Source: Cellulomonas soli
GTDB lineage: Bacteria > Actinomycetota > Actinomycetes > Actinomycetales > Cellulomonadaceae
NCBI RefSeq assembly: GCF_013409305.1
Contig: NZ_JACBZJ010000001.1
Coordinates: forward strand, 1,922,001 to 1,986,000
DNA length: 64,000 bases
Reading direction: 5' to 3'
The position numbers were made by a program, and so were the translations under genes. The notes below the pieces were generated by a model. It did not search any database, was not told the origin of the DNA, and was given only the letters and a program-made list of their open reading frames with translations. The number at the start of each line of letters is the position of its first letter. The stretch's first letter is position 1. Shown here piece after piece: positions 1 through 64,000 of this stretch.

Positions 1-260
1 GCGTCCCAGGAGCCGGGCTCGGGGACGATCGTCGCCTCGGGGGAGGGCGTGGAGTCGGGGGCGACGAACCCGACGGCGAGCGCGCCGACCGCGACCGGGC
101 CGGGGTGCGGCTGCGACCAGTCGGACCCGGAGGCGCAGCCGGCGAGCAGTGCGAGGCCGAGGGTCAGCGCGGCGCCGACGGGCAGGGCGACCGCGCGTGC
201 CGTGCTGGTGGGCGTGCTGGCCGACGGTCCGGCGGGCGTGCGGGTGGGGCGGGGTCGCAC
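1..260 (-). CDS. Putative secreted lipoprotein, N-terminal part
   Basis: The first 86 codons of a minus-strand gene are visible; the rest lies beyond the left edge. The GTG start at 260 sits 8 bases after a GGAGG ribosome site. The protein opens with a basic, proline- and threonine-rich stretch, a hydrophobic segment (about residues 23-40) and the lipobox LLAGC with the lipidated cysteine at residue 42. It should therefore be exported and anchored to the outer face of the membrane. The visible mature part (SGSDWSQPHPGPVAVG and a proline-rich continuation) matches no family I can name. It is transcribed away from the HupE gene, so 261-466 would hold promoters for both; I see no clear elements there. 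Confidence 0.7.
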   Translation of the reverse strand, partial: MRPRPTRTPAGPSASTPTSTARAVALPVGAALTLGLALLAGCASGSDWSQPHPGPVAVGALAVGFVAPDSTPSPEATIVPEPGSWD

Positions 261-466
261 GGGTCGTCCTCCGGACGGGTGGGGGCGTGGGCGCGGCAAG
301 GCTTCTTCCTACCCCACCGGACCGGGCGGTCGAGGCGTCGCAGCAGGTCGGGCGCCGATCGTTCCGCGCGAGTTCGCCGACGGTCCGCCGCTCGTTCACG
401 CGGCTCGGACAGATTGCGGCAGACCGACCCGGAACGGACCGGTCGGACAGACCGCCGAGGAGACCG

Positions 467-1714
467 ATGTCGCGCCCCGCCCGCCCGCCCGCCCGCGAAC
501 GATCCGAGCGGCCGCCGGTGCTGGTGCGGGTTCTGGTCCCGCTCGGGCTGCTGCTCGGCGCGGTGCTCACGCTCGTCGCCGGACCCGCCTCCGCGCACGG
601 GTTCACCTCGGTCGTGTACGTCGACGTGAGCGCGCCCGAGCCGGGCCGGGTGCGCACGCAGGTCGGGCTCGAGTACGACCTGCTCGTCGTGTCGGCAGCC
701 GACGCACAGGGCGACGACCCGCTGTTCCAGGACGGCACGGCCGCGTTCGAGAGCGGTGACGCGGACGAGCAGGCCGACGCCCTGCAGGCCCACGCCCGCA
801 CCGTGCTCGACTACGTCACCGAGCGGTTCACGGTGGCCTCCGGCGACCGGTCGTGCGCGCCCGTGCAGGTCGGGGACGTGCAGGTCACCGAGCGGGACGG
901 CGTGCCGTACGCGGTGCTCACGCTCGACCACACGTGCGACGCGTCCGACGGTGCGCACGAGATCACCAGCACGCTGTTCGGCGACGCCGAGGGCTACGTG
1001 ACCGGGACCCGCACCGTGGTCACGTACACGCTCGACGGACGCTCGGGCAGTGCGGCGCTCGACGGCGCGCACCCGACGTTCTCGACCGAGCAGGCGTGGA
1101 CCGAGCGGTTCGTGGAGTTCTTCCGGCTCGGCGCCGAGCACCTGCTGACCGGGACCGACCACATCCTGTTCCTGCTCGCCGTCATCGCCGGGTCGCGCCG
1201 GCTGCGCGAGATCGTGCTGGCCGCCACGGCGTTCACCGTCGCGCACTCGGTGACGTTCGTGATCGCCGCCACCGGGCTCGTGCACGTGCCCGGGAACGTC
1301 GTCGAGCCGATCATCGCGCTGTCCATCGCGGTCGTCGCCGGCGGTCACCTGTGGCGGCTGCGCGAGCAGGGTGCGCAGGCCACCGACCTCGGGACGGGCG
1401 GCCCGCTGGGGCTCGACCGGCCCGGCCTGGTGCGGCTCGGCGTCGTGTTCGCCTTCGGGCTCGTGCACGGCCTCGGCTTCGCGGGGGCGCTCGGCATCGA
1501 CGAACCGTGGTCGTGGCAGCTGCTGTGGTCGCTGCTCGTGTTCAACGTCGGCATCGAGGCCGTGCAGCTGGCGATCATCGCGCTCGTCTTCCCGGTGCTG
1601 GCCCTGCTGCGTCGACGCTCGCCGCGCGTCGGTCTGACCGCGACGGGCGTGATCGCCGGCGTCGTGACCGTCACCGGTCTCGTCTGGTTCGTGCAACGGC
1701 TCGGGGGCCTCTGA
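467..1714 (+). CDS. HupE/UreJ family membrane protein
   Basis: A 415-residue secreted-plus-membrane protein. A signal peptide ends at about residue 43 (ASA then HG), followed by an extracytoplasmic beta-rich domain to about residue 215. About six membrane helices carry the family motifs AEHLLTGTDHILFLLAV, AHSVTFV, EPIIALSIA and GLVHGLGFAG. Histidine and aspartate residues inside the helices are typical of HupE/UreJ proteins, which are linked to nickel or cobalt handling, but many actinobacterial members are uncharacterized and no hydrogenase or urease genes are in view. ATG 467 is chosen because GAGGAG lies 4 bases upstream and it starts the signal peptide; the open frame extends further 5' without coding character. 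Confidence 0.85.
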   Translation: MSRPARPPARERSERPPVLVRVLVPLGLLLGAVLTLVAGPASAHGFTSVVYVDVSAPEPGRVRTQVGLEYDLLVVSAADAQGDDPLFQDGTAAFESGDADEQADALQAHARTVLDYVTERFTVASGDRSCAPVQVGDVQVTERDGVPYAVLTLDHTCDASDGAHEITSTLFGDAEGYVTGTRTVVTYTLDGRSGSAALDGAHPTFSTEQAWTERFVEFFRLGAEHLLTGTDHILFLLAVIAGSRRLREIVLAATAFTVAHSVTFVIAATGLVHVPGNVVEPIIALSIAVVAGGHLWRLREQGAQATDLGTGGPLGLDRPGLVRLGVVFAFGLVHGLGFAGALGIDEPWSWQLLWSLLVFNVGIEAVQLAIIALVFPVLALLRRRSPRVGLTATGVIAGVVTVTGLVWFVQRLGGL

Positions 1715-1773
1715 GCGCACGGCGGGAGCCCGACTCAGGTGTTCCGGCCTGCGCCACCCGATGGATCGTCCCT

Positions 1774-1795
1774 GTTCAGAGGCGGTTCACCCGGC
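1774..1795 (+). promoter_or_regulatory. PHO-box-like site (two 11-bp direct repeats)
   Basis: GTTCA occurs at 1774 and again at 1785, exactly 11 bases apart; the units are GTTCAGAGGCG and GTTCACCCGGC. The second matches the PhoP direct-repeat unit known from Streptomyces. The copy GTTCACC (1785-1791) is also mirrored by GGTGAAC at 1798-1804, giving a perfect 7-bp inverted repeat. The site lies about 85 bases upstream of a secreted phosphatase gene, where phosphate control would be expected. Binding is inferred. Confidence 0.55.
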
Positions 1796-1877
1796 GCGGT
1801 GAACGTGGGCCCGTTCGTCCCGGTTTGGCCCGATCGGCTCCGACACATCCCTCTGGCACGAAGAGAACGGACGGCGC

Positions 1878-3878
1878 ATGTCCTCCAGCACGACAGCTCC
1901 ACGTGAGCGTCACGACCGGCTCCCGGTGCGGCTCGCCGCACTGGCCGTCGGCACGGCCGTCGCCCTCGGCGGGTTCGCGGTCGCCCCGGCGACCGCCGCC
2001 GACACGGTGACGACCGCCGACGCGGCCACCCTCAGCGGCATCGTCCTCGGCGTCGGTGCCGACGAGTCCCAGCGCATCGTCACCTGGTACTCCTCGGCGG
2101 ACACCGCCCAGGTCGTCCAGCTCGTCCCCACCGCCTCCCTCGTCGACGGCGCGTTCCCGGCCGACGCGGTCACCTACGCGGCCACCGGCGGCGCGAACAT
2201 CGCCACCAGCGGCGGCTACAACCGGCACGCCGTCCTCACCGGTCTGCAGGAGGACACCGCCTACAGCTACCGCGTCGGTGCCGAGGGCGGCTGGTCGCAG
2301 GCCTACTCCTTCCGCACGCAGTCGTTCGAGGGGGACTACGACTTCCTCTTCTTCGGCGACCCGCAGATCGGCGCGTCGGGCGACGTCGCCAAGGACCAGG
2401 CGGGCTGGAAGGACACCCTCGACGTCGCGCTCGCGGCCAACCCGGACTCCGAGCTCCTCGTCTCCGGCGGCGACCAGGTCGAGACGGCGAACACCGAGGC
2501 GCAGTGGACCGCGTTCCTCGCCCCCGACAAGCTGCGCCAGTACCCGTGGGCGGCGACCATCGGCAACCACGACGTGGGCGGCAAGGCGTACGAGCAGCAC
2601 CTGTACACGCCGAACACCGACCGCTCCGCCGCGCTGTACTCCAACGGCAACCCGACCTCGAACACCTCGGGCGGCGACTACTGGTACATCTACAAGGACG
2701 TCCTGTTCATCGACCTGAACAGCAACAGCTACGCCACCTCGCAGGGTGGCGGCGGTGACGACGCGCACGTCGCGTACGTGACCGACGTCGTCAACGCGCA
2801 CGGTGCCGACGCCAAGTACACGGTGCTCGTCTACCACCACGCGATCTACTCGGCCGCGTCGCACGCCAAGGACTCCGACAACAAGGCGCGCCGCGTCGAC
2901 TTCACGACCGCCTTCTCCGACCTGGGCGTCGACCTGGTGCTCCAGGGCCACGACCACGTCTACACGCGCAGCTACCTCATCAAGAACGGTGCGAAGGCCG
3001 ACGCCGACGAGCAGCCCGGTGCCGCCGACGTGTACGCGGGCCCCGGCGGCGTGCTCTACGTGACCGCCGACACCGCCTCCGGCTCGAAGTACTACGACAT
3101 CACCGCCCCGGACAGCAGCGGCACCTCGGGTGCCGGCAACGGCGCCGACCCGCTCGACGCCTCGCGCTACTGGTACAACTCGGTGCAGAACCAGGAGCAC
3201 GTGCGCACCTACGTCAAGGTCCAGGTGCGCAACGACCAGCTGGTCGTGGAGAACATCCGCTCCGGCACGTGCGCGGCCCCGAACGCGGCGGTCGAGCTCA
3301 GCAAGGTCTCCTGGTGCGGCCCGGACTCCGGCGCGTCGGCGGCACAGCCGGTCGGCTCGGTCGTCGACTCGGTGACCGTGCACCCGTACCACGGCGACGG
3401 CCAGGAGATCCAGGTCGCCGTCCCCGAGGCGGCCCCCGGCGAGTTCGGCTGGACCATCGACGGCCACAACGGCCTGGTGGACCTCGGCACGGCCGTCGAG
3501 AAGGACGGCACGTACTTCGAGGCAGCCGGTCAGCTCAACGCGATCACCGTCTCCGACACGCGCCGCTCGCAGGCGCCGTGGTCCATCTCGGCCTCGGTCG
3601 GTGACTTCCGCGACGCGTCGAAGACGTTCCCCGGCTCGTACCTCGGCTGGACCCCGGCCGTCGTGCAGGCCGGTGCGGGTGCCCGGGCGGGCGGCTCGAT
3701 CGGTTCCGGGTTCGACGGCGGCACGGGCCTGTCCGTCTCGTCCACGCTCGGCTACGCCGACCAGGGCCACGAGTCCGGCACCGCGCAGCTCGGTGCGGGC
3801 CTCGACCTGAAGATCCCCAGCGCCGTCGAGACCGGCAGCTACCGCGCGACGCTGACGATCACCGCCCTGAGCAGCTGA
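1878..3878 (+). CDS. Secreted purple-acid-phosphatase-like metallophosphoesterase with C-terminal WxL-like domain
   Basis: A 666-residue exported phosphoesterase. The signal peptide ends near residue 40 (ATA-AD). A fibronectin-like N-terminal domain (about 45-145) precedes a metallophosphoesterase core with FGDPQIG (Asp161), GGDQVE, GNHD (Asn230-His231-Asp232), YHHAIYS and GHDHVYTR (His358, His360), the dinuclear-metal ligands of purple acid phosphatases. From about residue 493 the protein changes character. PWSISASVGDF (Trp568), YLGWTP (Trp591) and the ending LKIPSAVETGSYRATLTI look like a WxL cell-surface domain. The next gene encodes a WxL-interacting-type protein, so enzyme and anchor may act together on the cell wall. 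A PHO-box-like site upstream suggests induction on phosphate starvation. Substrate unknown. Confidence 0.87.
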   Translation: MSSSTTAPRERHDRLPVRLAALAVGTAVALGGFAVAPATAADTVTTADAATLSGIVLGVGADESQRIVTWYSSADTAQVVQLVPTASLVDGAFPADAVTYAATGGANIATSGGYNRHAVLTGLQEDTAYSYRVGAEGGWSQAYSFRTQSFEGDYDFLFFGDPQIGASGDVAKDQAGWKDTLDVALAANPDSELLVSGGDQVETANTEAQWTAFLAPDKLRQYPWAATIGNHDVGGKAYEQHLYTPNTDRSAALYSNGNPTSNTSGGDYWYIYKDVLFIDLNSNSYATSQGGGGDDAHVAYVTDVVNAHGADAKYTVLVYHHAIYSAASHAKDSDNKARRVDFTTAFSDLGVDLVLQGHDHVYTRSYLIKNGAKADADEQPGAADVYAGPGGVLYVTADTASGSKYYDITAPDSSGTSGAGNGADPLDASRYWYNSVQNQEHVRTYVKVQVRNDQLVVENIRSGTCAAPNAAVELSKVSWCGPDSGASAAQPVGSVVDSVTVHPYHGDGQEIQVAVPEAAPGEFGWTIDGHNGLVDLGTAVEKDGTYFEAAGQLNAITVSDTRRSQAPWSISASVGDFRDASKTFPGSYLGWTPAVVQAGAGARAGGSIGSGFDGGTGLSVSSTLGYADQGHESGTAQLGAGLDLKIPSAVETGSYRATLTITALSS

Positions 3879-3893
3879 TCCCGGCGTCCCTCT

Positions 3894-3935
3894 GACCGGT
3901 GGTGCGGGTGCGGGCCGGCACCCGCACCACCGGTC
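3894..3935 (+). terminator. Strong hairpin terminator after the phosphatase gene
   Basis: An 18-bp perfect stem (3894-3911 with 3918-3935) closes a 6-base loop 15 bases after the stop codon, followed by a modestly T- and C-rich run. It separates the phosphatase from the WxL-interacting-type gene, which starts at 4017. Confidence 0.8.
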
Positions 3936-4016
3936 TCCCCTGCTTCTGCTGGACCCCTGCCCGGCCCCTGCCCGACCTGTGCCCGACCCGTGCTTCACCG
4001 ATCGACCGAGGACCCG

Positions 4017-5105
4017 ATGCGCGCGACCCACCACCGAACCCGTCCCACGTCCGCCCGTGCCGTCGTGGCCGCGCTTCTCGCCCTCGTGGCGTCCGGAGCC
4101 GTAGGGCTCGCGACCGGTGGACCGGCCGTCGCGGACGACGACGTGACGTGGGCGGTCCGCACGGCCTCCAACGCGTTCGGCTCCGACCGGACCGGGTACA
4201 CCTACGGCGTCGATCCCGGCGCGTCCGTCGACGACGCGCTCGTCGTCGTCAACCACGGCGATGCCCCGCTCGAGCTGGCCGTGTACGCCGCCGACGGCTA
4301 CACGACCGACTCCGGCCAGTTCGACATCCTCACCCGTGACCAGGAGTCCACCGCCGTGGGCGCGTGGCTGCAGGCGAGCACGGACACCGTCACCGTCGAC
4401 CCGGGCGCGTCCGTCGAGGTCCCGTTCACGGTGACCGTCCCCGACGACGCGACGCCCGGCGACTACGCCGGCGGGGTCGTCACCTCGCTCGTGCAGGACG
4501 ACGCCGCCGAGGGCATCACCGTCGACCGTCGGCTCGGCATCCGGGTCGACCTGCGGGTCGGCGGCGAGGTGCGGCCCGCGCTCGCGGTCGAGGACGTGCA
4601 CGTGACCTACGACGGGACGGCCAACCCCGTGGGCACCGGCGACGCGACCGTGACCTACACGCTGCACAACACGGGCAACGCGACGGTGTCGGCACAGCAG
4701 GCGGTCGCGGTGACCGGGCCGGCCGGTCGGTTGCGTGCCGAGGCCGCGCGGGTCGCGGACCCGCCCGCGCTGCTGCCCGGTGAGCGTTGGACGGTCGAGG
4801 TGCCCGTCGCCGGGGTGGTCCCCGCGGTGCGCCTGGCCGCCGAGGTGACCGTGACCCCGCTGGTCACCGACGCGTCGGGCTCGACCACGACGCTCGACCC
4901 GGTCAGCGCCACCGGCCGGGCGTGGGCGGTGCCGTGGCTGCTGCTCGCGGTCGTCCTCCTGCTGGTCGCCGCCGCGCTCGGCCTGCCCCGTGTCCGGCGC
5001 CGGGCGCTGCGGCGGAGCGCGGCCCGCGAGGAGGCGCGCGTGCAGGAGGCGGTCGCGCAGGCTCTGCGCGAGCGCGAGCTCGCCGAGGCGGGCGACGGCC
5101 GCTGA
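4017..5105 (+). CDS. WxL-interacting (DUF916-like) membrane-anchored surface protein
   Basis: A 362-residue protein with a signal peptide (cleavage near AVA-DDD, residue 39) and two beta-sandwich regions. The first carries the NHGDAPLELAVYAADG type of sequence seen in the peptidoglycan-binding domain of WxL-interacting proteins. A single C-terminal membrane helix (about 301-322) is followed by a basic, then acidic helical cytoplasmic tail of about 40 residues. In Firmicutes such proteins hold WxL-domain proteins at the peptidoglycan. Here the neighbour upstream ends in a WxL-like domain, so a partnership is likely. ATG 4017 follows CGAGGA by 4 bases and gives an intact signal peptide. The terminator between the two genes implies its own promoter or read-through. 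Confidence 0.75.
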   Translation: MRATHHRTRPTSARAVVAALLALVASGAVGLATGGPAVADDDVTWAVRTASNAFGSDRTGYTYGVDPGASVDDALVVVNHGDAPLELAVYAADGYTTDSGQFDILTRDQESTAVGAWLQASTDTVTVDPGASVEVPFTVTVPDDATPGDYAGGVVTSLVQDDAAEGITVDRRLGIRVDLRVGGEVRPALAVEDVHVTYDGTANPVGTGDATVTYTLHNTGNATVSAQQAVAVTGPAGRLRAEAARVADPPALLPGERWTVEVPVAGVVPAVRLAAEVTVTPLVTDASGSTTTLDPVSATGRAWAVPWLLLAVVLLLVAAALGLPRVRRRALRRSAAREEARVQEAVAQALRERELAEAGDGR

Positions 5106-5130
5106 GCCCTCCGGCGCCGGCCCGTGCTGG

Positions 5131-5451
5131 TCACCTGCGCGGACGCGACCTGCCGAACGGCTCGGGGACGTCGACCGTCAGGACGACGGTGATCTCGTCC
5201 CCGAGCTGCAGGTCCTCGGCCCGACGCACCGCGTCTTTCACCGGCACGAGGTAGTGCCCGTCCTTCGGGAAGAGCGAGGTGGTCCACCGGGTGCCCTCGA
5301 CCTGGGCCGTCACGGGGATGACGCCCCAGCCGTAGCTGACCTGGGACGCGGCCGACCGCACGGCCGCCGACTCCTCCTCGGGCACGGTGACGAAGTGGTA
5401 CGGCGACGGTCCACGCCAGTACCAGAGCTCGCCCGAGAACCGCAGGTCCAT
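5131..5451 (-). CDS. DUF1905 domain protein
   Basis: A 106-residue soluble protein of the DUF1905 family. Conserved features are the opening FSGELWYWRGPSPYHFVTVP, the central GWGVIPVTAQVEGTRWTTSLFP and KDGHYLVPVKDAVRRAEDL, which form a small beta-barrel of unknown biochemical role. ATG 5451 is used because the family begins close to this residue; upstream in-frame sequence looks non-coding. It is convergent with the WxL-interacting-type gene. A second, divergent copy of the family lies at 10229-10540 in this window. Confidence 0.85.
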   Translation of the reverse strand: MDLRFSGELWYWRGPSPYHFVTVPEEESAAVRSAASQVSYGWGVIPVTAQVEGTRWTTSLFPKDGHYLVPVKDAVRRAEDLQLGDEITVVLTVDVPEPFGRSRPRR

Positions 5452-5561
5452 CGGATCAGCGTACGGAGCGGCACCCGGGACGTGCAGCCGGCCCGCAGAT
5501 GCGGTCTGATCGTCCCGGGCGTCCGTGGCGTGCGGGCGCGACGACGGCACGGGAGGTCCTC

Positions 5562-6182
5562 ATGGCCACGATCGTCTCCACCCTGTTCATCTCGCTCGAC
5601 GGCGTCGTCGAGATCGACCCCGCCTGGCACTTCCCGTACTTCGACGAGCACATGGGCGCCGCCGTCACCGAGGACTACGAGGGCGCCGACGTGCTCCTGC
5701 TCGGCCGTGTCACGTACGACTCGTTCGCAGGCGCGTGGCCCGAGCGCGAGAGCGCAGGCGGGGTGGACGCCCCGTTCGCCGCCACGCTGGGCGACACCCG
5801 CAAGGTCGTCGCCACCCGCGGCCACCAGGAGCTCGGCTGGCGCAACGCCGAACGGCTGCACGGCGACCTCGTCGAGGCGGTCACCACGCTCGCCGCCGAG
5901 CCGGGTCTGAACAAGATCCTCGTGCCCGGGTCCATCTCGCTCGTGCGCCAGCTGCTGGCCGCCGGTGTGCTCGACGAGCTGCGCCTGCTCGTCCACCCCG
6001 TCGCCGCACGCAAGGGTGAGCGCCTGTTCGACGAGGGCGAGCCGATCTACCCCCTGCACCTGCTGCGGTCCGAGATCTTCCCGACCGGGGTCGTCCGGCT
6101 CGTCTACGCGCCCTCCGAGCTGCCGTCGGCCGCGACGTACGAGGACGTCACCGACAAGGTCCCTGGCGCGGGGCAGGGCTGA
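5562..6182 (+). CDS. Dihydrofolate reductase / RibD C-terminal family protein
   Basis: A 206-residue cytosolic protein of the RibD_C / bacterial dihydrofolate-reductase-like family. The N-terminus STLFISLDGVVEIDPAWHFP, the YEGADVLLLGRVTYDSFAGAWP segment and the GSISLVRQLLAAGVLDELRLLVHPV stretch follow the family pattern, including the NADPH-binding fold. The reaction is not known for this subgroup; many members are stand-alone reductases of small heteroaromatic substrates and are not true folate enzymes. ATG 5562 is preceded by GGGAGG at 5 bases. It is divergent from the DUF1905 gene. Confidence 0.85.
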   Translation: MATIVSTLFISLDGVVEIDPAWHFPYFDEHMGAAVTEDYEGADVLLLGRVTYDSFAGAWPERESAGGVDAPFAATLGDTRKVVATRGHQELGWRNAERLHGDLVEAVTTLAAEPGLNKILVPGSISLVRQLLAAGVLDELRLLVHPVAARKGERLFDEGEPIYPLHLLRSEIFPTGVVRLVYAPSELPSAATYEDVTDKVPGAGQG

Positions 6183-6200
6183 TCGCTCACCGGCGCCCGA

Positions 6201-6299
6201 TCACCGCTTGGTCACCGCCCGGACGAACCACACGACGCCGGCCACGATCGCGACGAGGATCAGCAGCACGACGAGGTGCCAGGGCTTCAGGACGGTCAT
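6201..6299 (-). CDS. 32-residue single-pass membrane microprotein
   Basis: A 32-codon ORF, MTVLKPWHLVVLLILVAIV and onward, ending VRAVTKR. It has one hydrophobic helix (about residues 7-26) and a basic C-terminus. The start LKPWHLVVLL resembles the N-terminus of actinobacterial TatA proteins, but the amphipathic helix and acidic tail of TatA are missing. It may be a TatA-derived or independent small membrane protein. No strong ribosome site is visible. It is convergent with the RibD-like gene. Confidence 0.55.
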   Translation of the reverse strand: MTVLKPWHLVVLLILVAIVAGVVWFVRAVTKR

Positions 6300-6364
6300 G
6301 CGCCCACGCTAAGGCGCCATCCTCGGTGCTGGGGCCGGTTCGAGGAGCGTGCTGACCGGATCCG

Positions 6365-7000
6365 TCACGCGGGTGGTTCCGCGAACCACCCGCTCGGGGG
6401 TGGTGACGGCCGGCCGGCGTCGTCCGGGTCGACCGGCGGGTCGGGCTCCCACGGCCACAGCACGAGGGCCGTGGCGGCGGCCTCGGCGAGCGCCGCGGTC
6501 GGCAGCGTGTGCCGGCCCTCGGGCAGGCCGAGCTCGGGGTTGGCGACCACCACCACGAGATCCCCCGCGGGCGGGGCAGGTGACAACCAGAACGTCTGCC
6601 GGTAGGACCGGCCCCCTCCTCCGCCGCCGCTCTGGCTCAGCACGTAGGTAGCCTCACCGGGGCGGCGACCGAAGGAACGCGCCGGCCGTGCGACGACACG
6701 GGTGCCGTCCGCGAGCGCGACGCCGACCCAGGTCTGCTCGACCGCCTCCCAGAAGTCGCGGTGCCGGGTGCCGTCGTGACCTGCCACCCGCAGCCGGAGC
6801 TCCAGCTCCAGCTCGATGCCCGTCGAGTGCACGCGCGCACCGGCCAGGACGAGGGCGACGTCCTCGGTGCGGCTCAGCACGTGCACCCCGCCGATCTCGG
6901 CCCCGACCTCGTTCTCCGGGGGCTGGTACCGCGTGAGGTGGGCCTGCAGTTCCGCCGGGTCGTCCCCGTCCGACGCGAGAGCCATCGAGGAGAAGTGCAT
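6365..7000 (-). CDS. Conserved hypothetical protein, proline-rich C-terminus
   Basis: A 211-residue soluble protein I do not recognise. It is rich in beta-strand-like segments (IGGVHVLSRTEDVALVLAGARVHSTGIELEL, residues about 38-68), with a glycine run (SQSGGGGGGRSYRQTFWLSPAPP) in the middle and a proline- and tryptophan-rich end (LVLWPWEPDPPVDPDD). No signal peptide, membrane segment or catalytic motif is visible. ATG 7000 is the likely start; a second ATG six codons in is an alternative. The codon bias is normal, which supports a real gene. It faces away from the ABC exporter cluster. Confidence 0.65.
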   Translation of the reverse strand: MHFSSMALASDGDDPAELQAHLTRYQPPENEVGAEIGGVHVLSRTEDVALVLAGARVHSTGIELELELRLRVAGHDGTRHRDFWEAVEQTWVGVALADGTRVVARPARSFGRRPGEATYVLSQSGGGGGGRSYRQTFWLSPAPPAGDLVVVVANPELGLPEGRHTLPTAALAEAAATALVLWPWEPDPPVDPDDAGRPSPPPSGWFAEPPA

Positions 7001-7235
7001 GGTCCGAGGGTCGCAGGCCGCCGCGGGTCCGTCGAGTACCCGCGGCGCCGGGCGCGACCGCCTGCGCGCAACTCCCTGGCCGACCTGGTGCGAAGCGCCG
7101 AGTGCCGGGCAGCCGCAGGTCACCGAACGGCCACGCCAGACCCGCATCGCGCTGCACCATACGAGGTGAGCTGACCGCTCGGGCATGCAACGTCCCGGGC
7201 GCGCCACGGTGCCGAAGGGAACAGGGGAGTCTGAG

Positions 7236-7373
7236 ATGCGTGTGAGGGCACGATGTGTCGCGATCGTTGCCGCCGTCACGGCCTTCGGGATCGTGGCGTC
7301 GGCACCCGCCAAGGACCGCGGCACGCTGAATCCCGACAGTCGCATGTCGACCCCGACACTGCGCCGGTGGTGA
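7236..7373 (+). CDS. 45-residue signal-peptide-like ORF coupled to an ABC exporter
   Basis: ATG 7236 follows GGGGAG by 6 bases. The product MRVRARCVAIVAAVTAFGIV has a basic start, a hydrophobic core and an ASA-type cleavage region, leaving a short basic peptide of about 20 residues ending in TLRRW. Its TGA overlaps the GTG of the ABC ATPase gene (GTGA, 7370-7373), so it is translated in coupling with the exporter. It could be an exported peptide (bacteriocin- or pheromone-like) or merely a coupling leader. No match to lactococcin-972 or double-glycine leaders is visible. Confidence 0.55.
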   Translation: MRVRARCVAIVAAVTAFGIVASAPAKDRGTLNPDSRMSTPTLRRW

Positions 7374-8062
7374 GCACGTTGATCGACGTCGCGAGCGTGG
7401 TGGTCGCCTACGGGAAGACCACCGCGCTCGCGGGAGCGTCGATGCAGCTCGCCGAAGGTGAGTCACTCGCGTTGGTCGGCCCGAGCGGTGCCGGCAAGTC
7501 CACGCTGCTGCGGTGCATGGCAGCTCTGGTCCGCCCGTCCGAGGGTCGCGTGACCTATCGCGGTCAGGACCTCGGGGCGCTCGGCGTCGATGCGCGAGCG
7601 GAGCTGCGACTGCACGACTTCGGTTTCGTCCTGCAAGGCGGGGAGCTCATGCCGGAGCTGACGCTCGCCGAGAACGTCGAGCTCCCGCTGCTTCTCGCCG
7701 GGGCGCGACGTGTCGAGGCCCGACGACGAGCTGCGGGCCTGCTCGAGATGCTCGGGGTCGGGCGCGAGGCCGGGCGGATGCCTCACGAGGTCTCGGGCGG
7801 CCAGGCCCAGCGGGCTGCCGTCGCCCGGGCCGTGGTGCACGGTCCCAGCGTGGTGTTCGCGGACGAACCTACCGGCGCGCTCGACGAGGCCAACGGGGCA
7901 GCCGTGATGGCGACGCTGCGCGCCGCCGCCTCCGCCGCCGGCAGTGCGCTGGTCATGGTGACGCACGACGCCGGGCTGGCGGCCCAGCTCGATCGTGTCC
8001 TCGAGGTCCACGACGGTCGGGTCGTCCCCGAGAAGACTCACGCCGAGACGGTGCACGGGTGA
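7370..8062 (+). CDS. ABC transporter ATP-binding protein (MacB/LolD/BceA type)
   Basis: A 230-residue ATPase with Walker A GPSGAGKST (about residues 37-45), Q-loop LQGGEL, signature VSGGQAQRAAVARA, Walker B VVFADEPTGALDE and H-loop THD. The PTGALDE sequence is typical of ATPases paired with FtsX-like permeases of the MacB/LolD/Bce class, which extrude or sense peptides, antibiotics or lipoproteins rather than import nutrients. The GTG start overlaps the preceding 45-codon ORF, and its own TGA overlaps the permease start, giving a tightly coupled three-gene unit. Confidence 0.92.
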   Translation: MSTLIDVASVVVAYGKTTALAGASMQLAEGESLALVGPSGAGKSTLLRCMAALVRPSEGRVTYRGQDLGALGVDARAELRLHDFGFVLQGGELMPELTLAENVELPLLLAGARRVEARRRAAGLLEMLGVGREAGRMPHEVSGGQAQRAAVARAVVHGPSVVFADEPTGALDEANGAAVMATLRAAASAAGSALVMVTHDAGLAAQLDRVLEVHDGRVVPEKTHAETVHG

Positions 8063-10209
8063 CGCGTTCGGGTGTCATCCGTCTCGCCTTGCGACTGTTC
8101 CGTGCCGACGGGTCGGGGGTCCGCTGGGCTCTCGGGGTCGCACTGCTCGTCGCGGGTGCGACGTCCACCATCGCCGCCGCGCTGCTCCTTGCCGTGCCAC
8201 AGGCCCAGGATCGTCAGCTCACGGTCACCCCCTGGCGCACGATCGACGCGCCGACGACCTTCACCTGGTTTCCCGTGGACTCCTACGACGACCGGCGAGC
8301 CGTGCAGGTCCTGCTGCTCGCCGCCGATGGCGATGCCACCCCTCAAGCTCCGCCCGGAACGTCCGACTTCCCTGCGCCCGGCACCGCCTACGTCTCGCCT
8401 GCGCTCAACGATGCCCTCGAGGCGGACCCGAGCCTGGCGGCACGGGTTCCCGGCACGATCGTCGGCGAGATCGGCGCCGCAGGGCTCAGCTCCCCTGACG
8501 CCCTGCAGGCGGTCGTGGGCCGAGACTCGGACGAGCCGCTGCCGTACGAGGCCACCGGCTGGGGGGCGCTCAGCGCCGACGTTCCTCAGGCGCTGCCGGT
8601 GACGCCCAGCCGCCTCATGCTGACCCTGCTCGCCTTCGTGCCCTGGTTCACGCTCGTGATCGCGGTCGGTGTCGCCCAGGTGGCGAGAGTCCGATCGCGA
8701 CTGGCGTCGCTCGCGCTCGTGGGTGCGTCCCGACGGGACCTGCGCCGGGTCGTCGGAGTCCTCCAGGCGCGCGCGGCGGTGCCGCCGAGCCTCCTGGGCG
8801 CGGGCGCCGGTGCGGTGGTCGTGCACGTGGCAGGCCCGAGCGGGAGCCTCGGGATCAGCTTCTTCGCCCCGTCGTGGGCGCGCAGCGCACTTCTCGTCGT
8901 GCTCGTGGCCCTCGTGCAGGTCCTGCTCTGCTGCGCGATCGCCTCGCGCGTCGCTCAGCGCAGCGCGAAGGACCCCTTCAGCACCCGCACCGGTCCGCAG
9001 GATGCCGCACCTGCATGGTTGGTCGTGTGCGGCCTGCTCGGCGGGGTCTCGCTCGCCGCCCTGTGGGCCGGGCGATGGGTCCGGCACGAGCAGGGCGCAC
9101 CGAGCACCACGACCACCGTGCTCTTCCTGGCCGCGTCGCTCGCGGCGATCATCGGCGCCGGGGCGGCTGCCGGGCGCATCGTCGCGTCCCGGGCGCGCCG
9201 TGTCGACGGCGAGACCGGCCTTCACCGCCTGGCAGCCTGGCGTCAGGTCGCCTACGACACGACACCCGTCGTCATCCAAGCCTCTGCGCTCGTCGTGCTG
9301 GCCACGGTGTTCATGCTCTCGGGCGCCGTCCAGCTCGTCGTCGACGGCCAGGGATCTGCCCGAGACAGCGGGACGTGGTGGACGGCATCGCTCTTCGCGA
9401 CGACCACGGACCAGGTGCTCGCCGCCACCCGTGCCGCCCGCGACGATGACGTGCTCGTTCGCCAGGGCGACGGTTCGGCCGAAGCATGGGGAACCTGTGA
9501 CGCGCTCACGGCCGTCTTCGGGACCATCGGTGCCGCCGACGGACGAGCCTGCACCGACGGAGTCACCTACCCGGCCGGAGCCCTGATGATCGTCGAGAGC
9601 ACCTCCGGTACGACCACGACGCGACCGGTGGGATGGAGCGGGGATCCCGCACAGGTCCACACGCTCGACCCGTCGTTGGTCGGCATCGGCACCTCGGACG
9701 AGACGTCATCGAGCTTCTCCTACCTCAGCTTCCGGGCGAGCGACCTGGCCGCCGAGGAGAGCGGAATCCTGGCGGCAGCCCCCGTGGCGACGTTCACCCC
9801 TGTCAGCGGCGATGCTGCCGCTCTGGTCTCTCTGCCCCGGATCCGAGCGCTGACCATCGCCGGCGCGGCGCTCGGGCTCTCCACCGTGCTCTGCGCGATC
9901 CTGCTCGCGTCCGCGACATCCACCACGGCTCACGACGCTCGGCTCCGGATGCGGCGGATCGGCGCGAGCCGCGCGGACCTTCGCCGCATCGCCGCAACCC
10001 GCGCCGCGATCGGCACGAGCGCAGGAGCGCTGGCCGCCGTCATCGCGTCCACCGCTGTCGCGCAGGGGTACCTCGCGCTCGGCGGCGTCTACCAGCTGGA
10101 CACGAGCAGCCTCGTCACGCTCGTCGCGCTGCTCGCAGCGCTTCTCGCGACGAACACGGTCCTCGTCTGGCGCACGACCCCCAGCCCGGAGACCGGCGAA
10201 CCTCGGTGA
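8059..10209 (+). CDS. FtsX-like ABC transporter permease
   Basis: A 716-residue integral membrane protein, the partner of the preceding ATPase (4-bp GTGA overlap). One membrane helix near the N-terminus (about 20-45) is followed by an extracytoplasmic domain. Then come clusters of helices including TPSRLMLTLLAFVPWFTLVIAV, ARSALLVVLVALVQVLLCC and, after a second large external domain, LTIAGAALGLSTVLCAILL and a final pair. Two FtsX-type blocks each contain a signature such as SLALVGASRRDLRRVVG and RLRMRRIGASRADLRRI. This is the architecture of single-chain peptide or antibiotic efflux permeases. Codon choice is slightly less G/C-extreme than neighbours, which may point to horizontal acquisition. 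Confidence 0.88.
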   Translation: MTRSGVIRLALRLFRADGSGVRWALGVALLVAGATSTIAAALLLAVPQAQDRQLTVTPWRTIDAPTTFTWFPVDSYDDRRAVQVLLLAADGDATPQAPPGTSDFPAPGTAYVSPALNDALEADPSLAARVPGTIVGEIGAAGLSSPDALQAVVGRDSDEPLPYEATGWGALSADVPQALPVTPSRLMLTLLAFVPWFTLVIAVGVAQVARVRSRLASLALVGASRRDLRRVVGVLQARAAVPPSLLGAGAGAVVVHVAGPSGSLGISFFAPSWARSALLVVLVALVQVLLCCAIASRVAQRSAKDPFSTRTGPQDAAPAWLVVCGLLGGVSLAALWAGRWVRHEQGAPSTTTTVLFLAASLAAIIGAGAAAGRIVASRARRVDGETGLHRLAAWRQVAYDTTPVVIQASALVVLATVFMLSGAVQLVVDGQGSARDSGTWWTASLFATTTDQVLAATRAARDDDVLVRQGDGSAEAWGTCDALTAVFGTIGAADGRACTDGVTYPAGALMIVESTSGTTTTRPVGWSGDPAQVHTLDPSLVGIGTSDETSSSFSYLSFRASDLAAEESGILAAAPVATFTPVSGDAAALVSLPRIRALTIAGAALGLSTVLCAILLASATSTTAHDARLRMRRIGASRADLRRIAATRAAIGTSAGALAAVIASTAVAQGYLALGGVYQLDTSSLVTLVALLAALLATNTVLVWRTTPSPETGEPR

Positions 10210-10228
10210 GGCATCACCGCCCGCGGCC

Positions 10229-10540
10229 CTAGGCCTGGGGCGCGTCCAGCAGTCGGACCCGGACCCGCACCACGTCACCCGTGCCGACGCCCTCGGCCTG
10301 CCGCACGGTGCGCTTGACGGGCAGCGAGTACGTCTTGCGGTGCGAGTCCGGGAACAGCGAGGTGCGCCAGGTCGACGTGCCGAGGGTCGCCTCGACGCGC
10401 ACCGAGCCGAAGCCGCGCTCGACGGGTGCGGCGATGTCGGCGATCTCGTCGGACAGCTCGTGGGGCAGGTGCACGAACACCCAGCTGTCGGGGCGGTCGT
10501 CCTGCCACGGGGTCAGCGGCGACTCGAACTCGTAGCTCAC
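10229..10540 (-). CDS. DUF1905 domain protein (second copy)
   Basis: A 103-residue DUF1905 protein: SYEFESPLTPWQDDRPDSWV, then GFGSVRVEATLGTSTWRTSLFP and KTYSLPVKRTVRQAEG, the same landmarks as the copy at 5131-5451 but clearly diverged. GTG 10540 is preferred because GAGAGGAG lies just upstream and the family starts here. It follows the Nudix gene by 13 bases on the same strand, so the two are probably one transcript. Confidence 0.85.
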   Translation of the reverse strand: MSYEFESPLTPWQDDRPDSWVFVHLPHELSDEIADIAAPVERGFGSVRVEATLGTSTWRTSLFPDSHRKTYSLPVKRTVRQAEGVGTGDVVRVRVRLLDAPQA

Positions 10541-10553
10541 GCTCGTGCTCCTC

Positions 10554-10982
10554 TCACGCGCCGAGCGGGGCACCCGCGGGTCCGCGCTGCGCGACGTCCA
10601 GACCCAGCAGGGTCGCGGTGAGCGGCGCGAGCGGCAACCGCGCCGCCTGCTCCAGGTCGACCCAGACGGCCTCGGCGATCTCGGCGGTGGGGACGGCGCC
10701 GACGACGCCGTCGACCGCGAAGACGTGCGCGGAGATGCGGTGCCCGGGCTCGTTGGCCGCCGGGGCGTCGTGGTGCCCGAGCGGGCGGACCTGCTCGGGG
10801 GTGACCGTGACGCCGAGCTCCTCGGCGACCTCGCGCACCACGGCGTCGTGCGGCTCCTCGCCCGGCTCGATCTTGCCGCCGGCCTGCATGAAGGCGGTCG
10901 TCCCGCGCTTGCGCACGAGCAGGTAGCGGCCCGCGTCGTCGACGATCAGGGCCGCCGCGACGTGCAGCGTGGGGGATGCCAT
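10554..10982 (-). CDS. Nudix hydrolase
   Basis: A 142-residue pyrophosphohydrolase with a complete Nudix box, G-x5-E-x7-REVAEELGV (GKIEPGEEPHDAVVREVAEELGV with the expected spacing). The start HVAAALIVDDAGRYLLVRKRG is MutT-like and the family typically cleaves nucleoside diphosphate derivatives; the substrate is not readable from sequence. ATG 10982 is preceded by CAGGAT and 6 bases with no ribosome site, as in a leaderless transcript. It is divergent from the AfsR-type gene and starts an operon with the DUF1905 gene. Confidence 0.92.
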   Translation of the reverse strand: MASPTLHVAAALIVDDAGRYLLVRKRGTTAFMQAGGKIEPGEEPHDAVVREVAEELGVTVTPEQVRPLGHHDAPAANEPGHRISAHVFAVDGVVGAVPTAEIAEAVWVDLEQAARLPLAPLTATLLGLDVAQRGPAGAPLGA

Positions 10983-11022
10983 GCCCCCATCCTGCGGCAC
11001 CCCGCGACCTAGACTGCGGCGG

Positions 11023-14000
11023 GTGCCCTCACCGACGGTCCGACCGCTCCAGGTCACCGTCCTGGGTCCCCTGCGTGCGGCGGCGCCGGACGGTGGGCTC
11101 GTCGCGGTGTCGGGGCGCGGGGCGAACCTGCTGGCCGCGCTCGTGCTCGCGCCCGGACGTGCCCTGACGACCGCCCGTGCGATCGACCTGACCTGGCCGG
11201 ACGGGCCTCCGGCCTCGGGGCGCGCCGCGCTGCAGACGCTGGTCTCGCGGGTGCGTTCCCTGACCCGCCCCGGCCTGCTGGTCTCGACGCCGACCGGGTA
11301 CCGGCTGGACGTGGAGGCCGTCGAGGTCGACCTGGACCGGGCCGACGGGGTGGCGCGTCGTGCGGCCGTCGCGCTGCGGGACGGCGACGCGGGCGCGGCA
11401 CGGGACCTCGCGGACGAGGGGCTCGCCCTGTGGGCGGGCGCACCGGGCACCGACGTGCCCGACCCGGAGCTGGCCGACGAGCTGCTGGCGCGTGCGGCGG
11501 TCACGGAGAGGGAGCTCCTGCGGGCACGCGCCGAGGCGCTCCTGCTGCTCGGTGACCCGGCCGCCGTGGGCGCCTCGTCGGCCCTGGTCGGGGCGGCACC
11601 GCTCGACGACGCGGCGCTGCTCGTCCGGCTGCGGGCGCTGCACGCGGCGGGTCGCACCACCGAGGCGGTCGCGGAGTACGGCGAGTACCGCGAGCGTCTG
11701 CGCGAGACGCTCGGCACGGACCCGTCGGGGGAGCTCGCGGCGTTCCACGTGCGGTTGCTGCAGGGCGAGTCCCCGGCGCCGGATCCAGCCCCGACCGCTC
11801 CTGCCGGGCCGAGGACGCGGCTCCCGGTCGACCCGACGGCGGGCGGGACGGCGGGCGACCTCGTGGACGCCGGCGCGGTGGCCGGCCCGATCGGCCGTTC
11901 CGCGCCCGGGGTGCGGGCGCCCGCGTCCGCGCTGCTCGGGCGTGAGCACGACCTGGAGGGCGTCGAGGCGGCCCTGCGCGCGGCGCGCGTGGTCACGGTG
12001 CTCGGGCCTGGGGGCATGGGCAAGACGCGGCTCGGCCAGGAGGTCGCACGACGTGCCGCGACCCGTCACGAGGCGGTGGCGGTGGTCGAGCTCGTCGGTG
12101 CACGGGTCGCGCCCGACGTGCTCCCGGTGGTGGCCGCCTCGCTCGGCGTGCCCGAGGCGTCGACGTGGCTCGGCGTGCCGGACGTCCGTTCGCGTCCGCT
12201 GGCCGACCGGGTGCTGGACCGCCTCGCGGAGCACCCCACCCTGCTGCTGCTGGACAACTGCGAGCAGGTCATCGACGGGGTCGCCGCCTGGGTCGCCGAG
12301 GCGTTGGCCGCGGTGCCGACGCTGCGCGTGCTGACCACCAGCCGGGCGCCGCTGGGCGTCGCGGGCGAGCGGGTGCACCCGCTGGAGCCGCTCGCCGCCC
12401 TGACCCCCGACGGGGCGCCCGGCCCGGCCGTCGACCTGTTCGTCGAGCGTGCGACGGCCGTGCGCCCCTCGGTCGTGCTGCCCACGGAGAGCGTCGTGCG
12501 GCTCTGCCAGCGGCTCGACGGGCTCCCGCTGGCGATCGAGCTGGCGGCGGCCCGGACCCGGTCGATGACGGTCGCCGAGATCGAACGGCGGCTGACCGAC
12601 AGGTTCGCGCTGCTGGTGGGCGGGGCGTCGACCGCACCCGAGCGGCACCGCACGCTGCGGGCCGTCATCGACTGGAGCTGGGACCTGCTGACCGGCAGGC
12701 AGCAGGTGCTGTGCCGGAGGGTGTCGGGCTTCGCCGACGGGTTCACGGCGGCGGCCGCCGGGTACGCCACCCGTGCCGGGGAGCCCGTCGAGACGCGGGG
12801 CGACCTGGTGCCCGACGCCGATCCGGCGCCCGAGGTGCTCGACGACCTGGACGCGCTCGTCGCGCAGTCGCTGCTGCAGGCGGAGGAGGACGCCGACGGC
12901 GGCATGCGCTACCGGATGCTCGAGACGGTCCGCGAGTACGCCGAGCGGGACGCCCTGGATGCGGGTGAGGCGTCGCTCGCCCGGACCGTCGTCATGGACT
13001 GGGCGCGGGACCTGTGCCGGGCGCGGTACTCGCGGGTCGACAGCATCGAGCACCTGCTGCTCGACCGCGTCGTCTCGGGCGAGCAGGAGACGCTCGTCCT
13101 GGCGTTGCGTCTGGCCCTGGCTGACGGGCGGCCCGACACGGCGGCGGGCGTGTTCTCGGTCGTCGGGATGCTCTGGGGGCTGCAGGGCGCGTACGGGGAG
13201 CTGGTCGCCCTGGCCCCGGCGTCGTTGCGGGTGTGGGAGACCGCGTGGGGGGTCGTCGGGTACGCCGGGCGCGGACCGGCGACGGTGCCGCCCCGGGACG
13301 CGGAACCGCTGCTGCTCGGGCTGTCGATGATCGCGACCATCGAGCTGATGTTCGGCGACCTGCGCACGGGTGCGGTCGCCTGGCGGTCGCTGCGTCGCGT
13401 GCTGGCCACGGACCCGCCGCTGCGCCCCGTGACCTCCGCGCTCGCGCGCATGGTGGCCTCGATCCAGGACGTCGCCGCGGTCGAGGCGCTGCTCGCGGCC
13501 AGCCGCGCCTCGGCCGACCAGCCCACCAGCCGGTTCGGGCACATGGCCAGCTGGGTGCTCGCCGAGAACGTCGGCGACATCGACGGGGCGATCACGTACG
13601 CGCGTGCCGGCTACGACCTGGCGGTCGGCTCCGACGACGCCTGGTGGCAGGTGCTGTGCGCGTCCTCCGTGGCCAGCGCGTACGGCGAGAGCCGGCAGGC
13701 GCAGCAGGCGTGGGAGTGGGCCGAGGTGGCCGCCGCACGGCTCGCCGACCTGGGACGGGACGGCGAGACGCCCGTGATGGGCGAGATGCGGGCCGCGACC
13801 GCGCAGGTGCAGGCGATCGCGCTGCTCACCCTCGGCGACCTCGACGCCGCGGAGCCGCACCTGCGCGACCTGGCCGAGGGCGAGGGGCAGTCGCACGACT
13901 CCGTCATGCTCGGCACGATCGGTCTGGCGGAGATCGCCCGGGTCCGCGGCGAGGACGACCTGGCGACCGAGCGGTACCGGGCGACGATGCCGCTCGCGCA

Positions 14001-14445
14001 CCGCACGCTGGCCCGGGCCGACCCGTGGCTGCTGCTGCTCGCCGGTGCCTTCCTCAGCGCGCACGCGCTCATGGGTCGGGCGGACGACCCGGCGGGCCCC
14101 GGTGCGGTCGCCGTCGTGCGCGACCTGGTGCTCGGGGAGCAGCGCGGCCGGCACGTGCAGGCCGACCGTCCCGTGCTGGGCGCCGCGCTCGTCGGCGTCG
14201 CCGCGTGGCGTGCGGCCACCGTGCCCGACGACCCGGGCTGCCTGGAGCTGCTGGGGCTCGCCGAGGCGATGCAGTCGCGGCAGGACTTCCCGGCGCTCGA
14301 CCGGTCCGTGCACTGGGCGCGTGCCGCCGAGCAGTTCGGTGCCGACGCCGCGGGCAGCGCCCGGGCACGGGGCCGGGCGCTGCCGCGCGGGGAGCAGGTG
14401 CCTCGCGCGCTCGAGCTGCTGCGCGCGCTGCCCGACGGCCGCTGA
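11023..14445 (+). CDS. AfsR/SARP-family transcriptional regulator (HTH-BTAD-NTPase-TPR)
   Basis: A 1140-residue regulator. An OmpR-type winged helix (about 1-95, VTVLGPLRAAAPDG onward) and a bacterial transcriptional activation domain (about 100-250) form the SARP part. A linker leads to an NB-ARC-like ATPase with Walker A GPGGMGKT (near residue 330), LLLLDNCEQV (about 406-415) and LTTSRAPLGVAGERV, then an alpha-helical TPR-like C-terminus. Such proteins switch on secondary-metabolite or export genes by binding 11-bp direct repeats. GTG 11023 is chosen because TAGACT lies 7 bases upstream (leaderless) and the DNA-binding domain begins at once. It converges on a DrrAB exporter whose promoter carries four 11-bp repeats. 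Confidence 0.9.
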   Translation: MPSPTVRPLQVTVLGPLRAAAPDGGLVAVSGRGANLLAALVLAPGRALTTARAIDLTWPDGPPASGRAALQTLVSRVRSLTRPGLLVSTPTGYRLDVEAVEVDLDRADGVARRAAVALRDGDAGAARDLADEGLALWAGAPGTDVPDPELADELLARAAVTERELLRARAEALLLLGDPAAVGASSALVGAAPLDDAALLVRLRALHAAGRTTEAVAEYGEYRERLRETLGTDPSGELAAFHVRLLQGESPAPDPAPTAPAGPRTRLPVDPTAGGTAGDLVDAGAVAGPIGRSAPGVRAPASALLGREHDLEGVEAALRAARVVTVLGPGGMGKTRLGQEVARRAATRHEAVAVVELVGARVAPDVLPVVAASLGVPEASTWLGVPDVRSRPLADRVLDRLAEHPTLLLLDNCEQVIDGVAAWVAEALAAVPTLRVLTTSRAPLGVAGERVHPLEPLAALTPDGAPGPAVDLFVERATAVRPSVVLPTESVVRLCQRLDGLPLAIELAAARTRSMTVAEIERRLTDRFALLVGGASTAPERHRTLRAVIDWSWDLLTGRQQVLCRRVSGFADGFTAAAAGYATRAGEPVETRGDLVPDADPAPEVLDDLDALVAQSLLQAEEDADGGMRYRMLETVREYAERDALDAGEASLARTVVMDWARDLCRARYSRVDSIEHLLLDRVVSGEQETLVLALRLALADGRPDTAAGVFSVVGMLWGLQGAYGELVALAPASLRVWETAWGVVGYAGRGPATVPPRDAEPLLLGLSMIATIELMFGDLRTGAVAWRSLRRVLATDPPLRPVTSALARMVASIQDVAAVEALLAASRASADQPTSRFGHMASWVLAENVGDIDGAITYARAGYDLAVGSDDAWWQVLCASSVASAYGESRQAQQAWEWAEVAAARLADLGRDGETPVMGEMRAATAQVQAIALLTLGDLDAAEPHLRDLAEGEGQSHDSVMLGTIGLAEIARVRGEDDLATERYRATMPLAHRTLARADPWLLLLAGAFLSAHALMGRADDPAGPGAVAVVRDLVLGEQRGRHVQADRPVLGAALVGVAAWRAATVPDDPGCLELLGLAEAMQSRQDFPALDRSVHWARAAEQFGADAAGSARARGRALPRGEQVPRALELLRALPDGR

Positions 14446-14486
14446 GCCGGTCCTGCTGAACCGGCCCTTCTGAACCGCGGCCCCCG

Positions 14487-15335
14487 TCAGGCCCGGCGCA
14501 TGTACGCCCGGACCGTCAGGGGGGCGAACACCGCGACGACGAGCGCCGCGCCCAGCACCGCCCACAGCGCGTCGATCGTCCAGCTGCCCGACATCGTGAG
14601 CGCGCGTGCCGCGGTGACCAGGTGCGAGACCGGGCTCACGTCGACGAACGCCTTGAGCCAGCCCGGCAGCGTGTCGGCGGGCACGAACGCGTTCGAGGCG
14701 AACGTCAGCGGGAACAGCACGATCATCGAGATGCCCTGCACCGAGCTGGCCGACCGGGCGATGACGCCGAAGAACGCGAAGATCCAGCTGATCGCCCACG
14801 AGCTGGCCACGACGAGCAGGCCGGCGGACAGCACGCCGAGGAAGCCGCCGTCCGGGCGCCACCCGATGAGCAGCCCCATCGCGAACGTGAGCGTGGTCGC
14901 GATCGCGTACCGGACGGTGTCGGCCAGCAGCGCGCCGGCGAGCGGTGCGATCCGGGCGATGGGCAGCGACCGGAACCGGTCGAACACGCCCTTGTCCATG
15001 TCCTCGCGCAGCTGCACGCCCGTCACGACCGACGTCGTGATGACGGTCTGCACGAGGATGCCGGGGATGAAGAACGGCAGGTAGGACTGCACGTCGCCGG
15101 CGATCGCCCCGCCGAAGATGTACGTGAACATGAGCGTGAAGATGATCGGCTGGATGGTCACGTCGAACAGCTGCTCGGGTGTGCGGCGGATCTTGAGCAG
15201 GCCGCGCCAGGCCATCGTCAGCGAGTGGCGGGCGGTCGCGGCGAGGTCGACGTGGTTGGAGGCGGCGTCGGCCAGCGCCCACGGGTCGGTGGGTGCAGGG
15301 TGCGCGGGGGTGCGGGTGGGGGTCAGGGTGCTCAT
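14487..15335 (-). CDS. ABC-2 type permease, DrrB-like
   Basis: A 282-residue permease with about six membrane helices. Landmarks include LTMAWRGLLKIRRTPEQLFD, IIFTLMFTYIFGGAI, MDKGVFDRFRSLPIARIAPL and FPLTFASNAFVPADTLP, all typical of DrrB-type daunorubicin-resistance permeases. With the preceding ATPase it should export a hydrophobic compound or lipid. Its ATG overlaps the ATPase stop by 4 bases (ATGA), so translation is coupled. It is convergent with the AfsR-type gene. Confidence 0.9.
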   Translation of the reverse strand: MSTLTPTRTPAHPAPTDPWALADAASNHVDLAATARHSLTMAWRGLLKIRRTPEQLFDVTIQPIIFTLMFTYIFGGAIAGDVQSYLPFFIPGILVQTVITTSVVTGVQLREDMDKGVFDRFRSLPIARIAPLAGALLADTVRYAIATTLTFAMGLLIGWRPDGGFLGVLSAGLLVVASSWAISWIFAFFGVIARSASSVQGISMIVLFPLTFASNAFVPADTLPGWLKAFVDVSPVSHLVTAARALTMSGSWTIDALWAVLGAALVVAVFAPLTVRAYMRRA

Positions 15336-16372
15336 GCGTCGAGCCTCTCCAGTGCAGGGGTGCTGAGGGCGGCGCCGTCGGCGTCGTCGTCGGCGGGGGA
15401 GCGAGGGGCGTCCTCGTGCGCGGGGCGCCCGGTCAGGCTGAGGAAGACCTCGTCGAGCGAGGGCTGCTGCACGGCGACCTCGCGCAGGCTGATGCCGGCG
15501 GTGCGCAGCGCGACGAGCACGTCGCCGGCGTCGTCGGCCGCGCTGACCGGTGCGGTGAGCCGACCGTCGGGTGCGTGCGCCGCGTCGACGCCGAGCACCG
15601 CGTGCAGCAGGCGGCGGGCCTCGGGCTCGTCGGCCGGGTCGGTCAGCCGCAGCTGCAGGCGTGCGGTGCCGACGGACACCTTGAGCTCGGTCGCGGTGCC
15701 CTCGGCGACCACGATCCCGCGGTCGATCACGGCGATCCGGTCGGCGAGCTGGTCGGCCTCGTCGAGGTACTGCGTGGTCAGCAGCACCGTCGAGCCGCCC
15801 TCGACGAGCCGGTGGATCGTGTCCCACATCTGCGTGCGGGTGCGCGGGTCGAGACCGGTGGTCGGCTCGTCGAGGAAGATCAGCGGCGGCTGCGAGATGA
15901 GCGAGGCCGCGAGGTCGAGACGCCTGCGCATGCCCCCGGAGAAGTTCTTCAGCGGGCGGGCCGCAGCCTCGGTCAGGCCGAACTCCTCGAGCAGCCGGTC
16001 GGACGTACGGCGCGCGTCCCGGCGGGACAGGCCGTGCAGGCGGGAGAAGAGCACGAGGTTCTCGGTCGCGGACAGGCCCTCGTCGACCGAGGCGTACTGG
16101 CCGGTGACGCCGATGAGCCGGCGCACCGCCTGCGCCTCGCGCACGACGTCCCGGCCGAACACGGTGGCCGTGCCGGCGTCGGGCCGCAGGAGGGTGGCGA
16201 GCATGCGGATGGTGGTCGTCTTGCCGGCACCGTTGGGGCCGAGGAAGCCGTACACGGAGCCGGCGCGGATGCGCAGGTCGACGCCGTCGACGGCACGGTT
16301 GTCGCCGAAGGTCTTGACGAGCCCGTGCGCCTCGACGGCCCAGGGTGAGGTGGCAGCTGGGGTCCTTGTCAT
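15332..16372 (-). CDS. ABC transporter ATP-binding protein, DrrA-like
   Basis: A 346-residue ATPase of the daunorubicin-resistance class. It has Walker A GPNGAGKTTT, Q-loop VTGQYASVDEGLS, signature FSGGMRRRLDLA, Walker B LIFLDEPTTGLD and the DrrA-specific TTQYLDEADQLADRIAVID. The C-terminal extension includes REVAVQQPSLDEVFLSLTG, which is typical of the DrrA family. ATG 16372 has no ribosome site but CAGGGT six bases upstream, suggesting a leaderless transcript. Just beyond lies an array of four 11-bp repeats (16392-16435), a likely operator for the neighbouring AfsR-type activator. First gene of the DrrAB pair. Confidence 0.93.
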   Translation of the reverse strand: MTRTPAATSPWAVEAHGLVKTFGDNRAVDGVDLRIRAGSVYGFLGPNGAGKTTTIRMLATLLRPDAGTATVFGRDVVREAQAVRRLIGVTGQYASVDEGLSATENLVLFSRLHGLSRRDARRTSDRLLEEFGLTEAAARPLKNFSGGMRRRLDLAASLISQPPLIFLDEPTTGLDPRTRTQMWDTIHRLVEGGSTVLLTTQYLDEADQLADRIAVIDRGIVVAEGTATELKVSVGTARLQLRLTDPADEPEARRLLHAVLGVDAAHAPDGRLTAPVSAADDAGDVLVALRTAGISLREVAVQQPSLDEVFLSLTGRPAHEDAPRSPADDDADGAALSTPALERLDA

Positions 16373-16391
16373 GGGACGACCCTGCGCCCGT

Positions 16392-16435
16392 GCGCTCACG
16401 CGGCCCTCACACGGCGCTGACGTCGCGCTGACATC
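16392..16435 (-). promoter_or_regulatory. Four tandem 11-bp direct repeats, SARP-type operator
   Basis: Reading the minus strand, the units are GATGTCAGCGC, GACGTCAGCGC, CGTGTGAGGGC and CGCGTGAGCGC, end to end. All share GT-S-AG-S-GC in exact 11-bp phase. The last unit ends 7 bases before the -10-like CAGGGT (16379-16384), which is 6 bases ahead of the drrA-like ATG. SARP activators bind heptamers at 11-bp spacing, with the last repeat about 8 bp from the -10 box, so the geometry fits. Confidence 0.7.
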
Positions 16436-16524
16436 GCCGGACCCGCACCCGACCTGCACCTGCGGCCTTTACGCTGGCCGTACCCGTGTCGACGGGTGCA
16501 CCTGCCGTGTGAAGGGAACGAGCC

Positions 16525-17772
16525 ATGACCCAGGACCCGTCCGCCGCACAGGGGGTCGCCCCGCTGGCGCCGCCGACCCCGCTCGAGGCGCCGTTCGCGC
16601 TGACGGCACCCGAGCCGGTCAAGCCGGTCGCGCTGACCGCGGCACCGGCCATGGCACCCGCGGTGGACCCGCAGGTCGTGCCCGGGCTCGACGCGAAGGT
16701 CGACTCGTACCTGTCGTCGTTGACCGCCTCGCCGGCCGGTTCGCCGCAGTTCGCCGCGCAGGCGGCCGACGTGCGCACGATGGGTGACGCGGACATCCGG
16801 CACGCAGCGGAGTCCTCCAACCGCCTGCTGCAGACGCCGGTCAACGCGATCCGGGAGGGCGGTCTCGCCTCGGGCTCGAAGGTCGGCAGCACGTTGCTCG
16901 ACCTGCGGCGCACGGTCGAGGACCTCGACCCCTCGGGTGCCCAGGGCGCCCGCAAGATCCTCGGGTTCATCCCGATGGGCGACAAGATCGTCGACTACTT
17001 CCGCAAGTACCAGTCCGCGCAGAGCCACCTCGACGCGATCCTGCACGCGCTGCGGGACGGCCAGGACGAGCTGCGTCGGGACAACGTCGCGCTGACCATG
17101 GAGAAGACCGCGCTGTGGGAGGCGATGGGTCGCCTCAACCAGTACGTGTACGTCTCCGAGCGGCTGGACGCCCGCCTGTCGGCGGCGATCGCCGACCTCG
17201 AGGCCACGGACCCGGACCGCGCCCGGGCCCTGCGCGACGACGTGCTGTTCTACGTCCGGCAGAAGCACCAGGACCTGCTCACCCAGCTGAGCGTGTCCAT
17301 CCAGAACTACCTGGCGATCGACATCCTGGTCCGCAACAACGTCGAGCTCGTCAAGGGCGTCGACCGGGCCGCGACCACCACGATGTCGGCGCTGCGCACG
17401 GCCGTCATCGTCTCGCAGGCGCTGAGCAACCAGAAGCTCGTGCTGGACCAGATCTCGGGCCTGAACGCCACGACGTCCGACCTCATCGAGCGCACGTCGG
17501 TCATGCTCAAGGACAACTCCGCGGCCATCCAGCAGCAGGCGGCCTCGGCCACGATCGGCCTGCCCCAGCTGCAGGCCGCGTTCGCGAACATCTACGCGAC
17601 GATGGACGCCATCGACTCGTTCAAGGTGCAGGCCCTGGACTCCATGGCCGCCACGATCGGCACCCTGGAGACCGAGGTCGGCAAGTCCCAGAGCTACCTG
17701 GCCCGCGTGCAGCAGCGCGACGAGCGGCTCGCCGCGGGGGCGCTCGACCTCGACCCGACCGCCGGTCGGTGA
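16525..17772 (+). CDS. telA: TelA-family toxic anion resistance protein
   Basis: A 415-residue soluble, largely helical protein of the TelA/KlaA family, associated with tellurite and toxin tolerance in other bacteria. Family landmarks include NRLLQTPVNAI, LDLRRTVEDLDPS, FIPMGDKIVDYFRKYQSAQ, LRRDNVALTMEKTALWEAMG and the long coiled-coil-like C-terminal half (YLAIDILVRNNVELVKGVDRA onward). A proline- and alanine-rich N-terminus of about 50 residues is probably disordered. AAGGGA precedes ATG 16525. It is the first gene of the eleven-gene PknG operon, 55 bases ahead of the next; TACGCT at 16470-16475 could be its -10 box. Molecular function is unproven for the family. Confidence 0.9.
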   Translation: MTQDPSAAQGVAPLAPPTPLEAPFALTAPEPVKPVALTAAPAMAPAVDPQVVPGLDAKVDSYLSSLTASPAGSPQFAAQAADVRTMGDADIRHAAESSNRLLQTPVNAIREGGLASGSKVGSTLLDLRRTVEDLDPSGAQGARKILGFIPMGDKIVDYFRKYQSAQSHLDAILHALRDGQDELRRDNVALTMEKTALWEAMGRLNQYVYVSERLDARLSAAIADLEATDPDRARALRDDVLFYVRQKHQDLLTQLSVSIQNYLAIDILVRNNVELVKGVDRAATTTMSALRTAVIVSQALSNQKLVLDQISGLNATTSDLIERTSVMLKDNSAAIQQQAASATIGLPQLQAAFANIYATMDAIDSFKVQALDSMAATIGTLETEVGKSQSYLARVQQRDERLAAGALDLDPTAGR

Positions 17773-17827
17773 CGGCGGGCGGTCCGCGATCCGGCAGGCC
17801 AACCACGACGGGACGGGAGGGGTACGG

Positions 17828-18403
17828 ATGGGCGTCGGCGACCTGTTCGCGCGGCTGACCGGCCGCGCCGAGCCGGAGCGCGCGGCCGTGCCCTCCGCCC
17901 CGACGGCCGACGACCTCGAGGCGGCGCTCGTGCGCGTCGAGGCGATGGTCGCCGGCGGGGCCGTGCCCGCACCCGTGGCCTCGCGCGTCGCCCGGGTCGT
18001 GCGCGTCGTGCGGGACACCGTGCCGCGGCTCGACCGCCTCGGCGCGGGCTCGCAGGACGCGTACGACGTGATGGCCACCGCCACCCGCTACCTGCCCGAG
18101 GCGGTCGGCGCCTACCTGCGGCTGCCGCGCGAGTGGGCGAACTCCCGCCCTGTCGACAACGGGCGGTCGTCGTTGCTCGTGCTCGTCGACCAGCTCGACC
18201 TGCTCGGCCGCACGATGGACCAGGTGCTCGACGCGGTGACCAGGGCCGATGCGGTCGCCCTGGTCGCGCACGGACGGTTCCTGGCCGAGAAGTTCGGCCA
18301 CCCCGAGGGTTCGGGTGCGCTCAGCCTGGGTGCCGCACCCCTGGTGCCGCCCGCGCCCGCCGGTCCGGGTCAGCCCACGCCGCTCCCGGGACCGACGTCG
18401 TGA
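17828..18403 (+). CDS. Helical hypothetical protein of the TelA-PknG operon
   Basis: A 191-residue protein with no signal peptide or membrane span. Its middle is mostly helical (DDLEAALVRVEAMV, VASRVARVVRVVRDTVPRL, YDVMATATRYLPEAVGAYLRL, LVLVDQLDLLGRTMDQVLDAV), ending in a proline/glycine-rich tail. Position directly after telA suggests a partner of TelA, comparable to the XpaC-type proteins that accompany telA elsewhere, but I do not see enough to assign it to that family. GGGAGG precedes ATG 17828. Its TGA overlaps the next GTG by 4 bases. Confidence 0.75.
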   Translation: MGVGDLFARLTGRAEPERAAVPSAPTADDLEAALVRVEAMVAGGAVPAPVASRVARVVRVVRDTVPRLDRLGAGSQDAYDVMATATRYLPEAVGAYLRLPREWANSRPVDNGRSSLLVLVDQLDLLGRTMDQVLDAVTRADAVALVAHGRFLAEKFGHPEGSGALSLGAAPLVPPAPAGPGQPTPLPGPTS

Positions 18404-19818
18404 CGGCCCCGCTCGCGGACGCGCTCGCCGCGCTGTCGGCCGTGGCGTCCGCCGCCGGTGTCGACCCGGCCGAGGCCGCACCGGAAGGGGCCCGCCTGGC
18501 GGCTGCCGTGGCCGAGTCCTCGCCCGGGGCGGCGGCGGACTGGTCCGTGCAGACCGGGACCGACGGCGGCACGCAGGCGTTCTTCGACGCGGCCTCGCGC
18601 GGGCGTCGGTGGCGGTCCGCGCCGACGGACCACCTGTCGTTGCTGGTCGCGTCGGGCTCGCCGCACGCACGGGCGTACGCCGAGGCGCTGGTCGAGGTGA
18701 CCGCGGCGGCCGCGACGCTCGGTGCGCCCACGGCCCGGGTCGCGGGCAACGCCGCACTCGCCGGGGCGGCGCAGCTCGCCGCGCTGCCGGTGGCGGCGGA
18801 CGCGGGCGGTGCCCGGCCGGCGCTCGGCCCACCCGTGCTCGGCCTGCCGGACGGGCTCCCGGGACAGACCGCCGGGACGGTCGCCGCGCACCCGGCGTCC
18901 GCGGCGACCGACGCTTCGCCCGGGGTCGACACGCCCGCCCCCACACCGCGCCGCAGCGCCGAGGAGCTGCTCGCCGAGCTCGACGAGCTCGTCGGCCTGG
19001 GCACGGTCAAGCGCGAGGTGCACCAGCAGGCCGCCGTGCTGCGCATGGAACGGCTCCGGGAGGCCGAGGGGCTGAGCACGCCCACGCTCACCCGGCACCT
19101 GGTGTTCACCGGCAACCCGGGGACGGGCAAGACGACCGTCGCCCGTCTGGTCGCCGGGATCTACGCCGCGCTCGGCGTGCTGAGCACCGGGCACCTCGTC
19201 GAGGTCGACCGCGACGACCTCGTCGCCGGCTACCTCGGGCAGACCGCGCCGCGCACCACCGCGGTCGTCGAGAAGGCCCGCGGCGGCGTGCTGTTCATCG
19301 ACGAGGCCTACGCGCTCGTCGGGGACGACTACGGGCGTGAGGCCGTCGACACCCTGGTCAAGGCCATGGAGGACGACCGCGGCGAGCTCGTGGTCGTCGT
19401 CGCCGGCTACCCCGGGCCGATGTCCGCGCTCATCGCGACCAACCCGGGTCTGGCCAGCCGCTTCCGCACGACGATCCACTTCCCCGACTACACCGACGAG
19501 GAGCTCGTGACGATCTTCGGGCTGCTCGTCGACGGCGGGGACTTCACCGCGGGCGACGACACGCTGGCCCGGCTGCGCGAGATCCTCGCCGGCACGCCCC
19601 GCGGCGAGGGGTTCGGCAACGGCCGGTTCGTGCGCAACGTCCTGGAGACCGCGATCGGCAACCACGCCTGGCGGCTGCGCGACGTCACCGACCCCACCCC
19701 CGAGCAGCTGCGCACGCTGCTGCCCGAGGACCTCGAGGACCACACCACCGCCGACCCGGCGGGTCCCGCCGTCACGCAGGGCACACTCGACCCTGCACAC
19801 CGAGGAGACGACACGTGA
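18400..19818 (+). CDS. CbbX/SpoVK-class AAA+ ATPase
   Basis: A 472-residue protein. The first 180 residues are alanine-rich and unlike known domains. From about residue 190 a single AAA+ module follows: LLAELDELVGLGTVKREV, Walker A GNPGTGKTT (about 238-246), LVEVDRDDLVAGYLGQTA, Walker B VLFIDEAYAL (about 298-307), sensor-1-like VVVVAGYP, arginine-finger region NPGLASRFRTTI and a C-terminal lid with GNGRFVRNVLE. These are marks of the CbbX/SpoVK class of hexameric protein remodellers. No RuBisCO gene is present, so a remodelling role on another partner in this operon is more likely. GTG 18400 overlaps the previous stop (GTGA). Confidence 0.9.
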   Translation: MTAPLADALAALSAVASAAGVDPAEAAPEGARLAAAVAESSPGAAADWSVQTGTDGGTQAFFDAASRGRRWRSAPTDHLSLLVASGSPHARAYAEALVEVTAAAATLGAPTARVAGNAALAGAAQLAALPVAADAGGARPALGPPVLGLPDGLPGQTAGTVAAHPASAATDASPGVDTPAPTPRRSAEELLAELDELVGLGTVKREVHQQAAVLRMERLREAEGLSTPTLTRHLVFTGNPGTGKTTVARLVAGIYAALGVLSTGHLVEVDRDDLVAGYLGQTAPRTTAVVEKARGGVLFIDEAYALVGDDYGREAVDTLVKAMEDDRGELVVVVAGYPGPMSALIATNPGLASRFRTTIHFPDYTDEELVTIFGLLVDGGDFTAGDDTLARLREILAGTPRGEGFGNGRFVRNVLETAIGNHAWRLRDVTDPTPEQLRTLLPEDLEDHTTADPAGPAVTQGTLDPAHRGDDT

Positions 19819-21140
19819 CGATCACGGCCCCCACACCGCCCGTGGCGGTCGGCCCGCCGGACCCCGGCGCGACCGCACCGCCGACGAGCCCCGCTGCGCT
19901 CGCCGCCCGGGTGCGTGCCGCCCAGGGCCGACCGACGCCGGTGCGGATGCGCAGCCTCGCCGCCGCGCTCGTCGTGGTCGGCCTGCTCGTCTCGGCGACC
20001 GTCGGCTGGTCCTTCTGGTCGGCCGACCGGGCCCTGGGGCGCGCCGACGCGAACGCCGCCCAGCTCGTCCGGCTGCAGGACCTGCAGACCCGGCTCGTGC
20101 GGGCCGACGCGGACGCGACCAACGCGTTCCTGGTCGGCGGGCTCGAACCGGCCGACCAGCGCGCCGACTACGACCAGGCCATCGCCGACGCCACCGTGCT
20201 CGTCACGCAGGCCGCCCGCGCGCAGCCGGCCGACGGTGCCCTGCTCTCGGACCTCAACACCGCGATCGTGGCGTACACGAGCGACGTCGAGCTGGCCCGG
20301 GCCGCGAACCGGCAGGGTCTGCCGGTCGGCTCCCAGTACCTGCGCAACGCCTCCGCGTCGTTGCGCGCCGACGCCCTGCCCGCCCTGGCCGCGCTCATCG
20401 ACGCCGACGCCGCACGCGTGGAGGCCGAGCTGGACAACGCGCGCAACGCCTGGGGCCTGGCCACCGCTGCCGGGCTCGTCGCGATCGCCGCGCTGGTGGT
20501 CGGCTCGGTCTGGCTGGCACGCCGCACGCACCGGTACCTGAACGGGCGGATGTTCGGCGCCGGCGTCGTGCTCGTCGTGCTGACGATCGGCTCGACGATC
20601 GTGCTGGGGTCGGTCACCTCGCAGGTCACGCACGTGCGCGACACCGACTACGCGGGCGCCCTCGCGCTCGCGCAGGCCCGGCTCACGGCGTACGACGCGA
20701 AGGCCGACGAGTCGCTCACGCTCATCGCCCGCGGCAGCGGCGGTGCGTTCGAGGACGCCTGGGTGGCCTCGGCCGCCGCGACCGTGTCCTCGCTGCAGAC
20801 CGCCTCGGACGCCGGTGCGGTCTCGCCGACGGTCGCCCTCGAGTGGGACTCGTACGCCCAGCTGCACCAGGAGATCCGCGCGCTCGACGACGGCGGGGCC
20901 TGGGACGACGCGGTCGCCGCCGCGACCGACCGTTCCGAGGGCTCGGCCAACGCGGCGTTCGCGGCGTTCGACACCTCCAGCGGCGACGCGCTCGACCGTG
21001 CGGGCGAGGCCACCTCGGCCGGTCTCGCGGACGCCGCCGGCGGTCTGACCCTGGCGACCTGGCTCGCGGTGCTCGCGGGCCTCGTGGTCGCCGCCCTGTG
21101 CTGGAGCGGGATCTCCCGCCGGATCGAGGAGTACCGGTGA
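19815..21140 (+). CDS. glnX: GlnX-like four-helix membrane sensor protein
   Basis: A 441-residue membrane protein. One helix (about 38-60) precedes an external helical region to about 210 (LVRLQDLQTRLVRADADATN onward). Two close helices (about 214-235 and 246-268) lead to a second external region, and a last helix (about 408-430) ends in a short basic tail, SRRIEEYR. This topology, and the position between an AAA+ gene and a GlnH gene upstream of pknG, match GlnX, which in mycobacteria relays binding of aspartate or glutamate by GlnH to PknG. GAGGAG precedes GTG 19815, which overlaps the previous stop. Sequence of this class diverges strongly; topology and context carry the call. Confidence 0.85.
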   Translation: MTITAPTPPVAVGPPDPGATAPPTSPAALAARVRAAQGRPTPVRMRSLAAALVVVGLLVSATVGWSFWSADRALGRADANAAQLVRLQDLQTRLVRADADATNAFLVGGLEPADQRADYDQAIADATVLVTQAARAQPADGALLSDLNTAIVAYTSDVELARAANRQGLPVGSQYLRNASASLRADALPALAALIDADAARVEAELDNARNAWGLATAAGLVAIAALVVGSVWLARRTHRYLNGRMFGAGVVLVVLTIGSTIVLGSVTSQVTHVRDTDYAGALALAQARLTAYDAKADESLTLIARGSGGAFEDAWVASAAATVSSLQTASDAGAVSPTVALEWDSYAQLHQEIRALDDGGAWDDAVAAATDRSEGSANAAFAAFDTSSGDALDRAGEATSAGLADAAGGLTLATWLAVLAGLVVAALCWSGISRRIEEYR

Positions 21141-22120
21141 CCACGACCCGCCGCACCCGCACGCCCCTGATCGCACTCGTCGTGGCCGTGACGGCCCTGC
21201 TGGGAGCGTGCGGCGGCACCGACGTCTACGCCGAGACGACCCTGCCGTCGCCCACGCCGACCGCCGCCGCGACGACGGCCGCACCGACCGCGGCCGCCAC
21301 CCCGGCCGTGTGCGCCGACCCGCTCGCCTCCTACGCGCCGCAGGGGCCGCTGCCGGCCCCCGACGCGCTGCCCGCCGGCTCGACGATGGCCGAGATCCGC
21401 GCGCGGGGACGGCTCGTCGTCGGGGTGTCCGCCGACTCCCTGCTGCTCGGGGCACGCAACCCGATCAGCGGGCAGATCGAGGGCTTCGACATCGACATGG
21501 CCCGGCTCGTCGCCCAGGCGATCCTGGGTGACCCCGACGCGATCGAGCTCAAGGTCATCACCGCCGCGCAGCGCATCCCCTCGCTGCAGGACGGCACGGT
21601 CGACCTCGTGGCCCGCAACATGACGATCACCTGCGACCGGTGGACGCAGATCGCGTTCTCGGCCGAGTACTACGAGTCCGGCCAGAAGGTCCTCGTGCCG
21701 CTCGCCTCGACGGCGACCTCGCTCGACGACCTGGCCGGCCAGCGCGTGTGCGCCCCGGCCGGCACGTCCAGCCTGGCGAACCTCGCCGACCACCCAGACG
21801 TGGTGGCCGTCGCGGCGACCACGCACACCGACTGCCTCGTGCAGTTCCAGCAGGGGCAGGTCGACGCGATCACGGGTGACGACACCGTGCTCGCCGGCCT
21901 CGCAGCGCAGGACCCGTACGCGAAGGTCGTCGGCGAGGCGTTCACGCAGGAGCCCTACGGCCTGGGCATGAACAGCGACGACGTCGACCTGGTCCGGTTC
22001 GTCAATGCGGTGCTCGAGCAGGCGAAGGCGGACGGCACGTGGACGGCCTCGTACGACCGGTGGCTCGCGGACGCGCTGGGTGCCGCGCCCGCGCCGCCCG
22101 TCGCCGTGTACGGGCGGTGA
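21137..22120 (+). CDS. glnH: GlnH-like amino-acid-binding lipoprotein
   Basis: A 327-residue lipoprotein. The signal ends at lipobox LLGAC with cysteine 25, followed by a threonine/alanine/proline linker of about 40 residues. A family-3 substrate-binding domain follows: IRARGRLVVGVSADSLLLGARNP, GFDIDMARLVAQAILGD, VDLVARNMTITCDRW, VCAPAGTSSLANL and YGLGMNSDDVDLVRFVNAVL. These fit polar-amino-acid binding proteins; in the PknG system GlnH binds aspartate and glutamate. No importer permease or ATPase accompanies it, which argues for sensing rather than uptake. GTG 21137 overlaps the glnX-like stop. Confidence 0.92.
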   Translation: MTTTRRTRTPLIALVVAVTALLGACGGTDVYAETTLPSPTPTAAATTAAPTAAATPAVCADPLASYAPQGPLPAPDALPAGSTMAEIRARGRLVVGVSADSLLLGARNPISGQIEGFDIDMARLVAQAILGDPDAIELKVITAAQRIPSLQDGTVDLVARNMTITCDRWTQIAFSAEYYESGQKVLVPLASTATSLDDLAGQRVCAPAGTSSLANLADHPDVVAVAATTHTDCLVQFQQGQVDAITGDDTVLAGLAAQDPYAKVVGEAFTQEPYGLGMNSDDVDLVRFVNAVLEQAKADGTWTASYDRWLADALGAAPAPPVAVYGR

Positions 22121-23334
22121 CGGCTGCCGTGGCCGACGCCCCCGTCGTCGCACCCGACGCGCCCGCGGCCCCTTCGGGCTGGGGGCGCCCGGTCGACGCG
22201 GCGGCGACCGCGACCTACCTGGAGCGGCTCGGCGCCTGGCGCGCGGGCCGTCGGGCCGAGCTCGACGCGCTCGACGCGGCGGCGCTGGCCTCGGGCGGGA
22301 ACGACGTCACCGCGGACGTGACGCTCGCGATGGCCGTGTTCCAGACCGTCGCGACCCGCCACGACGAGCTGCTGCGCGTCTGGGCCGGTGGGCGCGTCGG
22401 TCCCGTCGAGCTGTCCCGGCTCTCCGCGATGGTCTGGGGTCGCACCGACCCGGCGGCCACGGCCGGTGGCGCGGCGGGTGCGGACCCGCACGGCGTCTCG
22501 CTGCCCGAGGCGTGCCGGCTCTCGGACGCCGTGACCGCCCAGCTGCGGCAGCGGCTCGCCCTGACTGCCGTCGGCGGCGACGTCGTGGGACGCCTCACCG
22601 CGCTGCGCGCCTCGGCCGAACGCGTCCGCGACCTGGTCGACGCGCTTCCGGCCGGCCCGGCCCGGGACGCCTCGACCCGACGGCTCGCGGACGTCGACCG
22701 CAGGCTGACCGAGGTGACCGAGCGGGCGCGGCGCGGAGCCGACGTCGGCGGGCAGCTCGGCCCGCTGGACACCGACGTGGCCACGGCCGAGCGCGACCTC
22801 ATCGTGGCCGGTGCGCGGGCACGCGACGACGCGCGCGACGTCGCCCGGGCGACCGCCTGGCGGGCCGGGCTCGCGGCGCGGGCCACCCGCCTGGAGGCCC
22901 TCGTCGAGCAGTGCGTGGCCGCGGTCGTCCCGGCGCCGGTGCTCGGTGTGCCGCGGGTCGACGCGCTCGGCCCGGTGCCCGCCGACGCGGACGCCGTCGA
23001 CGCGTACCTGGTCCGGCTCGACGCCGTCGAGCGGGCGCTGGCGCACGCCGAGGCCACCTACCAGGCGCCCCTGCGCGAGGTCGAGGACCTGCGCGGTCTG
23101 CTCGGTGCCACGGACGCGCAGGCCGTCGCCCGCGGGCGCGAGGGACTTCCCGAGGTCGGGGCGCTCGCCGGGGTGGCCGCCGAGGTGCTCGCCGCCCGAC
23201 CCGTCGACCTGCCGCGCGCCCGGGCGCTCGTCGCCGCCTACCGGGTGCTGCTCGACGCCGCCCCGCCCGCCGTCACGCCACCCGCGGGGCCCGCCCGCCC
23301 TGCCTCCTCGACCGCCCCTGGACGGAGCTCATGA
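22117..23334 (+). CDS. Unknown helical protein between glnH and pknG
   Basis: A 405-residue cytosolic protein I cannot assign to a family. It is almost wholly helical and alanine/arginine/aspartate-rich, with heptad-like stretches (YLERLGAWRAGRRAELDALD, TRRLADVDRRLTEVTERAR, YLVRLDAVERALAHAEATYQ) suggesting coiled coils or a helical bundle. A conserved-looking central part, VSLPEACRLSDAVTAQLRQR, stands out. The C-terminus is disordered (proline and serine). No zinc or catalytic motif is seen. It is locked into the operon by 4-bp overlaps on both sides, so it may be a scaffold or adaptor for PknG or GlnX. Confidence 0.8.
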   Translation: MTAAVADAPVVAPDAPAAPSGWGRPVDAAATATYLERLGAWRAGRRAELDALDAAALASGGNDVTADVTLAMAVFQTVATRHDELLRVWAGGRVGPVELSRLSAMVWGRTDPAATAGGAAGADPHGVSLPEACRLSDAVTAQLRQRLALTAVGGDVVGRLTALRASAERVRDLVDALPAGPARDASTRRLADVDRRLTEVTERARRGADVGGQLGPLDTDVATAERDLIVAGARARDDARDVARATAWRAGLAARATRLEALVEQCVAAVVPAPVLGVPRVDALGPVPADADAVDAYLVRLDAVERALAHAEATYQAPLREVEDLRGLLGATDAQAVARGREGLPEVGALAGVAAEVLAARPVDLPRARALVAAYRVLLDAAPPAVTPPAGPARPASSTAPGRSS

Positions 23335-25559
23335 CCTGCACGCAGCCCGGTTGCACCGGGACGATCCTCGACGGGTACTGCGATGTCTGCGGCACCCCCG
23401 GCCCCGACGGGGCGACCGGCACCACGACCGGCACCACCGCGAGCGCAGCGGCCGGACCTGCCGGCACGGACGACGCGGTGTCGACCCGCACGTCCAGCCA
23501 GCGGCTGGCCTCCACCGCGATCGGCTCGGCACGCACCGGTCGTACCGGCACCACGCGCCGGGTCGGCTCGTCGTCCACCCGACTGCGCGCGGCACGGCTC
23601 GGTGCCGGGCTGACGACCATCGCCCCGGCACCCGCGGTCGACGCGGCCGCCGCGCTCATGGCCGACCCGCAGGTCGCCGAGGAGAAGCGGTTCTGCCCGT
23701 CCTGCGGAGCCCCTGTCGGGCGTGCCGTGGGCGACCGGCCCGGGCGCACCGAGGGGTTCTGCCCGCAGTGCCGCAACGCGTACTCGTTCGCCCCCAAGCT
23801 GCACCCCGGCGACCTGGTCGGCGGGCAGTACGAGGTCGCCGGCGCGCTCGCCCACGGCGGTCTGGGCTGGATCTACCTCGCGCGCGACAAGAACGTGTCC
23901 GACCGCTGGGTGGTGCTCAAGGGCCTGCTCAACACCGGTGACGCCGACGCGCTCGCCGCCGCGATCGCCGAACGGCAGTTCCTCGCCCAGGTCGAGCACC
24001 CGCGCATCGTCGAGATCTACAACTTCGTCACGCACGACGGCGCCGGGTACACCGTCATGGAGTACGTCGGCGGGCACTCCCTCAAGGGGCTGCTCAAGGA
24101 CCGCATGGTGGCCGCCGGTCACTACGACCCGTTCCCGCTCGACCAGGCCATCGCCTACGTCCTGGAGATCCTGCCCGCGTTCGAGTACCTGCACGACCTG
24201 GGCCTGGTCTACTGCGACTTCAAGCCGGACAACCTCATCCAGATCGGTGACGACGTCAAGCTCATCGACCTGGGTGGCGTGCGCCGCCTGGACGACCAGG
24301 ACTCGGCGATCTACGGCACGGTCGGCTACCAGGCTCCCGAGGTCGCGGAGATCGGCACCTCGATCGCCTCCGACGTCTACACCCTCGGGCGGACCCTGCT
24401 GGTGCTCGCGATGGAGTTCCGCGGGTACCAGTCGACGTACGTCGACTCGCTGCCGCCGGTCGCGCAGACGCCGCTGTTCCAGCGGTACGACTCGTTCTAC
24501 CGGCTGATCAGCAAGGCGTGCGCCGCCAACCCGGACGACCGGTTCGCCTCGGTCGCCGAGCTGCGCGTGCAGCTGCACGGCGTGCTGCGCGAGGTCGTCG
24601 CGCACGACCGCCCCGAGGGCGGTGCCGCACGCGACGTGGCGCCCTCCCTGCTGTTCACCGCCCCGGACAGCGCCGCGGCGACGCTCACCTGGGAGCACCT
24701 GCCGCTGCTGCGGCCGGACACCGCGGACCCGCAGCTGGCCTGGCTGGCGACCGTCGACGTCCCGGGCGCGCGCGCCCGGCTGACGCAGCTGGACGCCGCC
24801 CCGCAGCGGTCGGCCGAGGTGCTGCTGGCGATGGGCCGTGCGGCGCTCGAGGCCGGTCTGCCGGACCGGCTCACGCAGGCGACGGACGAGCTGCTGGCCG
24901 CCGACGCGTGGGACTGGCGTGCGGTGTGGCTGCAGGGCCTCGGCGCCCTGGCGGCCGGTGACGGGAGGCGCGCGCAGGCCTCGTTCAACGCCGTGTACGG
25001 GCAGGTCGCCGGTGAGCTGGCGCCCAAGCTCGCGCTCGCGACGGCCTGCGAGGCGTCCGGGGAGCCGGACATCGCCGAGGCCCTGTACCTGACGTGCGCG
25101 CGCACCGACGGCGCGTACGTGCCGCCGGCCGCGTTCGCGATCGCGCGGATCCGGGCGGCGCGCGGTGACGGTGCGGGCGCGGTCGCGGCGCTCGACCTGG
25201 TGCCGCCGACCTCGCGTGCGTACACCGAGGCGCGGCGCCGCCGGGCGGTGACGCTCGTGGCGTCCGACGGGGGCCTGCCCGCGCTGGCCGAGGCGATGGC
25301 CTCGATCGAGGGGGTGGGCGTCGACCCGGTCGACGGCGCGTGGCTGACGGCCGACGCGCTGGCCCGGGCGCTGGCGATCGTGCGGGCATCCGGGCCGCAG
25401 CCGGCGCTGCGCATCGGCGAGCACCCCGCCGCCGAGGAGCCGCTGCGGGACGGTCTGGAGAGCACCTACCGGCGGCTCGCCGACGCGGCCGCCACGCCGC
25501 AGGAGCGGGTGGCGCTGGTCGACGCGGCCAACGAGGTCCGTCGATGGACCCTGCGATGA
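23331..25559 (+). CDS. pknG: Serine/threonine protein kinase PknG
   Basis: A 742-residue soluble kinase, close to the usual PknG length. An N-terminal zinc ribbon (Cys3, Cys8, Cys17, Cys20) is added before the rubredoxin-like element (Cys122, Cys125, Cys144, Cys147). The kinase domain has Lys197 (VVLKG), the non-RD catalytic loop YCDFKPDN (Asp296) and DLG (Asp313) in place of DFG, as in PknG; YGTVGYQAPE and SDVYTLGRTL follow. The rest is a TPR-like helical repeat region. In actinobacteria PknG adjusts 2-oxoglutarate metabolism by phosphorylating an FHA protein (GarA/OdhI) in response to GlnH/GlnX. A different FHA protein is encoded three genes downstream. ATGA overlap with the preceding gene. 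Confidence 0.96.
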   Translation: MTCTQPGCTGTILDGYCDVCGTPGPDGATGTTTGTTASAAAGPAGTDDAVSTRTSSQRLASTAIGSARTGRTGTTRRVGSSSTRLRAARLGAGLTTIAPAPAVDAAAALMADPQVAEEKRFCPSCGAPVGRAVGDRPGRTEGFCPQCRNAYSFAPKLHPGDLVGGQYEVAGALAHGGLGWIYLARDKNVSDRWVVLKGLLNTGDADALAAAIAERQFLAQVEHPRIVEIYNFVTHDGAGYTVMEYVGGHSLKGLLKDRMVAAGHYDPFPLDQAIAYVLEILPAFEYLHDLGLVYCDFKPDNLIQIGDDVKLIDLGGVRRLDDQDSAIYGTVGYQAPEVAEIGTSIASDVYTLGRTLLVLAMEFRGYQSTYVDSLPPVAQTPLFQRYDSFYRLISKACAANPDDRFASVAELRVQLHGVLREVVAHDRPEGGAARDVAPSLLFTAPDSAAATLTWEHLPLLRPDTADPQLAWLATVDVPGARARLTQLDAAPQRSAEVLLAMGRAALEAGLPDRLTQATDELLAADAWDWRAVWLQGLGALAAGDGRRAQASFNAVYGQVAGELAPKLALATACEASGEPDIAEALYLTCARTDGAYVPPAAFAIARIRAARGDGAGAVAALDLVPPTSRAYTEARRRRAVTLVASDGGLPALAEAMASIEGVGVDPVDGAWLTADALARALAIVRASGPQPALRIGEHPAAEEPLRDGLESTYRRLADAAATPQERVALVDAANEVRRWTLR

Positions 25560-26692
25560 CCGGCTCGGAGGTCGCTGCGCGCACGTGCGCGCACTGCGGC
25601 ACGATCGCGGCCGCCGATGCCGTGTTCTGCGAGGCGTGCGGGGCCGACCTGCCGGTCCTGGCGACGGTGGCGGCTGCCGGGGACCCGCGGCCCACGGCGG
25701 CCACGTCGGGCAGCAGCGCCGTGACCACGCCGCTGCGAGCGGTCGCCGCCGCGCACACGGCCGCCGCGGAGACCGCCCCGCTGTGCCCGGACCCGGCGTG
25801 CGGGGGAGCGGTCGACGCCGACGGCTACTGCACGGTGTGCGGCACGCTCGCCCCGCGTCCGCGGGACCACATGGTCGAGGCTCCCGCGGTCTGGGTCGCC
25901 TCGGAGTCGGACCGGGGTCGGCGTCACCACCGCAACGAGGACGCAGCCGCGCTGGCCGCCGATGCGGCGCCCGGCAGCTGGGCGGCCCTCGTGGTGTGCG
26001 ACGGGGTGTCGACCTCCGAGAGCTCGCACGTGGCGTCGTTGGCCGCGGCGCGCGCGGCCCGGGACGTCCTGGCGCGCGAGCGCGGTGCGGGCCTCGCGCA
26101 GGGGTCGGCGCTGCAGGCGCTGTCGGCCGGCCGGCTCGTGGCCGCGGGTGCTGCGGCGGCCCGCGCGGTCGCGGCGGTCACGCTCGCCGAGCACGTCGAC
26201 TCGCCGCCGTCCTGCACGTTCGTCGCGGCGCTCGTCGAGGGGCACCGGGTGACGGTCGGGAACGTCGGCGACTCGCGCGCGTACTGGGTGCCCGACGCCG
26301 GTGAGGGTCAGGTGCTGACCGGGGACGACTCGGTCGCGGCCGACCAGGTGCGCGCGGGTGTCCCGCGCACGCAGGCCGAGGCCGGACCGCAGGCGCACGC
26401 GATCACCCGGTGGCTGGGCGTCGACGCCGAGGACCAGGTCCCGACGGTGACGCACCTGCAGGTTGCGGAGCCTGGTTGGCTGGTGCTCTGCTCCGACGGG
26501 TTGTGGAACTACTGCTCGGAGGCGAGCGACCTGGCGGACCTGGTGCGCGGGGCGGTCGCGTCCGCGGGCGGCGACCCGGCCGCGGCGTGCACGTCGTTGG
26601 TCGACTGGGCGAACGAGCAGGGTGGCAAGGACAACATCACGGTGGCGCTGGCCCGGCTCGGCGCGACGACCGACGAAGGAGAACCCGCATGA
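25556..26692 (+). CDS. PP2C-family protein phosphatase with two N-terminal zinc ribbons
   Basis: A 378-residue metal-dependent phosphatase. Two zinc ribbons precede the catalytic domain: CAHCGTIAAADAVFCEACG (about 10-28) and CPDPACGGAVDADGYCTVCG (about 77-96). The PP2C core has RRHHRNEDA, VVCDGVS, GNVGDSRAYW, ITRWLG, LVLCSDGLWNY and GGKDNITVA, covering the manganese- or magnesium-binding aspartates. It should reverse phosphorylation by the adjacent PknG. ATG 25556 overlaps the pknG stop (ATGA); an in-frame ATG at 25544 behind a GAGG is a possible alternative. The second ribbon shares DGYCxVCG with PknG. Confidence 0.93.
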   Translation: MTGSEVAARTCAHCGTIAAADAVFCEACGADLPVLATVAAAGDPRPTAATSGSSAVTTPLRAVAAAHTAAAETAPLCPDPACGGAVDADGYCTVCGTLAPRPRDHMVEAPAVWVASESDRGRRHHRNEDAAALAADAAPGSWAALVVCDGVSTSESSHVASLAAARAARDVLARERGAGLAQGSALQALSAGRLVAAGAAAARAVAAVTLAEHVDSPPSCTFVAALVEGHRVTVGNVGDSRAYWVPDAGEGQVLTGDDSVAADQVRAGVPRTQAEAGPQAHAITRWLGVDAEDQVPTVTHLQVAEPGWLVLCSDGLWNYCSEASDLADLVRGAVASAGGDPAAACTSLVDWANEQGGKDNITVALARLGATTDEGEPA

Positions 26693-27972
26693 GCAGCTTC
26701 ACGGCCGCGGTCTACCAGAACGAGTTCCTGGCCGACGGGTCGACCGACGTGCACGCGATCGTCACGGTCGAGTGCACCGGCGCGGGTCAGGCCGGTCAGC
26801 AGGGCACGGGCGAGGCCGCCGAGCTGATCATCGTCGACTGCTCCGGCTCGATGGGGCCCGAGGGCATCCGGGCGGTCCAGGCGGCGGCCGCCGCGGCGCT
26901 CGACCAGATCCTGGACGGCACGTGGTTCGCCGTCGTGGCGGGCAACCACCAGGCCTACGTCCTCTACCCGTACAACCCGCAGCGGCTCACGCTGGCGCGC
27001 ATGTCGCCGCAGGCACGGCAGGAGGCGCAGGCGTCGCTCGCGGCGTTGCGGCCCGAGGGCGGCACGGCCATGGGCACGTGGCTCGAGCTGGCGGCGACCC
27101 TGGTGCGGACGGCGCCGACCGTGACGCAGCGGCACGCGATCCTGCTGACCGACGGCAAGAACCAGCACGAGACGCCGGCCGAGCTCGACGCGCGGGTGCG
27201 TACGGCGGTCGGCACGCTGCAGGTCGACTGCCGTGGGGTGGGCGCGGACTGGGAGGTCGGCGAGCTGCGCCGGATCGCCCAGGCGCTGCTGGGCACGGTC
27301 GACCTGATCCCGCGGCCCGACCAGATGGCCGAGGAGTTCGCCTCGCTCATGCGGGCGTCGATGGCACGTGGTGTCGCGGCGGCCGAGCTGCGGGTGTGGG
27401 CGCCGCAGGGCGCGCAGGTGCTGTTCGTGCGGCAGGTCTCGCCGTCCGTCGAGGATCTCTCGGCGCGGCGCAGCGAGGTCAATGCGCTGACCGGCGCGTA
27501 CCCGACGGGTTCGTGGGGCGACGAGTCGCGCGACTTCCACGTGGCGGTCCGGCTGCCGGCCTCGCGGCCGCTGGGTCAGGAGCAGCTGGCGGCGCGCGTA
27601 CAGCTGGTCGTGGGCGGCGAGGTGCAGTCGCAGGGTCTGGTGAAGGCGAAGTGGTCGGACGACGACGAGCTGACGGCCCGGATCAACCCGGAGGTCGCGC
27701 ACTACACGGGTCAGGCCGAGCTGGCCGAGGCGATCCAGGAGGGTCTGGCGGCGAAGGCCTCGGGTGACGACCGGACGGCGACCGCGAAGCTCGGACGGGC
27801 GGCCCAGCTGGCGGCCGAGACCGGCAACGAGGAGGCGACCGCGAAGCTGCGCAAGGTCGTCGACATCGAGGAGCCGGCGACCGGCAAGGTGCGCCTCAAG
27901 CGTCAGGTCGACCGGCTCGACGAGATGGCGCTGGACACGGCCTCGACGAAGACGACCCGGGTGAAGCGGTGA
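26689..27972 (+). CDS. VWA-domain protein
   Basis: A 427-residue cytosolic protein. The von Willebrand A domain has a complete-looking metal site: IIVDCSGSMG (Asp50, Ser52, Ser54), GGTAMGTWLELA and ILLTDGKNQH. It is followed by a beta-rich region (VAAAELRVWAPQGAQVLFVR onward) and a helical, charged tail (LAEAIQEGLAAKASGDDRTA to RVKR). VWA proteins of this kind act as metal-dependent protein-binding platforms and often pair with AAA+ ATPases; one is encoded in this operon. GAAGGAG precedes ATG 26689, which overlaps the phosphatase stop. Partner unknown. Confidence 0.9.
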   Translation: MSSFTAAVYQNEFLADGSTDVHAIVTVECTGAGQAGQQGTGEAAELIIVDCSGSMGPEGIRAVQAAAAAALDQILDGTWFAVVAGNHQAYVLYPYNPQRLTLARMSPQARQEAQASLAALRPEGGTAMGTWLELAATLVRTAPTVTQRHAILLTDGKNQHETPAELDARVRTAVGTLQVDCRGVGADWEVGELRRIAQALLGTVDLIPRPDQMAEEFASLMRASMARGVAAAELRVWAPQGAQVLFVRQVSPSVEDLSARRSEVNALTGAYPTGSWGDESRDFHVAVRLPASRPLGQEQLAARVQLVVGGEVQSQGLVKAKWSDDDELTARINPEVAHYTGQAELAEAIQEGLAAKASGDDRTATAKLGRAAQLAAETGNEEATAKLRKVVDIEEPATGKVRLKRQVDRLDEMALDTASTKTTRVKR

Positions 27973-28733
27973 GCGCCGGCACCTGCCCGCAGGGGCACCT
28001 GTCGCAGGCGGACGACTACTGCGACGTGTGCGGGGCGCCGATGACGGCCGCGGCACCTGCGGCGGCGCCCGCTGCTCCCGCCCCCGCCGCCTCGTCGTCC
28101 GCGACCCCGGCCGCGGCGGGACCGACGGCCGAGGTGCCGTGCCCGAACTGCTCGCTGCCGAACCTGCCTGGTGCGCTGTTCTGCGAGGGCTGCGGCTACG
28201 ACTTCACGACGGGGGCGCTGCCGCGTACCGCGGTGCCGGCGACGGTCCCGGACGTGAACGCGGCGGCTCCCGACGCGGCGGTGACCCTGTCGGCGCCGGT
28301 CGCGCCGGCCGTCCCGCTGGAGTGGGTGGCCGAGCTGTGGGTCGACCCGGACTGGTACGCCGAGCAGGACTCGACCGAGCCGTGCCCGTCGCCGGGGCTG
28401 CCGGTGTCCGTGCCGCTCACCGTCCGGTCGCTGCTGGTGGGTCGGGTGTCGCGCTCGCGGGGCATCCACCCGGAGATCGACTGCGACGGTGACGAGGCGG
28501 TGAGCCGGCGGCAGGCGCAGCTGACGACAGACGGCACGCGCTGGTTCGTCGAGGACCTCGCGTCGTCGAACGGCACGTACGTGGGCCCGGCCTCCGGTCC
28601 GCTGCCGACGGTGCCCCTGACGCCGGGGCAGCGCCGCGAGCTCGCGGAGGACGACCGCGTGTACGTCGGTGCGTGGACGCGCCTGGTGGTGCGGCGTGCG
28701 ACGCCGGAGGAGCAGGTCTCGGGCGTGGTCTGA
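27969..28733 (+). CDS. FHA-domain protein with two N-terminal zinc ribbons
   Basis: A 254-residue protein. Zinc ribbons CPQGHLSQADDYCDVCG (about 6-22) and CPNCSLPNLPGALFCEGCG (about 58-76) flank an alanine/proline linker. A forkhead-associated domain at about 150-245 shows LLVGRVSRSRGI, DEAVSRRQAQL, WFVEDLASSNGTYVG, the phosphothreonine-binding Arg, Ser and Asn pattern. It is the natural candidate to read phosphorylation made by PknG or removed by the PP2C protein of the same operon. It is not GarA/OdhI, which is shorter and lacks ribbons. GTG 27969 overlaps the VWA stop. Last gene of the operon. Confidence 0.92.
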   Translation: MSAGTCPQGHLSQADDYCDVCGAPMTAAAPAAAPAAPAPAASSSATPAAAGPTAEVPCPNCSLPNLPGALFCEGCGYDFTTGALPRTAVPATVPDVNAAAPDAAVTLSAPVAPAVPLEWVAELWVDPDWYAEQDSTEPCPSPGLPVSVPLTVRSLLVGRVSRSRGIHPEIDCDGDEAVSRRQAQLTTDGTRWFVEDLASSNGTYVGPASGPLPTVPLTPGQRRELAEDDRVYVGAWTRLVVRRATPEEQVSGVV

Positions 28734-28778
28734 GCCGGATGGGGAGCGGCCCGTGCGGCTGCGTTCTCGCCTGGCGGC

Positions 28779-28803
28779 GCGGGGGATCGGCGCGGTCCCC
28801 CGC
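28779..28803 (+). terminator. Candidate terminator of the telA-FHA operon
   Basis: GCGGGGGA (28779-28786) pairs with TCCCCCGC (28796-28803) across a 9-base loop, 46 bases after the last stop of the operon. It has no T-run, as is usual in actinobacteria. It ends just before the metal-type operator of the next gene. Confidence 0.5.
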
Positions 28804-28818
28804 GTGTGGCCTGCGCTG

Positions 28819-28847
28819 TTGCCGGGATACCCCTGGGGGTATAGGTT
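28819..28847 (+). promoter_or_regulatory. Promoter with CsoR/RicR-like operator in the spacer
   Basis: A -35-like TTGCCG (28819-28824) and -10-like TAGGTT (28842-28847) are separated by 17 bases. The spacer holds ATACCCC-TG-GGGGTAT (28827-28842), a perfect 7-bp inverted repeat of the form bound by copper-sensing CsoR/RicR-family repressors. A repressor bound there would block RNA polymerase directly. The regulator itself is not in the window. Confidence 0.65.
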
Positions 28848-28901
28848 CACTCCCGAACCTGACGTCCGCCCCCACGGCGGCCCGCCCGAAGGAGATCCCC
28901 C

Positions 28902-29018
28902 ATGTGCAGTCCTGCCCGCTGTTCGCGTTGCGGCAAGGTCACCTGGACCGGCTGCGGCATGCACGTCGACTCCGTGATGGCGGACGTGCCGCCGGCGGAG
29001 CAGTGCACCTGCCGCTGA
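28902..29018 (+). CDS. 38-residue six-cysteine microprotein
   Basis: MCSPARCSRCGKVTWTGCG and onward, ending EQCTCR: six cysteines (2, 7, 10, 18, 35, 37) and one histidine in 38 residues. ATG 28902 follows a strong GAAGGAG. Similar short CxxCGK-TW-GCG-H proteins occur in many actinobacteria as hypotheticals. The cysteine pairing C-x2-C plus the terminal C-x-C suggests zinc or copper binding. The upstream CsoR/RicR-like operator makes a metallothionein-like role attractive, as for mycobacterial MymT under RicR, but it is not MymT by sequence. It is followed by a hairpin terminator. Confidence 0.75.
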   Translation: MCSPARCSRCGKVTWTGCGMHVDSVMADVPPAEQCTCR

Positions 29019-29046
29019 GCCCCGACGGGGTCGTCCCCCGGCAGGA

Positions 29047-29092
29047 CGTGGCCACGAGCTGCCCGCTCCCGGCGCGGCGGCTCGTGGCCACG
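29047..29092 (+). terminator. Hairpin terminator after the six-cysteine microprotein
   Basis: A 13-bp perfect stem (29047-29059 with 29080-29092) around a 20-base GC-rich loop, starting 29 bases after the stop codon. It isolates the metal-responsive unit from the glycosidase locus downstream. Confidence 0.7.
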
Positions 29093-29134
29093 GTGCTGCT
29101 CGGCCCGCAGGTCGATCTTCGCTGATACCGAAAA

Positions 29135-29145
29135 CACCGAAAAGG
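29135..29145 (+). promoter_or_regulatory. Candidate LacI operator upstream of the GH121-like gene
   Basis: CACCGAAAAGG here is identical to 40520-40530 in the promoter of the sugar-binding-protein gene, in the same orientation. A partial copy, ACCGAAAAC, lies just before it at 29128. The site is 74 bases ahead of the GTG start, so the LacI encoded at 39316 may control both transcripts. The right half of the palindrome seen at 40532 is weak here. Confidence 0.45.
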
Positions 29146-29218
29146 GTTGCTGCCGCGTGGCGGCCATGGCACGCTTCGGGTGAATTCGTTGCTTTCTCAG
29201 CGTAGAGAGGCGTTCGAC

Positions 29219-32200
29219 GTGACCCCGACCGCACCCTTGCGACACCGGGCGCGCCGCCCGCTCGTCGCCGGACTCGCAACCCTTTGCCTTGCCGCGACCG
29301 GCCTCGCACCGCTGGCCGCAGCCGCAGCGCCCGGCGCCGAGGTGCCGCAGTCCAGCCTCGGGTACCCGACCTTCACCGGCTCCCCGAACCCGGTGCCCGC
29401 CACGGGTGTGGACTACACGCCGTCGGCCTACCTGCAGCAGGTCTTCGACCAGGACGTCGCCCAGGGGGCCGGCACCGCACCGGGACAGGACTTCTGGATC
29501 GACCGGATGCTGGCCCGCACCGGCCCGATGTACGACGCCACGGAGAACCTCGTCGCGTTCACCCGCGGGCGCGCCGTGTTCATGAAGACGCACACCCCGA
29601 CCGCGCTCGGCTGGGACGGCGACGTCGCCTACTGGGAGTCGCTCGGCAACGGCGGCGCGTTCACGTACACCGTCACCGTCGGCGGCACACCCGTCACGCT
29701 CACCGAGCAGCCCTCGCAGCGTCGGCAGACCCCGAGCTACTTTTCCAGCGTGTTCACCGGCAGCGGCCTGGTGCTCGAGCAGACGAAGTACATCACCGAC
29801 CAGGACGTCATGGTCGCCGGCATCGAGGTCACCGACACCAGCGGTGCGGCGCGCGCCGTGCAGCTCGTGGCCACCTCCCCGCAGACCACGCACGCCGAGG
29901 GCGACGAGCTCGTCGGCGGCGAGCGCGTCTTCAACGACCTGACCACGGTCTACCCGCGGCTGTCCGGCGACGGGTTCACGGCGCAGGGCCAGACCCTCGT
30001 GGCCGACCTCGCCGTACCCGCCGGCGGCTCGGCGACCACCAAGCTGCAGCTCGGGATGCTCACCGACGAGCGCCCGGCCACCGCGGCCGACTACGCCGCC
30101 TACCGGGCCGCGAGCCCCGCCGAGGCGTTCCGCACCCACGTCACCGCCTACAACCAGTGGTGGGTCGACAACGTCCCCTACCTCGACACGCCCTCGGACG
30201 ACATCGACAAGACGCTCTTCTACCGCTGGTGGCTCATGCGGTTCAACTACCTCGACGCGGACATCCCCGGCAACGACTACCAGTTCCCGACGTCCATGGA
30301 AGGCGTGCTCGGCTACGACAACGCGATCGTGCTGACGGTCGGCATGTTCGTCGACGACCTCAAGTACTTCCGCGACCCGGCCTACTCCTACGGGCCCGTG
30401 GTCTCCGTCGGCGAGACGTCCAAGGGCGGCAAGTTCGTCGACAACCCCGGCGACCCCGCGAACTGGTCGAACAGCTACACCCAGTACATCACCGAGGCCG
30501 CCTGGCGGGCCTACGAGCTGCACGGCGGACCGGGCGCGATCGGCGCCACCCTCGGCCAGCACTCCCAGGACGACGTCGAGGGCCTGCTCGCCGCCTACGA
30601 CTCCAACGACAACGGCCTCATCGAGTACTCGTGGGGCGCGATGACCGGTAACGACGCCGACGCCGTCTCGTTCCACTGGACCGGCCACGGCGCGAACATG
30701 GACCGCACCGAGAGCGCCTACCTGTACTCCAACGCCAAGGCCGCCGCCGAGCTGTTCCGCGTCGCCGGGCAGGACGAGAAGGCCGCGCACATGGACGCGC
30801 TGGCCGCCCGTGTCCGGGCCGCCGTGCTGAAGTACCTGTGGGAGCCCGCGCAGTCCGCACCCGACAAGGTCGGGCTCACGGGCAACCTGCTCAAGCACCG
30901 CATGACGCAGGACGGCACGCTCAACCCGTACAAGGAGATCAACAACTACTACCCGTTCACCGTCGGCCTCATGCCGAAGCAGGGCGATGCCGACTACGAC
31001 CCGTCGTACGTCGAGGCGCTGCGCCTGTTCGCCGACGCCGACCAGTACCCGGTGTTCCCCTTCTACACGGCCGACCAGGTCGACAAGGCGGACTCCCCGG
31101 AGGCCGGGTCGAACAACTTCTCGGTCATCAACTCGACCGTCATGTTCCGCATGCTGGCCTCGGTGCTGCGCGACTACCCCTCGCCGTACATCGACGCCGA
31201 CACCTACAAGCAGCTCCTGTACTGGAACGCGTGGTCGCACTACCAGGGCGGCGACAACCGGCAGCCCAACCAGAACGAGTTCTGGTCGAACGGCTCCGCG
31301 GCCGGCGGCGGGTCGATCGGGTACCGCTCGTGGATCCACCACACGATCCTCGGCGCGACCAACTTCACCGTGATCGAGGACGCCATGGGCCTGCGGCCCC
31401 GCGCCGACGGCAAGGTCGAGTTCGACCCGATCGACATCGACTGGCCGTACTTCACGGTGGACAACGTCCGCTACCACGACCGCGACCTGTCGGTCGTGTG
31501 GGACGAGACCGGCGACCACTACGGGCCCTCGGTGCCGGCCGGGTACTCGGTGTACCTCGACGGTGAGCTCGCCTTCACGGTCGACGACCTCGCGCACGTG
31601 GTCTACGACCCGGCGACCGGCCAGGTCGAGCTGCCCGACGGCGGCGCACAGGTCGTGACGTCGACCGGCACCACGCTGGCCGCCGCGTCCGACGTCCGGT
31701 TCGAGGCCGGCTCCCGCGTGGTCGACGTGTTCGCCAAGGCGGGCACCGACATCGCCACGGAGTCCACCGGCTCGGTGGATCTTGCGGCCGGCAGGCCGGT
31801 CACCGCGACCTTCGAGGCGACCGGCCGGGCGGCCACCGCCGCGGTCGACGGCTCCACCGCCAACGAGCCGTTCTGGGGCACCGCAGGCTCGCCCAACGCC
31901 ACCGACCAGCTCGAGGTCGACCTCGGCTCCGCGCAGCCCGTCGACGACGTGCGGCTCTACTTCTACCGCTCGTCGTCCACCGCGACCGTCGCCGGGTACG
32001 CCGCCCCGTCGCTGTACACGCTCGAGTACCGCGACGCAGCCGGGTGGCACGTCATCCCGCAGCAGGCCCGCACGCCCGTCTACTCCACGGCCAACTACAA
32101 CCGGGTCCAGTTCCCGCAGGTCACAGCCGACCGGCTGCGCGTCACCGTGACGCACGCCTCGGGCTTCCGCACGGGGCTCAAGGAGATCCAGGCCTACGCC

Positions 32201-35200
32201 ACCGGGGTGGCGGCACCGCCCGCCACCAACGCCGCACCGAAGGCCTCGGCCTACCGCGACCCGACGTACGACCAGCCCGGCCAGGTGCGCCTCATCGGCA
32301 CCGTCAGCGACGACGCGCAGCCGTCGGGCACCCTGACCAGCAGCTGGTCCGTGCTGAGCGCACCCGCGGGTGCCGAGGCGATCGTCGCGAGCCCCGCGGC
32401 GGCCACCACGGTCGTGCGGTTCGACACCAGCGGCCGTTACGTTCTGCGGCTGACCGCTTCCGACGGTGAGCTCAGCACCGCGACCGACGTCGTCGTGGAC
32501 GCGCAGCTCAGCGCTTCCGCCAAGGTCAACGTCGCCACCGACGCGACCGCCTCGGCCTCCGCGGTCACCGGCTGGAACCGGGTCGCCGCCATCAACGACG
32601 GCAACGCCTCGTACCCGATCGCCGCCGAGAGCGACGCGTGGGCCACGTGGGGCACGGCCGCCGGCGCAGGCAACGCCTACACCGCTCGCCTCACCTGGAC
32701 GACGCCCGTGCGGGTCGACGAGTCGCGCATCCTGTTCCACTCCAACCGCGACCCCGGCGGCATCCTGCCGCCATCGTCGTGGAGCCTGGAGTACCTCGAC
32801 GACGACGGCACCACCTGGCTGCCCGTCCCCGACCCGAGCGGGTACCCGACCGAGGACGGGACGTTCAACGCCGTCACGCACGGGTCGGTGACCACGACCT
32901 CGCTGCGGGCCACGCTCGTCCGCAACGGCTCGTCGTACCCCGGCATCATCGAGTGGCAGGCGCTGGCCGAGGAGCCCGTCGCGGTCGAGCAGGTCGCCGT
33001 GCGCACCCTCGTCGGCACGCCGCCCGTGCTGCCCGGGGCCGTCGAGGTCGTCTACGCCGACGGGACCCGTGCCGAGCGCACCGTGTCCTGGCAGGACGTG
33101 CCCGCGCAGGCGTACGCCGAGCAGGGCGACTTCACCGTCCCCGGCTTCGTGCAGGGCACCTCGCGGCTCGCCCGGGCCACCGTGTGGGTCCGCCCGACCG
33201 ACGCCGTGCAGATCAACACGTTCGCGCCCGTCGCCGTGACCACGGTCGCCGGCACCGCACCGCAGCTGCCCGCCCGGGTGCTCGCCGTGCACAACGACGG
33301 GTCGGAGGCCTCGGTCGCGGTCACCTGGGACGCGATCGACCCGACGCAGTACGCCTCGGCCGGTGAGCTCACCGTGCAGGGCACCGTGGCCGGCACGGAC
33401 AAGCGGCCGCAGGCCACCGTGACCGTCACGTCGTCCGCGCCGCAGGCACCGCAGGTCACGCTCACGGCCGACCCTGCCGTCCCTGCGAGCGGCTGGTTCA
33501 CCGGACCTGTCGCCGTGACGGTCACCGCCACCGACGACACCGACCCGACCCCCGCGGTCGAGGTGCAGCTCGACGGTGGTACCTGGATCGCGTACGCCGC
33601 ACCCGTCACGGTCGGCGCCGACGGGCAGCACGTCGTGCGGGCCCGTGCCACGGACGCCGACGGGTTGGTCTCACCGGTGCAGGCGCTCGCGGTCGCCGTC
33701 GACACCGCGGCGCCGACGGTCACCGCGACCTTCGACGAGAGCCGTCGCCGGCTCACGCTCGCGACCACCGAGACGGGTTCGGGCACCGCATCCGTCGAGT
33801 ACCGCGTGGGCGACGGGCCGTGGACCGTGTACGGCACGGGCGCGACCGTCGCGCAGCAGGCCACGGTGGCCTTCCGTGCCACCGACCGGGCCGGCAACGT
33901 CTCGGCGACCGGCACGCTCGACGTCCCGGCACCCGACCCGGACGCACCGGTCAACATCGCCCCCAACGCGACCGTCACCGTCTCGGCGACGACCACGTGG
34001 AACCGGGCGACCGGCATCACCGACGGCGACGCGACCGTGCCGGTCCAGGCGCAGAGCGCCGCGTGGGGCACCTGGAACATCGCCGGGGACGCCCAGTGGG
34101 CGCGGCTCGACTGGCCCCAGCCGGTGACCACGCAGGCCAGCCGCGTGCTGTTCTTCGACGACGGCGGAGGCATGCGCGCACCGTCGTCGTGGACCCTGGA
34201 GTACCTGCTGGAGGACGGTGCCACCTGGGCGCCCGTGCCGGGGGCCTCGCCGTACACGGTGACGACCGGCGCGTTCGACACGGTCACGCACGAGCCGGTG
34301 ACGACCACGGCGCTGCGCGTCACCCTGACCAAGCCGGCCACCGGGTACGTCGGCCTCGTCGAGTGGGAGGTCGACAGCCTGCCGGTCGTCCCGCTCGCGC
34401 TCGCCGTGCCCACGGAGCCGGTCACCGCCGGTGACGGCTTCACGGCGACGCTCACCGGCGGGGCGCCCGACACGGCCTACGCGGTGACGCTCGAGCCGGA
34501 CGGGCTCGCGCTCGGCACCCTCACCACGGACGCCACCGGCAGCGGCGTGCTGCACACGGCGACCCTGCCGCGTGACCTGGCCGGCGGTGCGCGCACCGTG
34601 CGGGCCGTCGCGGGCGACCGGACCGTCGAGGCGCCGCTCACCGTGCAGGCCGGTCCGGCCGAGGCGGTCGTCGTCGCGGGGACCGTGCAGGTCGTCGGGG
34701 CCCCGCTCGTCGGGCAGGAGCTGCGAGCGGTGACCGAGGGGTGGGGGCCGGACGGCGTCCGCCTGGCCTACCGGTGGTCGGTCGACGGGAAGGTCGTCCG
34801 CGGTGCCACCGCGGCCACCTACACCCCGACGCGGCACGACCGCGGCGACCGGGTGACCGTCGAGGTCACCGGGCACCTCGACGGCTACGAGGGGCGGTCC
34901 GTCACCTCCGAGCCGACCGACGAGGTGGGCACGCCGGTCGTGCAGGCCGGGACGGTCGCCCTGACCGGCACCGCACGCGTCGGTGAGCCGCTGCACGCCA
35001 CCGTCGCCGGCTGGGCGGACGGCGTCCGGCTGCAGTACCGGTGGAAGGTCGACGGTCGCGAGGTGCGCTGGGCCACGCGGTCCACGTTCACGCCGCAGCC
35101 GGGCGACGTCGGCCGCTCGATCGTCGTCGAGGTCCGCGGCAGCAGCCCCGGGTACGACCCCTCCGGATGGGTGTCCTCGCCCCCGACCGTGACCGTGCAG

Positions 35201-35473
35201 CCCGGTGAGCTCACGTCGCGGACGGTGACGATCACCGGCACGGCGAAGGTCGGCTCCACGCTGCGGGCCACGACCGACCGGTGGGAACCCCGACCGGTCG
35301 AGCTGAGCTACCAGTGGTTCGTCGACGGGAACGCCGTCCGTGGCGCGACCCGGCCGACCTGGACGGTCCGCGGCGCGGATCGCGGCGACGTGATCACCGT
35401 GACCGTCACCGGCACGAAGGACGGCTACGAGCCGACCTCCCGCACCTCCTCCGGCCTGAAGGTGGGACGTTGA
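29219..35473 (+). CDS. Giant secreted modular glycoside hydrolase, GH121/MGH1-like, candidate beta-L-arabinobiosidase
   Basis: A 2084-residue exported enzyme. The signal peptide ends near residue 38 (AAAAAP). The catalytic region (about 50-830) looks like an (alpha/alpha)6 barrel: FWIDRMLARTGPMYDATENLV, LFYRWWLMRFNYLDADIPG, SWGAMTGNDADAVSFHW and FWSNGSAAGGGSIGYRSWIH. It resembles MGH1-like families. Length, modular plan and neighbours (GH43, GH127, LacI, ABC importer) match GH121 of Bifidobacterium. Behind it come three F5/8C-like carbohydrate-binding modules, a PKD-like module, two Big_4 repeats, OmpL47-type Ig repeats and three C-terminal repeats of the GxVGxxLxAxxxxWxPxGVxLxYxW type. GTG 29219 follows AGAGAGG by 8 bases. 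The exact family needs a profile search. Confidence 0.75.
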   Translation: MTPTAPLRHRARRPLVAGLATLCLAATGLAPLAAAAAPGAEVPQSSLGYPTFTGSPNPVPATGVDYTPSAYLQQVFDQDVAQGAGTAPGQDFWIDRMLARTGPMYDATENLVAFTRGRAVFMKTHTPTALGWDGDVAYWESLGNGGAFTYTVTVGGTPVTLTEQPSQRRQTPSYFSSVFTGSGLVLEQTKYITDQDVMVAGIEVTDTSGAARAVQLVATSPQTTHAEGDELVGGERVFNDLTTVYPRLSGDGFTAQGQTLVADLAVPAGGSATTKLQLGMLTDERPATAADYAAYRAASPAEAFRTHVTAYNQWWVDNVPYLDTPSDDIDKTLFYRWWLMRFNYLDADIPGNDYQFPTSMEGVLGYDNAIVLTVGMFVDDLKYFRDPAYSYGPVVSVGETSKGGKFVDNPGDPANWSNSYTQYITEAAWRAYELHGGPGAIGATLGQHSQDDVEGLLAAYDSNDNGLIEYSWGAMTGNDADAVSFHWTGHGANMDRTESAYLYSNAKAAAELFRVAGQDEKAAHMDALAARVRAAVLKYLWEPAQSAPDKVGLTGNLLKHRMTQDGTLNPYKEINNYYPFTVGLMPKQGDADYDPSYVEALRLFADADQYPVFPFYTADQVDKADSPEAGSNNFSVINSTVMFRMLASVLRDYPSPYIDADTYKQLLYWNAWSHYQGGDNRQPNQNEFWSNGSAAGGGSIGYRSWIHHTILGATNFTVIEDAMGLRPRADGKVEFDPIDIDWPYFTVDNVRYHDRDLSVVWDETGDHYGPSVPAGYSVYLDGELAFTVDDLAHVVYDPATGQVELPDGGAQVVTSTGTTLAAASDVRFEAGSRVVDVFAKAGTDIATESTGSVDLAAGRPVTATFEATGRAATAAVDGSTANEPFWGTAGSPNATDQLEVDLGSAQPVDDVRLYFYRSSSTATVAGYAAPSLYTLEYRDAAGWHVIPQQARTPVYSTANYNRVQFPQVTADRLRVTVTHASGFRTGLKEIQAYATGVAAPPATNAAPKASAYRDPTYDQPGQVRLIGTVSDDAQPSGTLTSSWSVLSAPAGAEAIVASPAAATTVVRFDTSGRYVLRLTASDGELSTATDVVVDAQLSASAKVNVATDATASASAVTGWNRVAAINDGNASYPIAAESDAWATWGTAAGAGNAYTARLTWTTPVRVDESRILFHSNRDPGGILPPSSWSLEYLDDDGTTWLPVPDPSGYPTEDGTFNAVTHGSVTTTSLRATLVRNGSSYPGIIEWQALAEEPVAVEQVAVRTLVGTPPVLPGAVEVVYADGTRAERTVSWQDVPAQAYAEQGDFTVPGFVQGTSRLARATVWVRPTDAVQINTFAPVAVTTVAGTAPQLPARVLAVHNDGSEASVAVTWDAIDPTQYASAGELTVQGTVAGTDKRPQATVTVTSSAPQAPQVTLTADPAVPASGWFTGPVAVTVTATDDTDPTPAVEVQLDGGTWIAYAAPVTVGADGQHVVRARATDADGLVSPVQALAVAVDTAAPTVTATFDESRRRLTLATTETGSGTASVEYRVGDGPWTVYGTGATVAQQATVAFRATDRAGNVSATGTLDVPAPDPDAPVNIAPNATVTVSATTTWNRATGITDGDATVPVQAQSAAWGTWNIAGDAQWARLDWPQPVTTQASRVLFFDDGGGMRAPSSWTLEYLLEDGATWAPVPGASPYTVTTGAFDTVTHEPVTTTALRVTLTKPATGYVGLVEWEVDSLPVVPLALAVPTEPVTAGDGFTATLTGGAPDTAYAVTLEPDGLALGTLTTDATGSGVLHTATLPRDLAGGARTVRAVAGDRTVEAPLTVQAGPAEAVVVAGTVQVVGAPLVGQELRAVTEGWGPDGVRLAYRWSVDGKVVRGATAATYTPTRHDRGDRVTVEVTGHLDGYEGRSVTSEPTDEVGTPVVQAGTVALTGTARVGEPLHATVAGWADGVRLQYRWKVDGREVRWATRSTFTPQPGDVGRSIVVEVRGSSPGYDPSGWVSSPPTVTVQPGELTSRTVTITGTAKVGSTLRATTDRWEPRPVELSYQWFVDGNAVRGATRPTWTVRGADRGDVITVTVTGTKDGYEPTSRTSSGLKVGR

Positions 35474-35475
35474 CC

Positions 35476-38400
35476 ATGCAGACGACGACGGTGAACCAGA
35501 ACCCGCTGCCCCGGCCCTCGTCGGCGACGAGGCGTCGCCGGTCGGTCGCGACCGTGCTGGCCGGTGCGCTGGTGGGCACGCTCGCGGTGGCGCTGCCGGC
35601 GGCACCTGCTTCGGCCGAGGTGCCCGAGCCGGTGCCCGTGCACTCGACCGGCAACCCGATCCTCTCCGACGGCTCGTACTACTCCGCGGACGCAGCCCCC
35701 CTGGTCGTCGACGACACGCTCTACGTCTACACCGGGCACGACGAGGCGGCCGAGCAGCAGGCCGGCTTCGAGATGCACGACTACGGCGTGCTGGTGACGG
35801 ACGACGTGGCCTCGGGGGAGTGGCAGCACTACGCCGGGGTGATGGACCCGGGCGAGGTGTTCGGCTGGGCGACCGGCAACAACGCCTACGCCGGGCAGGT
35901 CACCACGGGCGCCGACGGCCGCTTCTACTGGTACGCCCCCGTGGAGTGGGACAACACGGCTGTGCCGAACCGCATGGCCATCGGCGTGGCGGTCTCCGAA
36001 AGCCCCGTCGGCCCGTGGGTCGACGCGATCGGGGAGCCCCTGCTGACGTGGACCGACGTGTTCGGCGCCAGCACGTCGGGCCAGGAGGTCATCGACCCGC
36101 ACGTCTTCACCGACGTCGACGGGCGCGTGTACCTGTACTGGGGCTCGTGGGGCGTGGCCCGTGCGGTCGAGCTGGAACCGACGATGACGGCGACCACGGG
36201 CCCGATCAGCACGTTGTCCGGGCTGACCTCGTTCTACGAGGCACCGTGGGTGTTCGAGCGTGGGGGCACCTACTACCTGGCGTACGACTGGAAGCAGGGC
36301 GGCAGCGAGTGCACGCCGTCCAACTACCAGGCGTGCATCGCTTACGCGACGGCCGAGAACCCGCTGGGGCCGTGGACGTACCAGGGGATCATCCTGGGCG
36401 GCACCTCGGCGACGACCGTGCACCCGTCGGTGGTCGAGCTCGACGGCCGGTGGTACCTGACCTACCACACCAAGGACGCCGTGGGCGGGGGCCACTTCCG
36501 CCGTTCGGTCGCGATCGACGAGGTCACCTGGGACGGCGACCGGATGAACCCGGTGGTCCCGACCCGCGCCGACGACCCCGCCTACCGGCTCAGCGACAAC
36601 CTCGCGACGGGGGCGCACGCCTCCGCGTCGTACACCGAGCAGCCCCCGATGACGTTGCGGGCGCTCAACGACGGTCGGGCCCTGACCGCGCTGCTGCCGC
36701 CCGACCAGTGGGGCAACTACCGCGGCACGACCATGACCCAGCAGACCGACTGGATCCAGTACACGTGGGACGCCCCGGTGCGGACCGGCGGTGTCGGCCT
36801 CCAGCTGCACCGCGACGGCAACTGGATCCGCCCTCCGGCGTCCTGGACGCTGGAGTACCTGGACGCCGCGGGCGACTGGCGCCCCGTGGAGGGTGCGACG
36901 TACCCGACGGCGACCGACGTGTGGCACACCGTGACCTTCACGCCGGTGACGACGACCGCGCTGCGGGCCACGTTCCGCGGGCAGGACGAGGGTGCCGCGG
37001 TGCACTCGGTGGCCGTCTCGGAGTGGGAGGTCTACGCGGTGGCCGCCGACGCGATCGAGCCGGTCGCCGTGGCGACGCGCACAGGCCAGGCGCCCGCGCT
37101 GCCGGCCGCCGTCCGTCTGCCGTTCGGTGACGCAGGGCGCCTGTGGGTTCCCGTGAACTGGCGTGCTGTCGACCCGGCCGCCTACGCCGCACCGGGCACG
37201 TTCACGGTCGAGGGCCGTGCGCTGGGCCAGGCCGCCGGGTACGTGACCGCCACGGTCACGGTCGGCGACGGCACGGTCGACCCGGGCCCCGACGACACGC
37301 TCGCGCCGACGGTCACGCTCGCCGCCTCGGGCACGTCGGGCCAGGACGGCTGGTTCTCCTCCGCGGTGACCGTGCGTGCCGCGGCGGACGACGACGTCGA
37401 CTACCTGCCCACGGTCGAGACCCGCGTCGGGGACGGTGCGTGGGTGACCACGCCCGGGGTCCGCTCGGTCGACGTGCCCGTCACGGCCCAGGGCTCGACC
37501 ACCGTGCAGGCCCGGGCGCGCGACGCCGCGGGCAACGTCTCGGCCGAGGTCAGCCGCACCGTGAAGGTCGACACCACGGCACCGGTGGCGAGCGGCACGC
37601 TCGACGCCGCCACGCGCGCGGTGACGCTCGACGCCTCCGACGCCCTGTCCGGTCTGGCGGTGCTCGAGCACCGGTGGGACGGCGCGGGCGACTGGGTCGC
37701 GAGCACGCCGGGCACCTCGGGCCCCACGGGCACGACGAGCACCGTGGTGCAGGCGCCGGACACTCTTCCGCACGAGCTGACCTACCGGGCCCGTGACCTG
37801 GCCGGGAACGTCACGACCGGGACCGTCCGGGTCCCTGTCGCCGACGGCGCCCAGCTGCAGGGGAACGTGGCGCCCTACGCCTCGGGCACGGCGTCGTTCA
37901 CCTCCGGCTGGGAGGACGTCGGCGGCCTCAACGACGGCACGAACGGTGTGCTGGAGGACGACGCGTCGAAGGTCGGCGCGAGCTGGGGCACGTGGGACCG
38001 GGTGGGCGAGCAGTGGGCCCAGCTGACGTGGGAGTTCGACGTGACCGTCGACCAGGTGGGCGTCTGGTGGTACCAGAACGTGCCCGACGCGCAGAACGAG
38101 GGCCTCATCGCCCCGCGCAGCTGGGTGCTGCAGCACCAGGCCGCCGACGGCAGCTGGGTCGACGTCACCCTGGCGGACGGGTCGGCGTACGGGCGTGACA
38201 GCGAGGGTTTCGCCTCGGTCGCGTTCGCCCCGGTCACCACACGCGCGCTGCGGGTGGTCGCCCAGTCGTGGGGTGCGGCCGCAGGGCAGGGATCGGTCGG
38301 GATCAGGGAGTGGCAGGCGATCGCCCCGGAGCCGGACGGCACCGTGACGCCGGTCGCCCCGACGTTCACCGCGGCCACGACCTGCACGGCCGGTGTCCCG

Positions 38401-39261
38401 GACGCCGCGACGGTGCAGGTGCCGACCGTCGACGGCGTGGTCTACCGGGTCGCCGGCGAGGTGGTGCAGGGCACGCTCGAGGTCGCGGCGGACGCGACGG
38501 TGACGCTCACCGCCGAGGCCGCCGACGGGTTTGCGCTGGCGGACGGTGCGGTGCGCGAGTGGACGCAGACGTTCGTGGCCCCGCAGTGCCCGGTCGTGCT
38601 GGTGCCGGTCGAACCGCAGGCACCGACGTTCACCGCATCGGTGTGCACGGACGGTGAGCCCGGGCCTGGCGCGGTGACGGTCCCGGCCGTCGAGGGTGTC
38701 GTGCACCGTGTGGAGGCCCGGGTCGTGGAGGGCACGGTCGAGGTGCCGCTGGGCACCACGGTCTCGGTGCTGGCCGTCCCCGCCGAGGGGTACGTGCTCG
38801 AACCGGGTCCGCAGGCCGTGACGTGGGCGTTCCGTGCCGACCCGGCGGACTGCTCGCCCGGCGTCGCGGTGACGCCCGGCACCGTCGTGGTGCGCGGTGC
38901 CGCCAAGGTCGGGTTGCCGTTGCGGGCCGTGACGTCCGGCTGGGGTCCGAGCGGGGTGCGCCTGGCGTACACCTGGTCGGCCGACGGGGTGGTCGTGGCC
39001 GGTGCCGAGGCGGCGACGTTCGTTCCGACGGCGGCGCAGCAGGGGGCCGTGCTCGCGGTGCGGGTCACGGGCTTCGGGGCGGGTCTGGTGTCCACGTCCG
39101 TGGTGTCCGACCCGACGGGAACGGTCGGCGCCCGACCGTGGTGGCTGCCCGAGCGCAGCGGCACCTGGGCGGGGTCGGCAGGGGGGACGCCGCGGGAGTC
39201 GTCGAGGACCGACGGGGCGTGGTGGCTGCCGGAGCCGACGAGGGGCGTCCTGTCGGAGTGA
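35476..39261 (+). CDS. Secreted modular GH43 glycosidase, candidate alpha-L-arabinofuranosidase
   Basis: A 1261-residue exported enzyme. The signal peptide ends near residue 48 (ASA-EV). A five-bladed GH43 propeller (about 50-360) carries the catalytic triad pattern: an Asp in YSADAAPLVVDDTLYVYTG, Asp207 in VIDPHVF and the general acid Glu255 in FYEAPWVF. Then follow an F5/8C-like module (about 375-520), a Big_4 repeat, OmpL47-like Ig repeats, a second F5/8C-like module (about 795-955), two short cysteine-bearing repeats and one Ig-like repeat shared with the previous protein. The tail repeats WWLPE twice and has no membrane helix. It is 2 bases downstream of the GH121-like gene, so one transcript. 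It would trim alpha-arabinose from arabino-oligosaccharides. Confidence 0.87.
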   Translation: MQTTTVNQNPLPRPSSATRRRRSVATVLAGALVGTLAVALPAAPASAEVPEPVPVHSTGNPILSDGSYYSADAAPLVVDDTLYVYTGHDEAAEQQAGFEMHDYGVLVTDDVASGEWQHYAGVMDPGEVFGWATGNNAYAGQVTTGADGRFYWYAPVEWDNTAVPNRMAIGVAVSESPVGPWVDAIGEPLLTWTDVFGASTSGQEVIDPHVFTDVDGRVYLYWGSWGVARAVELEPTMTATTGPISTLSGLTSFYEAPWVFERGGTYYLAYDWKQGGSECTPSNYQACIAYATAENPLGPWTYQGIILGGTSATTVHPSVVELDGRWYLTYHTKDAVGGGHFRRSVAIDEVTWDGDRMNPVVPTRADDPAYRLSDNLATGAHASASYTEQPPMTLRALNDGRALTALLPPDQWGNYRGTTMTQQTDWIQYTWDAPVRTGGVGLQLHRDGNWIRPPASWTLEYLDAAGDWRPVEGATYPTATDVWHTVTFTPVTTTALRATFRGQDEGAAVHSVAVSEWEVYAVAADAIEPVAVATRTGQAPALPAAVRLPFGDAGRLWVPVNWRAVDPAAYAAPGTFTVEGRALGQAAGYVTATVTVGDGTVDPGPDDTLAPTVTLAASGTSGQDGWFSSAVTVRAAADDDVDYLPTVETRVGDGAWVTTPGVRSVDVPVTAQGSTTVQARARDAAGNVSAEVSRTVKVDTTAPVASGTLDAATRAVTLDASDALSGLAVLEHRWDGAGDWVASTPGTSGPTGTTSTVVQAPDTLPHELTYRARDLAGNVTTGTVRVPVADGAQLQGNVAPYASGTASFTSGWEDVGGLNDGTNGVLEDDASKVGASWGTWDRVGEQWAQLTWEFDVTVDQVGVWWYQNVPDAQNEGLIAPRSWVLQHQAADGSWVDVTLADGSAYGRDSEGFASVAFAPVTTRALRVVAQSWGAAAGQGSVGIREWQAIAPEPDGTVTPVAPTFTAATTCTAGVPDAATVQVPTVDGVVYRVAGEVVQGTLEVAADATVTLTAEAADGFALADGAVREWTQTFVAPQCPVVLVPVEPQAPTFTASVCTDGEPGPGAVTVPAVEGVVHRVEARVVEGTVEVPLGTTVSVLAVPAEGYVLEPGPQAVTWAFRADPADCSPGVAVTPGTVVVRGAAKVGLPLRAVTSGWGPSGVRLAYTWSADGVVVAGAEAATFVPTAAQQGAVLAVRVTGFGAGLVSTSVVSDPTGTVGARPWWLPERSGTWAGSAGGTPRESSRTDGAWWLPEPTRGVLSE

Positions 39262-39280
39262 CGGCCGGCCACCGGGTGCG

Positions 39281-39332
39281 CGGCCGCCCCTCCTGACCCC
39301 GTCGAGGCGGTGGGGTCAGGAGCGGGCGGCCG
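39281..39332. terminator. Bidirectional terminator between the GH43 and lacI genes
   Basis: A 20-bp stem with a single bulge (39281-39300 with 39312-39332) and an 11-base loop. It lies between convergent genes and its right arm overlaps the last codons and the stop of the lacI gene (stop complement at 39316-39318), so it can end transcription from both sides. Confidence 0.8.
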
Positions 39333-40374
39333 TGTGCTGCCCGGTGCTGGGGAGAGGGCCGGTGGACCCGCGTGGCACGAGTCGTGCCGACAGCGTCTCG
39401 GTGCCGGAGATCGGTGTGCCGTCGATCGCCTCGAAGAGCCGGGCCGCCGCACGCCGGCCGAGGGTCTCCAGCTCCATGTCGACGCTGGTCAGCTGCGGTC
39501 GCGCGTTGAGGGCCAGCAGCTCCCAGTTGTCGTAGCCGCTGACGGCGATGTCGTCGGGGACCCGGCGGCCGGACTCGCGGAGCGTGTCGAGGACCCCGCG
39601 GGCGATCTGGTCGCTGCCGCACAGGACGGCGTCGACGTCCGGGTGCTGGGCGAGCACGATGCCTGCCGCGGTGCGGCCCCACTCCTCGGACCAGCTGCCG
39701 TACAGCGCCTGACCACCGAGCATGCCGATGCCGGCGGCGTCGAAGGCCTGCACGGCCCCGGTGACGCGGTCGTGCGCGGCGCCGTAGCCGGGGTCGCCCA
39801 TGACGACGGCGATCCGGGTACGCCCGCAGGCGAGCAGGTGCTCGGCGACGAGGCGACCGCCTCCGACGTTGTCGCTGACGATCGACATGTCGCGGGGGTC
39901 GGTCGAGGGGGCGTAGGCGTAGACGACGGGGATCGGCAGCTTGCGTCCGAGCGAGGGCCGGGGGTCGGGCCGGGCGCCGACGACGATGAGGCCGTCGACG
40001 CGCCGGCCGAGGAGCGCCTGCACGTGGAACTGCTCGCGCAACGAGTCGCCGCGGGCGTCGCAGAGGAAGACCGACATGTTGCCGGTGCCGGCCGCGTCCT
40101 CGGCGCCCATGAGCGTGGGGATCGAGAACCGGCCGTCGAGGTCGTGGGTGACCAGGCCGACGGTGCCGGAGCGGCCGGAGAGCAGGTGCTGGGCGAGGAC
40201 ATTCGGCGAGAAGTTCAGCTGCTCCGCCGCAGAAACGACCCGTTCACGGGTTTCGGCCTTGACCTGGGCGCGTCCGTTGAGCGCCTTCGAGGCGGTCGCG
40301 ATCGAGACTCCTGCGAGCTTGGCGACGTCCGAGAGCGTCGTGACCTTGCGCGTGTTGCTGCCGTTCTCCTGCAT
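39316..40374 (-). CDS. LacI-family transcriptional repressor of the arabinan locus
   Basis: A 352-residue regulator. The N-terminal LacI helix-turn-helix and hinge are clear: TLSDVAKLAGVSIATASKAL and NGRAQVKAETRERVVSAAEQ, then NVLAQHLLSGRSGTVGLV. A periplasmic-binding-protein-like effector domain follows, with DGLIVVGARPDPRP, ISGYD-like VSGYDNWELLALNARPQLTSV and TLGRRAAARLFEAI. It is divergent from the sugar-binding-protein gene, and likely represses it and the giant glycosidase until an arabino-oligosaccharide is present. ATG 40374 follows AAGG by 8 bases; a GTG at 40413 behind AGAAGG is an alternative. Confidence 0.92.
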   Translation of the reverse strand: MQENGSNTRKVTTLSDVAKLAGVSIATASKALNGRAQVKAETRERVVSAAEQLNFSPNVLAQHLLSGRSGTVGLVTHDLDGRFSIPTLMGAEDAAGTGNMSVFLCDARGDSLREQFHVQALLGRRVDGLIVVGARPDPRPSLGRKLPIPVVYAYAPSTDPRDMSIVSDNVGGGRLVAEHLLACGRTRIAVVMGDPGYGAAHDRVTGAVQAFDAAGIGMLGGQALYGSWSEEWGRTAAGIVLAQHPDVDAVLCGSDQIARGVLDTLRESGRRVPDDIAVSGYDNWELLALNARPQLTSVDMELETLGRRAAARLFEAIDGTPISGTETLSARLVPRGSTGPLPSTGQHTAARS

Positions 40375-40490
40375 GATCACCGCCTTCGTCGGGCCGGGAC
40401 GGTCGTCCGGCACCTTCTGTCCGCTGATCGTAGCGGCCTCGGCGGCTGCGGCGCAGCGCGGCGTGCGTGCTGGTCAGGCGCCCGGAACGG

Positions 40491-40519
40491 TTGACGGCGG
40501 CAGGGTCCGCGAGTATGTT
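40491..40519 (+). promoter_or_regulatory. Sigma-70-type promoter of the ABC importer operon
   Basis: TTGACG (40491-40496), 17 bases, TATGTT (40514-40519). This is close to the vegetative consensus and unusually clear for such GC-rich DNA. Transcription would start near 40526, inside the operator candidate, giving a leader of about 110 bases before the ATG at 40637. Confidence 0.7.
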
Positions 40520-40536
40520 CACCGAAAAGGCTTTCG
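40520..40536 (+). promoter_or_regulatory. LacI operator candidate at the importer promoter
   Basis: CGAAA-AGGC-TTTCG (40523-40536) is an inverted repeat directly abutting the -10 box, and its left part CACCGAAAAGG is repeated at 29135-29145. Position over the start site and next to a divergent lacI gene fits repression. The 4-base spacer is unlike the classic CG-centred LacI palindrome, so the true centre may differ. Confidence 0.55.
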
Positions 40537-40636
40537 TCAGTGGTGACGGAGCGCTTCACGAACGCGGTACCCCGCACGGCCCGCCGAGGGCCGGTCGGGC
40601 TCAGCACTTCAACGACGAATGCTCGAGGAGAGAACG

Positions 40637-41959
40637 ATGAGCAAGCGCTTGTTCCGATCGCGGGGGGCGCGAGGCGCGGCGGTGCTCGCGGTCGCCGGCC
40701 TCGCACTGACCGGTCTGACGGCCTGCAGCAGCGATGACAGCACCACCCCGGGTGGCGACGACGTGGCCACCGTCGGCCCAGGGGGCGTCGACGACGGCAC
40801 CGAGCTGAGCATGTGGACCCGCGCCCCGCTCGAGCGTCAGGCCAAGGCCCTCGTCGAGGCGTACAACGCCTCGCACAAGAACCAGGTGAAGCTCGAGATC
40901 ATCCCCAACGACGACATGGAGGGGAAGGTCGGCGGCGCCGCCACCAACGAGGACCTGCCCGACCTGCTCGCCGGAGACGTCGTCCGGCTGCCCTACTGGG
41001 TCGAGAACGGCCTGTTCACGGACCTGACCGCCCAGATCGACGGGCTCGACTACGCCGACGACATCACGCAGGGCCACGTCGACGCCGGCACCGACTCCGA
41101 GGGCGCGAAGCACACCGTCCCGTTCGTCACCGACATCTCGGTGATGGTGTGGAACAAGGACCTGTACCGCGAGGCCGGTCTCGACCCGGAGAAGGGCCCC
41201 ACGACCCTCGAGGAGTTCCGCGAGCAGGCCCAGGCCGTCGCCGACCTGAAGAAGCCCGGCGTCTCCGGCACCTACTACGGCGGCAACTGCGGCGGCTGCC
41301 TGGTGTTCACCTGGTTCCCGTCGATCTGGGCCTCCGGTGACGAGGTCCTCAACGACGACGGCACCGAGGCGCTGCTCGCCAGCGACTCCGCCAAGGCCGT
41401 CTACGACACGTACGCCCAGCTCAACGCGTCCGGCGCCGTCGGCACCGGCTCCGAGGAGGAGAACGGCAGCACGTGGACCGCACCGTTCTCCAACGGCACA
41501 GTCGGCGTGATGCAGTACCCCAACACCGCCGTGTACGCCGCGCAGGAGGCCGGGATCGACGTCGGCGTCGGCGCGATCCCCGGTGTCGACGGGGGCGGCT
41601 CGACGTTCCTCGGCGGTGACGCCATGGGCGTCTCCAAGGACTCCGAGCACGTCGCGCAGGCGTGGAACTTCCTGTCCTGGATGCTCTCGGACGAGACGCA
41701 GCTCGAGGTCGTCGCCAAGGACGGCGAGGTCCCCGGACGCAACTCCCTGCTCGACAACAAGTACGCGCAGGAGAACCCGATCGCCCTCGCGATGAACAAG
41801 ATCGCCGCGAGCGGTCGCACCCCGGTCGCGCCGTACTTCTCGGAGGCGTTCAACGCCTCGGGCAGCCCGTGGGTGAACCTCATCCGCAACGCCACGTTCG
41901 ACCAGACCGGCACGGTCGACGAGGACAACGACGCGATCACGGCGATCCTCGCGCAGTAG
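40637..41959 (+). CDS. ABC sugar-binding lipoprotein (CUT1 family)
   Basis: A 440-residue extracytoplasmic binding protein. The lipobox LTAC places the lipidated cysteine at residue 30, followed by a short serine/aspartate/threonine linker. A family-1 solute-binding fold follows: ELSMWTRAPLERQAKALVEA, LPDLLAGDVVRLPYWVENG, TDISVMVWNKDLYREAGLD, FLGGDAMGVSKDSEHVAQAW and VPGRNSLLDN. It should capture the oligosaccharide released by the secreted glycosidases. ATG 40637 follows GAGGAGAG. No sugar ATPase gene is present, so a shared MsiK-type ATPase elsewhere must energize the system. Confidence 0.93.
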   Translation: MSKRLFRSRGARGAAVLAVAGLALTGLTACSSDDSTTPGGDDVATVGPGGVDDGTELSMWTRAPLERQAKALVEAYNASHKNQVKLEIIPNDDMEGKVGGAATNEDLPDLLAGDVVRLPYWVENGLFTDLTAQIDGLDYADDITQGHVDAGTDSEGAKHTVPFVTDISVMVWNKDLYREAGLDPEKGPTTLEEFREQAQAVADLKKPGVSGTYYGGNCGGCLVFTWFPSIWASGDEVLNDDGTEALLASDSAKAVYDTYAQLNASGAVGTGSEEENGSTWTAPFSNGTVGVMQYPNTAVYAAQEAGIDVGVGAIPGVDGGGSTFLGGDAMGVSKDSEHVAQAWNFLSWMLSDETQLEVVAKDGEVPGRNSLLDNKYAQENPIALAMNKIAASGRTPVAPYFSEAFNASGSPWVNLIRNATFDQTGTVDEDNDAITAILAQ

Positions 41960-41966
41960 CAGCCGG

Positions 41967-42005
41967 CGTGCGGTGGCGTACCGCTCGGCAGTACGCCACC
42001 GCACG
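41967..42005 (+). terminator. Intercistronic hairpin between binding-protein and permease genes
   Basis: A 15-bp perfect stem (41967-41981 with 41991-42005) and a 9-base loop, 8 bases after the binding-protein stop. Such hairpins act as partial terminators or 3'-end stabilizers, so that the binding protein is made in excess over the permeases. Confidence 0.7.
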
Positions 42006-42059
42006 GCCTTGCACGGCGCCCTCGCGCCACGTCCCGCCCCACCGCCTCGGAGCCACCCC

Positions 42060-43013
42060 ATGTCCTTGAAGACCGCCCCTCCCCGGGGCGCGACCTCGCC
42101 GCCGCAGCCACCCGAAGGTCCGCGCCGGCCCCGCAACCCCCACCGACGCGCCTGGCAGGGATGGGCGTACGCGAGCCCGACCGCCGCGCTCGTCCTGGTC
42201 TTCTTCGTCGTCCCGATCGTCCTCGTGTTCGTGATGGCAGGTTCCGACTGGACGCTGCTGGGCGGCAACCAGGGCGGGAACCTGCCCGAGAACTTCACCG
42301 CGGTGCTCGACCACCGCATGTTCTGGCCGGCCGTCACGTTCACGCTGAAGTACACGGCCATCGCGACGGTGCTGCTCATCGGCCTCGGTCTGGGCCTGGC
42401 GTTCCTGGTGCAGGAGAGCACCCGCTGGCGCGCGTTCCTGCGCACCGCGTTCCTGCTCCCGACCGCGCTGGGCCTGGCGTCCGCGTCGCTGCTCTTCTAC
42501 GCGCTGTACTCCCCGCAGGTCGGGCCGATCACCCCGCTGCTGGAACGGCTCGGGCTGACCGACGGCCCGGTGAGCGTGCTCGGCACCGCCGACGGTGCCC
42601 TGTGGTCGACCGTGCTGCTGATCGTCTGGCGCTACGCCGGCTTCTACATGCTGCTGCTGCTCGTGGGCCTGCAGGGCATCCCCGGTGACGTGTACGAGGC
42701 CGCCCGCCTGGACGGCGCCGGCACCCGGCAGGTGTTCCTGCACATCACGTTGCCGCTGCTCAAGCCGTCGCTGGCCCTCAGCACGATCATGTGCGTCACC
42801 GGGTCCCTGCTGGCCTTCGACCAGTTCTACATCCTCACCAAGGGCGGCCCGGACGGCTCGACGATGACCCTCGTCCAGCTCGTCTACAACCTGGCCTTCG
42901 AGTCCAAGCGCGACATCGGGATGGCCGCCGCGCTGTCCGTGATCGTGCTGTTCGCCCTGGTCATCATCAACGTCGTCCAGCTGCGCATGATGCGCCGCAA
43001 CCCGGACGAGTGA
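42060..43013 (+). CDS. ABC sugar transporter permease 1 (CUT1 family)
   Basis: A 317-residue permease with about six membrane helices, MalF-like. After a proline-rich N-terminus come YASPTAALVLVFFVVPIVLVF, TFTLKYTAIATVLLIGLGLG and the EAA loop YEAARLDGAGTRQVFLHITLPLLKP that contacts the ATPase. It forms a heterodimer with the next gene product. No convincing ribosome site precedes ATG 42060; other starts would cut the first helix. Confidence 0.92.
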   Translation: MSLKTAPPRGATSPPQPPEGPRRPRNPHRRAWQGWAYASPTAALVLVFFVVPIVLVFVMAGSDWTLLGGNQGGNLPENFTAVLDHRMFWPAVTFTLKYTAIATVLLIGLGLGLAFLVQESTRWRAFLRTAFLLPTALGLASASLLFYALYSPQVGPITPLLERLGLTDGPVSVLGTADGALWSTVLLIVWRYAGFYMLLLLVGLQGIPGDVYEAARLDGAGTRQVFLHITLPLLKPSLALSTIMCVTGSLLAFDQFYILTKGGPDGSTMTLVQLVYNLAFESKRDIGMAAALSVIVLFALVIINVVQLRMMRRNPDE

Positions 43014-43023
43014 GGGACACCCC

Positions 43024-43848
43024 GTGAAGAACTTCTCCCGGGTCGTCGGGCGGACGCCGTACTACGTCGTCACCGGTGGCCTCGCCATCCTCTTCCTCTA
43101 CCCGCTGCTCTGGACGGCCATCAGCTCGGTCTCGCCGCAGCCCGGCTCCGCGCAGGTCGACGGGTACGGCTTCGGCAACTACGTCACGCTCGCGCACTAC
43201 CAGGCCGGCGTGCTGACCTACCTGGGCAACTCGTTGGTCATCTCGGTGACCGCGGTCGTCGTCACGGTGCTCACGGCCCTGCTCGGCGGGTACGCGTTCG
43301 CCAAGTTCGCCTTCCCCGGCAAGGACGCGCTGTTCCTGCTCACGCTCGCGATCCTCATGGTCCCGTACGCGACCCTGCTGATCCCGCTGCTCATCTGGCT
43401 CAAGCAGATCGGGCTGAACAACACGCTCGTCGGCACCGGGCTCGTGCTCGCCGTGTTCCAGCTGCCGTTCGCCATCTTCATGATGCGGATCTCGTTCGAG
43501 TCGGTGCCGCGCGAGCTCGAGGAGGCGGCGCTCGTCGACGGCTGCGGCACGCTCAGCGCGCTGCGCCGCGTGCTCGTGCCGGCCGTGAAGCCCGGCCTGA
43601 TCACCGTGGGCCTGTTCGCGTTCCTCGCCGCGTGGAACGACTTCATGGTCCCGCTGTACCTGCTCGGCGGCGACAACCAGCCGCTGCCGCTGGCCCTGGT
43701 GAACATGCGCCAGCAGGTCATGGGGGTCATCGACTACGGGGCCACCCAGGCCGGGGTCGTCGTGCTCACCGTGCCGTGCGTCCTGCTGTTCCTGGTGCTC
43801 CAGCGCCACTACGTCAACGGCTTCATGTCCGGGGCCCTGAAGGGATGA
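43024..43848 (+). CDS. ABC sugar transporter permease 2 (CUT1 family)
   Basis: A 274-residue MalG-like permease with six helices. It has the EAA-loop sequence ELEEAALVDGCGTLSALRRV and then LVPAVKPGLITVGLFAFLAAWNDF, typical of CUT1 second permeases. GTG 43024 follows GAGGGA by 6 bases and lies 10 bases after the first permease. Its stop overlaps the GH127 start (ATGA), tying import to intracellular hydrolysis. Confidence 0.93.
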   Translation: MKNFSRVVGRTPYYVVTGGLAILFLYPLLWTAISSVSPQPGSAQVDGYGFGNYVTLAHYQAGVLTYLGNSLVISVTAVVVTVLTALLGGYAFAKFAFPGKDALFLLTLAILMVPYATLLIPLLIWLKQIGLNNTLVGTGLVLAVFQLPFAIFMMRISFESVPRELEEAALVDGCGTLSALRRVLVPAVKPGLITVGLFAFLAAWNDFMVPLYLLGGDNQPLPLALVNMRQQVMGVIDYGATQAGVVVLTVPCVLLFLVLQRHYVNGFMSGALKG

Positions 43849-45743
43849 CCAGCACCATGGACCGACAGATCGTCGCCCCCGTCCAGCCTGCCCGGGGAGC
43901 GCTGCGCCCCCTGGGCCTCGACGAGGTGCAGATCACCGGTGGCTTCTGGGCCGGACGCCAGCAGGTCAACGGCACCGTCTCCATCCAGCACTGCGACCAC
44001 TGGGAGACCCGCGTCGGCTGGATCGACAACTTCCGTCGCGCGGCCGCCGGCACGCTGCCCGAGGGGCGCACCGGGCGCGAGTTCTCCGACTCGGACGTCT
44101 ACAAGATGGTCGAGGCGATGGCCTGGGAGGTCGGGCGCACCGGCGACCCCGTCCTCGAGGCGCGCATCGGCGAGCTGACCGCGCTGATCGGCACCGTGCA
44201 GGAGCCCGACGGGTACCTGAACACCCGGTTCGGCAGGCCCGGGCAGGGCGCGCGGTACTCCGACCTGGCCTGGGGGCACGAGCTGTACTGCTACGGCCAC
44301 CTGCTGCAGGCCGCCGTCGCACGGCTGCGCACCGGGCACGACGACGAGCTCGTGGCGATCGCCCGACGCGCCGCCGACCACGTGTGCGAGGCGTTCGGCC
44401 CGGACGGCATCGCCGGGGTGTGCGGCCATGCCGAGATCGAGGTCGCCCTGGTCGAGCTCGCACGGGCGACGGGGGAGCGGCGCTACCTCGACCAGGCCGC
44501 GCTGTTCGTCGAGCGTCGCGGGCACGGCACCCTGCCCGACATCGAGTTCGGGCGCGAGTACTACCAGGACGACGTGCCGGTGCGAGAGGCCACCGTGCTG
44601 CGCGGGCACTCGGTGCGCGCGCTGTACCTGGCCGCGGGGGCGATCGACCTGGCCGTGGACACCCACGACGACGCCCTGCTGGCCGCGGTCGAGCAGCAGG
44701 TGCGCACGACCCTCGCCCGCCGCACCTACCTGACCGGCGGCATGGGCTCGCACCACCAGGACGAGGCGTTCGGCGACGACTACGAGCTGCCGCCCGATCG
44801 TGCCTACTGCGAGACGTGCGCGGGCGTCGGCTCCGTGATGGTCGCCTGGCGGCTCCTGCTGGCCTCGGGCGACACCGCGTGGGGTGACGTCGTCGAGCGT
44901 GCGCTGTTCAACGTGGTCGCGGTCTCGCCCGCGCAGGACGGCCGCTCGTTCTTCTACACGAACCCGCTGCACAAGCGGGTCCCCGGTGAGCCGGCCGCGC
45001 CTGACGAGGTCAGCCAGCGGGCGCTCGCGCGGCTGCGGGCACCGTGGTTCGAGGTCTCCTGCTGCCCGACGAACGTGGCGCGGACCGTCGCCCAGCTGGC
45101 CGCGTACCTGGCGACGGTGTCCGACGACGGCGTCCAGCTGCACCAGTACGCCCCCGCGCGCATCGTCACGCGGCTCGGCGACGGCAGCGACGTCGGGCTC
45201 GAGGTGCGCACCCGCTACCCGGACGAGGGCACCGTGACGGTGCGGGTCACCCGGACTCCGGCGCACGCCTGGGAGCTCGCGCTGCGGGTGCCTGCCTGGG
45301 CGCGCGGCGCGACGGTCGACGGCGAGGCGGTCGACGGTCCGGTCGCGCGGGTCCGTCGGGTGTTCGCGGTCGGCGACGAGGTCACGCTCCGGCTGCCGGT
45401 GCGACCCCGGCTGACCGTGCCCGACGACCGGGTCGACGCCGTGCGCGGCTGCGTTGCGGTCGAGAAGGGTCCCGTCGTGCTGTGCGTCGAGTCGACCGAC
45501 CTGCCCGACGGTCTGCAGGTCGACGAGATCCGGCTCGACCTGACCCTTCCGGTGGTCGACGACCCGCAGGGTGCCGTCGCGAAGGGCCTGCGCGTCCAGC
45601 AGACCGACGACGCCTGGCCGTACCGGGACGCGTCGGGACCGCTGGCGGCCACGGGGGAGCCCTTCGCGATGCGCCTCGTGCCCTACCACTCGTGGGCCAA
45701 CCGGGGTCCGAGCACGATGCGGGTGTGGATCCCGGCGGGCTGA
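43845..45743 (+). CDS. GH127 beta-L-arabinofuranosidase
   Basis: A 632-residue cytoplasmic enzyme (no signal peptide), the usual GH127 length. ITGGFWAGRQQVNGTVS opens the family fold. The zinc-thiolate catalytic site is intact: Glu323 and Cys325 in YCETCAGVGSVM, and Cys406-Cys407 in VSCCPTNVAR, corresponding to the Cys3-Glu zinc site and cysteine nucleophile of HypBA1. GGMGSHHQDEAFGDDYELP and FFYTNPLHKR are also family blocks. It should split imported beta-1,2-arabinobiose-type units to L-arabinose. It overlaps the permease gene by 4 bases as the last gene of the importer operon. Confidence 0.95.
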   Translation: MTSTMDRQIVAPVQPARGALRPLGLDEVQITGGFWAGRQQVNGTVSIQHCDHWETRVGWIDNFRRAAAGTLPEGRTGREFSDSDVYKMVEAMAWEVGRTGDPVLEARIGELTALIGTVQEPDGYLNTRFGRPGQGARYSDLAWGHELYCYGHLLQAAVARLRTGHDDELVAIARRAADHVCEAFGPDGIAGVCGHAEIEVALVELARATGERRYLDQAALFVERRGHGTLPDIEFGREYYQDDVPVREATVLRGHSVRALYLAAGAIDLAVDTHDDALLAAVEQQVRTTLARRTYLTGGMGSHHQDEAFGDDYELPPDRAYCETCAGVGSVMVAWRLLLASGDTAWGDVVERALFNVVAVSPAQDGRSFFYTNPLHKRVPGEPAAPDEVSQRALARLRAPWFEVSCCPTNVARTVAQLAAYLATVSDDGVQLHQYAPARIVTRLGDGSDVGLEVRTRYPDEGTVTVRVTRTPAHAWELALRVPAWARGATVDGEAVDGPVARVRRVFAVGDEVTLRLPVRPRLTVPDDRVDAVRGCVAVEKGPVVLCVESTDLPDGLQVDEIRLDLTLPVVDDPQGAVAKGLRVQQTDDAWPYRDASGPLAATGEPFAMRLVPYHSWANRGPSTMRVWIPAG

Positions 45744-45774
45744 CCCGACCCGACCTGGCGCGTGCCCGGCGGCC

Positions 45775-46650
45775 TCACGCCACGGTGGCGACCGTGAGCG
45801 TGCTGAGGGTGCCGGGCACGAGCGTGTCGGTGCGCGCCCAGGCGCCGGCCCCGGCGGCCTCGCGCTCGGTGAGCAGCGTGGCGCGCCGCCAGCCGGCCCC
45901 GCGCAGCAGGGTGCCGAGGTCCTCGGTCGAGGTCGTCCACAACCACGGCTCTCCCGTGCTGCCTGCCATGGCGGAGACAGTCTCGGCGTAGCGGCGCCCC
46001 GCGTCGTCGCGGGAGCCGGGGTCGAGCAGCGAGTCCATGACGAGCGCGGTGCCGGGGCCGAGCGCGGCGAGCCTGGCGAGGGTGCGGGAGACGTCCCGGG
46101 CCGTCAGGTACATCGACACCCCGAGCCAGCTCACGAGCGTGCGGTGCTCCGGCCCGACCCCGGCGGTCCGCAGCAGCGCCACCGGGTCGTCGGTGCGCAG
46201 GTCGGCGGGGATCCAGCGCAGCGACGGCGGGACCTCGACCCCGGCCCGTGCCAGCGCGTCACGCTTCCACCGTTGCGTGGTCGGCAGGTCGAGCTCGACG
46301 ACCGTGGCGCCCGTGGAGGCATGCCGGACGCCGGAGGTGTCCAGACCCGCGCCGAGCAGGACGAGGACGTCCGGAGCCTCCTCGGCCAGCACGGCCTCGA
46401 CGAGGTGCTGCCGCACGCAGGCGGACACGCGAGCGGCGGCGAGCACGGGTTCGTGCGGCAGGAGCCGGTGGTAGCCGATGGCCTCGGTGCCCGCCTCGCC
46501 CAGCAGCTGCTCGCTCATCGGGTCGTCGAGCAGCAGGGGTGCGTCGTCGACCAGCCGGTGCGCGGCGCGTGCCGCAGCGGACATCAGGGCGGTACGGGAG
46601 GGGGCGGTGCCCGGAGGATCTGCTTCGAGAAGATCTGTCACGGCATTCAT
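45775..46650 (-). CDS. SAM-dependent methyltransferase, leucine-carboxyl-methyltransferase (PPM1) family
   Basis: A 291-residue enzyme. SRTALMSAAARAAHRLVDDAP and DPMSEQLLGE open it as in the LCM/PPM1 family. The SAM site is VLVLLGAGLDTSGVRH with VVELDLPTTQRWKRDAL, and WLGVSMYLTARDVSRTL follows. Actinobacterial members methylate small molecules, often O-positions, in secondary metabolism; the substrate is not readable. It has its own AT-richer promoter (46682-46710) and a short leader of about 25 bases. Divergent from the MMPL pump. Confidence 0.87.
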   Translation of the reverse strand: MNAVTDLLEADPPGTAPSRTALMSAAARAAHRLVDDAPLLLDDPMSEQLLGEAGTEAIGYHRLLPHEPVLAAARVSACVRQHLVEAVLAEEAPDVLVLLGAGLDTSGVRHASTGATVVELDLPTTQRWKRDALARAGVEVPPSLRWIPADLRTDDPVALLRTAGVGPEHRTLVSWLGVSMYLTARDVSRTLARLAALGPGTALVMDSLLDPGSRDDAGRRYAETVSAMAGSTGEPWLWTTSTEDLGTLLRGAGWRRATLLTEREAAGAGAWARTDTLVPGTLSTLTVATVA

Positions 46651-46681
46651 CTATCTCGAGAATGCCTCGGTGCGCAATTCA

Positions 46682-46710
46682 ACAATACCACATGATCGAC
46701 ATTTCTTCAA
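46682..46710 (-). promoter_or_regulatory. Promoter of the methyltransferase gene
   Basis: On the minus strand, TTGAAG (46710-46705), 17 bases, TATTGT (46687-46682), giving a start near 46675 and the ATG at 46650. The surrounding 60 bases are clearly AT-richer than the window, which stands out. The rest of the 254-base gap to the MMPL gene shows no further clear element. Confidence 0.6.
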
Positions 46711-46904
46711 TTCCCCGAAAGGGTGGCTGATCCGCCTCCGCTGCGACGCTCGCGCTCTCCGGAAGGCGGTGACCTGCAGCGATGTCGGTCGCCAGGGGGG
46801 TGGGGCTGTCCCCCCGGCGGCTCCGGGGGCACCCTGCATTCACGGCGGGCGTCGCGCGCGGGACGGTGGTCGTGCTCACCCGCACGACCTTCCGAGGAGA
46901 ACCC

Positions 46905-49187
46905 ATGTCCGTCCTCTCGCCGCCCCGGCGCACCGGTCCGACCTCGTCCGGCGCCGCGCCCGGACCCGGTGCGGGACGCGTGCCCGCCGCCCGACGGCTC
47001 GCCCGCTGGAGCGCCACGCACCGGTGGACCGCCGTCCTGCTCTGGCTGCTGCTCGTCGTCGTGGCGGTCGGAGCGGGCGGGGCCGTCGGCATGCGCACGC
47101 TCACCGGCGCCGAGTCCGGCTCGGGGGAGTCGGGCCGCGCCGACCTGCTGCTGGAGGACGCCGGCTTCCCGGCCGACGCCACCGAGCACGTCCTCGTCCA
47201 GGCACCGGTCGGCGAGACCCTCACGCAGGCGCAGGCCGACACGGTCGCCGCCGAGCTGCGGGCCGCGTTCGGTCGGCTCGACGAGGTCGGCGAGGTCGGT
47301 GACCTGGTGCTCTCGAGCGACGGCCGCTCCGCGATGCTGCCCGTGACGATCGACGTCGGCGACGCGACCGGCACCGCGGCGTCCGCCCTCGCCGACGAGC
47401 GCGTGCCCGCGCTGCTCGCCGCGACCGCGCAGGTCGCCGCCGACCACCCGGACCTCACCGTCGCGCAGGCCGGGACCGCGTCGGTGAACGCCGGCATGAA
47501 CGACCGCGTCGCCGGCGACTTCCGGCGCGCCGAGCTGCTGAGCCTGCCCATCACGTTCGGCATCCTGCTGCTCACCTTCGGTGCCCTGTTCGCCGCGGGC
47601 GTGCCCGTGCTGCTCGCGCTCTCCGCGGTCGGCACGGCCATCGGCCTGGCCTCGCTCGTCTCCCAGGTCATGCCGGCCACCGACACGCTCAGCAGCGTCG
47701 TCCTGCTCGTCGGCATGGCCGTCGGGGTCGACTACTCGCTGTTCTACGTGCGCCGCATGCGCGAGGAGATGACGCACGGCGCCACCCGGTCGCAGGCGAT
47801 CGACATCGCGGCGGCCACCAGCGGGCGCGCTGTCGTCACCTCGGGAGTCGCGGTGGTCGTCTCGATGTGCGGGCTGCTGCTGTCCGGGCAGGCCGTCTTC
47901 CGGTCGATGGCGATCGGCACGGTGCTCGTCGTCGCGGTCGCCGTGCTCGGCTCGCTCACGGTGCTGCCGGCCGTGCTCAGCCTGCTCGGCGACAGGATCG
48001 ACCGCCCCCGGATCCCCTTCCTGCACCGCCGGGCCACGGGCGACAGCCGGTTCTGGGCGGCGACCATGCGCGTCGTGCTGGCCCGTCCCGCGGTGTCGCT
48101 GGCCCTCGCCGCCGGGGTGCTGATCGCGCTCGCGGCCCCCGCGCTGGGCATCCGGCTCGGGGAGTCGAGCGTCGACTCGATGCCCGCGGCCGTCCCCGCG
48201 GTCGCCGCCTACCAGGGTCTGACGGCCGCGTTCCCGCAGACCGGCTCCACGCACACGCTCGTCATCGCCGCACCCTCTGCCGACGAGCCGCTCGACCAGG
48301 CCGCGGTCACCGCCGCCGTCGACCGCATGGTCGAGGAGGCGACCGCGACCGGGCAGTTCGCCGACCTGACCGGCACGACGGTCACGTTCGCCCCCGACGG
48401 CGCGACCGCCACGGTCGACCTGCCGATCCCCGACGCCTCCGGCGACACGAAGGCCGAGGCGTCGCTGACGCTCCTGCGCGACCAGCTCGTGCCCGACCTG
48501 CGCGCCGACATCCGGGCGGTCGACCCCGGCGCCGACGTGCTCGTCAGCGGCAACACGTCCTGGACCGTCGACTTCGGGGCGACGCTGCGTGCGCACCTGC
48601 CGTGGGTCGTCGCGTTCGTGCTGCTCGCGACGTTCGTCGTGCTCGTCCTCGCGTTCCGGTCGGTGGTCGTGGCCGGCACCGCGGTGGTCCTCACCCTGCT
48701 GTCCGTCGGCGCCGCGTACGGGCTGCTCGTGCTGGTGTTCCAGCACGGGTTCGCGACCGGGCTGCTCGGTGTGCAGCACAGCGGGTTCGTCGTCGACTGG
48801 CTGCCGCTGTTCCTGTTCGTAATCCTCTTCGGCCTGTCGATGGACTACCACGTCTTCGTCGTCAGCCGGATCCGCGAGGCGTCGCACGAAGGCCTGCCGA
48901 CGCGGGCCGCCGTCGCCCGCGGCGTCACGCGGTCCGCCGGGGTCGTCACCAGCGCGGCCGCCGTGATGGTCGGCGTGTTCGCGATCTTCGGCTCGCTCTC
49001 GCTCGTCGAGTTCGAACAGCTCGGGGTCGGCCTCGCCGCCGCCGTGATCCTGGACGCGACCCTGGTCCGCGCCGTCCTGCTCCCCTCCGCCATGGCCGTG
49101 CTCGGCCCGCGCAACTGGTGGCTGCCCGGCTGGCTCGACCGCGTACTGCCCGCCGCCCACGGCGAGCAGGTGCCCGCCGCGGTCTGA
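46905..49187 (+). CDS. MMPL-family RND-type transporter
   Basis: A 760-residue inner-membrane pump with the MMPL plan: one helix (about 45-65), an external domain and five helices with VGMAVGVDYSLFYVRRMREE (the proton-relay aspartate and tyrosine). The whole unit is then repeated, with ILFGLSMDYHVFVVSRIREA as the second relay motif. Such proteins export lipids or drugs in actinobacteria. GAGGAGA precedes ATG 46905 by 5 bases. A strong terminator follows it. It stands alone, with no membrane-fusion partner or TetR gene beside it. Confidence 0.92.
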   Translation: MSVLSPPRRTGPTSSGAAPGPGAGRVPAARRLARWSATHRWTAVLLWLLLVVVAVGAGGAVGMRTLTGAESGSGESGRADLLLEDAGFPADATEHVLVQAPVGETLTQAQADTVAAELRAAFGRLDEVGEVGDLVLSSDGRSAMLPVTIDVGDATGTAASALADERVPALLAATAQVAADHPDLTVAQAGTASVNAGMNDRVAGDFRRAELLSLPITFGILLLTFGALFAAGVPVLLALSAVGTAIGLASLVSQVMPATDTLSSVVLLVGMAVGVDYSLFYVRRMREEMTHGATRSQAIDIAAATSGRAVVTSGVAVVVSMCGLLLSGQAVFRSMAIGTVLVVAVAVLGSLTVLPAVLSLLGDRIDRPRIPFLHRRATGDSRFWAATMRVVLARPAVSLALAAGVLIALAAPALGIRLGESSVDSMPAAVPAVAAYQGLTAAFPQTGSTHTLVIAAPSADEPLDQAAVTAAVDRMVEEATATGQFADLTGTTVTFAPDGATATVDLPIPDASGDTKAEASLTLLRDQLVPDLRADIRAVDPGADVLVSGNTSWTVDFGATLRAHLPWVVAFVLLATFVVLVLAFRSVVVAGTAVVLTLLSVGAAYGLLVLVFQHGFATGLLGVQHSGFVVDWLPLFLFVILFGLSMDYHVFVVSRIREASHEGLPTRAAVARGVTRSAGVVTSAAAVMVGVFAIFGSLSLVEFEQLGVGLAAAVILDATLVRAVLLPSAMAVLGPRNWWLPGWLDRVLPAAHGEQVPAAV

Positions 49188-49204
49188 CGCCCACCTGGTC
49201 CGGT

Positions 49205-49238
49205 CGCCGTCCACCCCACGCCCCCGGGGTGGACGGCG
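49205..49238 (+). terminator. Terminator of the MMPL gene
   Basis: A 13-bp perfect stem (49205-49217 with 49226-49238) and an 8-base loop, 18 bases after the stop codon. Confidence 0.8.
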
Positions 49239-49355
49239 TCCGTGCGTCCCGCCGCAGACCAGCGCTTGAGTCCGCGAGCGCCGCTGCCGATGGTGTGGAC
49301 AAGGGCCCGGCCCAGGGTGGCGCGGCGTGGTCGACATGGTCGGAAGGACGATCCG

Positions 49356-49583
49356 GTGGACGAGCTCGCCGACCTGCAGGACCAGGGTCTGGCGACGATC
49401 GGCGCGAACAACCGTGAGCTGGCGTGCCAGGGCATCACGCTCTACTTCGACACGGATGCGCAGTGGCAGGCCTACCTCGACGACTTCGAGGCACGAGACA
49501 CCGGCGACGCAGCCACGCCGGCCGCCGGCTCGGACCCGTGCGAGCCGTACGCGGACTCCCCGAGGTTCGTCACCCGGGGCTGA
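49356..49583 (+). CDS. 75-residue hypothetical protein
   Basis: GTG 49356 follows GGAAGG by 9 bases. The product has a helix-like acidic start (DELADLQDQGLATIGANNREL), the segment CQGITLYFDTDAQWQAYLDDF and a short disordered acidic tail with a second cysteine. I do not recognise the family. Codon bias fits a real gene; an ORF in the same frame reaches further upstream but without a ribosome site or coding-like sequence. Confidence 0.5.
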   Translation: MDELADLQDQGLATIGANNRELACQGITLYFDTDAQWQAYLDDFEARDTGDAATPAAGSDPCEPYADSPRFVTRG

Positions 49584-49655
49584 TAGGCCGCAGCTCGGCG
49601 GTGCCCGCGTCTGCCCTGCTCCCACCCCCGGCGCCAGAGGGGGCAGGATCGGGGG

Positions 49656-50243
49656 ATGACCCGTGCACTCATCGTCGTCGACGTCCAGAACGACTTCTGC
49701 GAGGGCGGTGCGCTGGCCGTCGCCGGGGGTGCCGCGGTGGCCGGTGCGATCACGGGGTACCTGCGTGAGCACGCGGACCGGTACGCCACGGTGGTCGCGA
49801 CGCGCGACTGGCACCGTGGGCTGCCGGACACCAACGACGGGCACTTCGCGTCCGGTGCCGACCCGGACTACGTCTCGACGTGGCCCGAGCACTGCGTGGC
49901 GGGGACGCCGGGCGCCGAGCTGCATCCCGACCTGCGCCTGCCGGACGGGACCCTCGCCGTGGTCAAGGGGGAGGGTCGGCAGGACTACTCCGGGTTCTCC
50001 GGTCGGGTGGTCGACGCGGCGCAGCCCGACCTGGCCGCGTCCTTGCGGGCAGCCGGCGTGACGGAGGTGGACGTGGTCGGCCTGGCCACGGACCACTGCG
50101 TGGCGGCGACCGCGTGGGACGCCCGTGCGGCGGGGTTCGGGGTGCGGGTGCTCACGGACCTGACGGCGGCGGTCGCGGCGCCGACGGCGGTGGCGGCGCT
50201 GACCCGGCTCGCGCAGGCCGGTGTCGAGCTGGCGACGCGCTGA
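49656..50243 (+). CDS. pncA: Nicotinamidase / isochorismatase-family hydrolase
   Basis: A 195-residue enzyme. The catalytic triad is readable: Asp in IVVDVQNDFCEGG, Lys in VVKGEGRQDYSGFSG and the nucleophilic Cys in GLATDHCVAATA. The metal-binding DWH motif is present in ATRDWHRGLPDTNDGHF. These match PncA, which deamidates nicotinamide to nicotinate in NAD recycling. ATG 49656 has no ribosome site but CAGGAT six bases ahead, as in a leaderless transcript. Confidence 0.93.
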   Translation: MTRALIVVDVQNDFCEGGALAVAGGAAVAGAITGYLREHADRYATVVATRDWHRGLPDTNDGHFASGADPDYVSTWPEHCVAGTPGAELHPDLRLPDGTLAVVKGEGRQDYSGFSGRVVDAAQPDLAASLRAAGVTEVDVVGLATDHCVAATAWDARAAGFGVRVLTDLTAAVAAPTAVAALTRLAQAGVELATR

Positions 50244-50377
50244 GGCGCCTTCACACCCGGCACCCAGGCAGGTCCCAGCGAACCAGCAGGTCGGGCGACG
50301 ATGCTCGGGCCGACCCGCGTCGACCCCGGTGCCGCAGCGATGCGCCCGGCCGTCCCCCTGGAGGGGCAGCACCTGCC

Positions 50378-51337
50378 ATGAGCTACGCCACCTCGAAGAA
50401 GCACGAGCGTGCCCGCAAGGAGCGGCGGGCGATCGCCCGCGAGCAGGAGAAGATCGACCGGCGGCGACGGGCGGCCCGCAAGCGCCGCAACCGGGTCCTG
50501 CTGGCCGTCGGCCTGCCGCTCGCCGGGATCGCGACGGCCACGGGCGTCGTCCTGGTGATGCAGTCGCGCGCACGCGCCGCCGAGCTGGCCGCCGAGGTCG
50601 GCCCGCACAACATGCTCAGCGACGGCATCGTGCTCTCCGGGGACGGCACCACGATGACCGCGCTGCGCACCTCGGCGCTCGACGCCGGCGCCGAACCCGA
50701 GGACACGGTCGTCGACCGGGCGAGCGGCGTCCTGGACATCGTCATGTACACCGACTACCGGTCGGACGACGCGGCGACGTTCTGGACGGCCAGCTCGAGC
50801 AACCTCGAGTCCTGGGTGACCGCGGGCCAGGCGACGCTCGAGGTGCACCCGCTCGCGCTCGACGGCGACGACTACGCCCTGCGTGCGGCGGGTGCGCTGG
50901 CCTGCGTCGCCGACTCCGCACCCGACAGCGCGTTCGTCGTGCACTCCGCGCTGCTGACCGCGCAGCCGGACCTGACCGAGAGCGGTCTGGACACCTCCGG
51001 CATCGAGGCGCTGGTCTCCGGGGTCGGTGTCGACTCGACCGAGGTGACCGCCTGCCTGGAGGACGGCGACTACACGGACTGGGTCGCCGAGGCGACCGCG
51101 CGCGCCGCGCAGTCCGTGCCGTTCGAGGGGATCGGCCCGGTGACCACGTCACCGGTGATCCTGGTCGCCGGCCAGCAGTACACCGGGGACCTGTCCGACG
51201 CGGACGCGTTCACGAGCTTCGTCAGCGACGTCTACGACCAGGTCGTGGCCGAGGCTGCGACGGACACCTCGACGTCCGGTGCGACCCCGGAGCCGAGCAC
51301 GACCACCGAGGCCACGGAGGCGCCCACGGAAGGCTGA
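50378..51337 (+). CDS. DsbA-like thioredoxin-fold membrane protein lacking catalytic cysteines
   Basis: A 319-residue protein. A strongly basic, arginine/lysine-rich cytoplasmic start (about 1-38) precedes one membrane helix (about 39-62) and an extracytoplasmic domain with the DsbA pattern: VLDIVMYTDYRSDDAATFW in place of the usual yvDfxCPyC, VHPLALDGDDYALRAAGALA and the SPVILVAGQQYTGDL end near the cis-proline. The CxxC active site is gone, so it should not be an oxidoreductase. A threonine/glutamate-rich tail follows. It may be a chaperone-like or assembly factor. GGAGG lies 13 bases before ATG 50378, rather distant. Confidence 0.75.
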   Translation: MSYATSKKHERARKERRAIAREQEKIDRRRRAARKRRNRVLLAVGLPLAGIATATGVVLVMQSRARAAELAAEVGPHNMLSDGIVLSGDGTTMTALRTSALDAGAEPEDTVVDRASGVLDIVMYTDYRSDDAATFWTASSSNLESWVTAGQATLEVHPLALDGDDYALRAAGALACVADSAPDSAFVVHSALLTAQPDLTESGLDTSGIEALVSGVGVDSTEVTACLEDGDYTDWVAEATARAAQSVPFEGIGPVTTSPVILVAGQQYTGDLSDADAFTSFVSDVYDQVVAEAATDTSTSGATPEPSTTTEATEAPTEG

Positions 51338-51476
51338 TCGGGTGCGGCCGAACGGGTGGTCCGGTATGTCCGATCTTGCGGGGGTTCCTCCCGCACCGGA
51401 CGATGGGTAGGACGCGTCACCCGTTCGAACCTTCCGGGGGCGTGCGCCACGGCACCACGGCACCGGGAGGACCGCC

Positions 51477-53423
51477 ATGCGCCCCACCGACCCCTCGACC
51501 GGCCCGGACGACACGGCTGCACCCGACACGGCACAGATGCACGGCTCGCTCCACCCGGCGACCGGCACGGGTCGGGTCTCCGGCGGCCACGACGTCGCCG
51601 TCGACCGCGAGCGCATGCGCCGCCGCCGCGTCTACCGGTTCGCGGCCCTGGTCCTCGCGCTCGAGGCGTACGCGATCGGGGCGGCGATCACCGGGCGGCC
51701 CCTCCTGCCGATCCCCACGATCGACCCGCTCGTGGCCGTGCCCGTGCTGTTCTTCGTCGCGCTGCTCGGGATCATGGTCGTCACCCAGGTCGGCACGTCC
51801 CGTTCGCCGCACCTGACGTATCGGCCCGAGCAGATGGACGTGAGCCTGGACGACGTCATCGGTATCGAGCCCGTCAAGGAGGACGTGCGCCGCTCGATCG
51901 ACCTGTTCCAGACGCACCGGCAGTTCGCCGACCTGATGGGCGGCACCCCGCGCCGCGGTCTGCTGTTCGAGGGCCCCCCGGGCACGGGCAAGACGATGAC
52001 CGCGAAGGCGATGGCCGCCGAGGCGGGCGTCCCGTTCCTGTTCGTCTCCGCCACCTCCTTCCAGTCGATGTACTACGGCGCGACCGCGAAGAAGATCCGC
52101 GCGTACTTCAAGGCGTTGCGCAAGGCCGCGTGGGCCGAGGGCGGCGCGATCGGCTTCATCGAGGAGATCGACGCGATCGCGCTGCGCCGCGGGGGCGTGG
52201 TCGGTGCGGCCGCGGCGCCCGGCATGGCGACGATGTCCTTCGGGGCGTCGACCTCGTGCACGTGGTCGTCGGGTGCGCAGCTCGGCCCGGCCCCCGTCGT
52301 GGTGAACCCGGTGGTCAGCGAGGGCACGGGCGGCGTGGTCAACGAGCTGCTCGTGCAGATGCAGTCCTTCGACGAGCCGACCGGGTTCGACAAGCTCTAC
52401 AACCGGCTGGTCGCCCGCGTGAACATGCTGCTGTCGGCCGACCGGCAGATCCGGCTGCGGCGTCCGGGTCGGGCGCCGATCCTGCTGATCGCGGCGACGA
52501 ACCGTGCGGACTCCCTCGACCCGGCGCTGCTGCGCCCGGGCCGTTTCGACCGGCACCTGACGTTCTCCGCGCCGGACGCGCGCGGCCGTCGGGCGCTCGT
52601 CGACCACTTCCTGACCCGCCGGGCGCACGAGGCCGACCTGGACGACCCCCAGGCGCGGGACCGGCTCGCGGCGGCGACCAACGGCTGGACGCCGGTCATG
52701 GTCGAGCACCTGCTGGACGAGGCCCTGGTGAACGCGCTGCGCCGCGGGTCGCGAGCGATGTCGTACGCGGACGTGGAGCACGCGCGCATCACGGAGATGG
52801 TCGGCATCGGGCAGCCCGTGACGTACACGCGGGCCGAGCAGGAGCTCATCGCGACGCACGAGGCCGGGCACGCGACGGTCGCCTGGCTCGTCGCGCCGAA
52901 CCGCACGCTCGAGGTGCTGACGATCATCCGCCGCGGCTCGGCGCTCGGCCTGCTGGCGCACGGGGACTGCGAGGAGGTCTACACGCACACGCGTTACGAC
53001 CTGGGTGCGCTCGTGCAGATCGCGATGGGTGGCTGGGTCGCCGAGGAGCTGTTCTTCGGGCAGACGACGACGGGCCCGGCCAGTGACCTGGCGGCGGCGA
53101 CCCGCACGGCCGCGCAGATGGTCGGTGCGGCGGGCATGACGGGGTCGCTCATCTCGTTCGCGGCGACGGGGCACGACATCGTCGCGGCCGTGCTGTCGGA
53201 CAAGGCGGCCCGGGACCAGCTCGAGCACGTGCTCGACGACGCGCGCAGCACGGTGCGCCGGCTGCTGTCGCGCAACAGGCACCTGGTCGAGGCGTTGCGG
53301 GACGCGCTGCTGGAGCGGCACGAGCTGCTCGGCGAGCAGATCACCGACGTGCTGGAGCAGGCGCAGGCCGCGCACGACGCGACGGCCGACCTCCCGCCGG
53401 TGCCGCGGCTGCAGCCCGTCTGA
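51477..53423 (+). CDS. FtsH-like membrane AAA+ zinc metalloprotease (divergent paralogue)
   Basis: A 648-residue protein. Two membrane helices (about 55-75 and 82-102) anchor an AAA+ domain with Walker A GPPGTGKT (166-173) and Walker B IGFIEEIDAI (Glu229, Glu230), where the usual Asp of DE is Glu. LIAATNRADSLDPALLRPGRFDRHL supplies sensor 1 and arginine fingers. About 80 residues rich in glycine and valine are inserted after Walker B. The M41 protease domain has THEAGHATVAW (zinc ligands His461, His465; Glu462) and Asp537 in GPASDLAAAT. It is therefore probably active, but unlike housekeeping FtsH. GGGAGG precedes ATG 51477 by 6 bases. Confidence 0.87.
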   Translation: MRPTDPSTGPDDTAAPDTAQMHGSLHPATGTGRVSGGHDVAVDRERMRRRRVYRFAALVLALEAYAIGAAITGRPLLPIPTIDPLVAVPVLFFVALLGIMVVTQVGTSRSPHLTYRPEQMDVSLDDVIGIEPVKEDVRRSIDLFQTHRQFADLMGGTPRRGLLFEGPPGTGKTMTAKAMAAEAGVPFLFVSATSFQSMYYGATAKKIRAYFKALRKAAWAEGGAIGFIEEIDAIALRRGGVVGAAAAPGMATMSFGASTSCTWSSGAQLGPAPVVVNPVVSEGTGGVVNELLVQMQSFDEPTGFDKLYNRLVARVNMLLSADRQIRLRRPGRAPILLIAATNRADSLDPALLRPGRFDRHLTFSAPDARGRRALVDHFLTRRAHEADLDDPQARDRLAAATNGWTPVMVEHLLDEALVNALRRGSRAMSYADVEHARITEMVGIGQPVTYTRAEQELIATHEAGHATVAWLVAPNRTLEVLTIIRRGSALGLLAHGDCEEVYTHTRYDLGALVQIAMGGWVAEELFFGQTTTGPASDLAAATRTAAQMVGAAGMTGSLISFAATGHDIVAAVLSDKAARDQLEHVLDDARSTVRRLLSRNRHLVEALRDALLERHELLGEQITDVLEQAQAAHDATADLPPVPRLQPV

Positions 53424-53471
53424 CCGACCGCCCCGGGCGGAGGCGTCGGCGCGCTCCCGTACCCTCGGCGC

Positions 53472-54407
53472 GTGCCCGAGGGTCATACCGTCCACCGCAT
53501 CGCCCGCCAGCTCACGCTCGACCTGGCGGGGCGTCCTGTCGCCGTGTCCTCACCGCAGGGCCGGTTCGCCGCGGGCGCGCGCCGGCTGGACGGGCAGGTG
53601 GTCCTGCGGGCGGACGCGGTGGGCAAGCAGCTGTTCGTCACGTTCGCGTCCGGGGACGTGCTGCGCGTGCACCTGGGCCTGTACGGCGCGTGGGACCTGT
53701 ACGGCCGGGTCTCGCCGCTGACCGACGGGCGCGCGGCGGTCGGCAGCCTGGGTGCCCCACGGCTGCGCCGGGCCGTGCGGCTCGGCGAGCGCGAGCAGTC
53801 GCTCCCGGGTGCGGCGGACGAGGGCGTGCCGGAGGACTTCCCGCCGACCCCCGTCGGTGCGGTGCGGGTCCGGCTGGCGACCGCCGAGACGGTGGCGGAC
53901 CTGCGCGGCCCGTCGGCGTGCGAGGTGCTCGACCCGGTGCAGGCGCAGGTGGCGGTCGACCGGCTCGGCCCGGACCCGGCCGCAGCGGACGATCTCGATG
54001 CGGCCCGCGCGGTCGTCGTCCGACGCGTCACGGCTCGCGGCGTGCCCGTCGGCCAGCTGCTCATGGATCAGGCTGTCGTGGCCGGCATCGGCAACATCTA
54101 CCGCGCCGAGCTGCTCTTCCGTGCCCGGCTCGACCCGTGGACGCCGGGCCGGCGGGTGCCTGCCGAGGTCGTCGGCGCCCTGTGGGACGACTGGGCCGTG
54201 CTGCTCGCCGACGGCATCCGCACGGGGGTCACGCTGACCCGCGAGGACCTGGACGCGACCGGACGCGAGCAGGCACTGGCCGACCCGACCGCGCGGCACT
54301 CGGTGTACGGGCGGCCCGGGCAGCCGTGCCGGGTGTGCGGCACGCCCGTGCTGGTCGAGCCGATGGCCGCCCGCAAGCTCTACCGCTGCGCGACCTGCCA
54401 GCGCTGA
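53472..54407 (+). CDS. nei: Formamidopyrimidine/endonuclease VIII family DNA glycosylase
   Basis: A 311-residue base-excision repair enzyme of the actinobacterial Nei type. MPEGHTVHRIA supplies the catalytic Pro2 and Glu3, ADAVGKQLFV the conserved lysine, and LMDQAVVAGIGNIYRAELLF the helix-two-turn-helix. The C-terminal zinc finger is complete, CRVCG to CATC. It removes oxidized pyrimidines and nicks abasic sites. GTG 53472 has TACCCT six bases upstream and no ribosome site, so it is likely leaderless. Confidence 0.93.
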   Translation: MPEGHTVHRIARQLTLDLAGRPVAVSSPQGRFAAGARRLDGQVVLRADAVGKQLFVTFASGDVLRVHLGLYGAWDLYGRVSPLTDGRAAVGSLGAPRLRRAVRLGEREQSLPGAADEGVPEDFPPTPVGAVRVRLATAETVADLRGPSACEVLDPVQAQVAVDRLGPDPAAADDLDAARAVVVRRVTARGVPVGQLLMDQAVVAGIGNIYRAELLFRARLDPWTPGRRVPAEVVGALWDDWAVLLADGIRTGVTLTREDLDATGREQALADPTARHSVYGRPGQPCRVCGTPVLVEPMAARKLYRCATCQR

Positions 54408-54411
54408 CCCG

Positions 54412-54831
54412 TCAGGCCCGGTGCTCGCCCGGGTCGGGTGCCGCGGCGAGCAGGTCGCGCTGGGACTGCTCCCACCCGCTGCGCTCGTCGACGACGAAGC
54501 AGAACTCGTTGCCCTCCGGGTCGGTGAGCACGACGTACCCGTCGCCGTGCTCGTCGAGCATCGGACCGCTCAGCACGCGCGCACCGAGCCCGACCGCGTG
54601 CTCGACCGCCGCCCGGGCGTCGGGCACCTGCACGTCCAGGTGCAGGCGGTTCTTCGGGGAGGACTTCGGCTCGGGCACCTGCTGGAACGCGAGCAGCAGG
54701 GGGCCGGCGTCGACCGTCGCCCACGACGGGTCCCGGGCCACCCACCGGGTCGCCATGACGGCTCCCCAGAACGCGGCGAGGGCCGCCGGGTCGGCGCAGT
54801 CGACGACGACCTCCTGGATGCGGATCTTCAT
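54412..54831 (-). CDS. VOC (glyoxalase/bleomycin-resistance) family protein
   Basis: A 139-residue protein with two beta-alpha-beta modules: VVVDCADPAALAAFWGAVMA, then NRLHLDVQVPDARAAVEHAV and VLTDPEGNEFCFVVDE. The His and Glu metal-ligand positions are present. Substrate unknown; this glyoxalase_6-type subgroup is abundant and mostly uncharacterized in actinobacteria. ATG 54831 follows TACGGT by 7 bases, a leaderless signal. It is convergent with the nei gene, 4 bases apart. Confidence 0.88.
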   Translation of the reverse strand: MKIRIQEVVVDCADPAALAAFWGAVMATRWVARDPSWATVDAGPLLLAFQQVPEPKSSPKNRLHLDVQVPDARAAVEHAVGLGARVLSGPMLDEHGDGYVVLTDPEGNEFCFVVDERSGWEQSQRDLLAAAPDPGEHRA

Positions 54832-54911
54832 GCCGGCGACCGTACGCCCGCCCGCCGACAGCCGTCCGCGCCGCCGGGGTGCCCCCGAGGTGCCTGACCT
54901 GCGGGAACGGG

Positions 54912-55766
54912 TCAGGCGTCGAGCCCGAGCAGGGCGCGCCACGCGCGGTGGTGCTCGACCGTGACGCCCTCGTAGCCGGCCAGCCCGCCGAACGCGTCGG
55001 CGACCAGGGCGACCTCGTGCTCGAGCACGTCGGGGCCCTCGTCGACGAACGTGTACTGCGCGCCACCGGCCACCTCGGCGGTGTCCGTCTCGACCCCGAC
55101 CGTGAACGGCCTGCCCGCCAGGCTCGCAGCGACCACGGCCGCACCGGCCAGCGCGATGATCCCGTCGGCGCCGTCCGCGTGGTCGATGAACGCCACGACA
55201 CCCACCCGGTCGCACCGGGCGAGCACCGCGTCGAGCAGGGTCGCACCCGCCCCCGTCGGGTCACCCTGGTGCGCGAGCCACCAGGGTGCGTCCACGCCCA
55301 GGCCGACGCCGGCGGGCAGCGCGTCGTGCACGGTCTCCAGGACGGTGAGCCAGCGCAGCGCCGTCCCGGTCGGGTCGCTCGCCCAGCCGGCGGTCGTCCA
55401 CGGCTCGACGTCGAGCTGCACGACGTCCGGCACGGCACCGGCCGCGTGCGCCGAGGCGAGCGCGGCAGATGCCCAGGTGACGGCGAGCGCGGGCTGGTCG
55501 ATCCACGGCGGGTCCCCGCCGAGCACCCCGACGGCCACGCCCGTCTGCTGCAGGGCGGCGCACGCGTCCCCGAACCACAGTCCGACCGGGCCTTCGTCGG
55601 CCGCCCACGGCGCGGCGAGGAACACCCGGGTCAGTGCCCGAGCGGTGCAGAAGTCGACGAGCGCGGCCGGTTCCGCGGGCGCGTACGCGCGGCCACGGGC
55701 GTCGAGCACCGGGTCGACCGGGTTGTGCCACGCCCACATCGACGTCACGGCGGACGGCCCGGTCAT
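54912..55766 (-). CDS. Hypothetical protein, TIM-barrel-like
   Basis: A 284-residue cytosolic protein. Alternating strand and helix segments (TRVFLAAPWAADEG, VAVGVLGGDPPWI, VVQLDVEPWTT, GVGLGVDAPWWL, RVGVVAFIDHADG, PFTVGVETDTAEVAGGAQYTF) and acidic residues at strand ends suggest a glycosidase-like TIM barrel, but I cannot name a family. ATG 55766 overlaps the stop of the small membrane-protein gene by 4 bases, so the two are coupled. No export signal, so a secreted-enzyme role is unlikely unless the partner supplies a membrane site. Confidence 0.7.
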   Translation of the reverse strand: MTGPSAVTSMWAWHNPVDPVLDARGRAYAPAEPAALVDFCTARALTRVFLAAPWAADEGPVGLWFGDACAALQQTGVAVGVLGGDPPWIDQPALAVTWASAALASAHAAGAVPDVVQLDVEPWTTAGWASDPTGTALRWLTVLETVHDALPAGVGLGVDAPWWLAHQGDPTGAGATLLDAVLARCDRVGVVAFIDHADGADGIIALAGAAVVAASLAGRPFTVGVETDTAEVAGGAQYTFVDEGPDVLEHEVALVADAFGGLAGYEGVTVEHHRAWRALLGLDA

Positions 55767-55942
55767 CGCCGGCCCCGCTGCACCCCGCGCCACTCCCGCA
55801 GCGCGACGGCCGCCAGCACGGCGGCCGGGACCAGGGCCCAGACGCGTCCGCGCAGCGCGGCGGTCAGGCAGGCCAGCGCGAGGGTGCCGCCTGCGAGCAC
55901 CACGACGAGGCTGCCCCAGCGGACCTGCGGATCGCGTCCCAC
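55763..55942 (-). CDS. 59-residue two-helix membrane protein
   Basis: A small protein with two membrane helices (about 10-29 and 34-49) and a basic end, GVQRGRR. GTG 55942 is chosen because TAGCGT lies 7 bases upstream, a leaderless signal; a GTG at 55948 would start one base after that box. Its stop overlaps the next ATG by 4 bases. Function unknown. Confidence 0.65.
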   Translation of the reverse strand: MGRDPQVRWGSLVVVLAGGTLALACLTAALRGRVWALVPAAVLAAVALREWRGVQRGRR

Positions 55943-55993
55943 GCGCACGACGCTACAGGTCGGAGGGTCGGCGCCTCGTGCGAAGGTGGGGCC

Positions 55994-56941
55994 ATGGATC
56001 TGCGCATCTTCACCGAGCCCCAGCAGGGCGCGACGTACGACGAGCTGCTCGCGGTGGCCAAGGCCACCGAGGACCTCGGCTTCGACGGCTTCTTCCGCTC
56101 CGACCACTACCTGGCCATGGGGTCCGGCGACGGCCTGCCCGGGCCGACCGACGCCTGGACGACGCTGGCCGGGCTGGCCCGTGAGACCAGCCGCATCCGC
56201 CTCGGCACGCTCGTGTCGTCGGCGACCTTCCGGCACCCGGGCGTGCTGGCCATCCAGGTCGCCCAGGTCGACCAGATGTCCGGCGGCCGGGTCGAGCTGG
56301 GCCTGGGCGCCGGCTGGTTCGAGCAGGAGCACGCGGCGTACGGCATCCCGTTCCCACCCAAGCGGTTCGACCTGCTGACCGAGCAGCTCGAGGTCGTCAC
56401 GGGCCTGTGGGGCACACCCGTGGGCGGTCGGTTCGACCACACCGGGGCGCACTACACGCTGACCGGCTCCCCGGCGCTGCCCAAGCCCGTGCAGACCTCG
56501 TCGCTCGACGCGTCGAAGGCGGGCGTGCCGGTCATCGTCGGCGGGCTGGGCCCGAAGCGGACGCCCGCGCTCGCGGCCCGGTTCGCCGCGGAGTTCAACC
56601 TGGCGTTCCCGCCGCTGGCCGACGTGGGCGACCACGTGGCCCGCGCGCACGCGGCGTGCGAGGCGATCGGCCGTGACCCGCGCACGCTGACGATGTCGGC
56701 CGCGCTGGTGCTGTGCGCGGGGCGCACGGACGCCGAGGTCGACCGTCGGGCCGCCGCGATCGGCCGCGACCCGCTCGAGCTGCGCGAGGTGGGCGTGGCC
56801 GGTACGCCGTCCGCCCTCGTCGACCGCCTCGGCGTGCTCGCCGAGCTCGGCCTGGAGCGGGTGTACCTGCAGGTGCTCGACCTGCACGACCTGGACCACC
56901 TCGAGCTCGTGGCGAGCGAGGTCGCCTCACAGCTCGGCTGA
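55994..56941 (+). CDS. LLM-class F420-dependent oxidoreductase
   Basis: A 315-residue luciferase-like TIM-barrel protein. Family blocks include YDELLAVAKATEDLGFDGFF, DHYLAM, RIRLGTLVSSATFRHP, LELGLGAGW-like VELGLGAGWFEQEH and PVIVGGLGPKRTPALAARFA. Such enzymes use cofactor F420, common in actinobacteria, for hydride transfer to varied substrates. GAAGGTGG precedes ATG 55994. Its last 15 bases overlap the 3' end of the convergent GT87 gene. Confidence 0.9.
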   Translation: MDLRIFTEPQQGATYDELLAVAKATEDLGFDGFFRSDHYLAMGSGDGLPGPTDAWTTLAGLARETSRIRLGTLVSSATFRHPGVLAIQVAQVDQMSGGRVELGLGAGWFEQEHAAYGIPFPPKRFDLLTEQLEVVTGLWGTPVGGRFDHTGAHYTLTGSPALPKPVQTSSLDASKAGVPVIVGGLGPKRTPALAARFAAEFNLAFPPLADVGDHVARAHAACEAIGRDPRTLTMSAALVLCAGRTDAEVDRRAAAIGRDPLELREVGVAGTPSALVDRLGVLAELGLERVYLQVLDLHDLDHLELVASEVASQLG

Positions 56942-58255
56942 GACCCCCCGGGGGCGGTGCGTCGTCGCGGACGTGCGGCGCACCGCCTCGGTCCACAGCT
57001 CACGGGCGGTGTGCACGAGCAGCACGACGAGGGCGACGTTGCGCCCGACGAGCACGAGCGTCGCGCCCGGAACGCCGGACAGGATCAGGTCGTAGCTCCA
57101 CGGGAACACGACCTGGGTGGCAGCCGCGATGCCGAGCACGAGCACGGCGGTCGTGCGCCAGCGCGGCAGGCCCAGCGACAGGGCCACGACGACGGGCGCC
57201 GCCAGCCACCCCACGTACTGCGGCGAACCGACCTTGTTGAAGACGATGAGGGCCGTCGAGACGAGCATCGCGCCCCGCATCACGAACGCGAGCCGCGCGT
57301 CCTCGTCCTCCCAGAAGACCGGTCCGGTACGTCGGCGCACCCACCACAGCAGAGCGGCGCACGCGACGACCGCCAGGACGAACAGCGCCCCGAGCACGTC
57401 GGCCATGCCCTGGGCGCCCACGCCGTGCAGCTCGACGGTGACGAGCGCCTCGTTCCACTCGCGGCGCACGCTCGTCGACCACAGGGCCGCGATCAGCCAG
57501 GGAGTACCCCCGACAGCCTCGATCTGCAGCCCCCGGCCGTCCTGCTCGCCGAGGAACGACAGCAGGTGCTGCCCGCCGCCCCCGAGCACGACCACGCCGC
57601 TGACCAGGGCCGACACCACGGCGGCGGGCAGGACGACGTCCCGCCACGGCCGGCGCACGGCCAGCACCTGAGGCAGCAGCAGCGGCCCGGGGGAGACCTT
57701 GACCCAGGTGCCGAACGCGAGGAGCGCGGCCGACGTGCGCGGCGAGCGCAGCGCGAGGACCAGCCCGACGACGACGAGCGGGGCCACGACCGCGTCCAGG
57801 CGGCCCATCGCAACCGGTCCGAGCAGCAGCAGGAAGGCGATCCAGCACCACGCGCCGAGGCGCGGCCCGATCGGGACGTCCGCGCCGGGCTCGTCGTCAC
57901 CGGTCTGCGGCGGCGCTGACCGCGCGAGCACGGGCGCGTGCAGCAGGACCAGGACCGCGACAGCGTCGAGCAGCGTGATCATGAGCGACCACGCGACCAT
58001 GTACCCCGACCCGGTGCCCGTGCCGCCCACGGCGGCGGCCAGCATCGGCACGATCGCCCCCGCCGGGTAGACCCACTCGCCCGACAGCACCGGCCAGTGG
58101 CCCTGCTCGAGCCCTTGCCACATCCAGTACCGGTAGAGCGTCAGGTCCCAGAACGCCTTCTCGGGGATCGCGACGACGCCCAACCAGATCATCCAGGCGT
58201 GCACGGCGACGAAGGCGGCCCAGACGGCGGCCGTCGAACGAGCGATGCGGTGCAG
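56927..58255 (-). CDS. GT87 (DUF2029) family membrane glycosyltransferase
   Basis: About 442 residues with roughly ten membrane helices. The first external loop has FWDLTLYRYWMWQGLEQG with the catalytic-type aspartate of GT-C mannosyltransferases. LAFGTWVKVSPGPLLLPQVL and VFNKVGSPQYVGWLAAPVVV are family blocks. It probably transfers mannose or arabinose from a polyprenyl-phosphate donor to a cell-envelope glycan. The start is unusual: no in-frame ATG or GTG precedes the first helix. A CTG at 58255, 5 bases after GGAGG, fits best; GTG 58204 or ATG 58192 would remove most of the first helix. Confidence 0.83.
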   Translation of the reverse strand: MHRIARSTAAVWAAFVAVHAWMIWLGVVAIPEKAFWDLTLYRYWMWQGLEQGHWPVLSGEWVYPAGAIVPMLAAAVGGTGTGSGYMVAWSLMITLLDAVAVLVLLHAPVLARSAPPQTGDDEPGADVPIGPRLGAWCWIAFLLLLGPVAMGRLDAVVAPLVVVGLVLALRSPRTSAALLAFGTWVKVSPGPLLLPQVLAVRRPWRDVVLPAAVVSALVSGVVVLGGGGQHLLSFLGEQDGRGLQIEAVGGTPWLIAALWSTSVRREWNEALVTVELHGVGAQGMADVLGALFVLAVVACAALLWWVRRRTGPVFWEDEDARLAFVMRGAMLVSTALIVFNKVGSPQYVGWLAAPVVVALSLGLPRWRTTAVLVLGIAAATQVVFPWSYDLILSGVPGATLVLVGRNVALVVLLVHTARELWTEAVRRTSATTHRPRGVSAEL

Positions 58256-58376
58256 AAGGACCTCCGGGTGGGATGCGAGGGGTGCATTCGTCGCTACCCT
58301 GCGGTCGGAACGAACCGTACCGCCGCCACCTGAGAGGCGGCCAGGTCGCAGACGCGGCCCTCGACGAGGAGGCCTT

Positions 58377-59687
58377 GTGAGCAGTATCGGATGGCGCGTG
58401 CACGGTGACGGCCGACGGGTCACACCCGGTGAGGTCGTCGCACCCGACGAGCGGCTCACGTGGCCGCGGACGATCGGCATCGGCCTGCAGCACATCGTCG
58501 CGATGTTCGGTGCGACGTTCCTCGTGCCGCTCATCACCGGGTTCTCCCCGCAGACGACGCTGTTCTTCTCGGCGGTCGGCACGGTGGGCTTCCTGCTCAT
58601 CACGGGCAACCGGTTGCCCAGCTACCTCGGGTCGAGCTTCGCGTTCCTGGCGCCGATCGCAGCGGCGACGGCCTCCGGCGGGCAGTCGGTCGCGGTCGGC
58701 GGCATCCTCGTCACCGGCATCGCGCTCGCACTGGTGGGTCTGCTGGTGCACGTCGTCGGCGGCCGATGGATCGACGTGGTCATGCCGCCGGTCGTGACGG
58801 GCACGATCGTGGCGCTCATCGGGTTCAACCTGGCGCCCGCCGCGTGGAACAACGTGAAGGTCGCCCCGGTCACGGCGATCGTCACGCTCGGCTCGATCAT
58901 CTTCGTCTCGGTCTTCTTCCGGGGCATGCTCGGCCGGCTCGCGATCCTGGTCGGCGTGCTCGTCGGCTACGCGGTCGCGCTGGTGCGCGGCGAGGTGGTC
59001 TTCGACGCGGTGCGGACGGCGTCCTGGGTCGGCCTGCCGGACTTCGTCACGCCCACGTTCGACGTGAGCGTGCTCGGCCTGTTCCTGCCCGTGGTGTTCG
59101 TGCTCGTCGCCGAGAACGTCGGCCACGTGAAGTCGGTCGCCGCGATGACGGGCAAGAGCTACGACGACCTGACCGGCCGGGCGCTGCTCGCCGACGGGCT
59201 CGCCACGACCCTCGCAGGTCTCGGCGGCGGGTCCGGCACGACGACGTACGCGGAGAACATCGGCGTCATGGCCGCGACCCGCGTGTACTCGACCGCGGCC
59301 TACTGGGTCGCCGCGGGCGGCGCGTTCGTCCTGGCCCTCTCGCCGAAGTTCGGTGCCCTGATCGCCACGGTGCCCGTCGGCGTCCTGGGCGGGGCGGGGA
59401 CGATGCTCTACGGGATGATCGGGATCCTCGGCGCGCGCATCTGGGTGCAGAACAAGGTGGACTTCTCCGACCCGGTCAACCTCACGACCGCCGCCGTCGC
59501 GCTGGTCATCGGCGTCGCCGACTTCACCTTCCAGACGGGCGACCTGACGTTCGCCGGCATCGCGCTCGGCACGGCCGCCGCGATCGGCATCTACCACTCC
59601 ATGCGGGCGATCACGCGCTGGCGGGGCACGGGGCACGAGCCGGTCAGCCCGGCATCGGTCCCCGGCGGCGACGAGCTCGTGGGCTGA
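58377..59687 (+). CDS. uraA: Uracil/xanthine permease (NCS2 family)
   Basis: A 436-residue permease with about 14 helices. GLQHIVAMFGATFLVP, GSSFAFLAPI, VVTGTIVALIGFNLAP, FVLVAENVGHVKSV and GGSGTTTYAENIGVMAATRVYS are the NCS2 hallmarks, closest to the uracil branch. It imports nucleobases with protons. GAGGAGG lies 4 bases before GTG 58377. TACCCT at 58295-58300 could be a -10 box, leaving a leader of about 70 bases with a small hairpin. Divergent from the GT87 gene. Confidence 0.93.
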   Translation: MSSIGWRVHGDGRRVTPGEVVAPDERLTWPRTIGIGLQHIVAMFGATFLVPLITGFSPQTTLFFSAVGTVGFLLITGNRLPSYLGSSFAFLAPIAAATASGGQSVAVGGILVTGIALALVGLLVHVVGGRWIDVVMPPVVTGTIVALIGFNLAPAAWNNVKVAPVTAIVTLGSIIFVSVFFRGMLGRLAILVGVLVGYAVALVRGEVVFDAVRTASWVGLPDFVTPTFDVSVLGLFLPVVFVLVAENVGHVKSVAAMTGKSYDDLTGRALLADGLATTLAGLGGGSGTTTYAENIGVMAATRVYSTAAYWVAAGGAFVLALSPKFGALIATVPVGVLGGAGTMLYGMIGILGARIWVQNKVDFSDPVNLTTAAVALVIGVADFTFQTGDLTFAGIALGTAAAIGIYHSMRAITRWRGTGHEPVSPASVPGGDELVG

Positions 59688-59712
59688 CCTCCGGACGAGC
59701 CGGGGTGAGCAG

Positions 59713-59742
59713 GTGGGGTCCGCGGTCCTCCGCGGGCCCCAC
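59713..59742. terminator. Bidirectional terminator between uraA and the LytR_C gene
   Basis: A 13-bp stem with one G-T pair (59713-59725 with 59730-59742) and a 4-base loop TCCT, between convergent genes. Confidence 0.75.
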
Positions 59743-59749
59743 CGTCGTC

Positions 59750-60400
59750 TCAGCCCTCGGCGGGGGCGGTGGTCTCGGCCGCAGGGGGCGTCGCGGACGC
59801 CGTCGCCGCGGCGGCGAGCAGCTCCTCGACGGGCACGCAGCCCTCGGGACCGGTGAGTGCGGCAGCGGGGTCGAGCACCACGTCGGCGACAGGCACGAGG
59901 TCGTCGTAGATCTTGCCGACGGTGACGTCCACCGTGGCGTCCGCCCGGTCGACGAACGTCAGGGTGGGGTCGGTGAACTGCGCGGCGAGCGTGTACGCCG
60001 CGGCGATGCCCTGCACCCCGAAGCTCAGCCGGACGGTGCCGGCGAACGAGGTGCCGTTCCCGGTCGAGGCGATGACGAAGCCGCGGGTCGCGAGGTTCTC
60101 CGCCGTGAGGCCAGCGACGCCGGTGGCGCCGGAGCCGTTGAGCACGTTCACGGTGACCTGGTCGTACGCGACGGGCAGCGCGCCCGCGGGGGGGCACACG
60201 ACACGGTCGACCGCTGACGTCGTCGGTGCCGGGGAGCTGAACCCACGGTCGAACGCGGACAGGTTGACCGTGTCGGTGTACACGGCGGCCGCGCCGACGC
60301 CGACGACGGCCAGCCCGGCCAGCAGCACGCCGAAGACGGCCGCCTGCCGTTCGTGCATGTGGCGTCGGCGCAGCTGGCGCCCGCGGTCGGCGTCGCTCAC
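59750..60400 (-). CDS. LytR C-terminal domain protein
   Basis: A 216-residue membrane-anchored protein. A basic start and one helix (about 22-42, VFGVLLAGLAVVGVGAAAV) precede an external LytR_C domain: VTVNVLNGSGATGVAGLTAENL, TRGFVIASTGNG and FVDRADATVDVTVGKIYDDL. Stand-alone LytR_C proteins occur widely in actinobacteria, presumably acting with wall-polymer ligases. GTG 60400 overlaps the stop of the gene before it (GTGA). The tail is alanine/threonine/proline-rich. Confidence 0.87.
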   Translation of the reverse strand: MSDADRGRQLRRRHMHERQAAVFGVLLAGLAVVGVGAAAVYTDTVNLSAFDRGFSSPAPTTSAVDRVVCPPAGALPVAYDQVTVNVLNGSGATGVAGLTAENLATRGFVIASTGNGTSFAGTVRLSFGVQGIAAAYTLAAQFTDPTLTFVDRADATVDVTVGKIYDDLVPVADVVLDPAAALTGPEGCVPVEELLAAAATASATPPAAETTAPAEG

Positions 60401-60693
60401 TCGATCACCAGAACTCTCGCGTGCAGGATGGCGCGCTGCTGCAGCGCGGCGCGGACGGCGCGGTGCAGACCGTCCTCCAGGTACATGACGCCCTTGAACT
60501 GCACGACGTGCGCGAAGAGGTCGCCGTAGAAGGTCGAGTCCTCGGCCAGCAGCGCGTCGAGGTCCAACGTGCGCTTGGTCGTGACGAGCTCGTCGAGCCG
60601 CACCTGGCGCGGCGGGACCTCGGCCCACTGCTTCACCGTGACGAGCCCGTGGTCCGGGTAGGGCCTGCCCTCGCCCACCGCCTTGAAGATCAC
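60397..60693 (-). CDS. Conserved 98-residue actinobacterial protein (ParB-like fold, VapB-annotated family)
   Basis: VIFKAVGEGRPYPDHGLVTV, PPRQVRLDELVTTKRTLDLD, DSTFYGDLFAHVVQFKGVMY and LEDGLHRAVRAALQQRAILH are highly conserved in actinobacteria. The family is sometimes labelled a VapB antitoxin, but no toxin gene is adjacent; the DGLHR-A-ALQ pattern instead recalls ParB-like nucleotide-binding folds. Function unknown. GTG 60693 follows TAGACT by 6 bases (leaderless). It is coupled to the LytR_C gene by a 4-bp overlap. Confidence 0.85.
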   Translation of the reverse strand: MIFKAVGEGRPYPDHGLVTVKQWAEVPPRQVRLDELVTTKRTLDLDALLAEDSTFYGDLFAHVVQFKGVMYLEDGLHRAVRAALQQRAILHARVLVIE

Positions 60694-60781
60694 GGGCCGA
60701 GTCTAGGTGCACGGCAGGGGAGCTCGCCCCGGTGGCACGCGGTGTGGATGTGGACGAGCTGTGCACGTCCGGGGACGACGA

Positions 60782-60810
60782 AAGCCCCGGTCCACGAGGG
60801 ACCGGGGCTT
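60782..60810 (-). terminator. Terminator of the cold-shock gene
   Basis: A 12-bp perfect stem, AAGCCCCGGTCC (60782-60793) with its complement at 60799-60810, and a 5-base loop. In minus-strand reading the stem is followed by TTTCGTC. It lies 44 bases after the csp stop. Confidence 0.85.
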
Positions 60811-60854
60811 CCGTTCAGACTCGTACGTCAGGCCAGTTCAGGCCGGGCGACAGG

Positions 60855-61058
60855 TCAGAGAGGCGTGATGTTCGACGCCTGCGGGCCCTTCGGGCCCTGC
60901 GTGACGTCGAACTGCACACGCTGGTTCTCCTCGAGCGAGCGGTAGCCGCTCGTCGCGATGGCCGAGTAGTGGGCGAAGACGTCAGGCCCGCCGTCCTCGG
61001 GGGCGATGAAGCCGAAGCCCTTCTCGGCGTTGAACCACTTCACGATGCCAGTAGGCAT
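60855..61058 (-). CDS. cspA: Cold-shock protein
   Basis: A 67-residue nucleic-acid chaperone with RNP1 KGFGFI and RNP2 DVFAHY and the standard start [22 protein letters not shown] precedes ATG 61058 by 5 bases. The upstream 217-base gap holds a 6-bp hairpin at 61150-61166 and could be a long leader of the type that controls csp genes in other bacteria, but I see no clear promoter. Confidence 0.96.
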
Positions 61059-61275
61059 GGGTACTCCTTCTACGGAAAACGGGACGACCCCGATGTGGCC
61101 GGGACCGGTGAATCACGGTGGTCGTCGTCCGTTCCGGAGGAACGTGGGTGCTCGGTCTGGCCGAGCGTGACAAGCGAAACACAATGACTACGCGAGCCAG
61201 CGTACGCGACTCGGCCGCGCAGGGCCATGGCAAACCGGACGACACGCCCGGAAAAGCGGCTCACCTGGGGTTCCT

Positions 61276-61944
61276 TCACCCGTCCGACGGCACCGGTGCC
61301 CGTCCTGCGGACACCGAACGCTCCGCGCGGTCACGGATCCCGCGCAGCATCCGCTGGCTCATCACGAAGCTGACCATCGACACCGGCTCCACGACGAGGC
61401 CCGTCCAGCCTGCCCGGTACGCGTACCGCTCGCGCACGACGAGGCGCGTCGTGCGGTCCGGCGCCGGCTGCAGCACGAAGGCCCAGGTGAAGTCGTACGG
61501 CGCCCCCGGGCCCCCGTCGTCGGGTGTGCGCAGCACGAGCGCGCGATCCCGGTCGGCGACCACGACGTCGAGCGGGACCTGCGGGGCGAGGAGCACTGCG
61601 TCGCCGACCTGCAGGTCCTGCCACGCGGGCTCGATGCGCTCGGCGCTCCGGATGCCGAGCCCGAGCAGGTTCTCCGCCGCGTCGTAGGAGTAGAAGCCAC
61701 CGCGGTCCTGACCCATCTGCACGAGCCACGGCCACACGTCCTCCGGCGCGGCGAGGATCGTCACGGCACGCGTCGACCGGTGGTCGGCCGTCGGCAGGAG
61801 GTCGTCACCGGGCAGCACGGCATCGAGCTCGGTCTCGGTGGCACCCCACTGCAGCGACCACGTGCGCAGCAGCGGCAACGAGGCGAGGACGGCGGCGCCG
61901 GTCAGCAGGGCGCGGGTGCGGGTGGACCGTCGGCGCGTCGTCAT
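61276..61944 (-). CDS. SRPBCC-family protein
   Basis: A 222-residue protein with a basic start and one hydrophobic stretch (about 9-27), then a START/SRPBCC ligand-binding fold: STRAVTILAAPEDVWPWLVQ, GRGGFYSYDAAENLLGL-type DRGGFYSYDAAENLLGLGIR, PYDFTWAFVLQPAPDRTTRLVV and EPVSMVSFVMSQRMLRGIRD. It probably binds a hydrophobic small molecule at the membrane. ATG 61944 has no strong ribosome site. Divergent from nrdI. Confidence 0.82.
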   Translation of the reverse strand: MTTRRRSTRTRALLTGAAVLASLPLLRTWSLQWGATETELDAVLPGDDLLPTADHRSTRAVTILAAPEDVWPWLVQMGQDRGGFYSYDAAENLLGLGIRSAERIEPAWQDLQVGDAVLLAPQVPLDVVVADRDRALVLRTPDDGGPGAPYDFTWAFVLQPAPDRTTRLVVRERYAYRAGWTGLVVEPVSMVSFVMSQRMLRGIRDRAERSVSAGRAPVPSDG

Positions 61945-62058
61945 GCCACCAGCGGAACAGGCGCGCGGGTCGGGTCGACAGTGACCAATGTCCCGACGGC
62001 CGTCCTGCGGGGACGAACGTCCGTGGCCTCCGGGCGCCGGCAGGCATGGGATGAGCGG

Positions 62059-62499
62059 GTGCGACGGACGCCGATCTACTACTACTCGAGCGCGAGCGGG
62101 CTGGTCCGCACCTTCGCCGAGCGGCTGGACCGGCCGGTCTACAACCTGGCCGAGCGGGAGCACCGGCTGAGCGAGGCCGACGGCCCGTGGGTGCTGCTCA
62201 CCCCGTCGTACAAGACGGGCAACGAGAGCAACGACACGATCCCCGAGGGAGTCCGGCGCTTCCTGCGCTCGGCCGTGAACCGGCGTCGGCTCGTGGGCGT
62301 CATGGGGTCGGGCAACCGCAACTTCGGGCGGTTCTACCAGATGGCCGCACGCGAGGTCGCACGCCGGTCGGGGCGGCCGGTGCTCTTCGAGTTCGAGCTC
62401 TCCGGCACGCCGTGGGACGTGCAGGAGGCCCTGCGGATCATGGAACGGCTGGACCGGGCGCTGACTGCGGCACCGGGGATGGCGCTGCTGCCGGAGTGA
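62059..62499 (+). CDS. nrdI: Class Ib ribonucleotide reductase flavoprotein NrdI
   Basis: A 146-residue flavodoxin-like protein. IYYYSSASGLVRTFAERLDR is the FMN phosphate loop; VLLTPSYKTGNESNDTIPEG, VGVMGSGNRNFGRFYQMAARE and VLFEFELSGTPWDVQEAL are the NrdI blocks. It supplies oxidant to build the dimanganese-tyrosyl cofactor of NrdF. Neither nrdE, nrdF nor nrdH is beside it, which is unusual. GTG 62059 is the only start near the family N-terminus. Its 3' end overlaps the convergent membrane-protein gene by 62 bases. Confidence 0.88.
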   Translation: MRRTPIYYYSSASGLVRTFAERLDRPVYNLAEREHRLSEADGPWVLLTPSYKTGNESNDTIPEGVRRFLRSAVNRRRLVGVMGSGNRNFGRFYQMAAREVARRSGRPVLFEFELSGTPWDVQEALRIMERLDRALTAAPGMALLPE

Positions 62500-63631
62500 G
62501 GGCGGGCAGCTCGCAGGCCTCGCGCCGCGCGGTGTACCGGTCGTACAGGGTGACGACGAGCGCGACCAGGTAGGCGAACAGCAGGACGTCGCCGACGTGC
62601 ACGGTGCCCCGCCGACCGGTTGCGAACGCGGCGAACACGAGCATGGCCACGACGCTGATCGCGGTGTTCGCCCCGACCTGCACGCCGAGGGGCAGCCGAC
62701 CGACCCGGGCGCCGTGCCCCCGCGCACGCCACACGGAGAGCCCCGCGTGCGCGACCACGGTCGCGGCCACCACGAGCGCCACGACCGACAGCGGCCCGTC
62801 GACGTTCGGGTACGACTCGAACATGATCATCGTGACGAGCGCCGCGAGCGCGATCTTCTCGAGCAGGTGACCCAGGCCGCGCGGGGCGACCGCCACCGGG
62901 CCGTGCGGCACGAAGCCGGTGAGCGCCGACACGCGGTCGGCGTCGACCGCGAACGGCCAGTCCTGCGGGGGCAGACGCCGGGACAGCCGACGCCAGCCGA
63001 ACCACAGGGCCACCACGAGCGCGAGCAGCAGGACGACCACCCACGGCCGGTTCGCGAAGCCGTCGGCCCACGAGTCCGTCGGGTCGACGCCGAGGACCGC
63101 GCGCTTGAACTCGTCGGTGAAGTCCAGCTGGGCGACGTGGATCCACCACTCCTGCGGCAGCTTGATGACGACCCAGATCAGCGCGGCGATCCACACCAGG
63201 GCCTTGCGGGACAGGCGCCCGGCGTCCCACCGGGTACGGACGACCTCGATCGCGATGACGACGTACTCGAACGTGTTCGGGAAGACCATGAGCAGCCATC
63301 GCTCGCCGGTCAGCTCGAAGGCCAGCACGCCGACCAGGCGGTAGTACCAGAGGCCCGCCGCGAGCCACAGCGAGAACGGTGCGCGCCAGTTCCGGATGAC
63401 CGCCAGGTACGCGATCGTCAGGTAGTAGATGTCGAGCGCCTTGTCGTACGACTGGTAGTTGTCGAGCGGCAGGTCCGTGAACGTGGCGAACACGGTCTGG
63501 TCGACGCCGTCGATCACGAGCGCGGCGATGAGCGCAGGCAGCGGGAACCGCGGGATGAACAGCGGCACCACCAGGCGCAGCCCGAGGACCAGCACGAACA
63601 CGGCCAGGTCGAGATTCGAGGCGTCCGCCAT
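62438..63631 (-). CDS. Multi-pass membrane protein of unknown function
   Basis: A 397-residue protein with about ten hydrophobic segments, including FVLVLGLRLVVPLFIPRFPL, ALIAALVIDGVDQTVF, WLLMVFPNTFEYVVIAIEVV, ALVWIAALIWVVIKLPQEWW and VVVLLLALVVALWFGW. The acidic/aromatic motif DNYQSYDKALDIYYL between helices 2 and 3 looks family-specific. I cannot name the family. ATG 63631 has TAGAGT 7 bases upstream (leaderless). Confidence 0.78.
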   Translation of the reverse strand: MADASNLDLAVFVLVLGLRLVVPLFIPRFPLPALIAALVIDGVDQTVFATFTDLPLDNYQSYDKALDIYYLTIAYLAVIRNWRAPFSLWLAAGLWYYRLVGVLAFELTGERWLLMVFPNTFEYVVIAIEVVRTRWDAGRLSRKALVWIAALIWVVIKLPQEWWIHVAQLDFTDEFKRAVLGVDPTDSWADGFANRPWVVVLLLALVVALWFGWRRLSRRLPPQDWPFAVDADRVSALTGFVPHGPVAVAPRGLGHLLEKIALAALVTMIMFESYPNVDGPLSVVALVVAATVVAHAGLSVWRARGHGARVGRLPLGVQVGANTAISVVAMLVFAAFATGRRGTVHVGDVLLFAYLVALVVTLYDRYTARREACELPALTPAAAPSPVPQSAPGPAVP

Positions 63632-63742
63632 GGCGGGCACTCTAGGGCCGGCGGGCGCGCACCGCGTGCGGAACGGGCGGGGCCACGCCACCATCTGTCC
63701 AGCACGTCGACGGCGACGGGCACGCGCGGGAGGCGGAGGCCG

Positions 63743-64000
63743 GTGGAGCGCATCACGCACTGGGTCGGCGGGGCCCCGGAGGACGACGGGACGGCACGGA
63801 CGATCCCGGTGGTCGACCCGGCGACGGGCAGGCAGAGCGCCGAGCTCACGCTGGGCGACGCCGACGTGGTCGACAGGGCGGTGCGTGCGGCGACGGTCGC
63901 GCAGCGCGCGTGGGGGCGGGCCTCGCTCGTCACGCGCACGGCGGTGATGTTCCGGCTGCGCCAGCTGCTGCTCGACGAGATCGACGTGCTGGCCCGGATC
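63743..64000 (+). CDS. mmsA: Methylmalonate-semialdehyde dehydrogenase (CoA-acylating), N-terminal part
   Basis: The first 86 codons of an aldehyde-dehydrogenase-superfamily gene; the rest lies beyond the right edge. ITHWVGGAPEDDGTARTIPV, VVDPATGRQSAELTLGDADV and VDRAVRAATVAQRAWGRASL are typical of MmsA, which converts methylmalonate or malonate semialdehyde to propionyl- or acetyl-CoA in valine and inositol catabolism. The catalytic cysteine is not in view, so a related dehydrogenase cannot be excluded. GTG 63743 follows GGGAGG by 9 bases. Confidence 0.8.
   Translation, partial: MERITHWVGGAPEDDGTARTIPVVDPATGRQSAELTLGDADVVDRAVRAATVAQRAWGRASLVTRTAVMFRLRQLLLDEIDVLARI

Follow-up and report, generated by a model that had tools for sequence, protein, structure and literature searches.

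The closest described system is the GlnH-GlnX-PknG-GarA/OdhI pathway of mycobacteria and Corynebacterium glutamicum. In the parts of the reports drawn on here (PMC6069109, PMC8546545, PMC9769921), work on PknG signalling centres on the operon of three genes found in mycobacteria and corynebacteria; the last of these describes the route from GlnX to PknG as not yet demonstrated. The window (the whole 64,000-nucleotide stretch of Cellulomonas soli DNA analysed) shares with this pathway, as presented there, a PknG that combines rubredoxin, kinase and TPR domains, a GlnX with four transmembrane segments, a GlnH lipoprotein and the linkage of the three genes. It differs from the pathway so described by seven extra genes, including its own PP2C phosphatase and FHA protein, by a zinc ribbon at the N-terminus of PknG and by an altered GlnH pocket.

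The genes lie in a single run on the forward strand at 16525-28733. An earlier note had called this an eleven-gene operon, but ten genes are counted and the note's own list also has ten. The genes that it named, all in one direction, are borne out, eight of them by matches to Pfam or NCBIfam, smallH and helK being family-less. The overlaps that it saw from the second gene onwards are real too: at each of the eight junctions, smallH/AAA through VWA/FHA, the genes overlap by 4 nt (ATGA or GTGA), and telA is separated from smallH by a 55-nt gap. The identical ten genes in the identical order are found in 56 non-redundant complete loci, including the window, from several actinobacterial orders. 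Some gene calls based on GC3 are rough, with certain opposite-strand reading frames being artefacts, and served for orientation only. A 4-nt overlap is kept at seven of the nine junctions in 44 to 53 of the 56 loci and is rare at telA/smallH (4/56) and PP2C/VWA (2/56), although the latter pair does overlap in the window. Since these two junctions mostly lack an overlap, more than one transcript is possible. A scan for promoters and terminators, with the sigma-70 consensus only, found none.

PknG (23331..25559, +) carries the rubredoxin (PF16919), kinase (PF00069) and TPR (PF16918) domains in one chain, all over cut-off, and its closest PDB entries are PknG structures (2pzi, E 7.9e-136). It is followed by the PP2C phosphatase (25556..26692, +; PF13672, PF00481, PF13240 and catalytic motifs), by a protein with VWA and VWA_3_C domains (26689..27972, +; PF18571 E 5.1e-20, PF13768), in which the MIDAS motifs DCSGSM, GGTAM and TDG are intact, and by the FHA protein (27969..28733, +; PF00498, PF12773). 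In a feature absent from the earlier note, PknG, PP2C and the FHA protein each have zinc-ribbon-type cysteine motifs at the N-terminus, two in the case of the FHA protein. The ribbon of PknG is present in 56/56 ten-gene loci and in 28 of 47 other loci with PP2C, VWA and FHA genes, but in 0/12 three-gene loci. The phospho-threonine-binding face of FHA domains has a conserved arginine, serine and asparagine. The corresponding R159, S179 and N201 are invariant across 11 aligned rows, and the protein is on these binding-face residues a predicted phospho-threonine reader. Across the ten-gene loci the PP2C motifs N[EQ]D, GDSR, SDG and DN are found in 56/56 and DG in 54/56, the VWA MIDAS motifs in 56/56, the Walker A and B motifs of the AAA protein in 55/56, and the FHA motifs GRxS and SxNGT in 56/56 and 55/56. 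Less uniform are the FHA motif S[RH]xxA (just 32/56), the PknG DLG pattern (43/56) and a strict rubredoxin pattern (28/56), and among the 47 other loci with pknG, PP2C, VWA and FHA genes several motifs are kept in no more than 29-36. The genes hold up as one co-inherited unit with the kinase, phosphatase and phosphopeptide reader recognised in the earlier note, whose key motifs, as judged from the alignments, are mostly intact.

On the sensor side, GlnX (19815..21140, +; four transmembrane segments predicted from hydropathy) is by profile score a member of the GlnX subfamily NF058618 (291.6 bits, cut-off 250) and lies outside the equivalog NF041460 (104.2 bits, below the cut-off of 780). GlnH (21137..22120, +) is a solute-binding protein of the SBP_bac_3 family (PF00497) with a lipobox-like LGAC, and its best PDB match is mycobacterial GlnH (6h2t, E 6.3e-70). 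The residues contacting aspartate or glutamate were taken from the available part of PMC6069109 and placed by counting along the alignment with 6h2t, every residue type agreeing. S164, R169 and D250 anchor the amino and carboxyl groups of the ligand, and these anchor positions are kept in the window protein when it is aligned to mycobacterial GlnH. Equivalents of R147, R169 and D250 are retained in 55/56 ten-gene loci, and the equivalent of S164 is threonine in 44/56 and serine in 11/56, threonine also being found here in 10/12 three-gene loci. Of the side chain contacts R147, T162 and W232, only one of three is retained, the window having Arg, Asn and His, and the equivalent of W232 is histidine in 46/56 ten-gene loci but tryptophan in 12/12 three-gene loci. 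Because two of the three side chain contacts are changed while the amino-acid anchors are kept, the ligand need not be aspartate or glutamate. Between glnH and pknG lies helK (22117..23334, +), encoding a soluble, family-less protein for which no Pfam family was found at 0.001, with scattered weak matches each in a single member. A weak homologue occupies the same slot in 11/15 loci without telA (E 2e-5 to 4e-10), and helK was detected in 11/23 core loci without telA-smallH-AAA in a second, larger sample; beyond the ten-gene loci the similarity is weak and frequently undetected.

The remaining three genes open the operon. TelA (16525..17772, +; 415 residues, PF05816 E 7.8e-90) is the sole TelA found in the window's genome. 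By its domain it is a candidate for resistance to tellurite or other toxic anions, and the link to envelope or toxic-anion stress raised in the earlier note is a conjecture. The 191-residue smallH (17828..18403, +) is, on alignment and on its place beside TelA elsewhere, a family-less but recurrent TelA neighbour, its relatives lying downstream of TelA in 10/14 loci outside the operon. Neither the window protein nor its profile matched Pfam, NCBIfam or PDB, and 16 members searched against Pfam gave scattered weak matches only, none in more than three members. XpaC (PF10112), a TelA neighbour in Bacillus, was a lead to its identity; hmmscan, with E-values of up to 1 allowed, matched PF10112 in none of the 16 members, although a remote relation would take profile-profile comparison to detect. 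The AAA+ ATPase (18400..19818, +; PF00004 with AAA_lid_6, PF17866; Walker A GNPGTGKT) has SpoVK, EccA and CbbX as its best NCBIfam models, all below their cut-offs, and no MoxR-type model is among its Pfam and NCBIfam matches. An AAA gene is present in only 3 of the 47 other loci with pknG, PP2C, VWA and FHA genes (L125, L140 and L150), each being near to the ten-gene form or cut from it. The suggestion in the earlier note of an AAA+/VWA remodelling pair was rejected on these grounds, the AAA being of the SpoVK/EccA/CbbX type and the VWA protein usually occurring without it.

The survey of gene order also shows that two parts of the operon differ in range. A wider core of glnX, glnH, pknG, PP2C, VWA and FHA genes, with helK where detectable, is found in Streptomyces, Kitasatospora, Actinoplanes, Nocardia and Actinomadura; the core without telA-smallH-AAA occurs in Streptomycetaceae, Micromonosporaceae, Nocardiaceae and Thermomonosporaceae, and also in Tolypothrix, where glnH was not detected. 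The genes are not mostly unlinked in relatives, and the conserved order supports a single co-inherited unit of ten genes. In an unrooted PknG tree, built like the other trees by a quick method, the ten-gene rows fall in nearly one clade and the three-gene forms in two places; an AU test of ten three-gene rows and one solo row as one clade, a group named after the tree was seen, gave p 0.006. On this comparison telA-smallH-AAA is a clade-specific addition to the wider core. The view of the earlier note that the sensor "has been extended" here is not supported, as the form with PP2C, VWA and FHA genes is widespread and three-gene forms lie at two places in the tree. The simplest reading is that the three-gene PknG operon is a reduced form, and the spread of the larger forms among actinobacteria suggests that the well-studied mycobacterial version is only one small variant of a more extensive system. 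Two Nocardia genomes carry three PknG_TPR matches each, so that duplication is possible too.

The copy in the window itself looks foreign. Identity of PknG with the proteins of ten genus-mates is 57-61%, compared with 75-85% for GarA, and a tree of five concatenated proteins sets the window apart from seven genus-mates (AU p 5.8e-5, the grouping having been tested after the tree was seen). The low PknG identity relative to GarA and the rejected grouping suggest transfer of the block, which appears to move between lineages as a whole. GC content in the three 4-kb bins within the block (0.746-0.766) equals or slightly exceeds that of the other bins (0.694-0.755), and is therefore neutral on transfer.

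Could this be an ordinary PknG-GarA nutrient switch, in which GlnH senses aspartate or glutamate, GarA is phosphorylated and the extra genes play a minor regulatory part? PknG, GlnX and GlnH are clear relatives of the known proteins and the genome encodes a relative of GarA/OdhI that carries a DTT motif (157.6 bits, below the family cut-off of 200). A GarA relative is, however, found at E up to 1e-20 in 30/30 genomes, 16 PknG-positive and 14 of 14 PknG-negative (1/30 over the family cut-off), and [DE]TT is retained in 13/13 readable PknG-positive and 10/13 readable PknG-negative genomes, the pattern being unreadable in three and one, respectively. Loss of the TT motif where PknG is absent was thus a non-discriminating test of co-evolution, and since GarA and mostly its motif persist without PknG, the substrate is not fixed as GarA. 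Together with the partly altered GlnH pocket this makes transfer of the Asp/Glu-GarA model to the window operon uncertain, and the extra genes are retained across orders. Although compatible with the explanation preferred below, the simple switch seems unlikely. We are slightly less doubtful of a pair of modules on one transcript, in which a PknG sensor unit stands beside an independent TelA-smallH-AAA stress unit; this reading partly overlaps the preferred explanation. The two parts differ in range and the telA/smallH gap, without overlap, is seen in 52/56 loci. TelA and smallH also occur elsewhere with TerD or VWA genes: together in TelA/TerD (Ter) stress loci (L104, L108, L113), as in the window, and with a VWA protein in Sphaerotilus (L096) and Nonomuraea (L098), while Deinococcus (L097) and the loci L111 and L112 have smallH and VWA without TelA, SBP_bac_11 and VWA being fused in one protein in these three. 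The window operon, unlike the Ter loci, is without TerD and ties TelA-smallH to a kinase sensor, and in the five loci with a VWA protein no kinase was seen adjoining; smallH of these VWA loci has a transmembrane segment in the three proteins checked, which the window protein lacks. Against independence, smallH/AAA overlap in 44/56 loci and AAA/glnX in 53/56, and each of the eight ten-gene genomes tested has a single TelA, the operon's own, with TelA present in 2/7 PknG-negative genus-mates. The ten-gene rows are moreover nearly one clade, within which Phycicoccus elongatus (L150) is without telA-smallH but retains the AAA gene.

Very improbable is a chaperone built from the AAA+ and VWA proteins, or a defence (conflict) system of MoxR-VWA type, in which the kinase acts as the sensor. 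As in the MoxR-VWA ternary systems described in the available part of PMC7159879, AAA+ and VWA genes stand in one block, and PADLOC models match the kinase domain (30 families, best PD-T4-6, E 1.7e-37) and, weakly, the AAA protein (IetA, E 5.2e-8) and PP2C (PDC-M21C, E 1.7e-6). These matches are as expected of general kinase, AAA and phosphatase domains, and the other seven proteins have none, so that on the PADLOC result defence was rejected as the main reading. The AAA is moreover not the MoxR type of the ternary systems as described there, neither a VMAP or iSTAND partner nor a variable effector was seen, and the relatives too showed no variable effector.

We therefore favour, as probably correct, a self-contained, horizontally mobile and enlarged GlnH-GlnX-PknG pathway. 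Comparison with its relatives shows one conserved unit, a wider core with three added genes, mostly intact predicted active-site motifs and a window copy that looks foreign, whereas the ligand, every contact between the proteins, the substrate and what TelA-smallH-AAA does are inferred. The lipoprotein GlnH would bind an amino-acid-like ligand outside the membrane and GlnX would relay the signal inward, with helK perhaps coupling GlnX to PknG or tethering PknG. PknG would phosphorylate a substrate whose phospho-threonine is read by the FHA protein, the VWA protein may scaffold the complex and PP2C would reset the signal. The N-terminal zinc ribbons of PknG, PP2C and the FHA protein could, given that they co-occur, be docking tags joining writer, eraser and reader. 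In one clade, including the window, TelA, smallH and AAA would have joined as an arm for output or remodelling.

In mycobacteria and corynebacteria, dephosphorylation in PknG signalling is usually ascribed to general phosphatases. The larger operon supplies a coupling candidate in helK, a phosphatase belonging to the kinase, and a putative reader and scaffold in the FHA and VWA proteins, and would make these accessible in non-pathogenic laboratory hosts. TelA, known mainly as a resistance label, is placed in a signalling setting and beside a recurrent neighbour that is nameless in the libraries searched. More tentatively, and with rather less confidence than in the pathway itself, the three-gene operon may be a stripped-down version of a general system, a membrane-linked writer-eraser-reader complex of PknG, PP2C and FHA, kept together by zinc ribbons, VWA and helK, that responds to ligands other than aspartate or glutamate and has TelA-smallH-AAA as its output in one clade. 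If so, TelA-smallH would be a general response arm for different extracytoplasmic sensors.

The operon consists of ten genes on the plus strand that fill positions 16525–28733 of the window (bases 1922001–1986000 of a single-contig 4.26-Mb genome), in the order telA-smallH-AAA-glnX-glnH-helK-pknG-PP2C-VWA-FHA, where smallH and helK denote proteins without a family; the eleven genes of the earlier note were a miscount. The ATGA or GTGA overlaps that it described from the second gene on are present at all eight junctions (8/8) from smallH/AAA to VWA/FHA, and telA and smallH are spaced by 55 nt. Family models assign TelA, GlnX, GlnH, PknG, PP2C, VWA and FHA, and the best models for AAA are SpoVK, EccA and CbbX, each scoring under its equivalog cut-off. 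Four transmembrane segments are predicted for GlnX and one near the start of GlnH, where an LGAC motif was spotted by eye. Neither smallH (191 aa) nor helK (405 aa) matched a family at E 0.001; their relatives gave only scattered weak matches to family models, and the smallH profile had no match among solved structures. There were no tRNA or Rfam matches within the window, and scanning 16200–29300 gave no sigma-70-like promoter or terminator. A same-strand ORF of 2108 aa (29147–35473) comes after the operon.

Conservation was assessed over 58 complete ten-gene loci, 56 once two duplicates were removed and the window counted, including loci from the best 80 of at least 561 confirmed relatives. 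Overlaps of 4 nt are found at smallH/AAA in 44/56, AAA/glnX and glnX/glnH in 53/56 each, glnH/helK in 48/56, helK/pknG in 52/56, pknG/PP2C in 50/56 and VWA/FHA in 48/56, and are rare at telA/smallH (4/56) and PP2C/VWA (2/56). The PP2C motifs N[EQ]D, GDSR, SDG and DN are each present in 56/56 and DG in 54/56, the VWA MIDAS in 56/56 and the Walker A and B motifs of AAA in 55/56. For FHA, GRxS and the cysteine motifs are present in 56/56 and SxNGT in 55/56, with S[RH]xxA in only 32/56; the window protein has a glutamine where at least 9/10 of the rows of an 11-row alignment have histidine. Several patterns are less frequent in 47 other loci with pknG, PP2C, VWA and FHA (GRxS 36/47, PknG catalytic loop 29/47), a set that includes some ten-gene loci that are truncated or incomplete. 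PknG carries its N-terminal ribbon in 56/56 ten-gene loci, 28/47 of these others and 0/12 loci of the three-gene type (glnX-glnH-pknG).

The nearest solved structures to the window GlnH are those of mycobacterial GlnH. The contact residues given in PMC6069109 were located by counting on the alignment, and all residue types agreed. Equivalents of R147, R169 and D250 (mycobacterial numbering) are retained in 55/56 ten-gene proteins, and that of S164 is threonine or serine in 55/56. The W232 equivalent is histidine in 46/56 and tryptophan in 12/12 three-gene proteins, and the T162 position is asparagine in 22/56, alanine in 19/56 and threonine in 13/56. From this pocket the ligand is likely to be amino-acid-like, and aspartate or glutamate cannot be assumed.

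A match to the PknG TPR model was found in 17/39 genomes, our own included: 16/25 of the genus and one from another family. Among 18 regions from the 16 other genomes the operon occupies 16 loci, 15 complete and one cut by the contig start; the remaining two regions, both from G004, hold three extra pknG copies, with none of the operon's other genes beside them. Extra copies outside the operon lie at L040 and L041 (G004), where alignments end near residue 640 of 742, and at L159; all group with the G004 ten-gene PknG on the tree. Across the class, PknG TPR exceeded the cut-off in 111/295 genomes, where scoring was limited to six candidates from any one genome. The phylum and class surveys supplied 51 loci, hand-picked for diversity and not a random sample.

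In a scan of named genomes, the best 80 of at least 561 relatives were typed from script labels, and the counts are not prevalences because the query alignment began with ten-gene PknG. They comprise 35 of ten-gene type (including L125, without a detected glnH, and two duplicates, L137 of L027 and L151 of L039), 23 with PP2C, VWA and FHA that carry no more than one gene of the trio telA, smallH and AAA, four further loci of this type on short contigs, three three-gene loci, one pknG with VWA but without PP2C or FHA, one solo pknG, two partial loci and 11 cut by contig ends. Within these 80, the ten-gene type occurs in Cellulomonadaceae, Promicromonosporaceae, Intrasporangiaceae, Nocardioidaceae, Propionibacteriaceae, Kineosporiaceae and Beutenbergiaceae, plus a single Microbacteriaceae locus and unplaced MAGs. 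The 23 are spread over Streptomycetaceae (11), Micromonosporaceae (4), Thermomonosporaceae (3, with glnX-glnH after FHA), Nocardiaceae (2), Intrasporangiaceae (L150), an unplaced MAG (L153) and the cyanobacterium Tolypothrix sp. FACHB-123 (L193), which has helK-pknG-PP2C-VWA-FHA-glnX and no detected glnH. The earlier note saw the operon correctly, but what it took for a local extension is a widespread condition, PP2C-VWA-FHA forms being found across families. helK was detected in 11 of the 23 and in 11/15 such loci of the other set, and is the least certain core member because its detection outside the ten-gene type was always weak. glnX-glnH-pknG alone was found in eight loci of group f18 (by inference mycobacteria and their kin), one of f90 and three Pseudonocardiaceae. 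Among single loci, L150 (Phycicoccus elongatus) keeps AAA, with telA and smallH not detected; downstream of FHA, a second match to the pknG profile occurs in L117, L156 and L134, the one in L134 lying on the opposite strand; pknG with VWA and no detected PP2C or FHA was also seen at L045, L047, L064, L069, L070 and L077; and L058 (G209) has three pknG matches, two sharing a strand and the third lying on the opposite strand along with helK and PP2C.

On an unrooted PknG tree (75 rows, quick method), all 17 ten-gene rows fall inside a single group of 23 rows, whose other members are four solo copies and L150 and L153, which lack the full telA-smallH-AAA trio. Copies with PP2C, VWA and FHA are scattered across many branches. 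The sisters of the f18 three-gene copies are Nocardia copies with PP2C, VWA and FHA, the Pseudonocardiaceae and f90 three-gene copies sit apart from those of f18, and a single three-gene clade was rejected (p 0.006; AU test, groups named after the tree was seen). Plain loss would account for the three-gene form, but two Nocardia genomes each have three PknG TPR matches, which makes duplication and loss as good a story.

Within the genus, the window PknG is 57–61% identical to those of ten genus-mates, its GarA 75–85% and a neighbouring FtsR-like protein 66–74%; the PknG of G005 shares 71–84% with those of the other nine genus-mates. Against five genomes of other families the corresponding values are 60–64% (PknG), 59–66% (GarA) and 36–46% (FtsR-like). 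In a concatenated five-protein tree the window falls with Intrasporangiaceae, Nocardioidaceae and others, and its grouping with seven genus rows was rejected (p 5.8e-5), as was that with eight (p 8e-6), the eighth row itself lying apart from the seven. Among the short flanks compared, matches to the upstream side of the window were limited to the downstream sides in G003 and G213. Together, these identities, tree and flanks suggest that the block was acquired from outside the genus, which would argue for it being self-sufficient.

TelA and smallH also occur together elsewhere. Among 25 genomes surveyed, TelA is present once in each of eight ten-gene genomes, inside the operon, in 2/7 PknG-negative genus-mates and in 2/10 others. 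For 14 smallH loci outside the operon, TelA lies directly or one gene upstream in 10; three (L097 from Deinococcus, and L111 and L112 from two actinobacterial genomes) have an SBP_bac_11 + VWA protein followed by smallH, with no TelA; and one contig is too short to tell. TelA-smallH is followed by TerD at L104 (7080–8161), L108 and L113, in genomes or places without the ten-gene operon; this pair may already be described in a 2012 paper on Ter systems. Beyond Actinobacteria, smallH was found with TelA in Sphaerotilus and without it in Deinococcus. On a G035 contig, telA-smallH leads into AAA, only the start of which is present before the contig ends; this is therefore probably another ten-gene locus.

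pknG, glnX and glnH are described in PMC6069109 and PMC8546545, the latter already reporting PknG relatives in Chloroflexi and Cyanobacteria, and according to PMC9769921, GlnH–GlnX and GlnX–PknG contacts have not been demonstrated. No description of the larger block was found in the accessible parts of the open-licence literature searched, which does not establish that it is unpublished. Any mechanism beyond the anatomy of the operon we infer. The operon itself is a real, conserved signalling unit, apparently a mobile one, and represents a known pathway whose form here is larger than that described in the portions of the literature seen.
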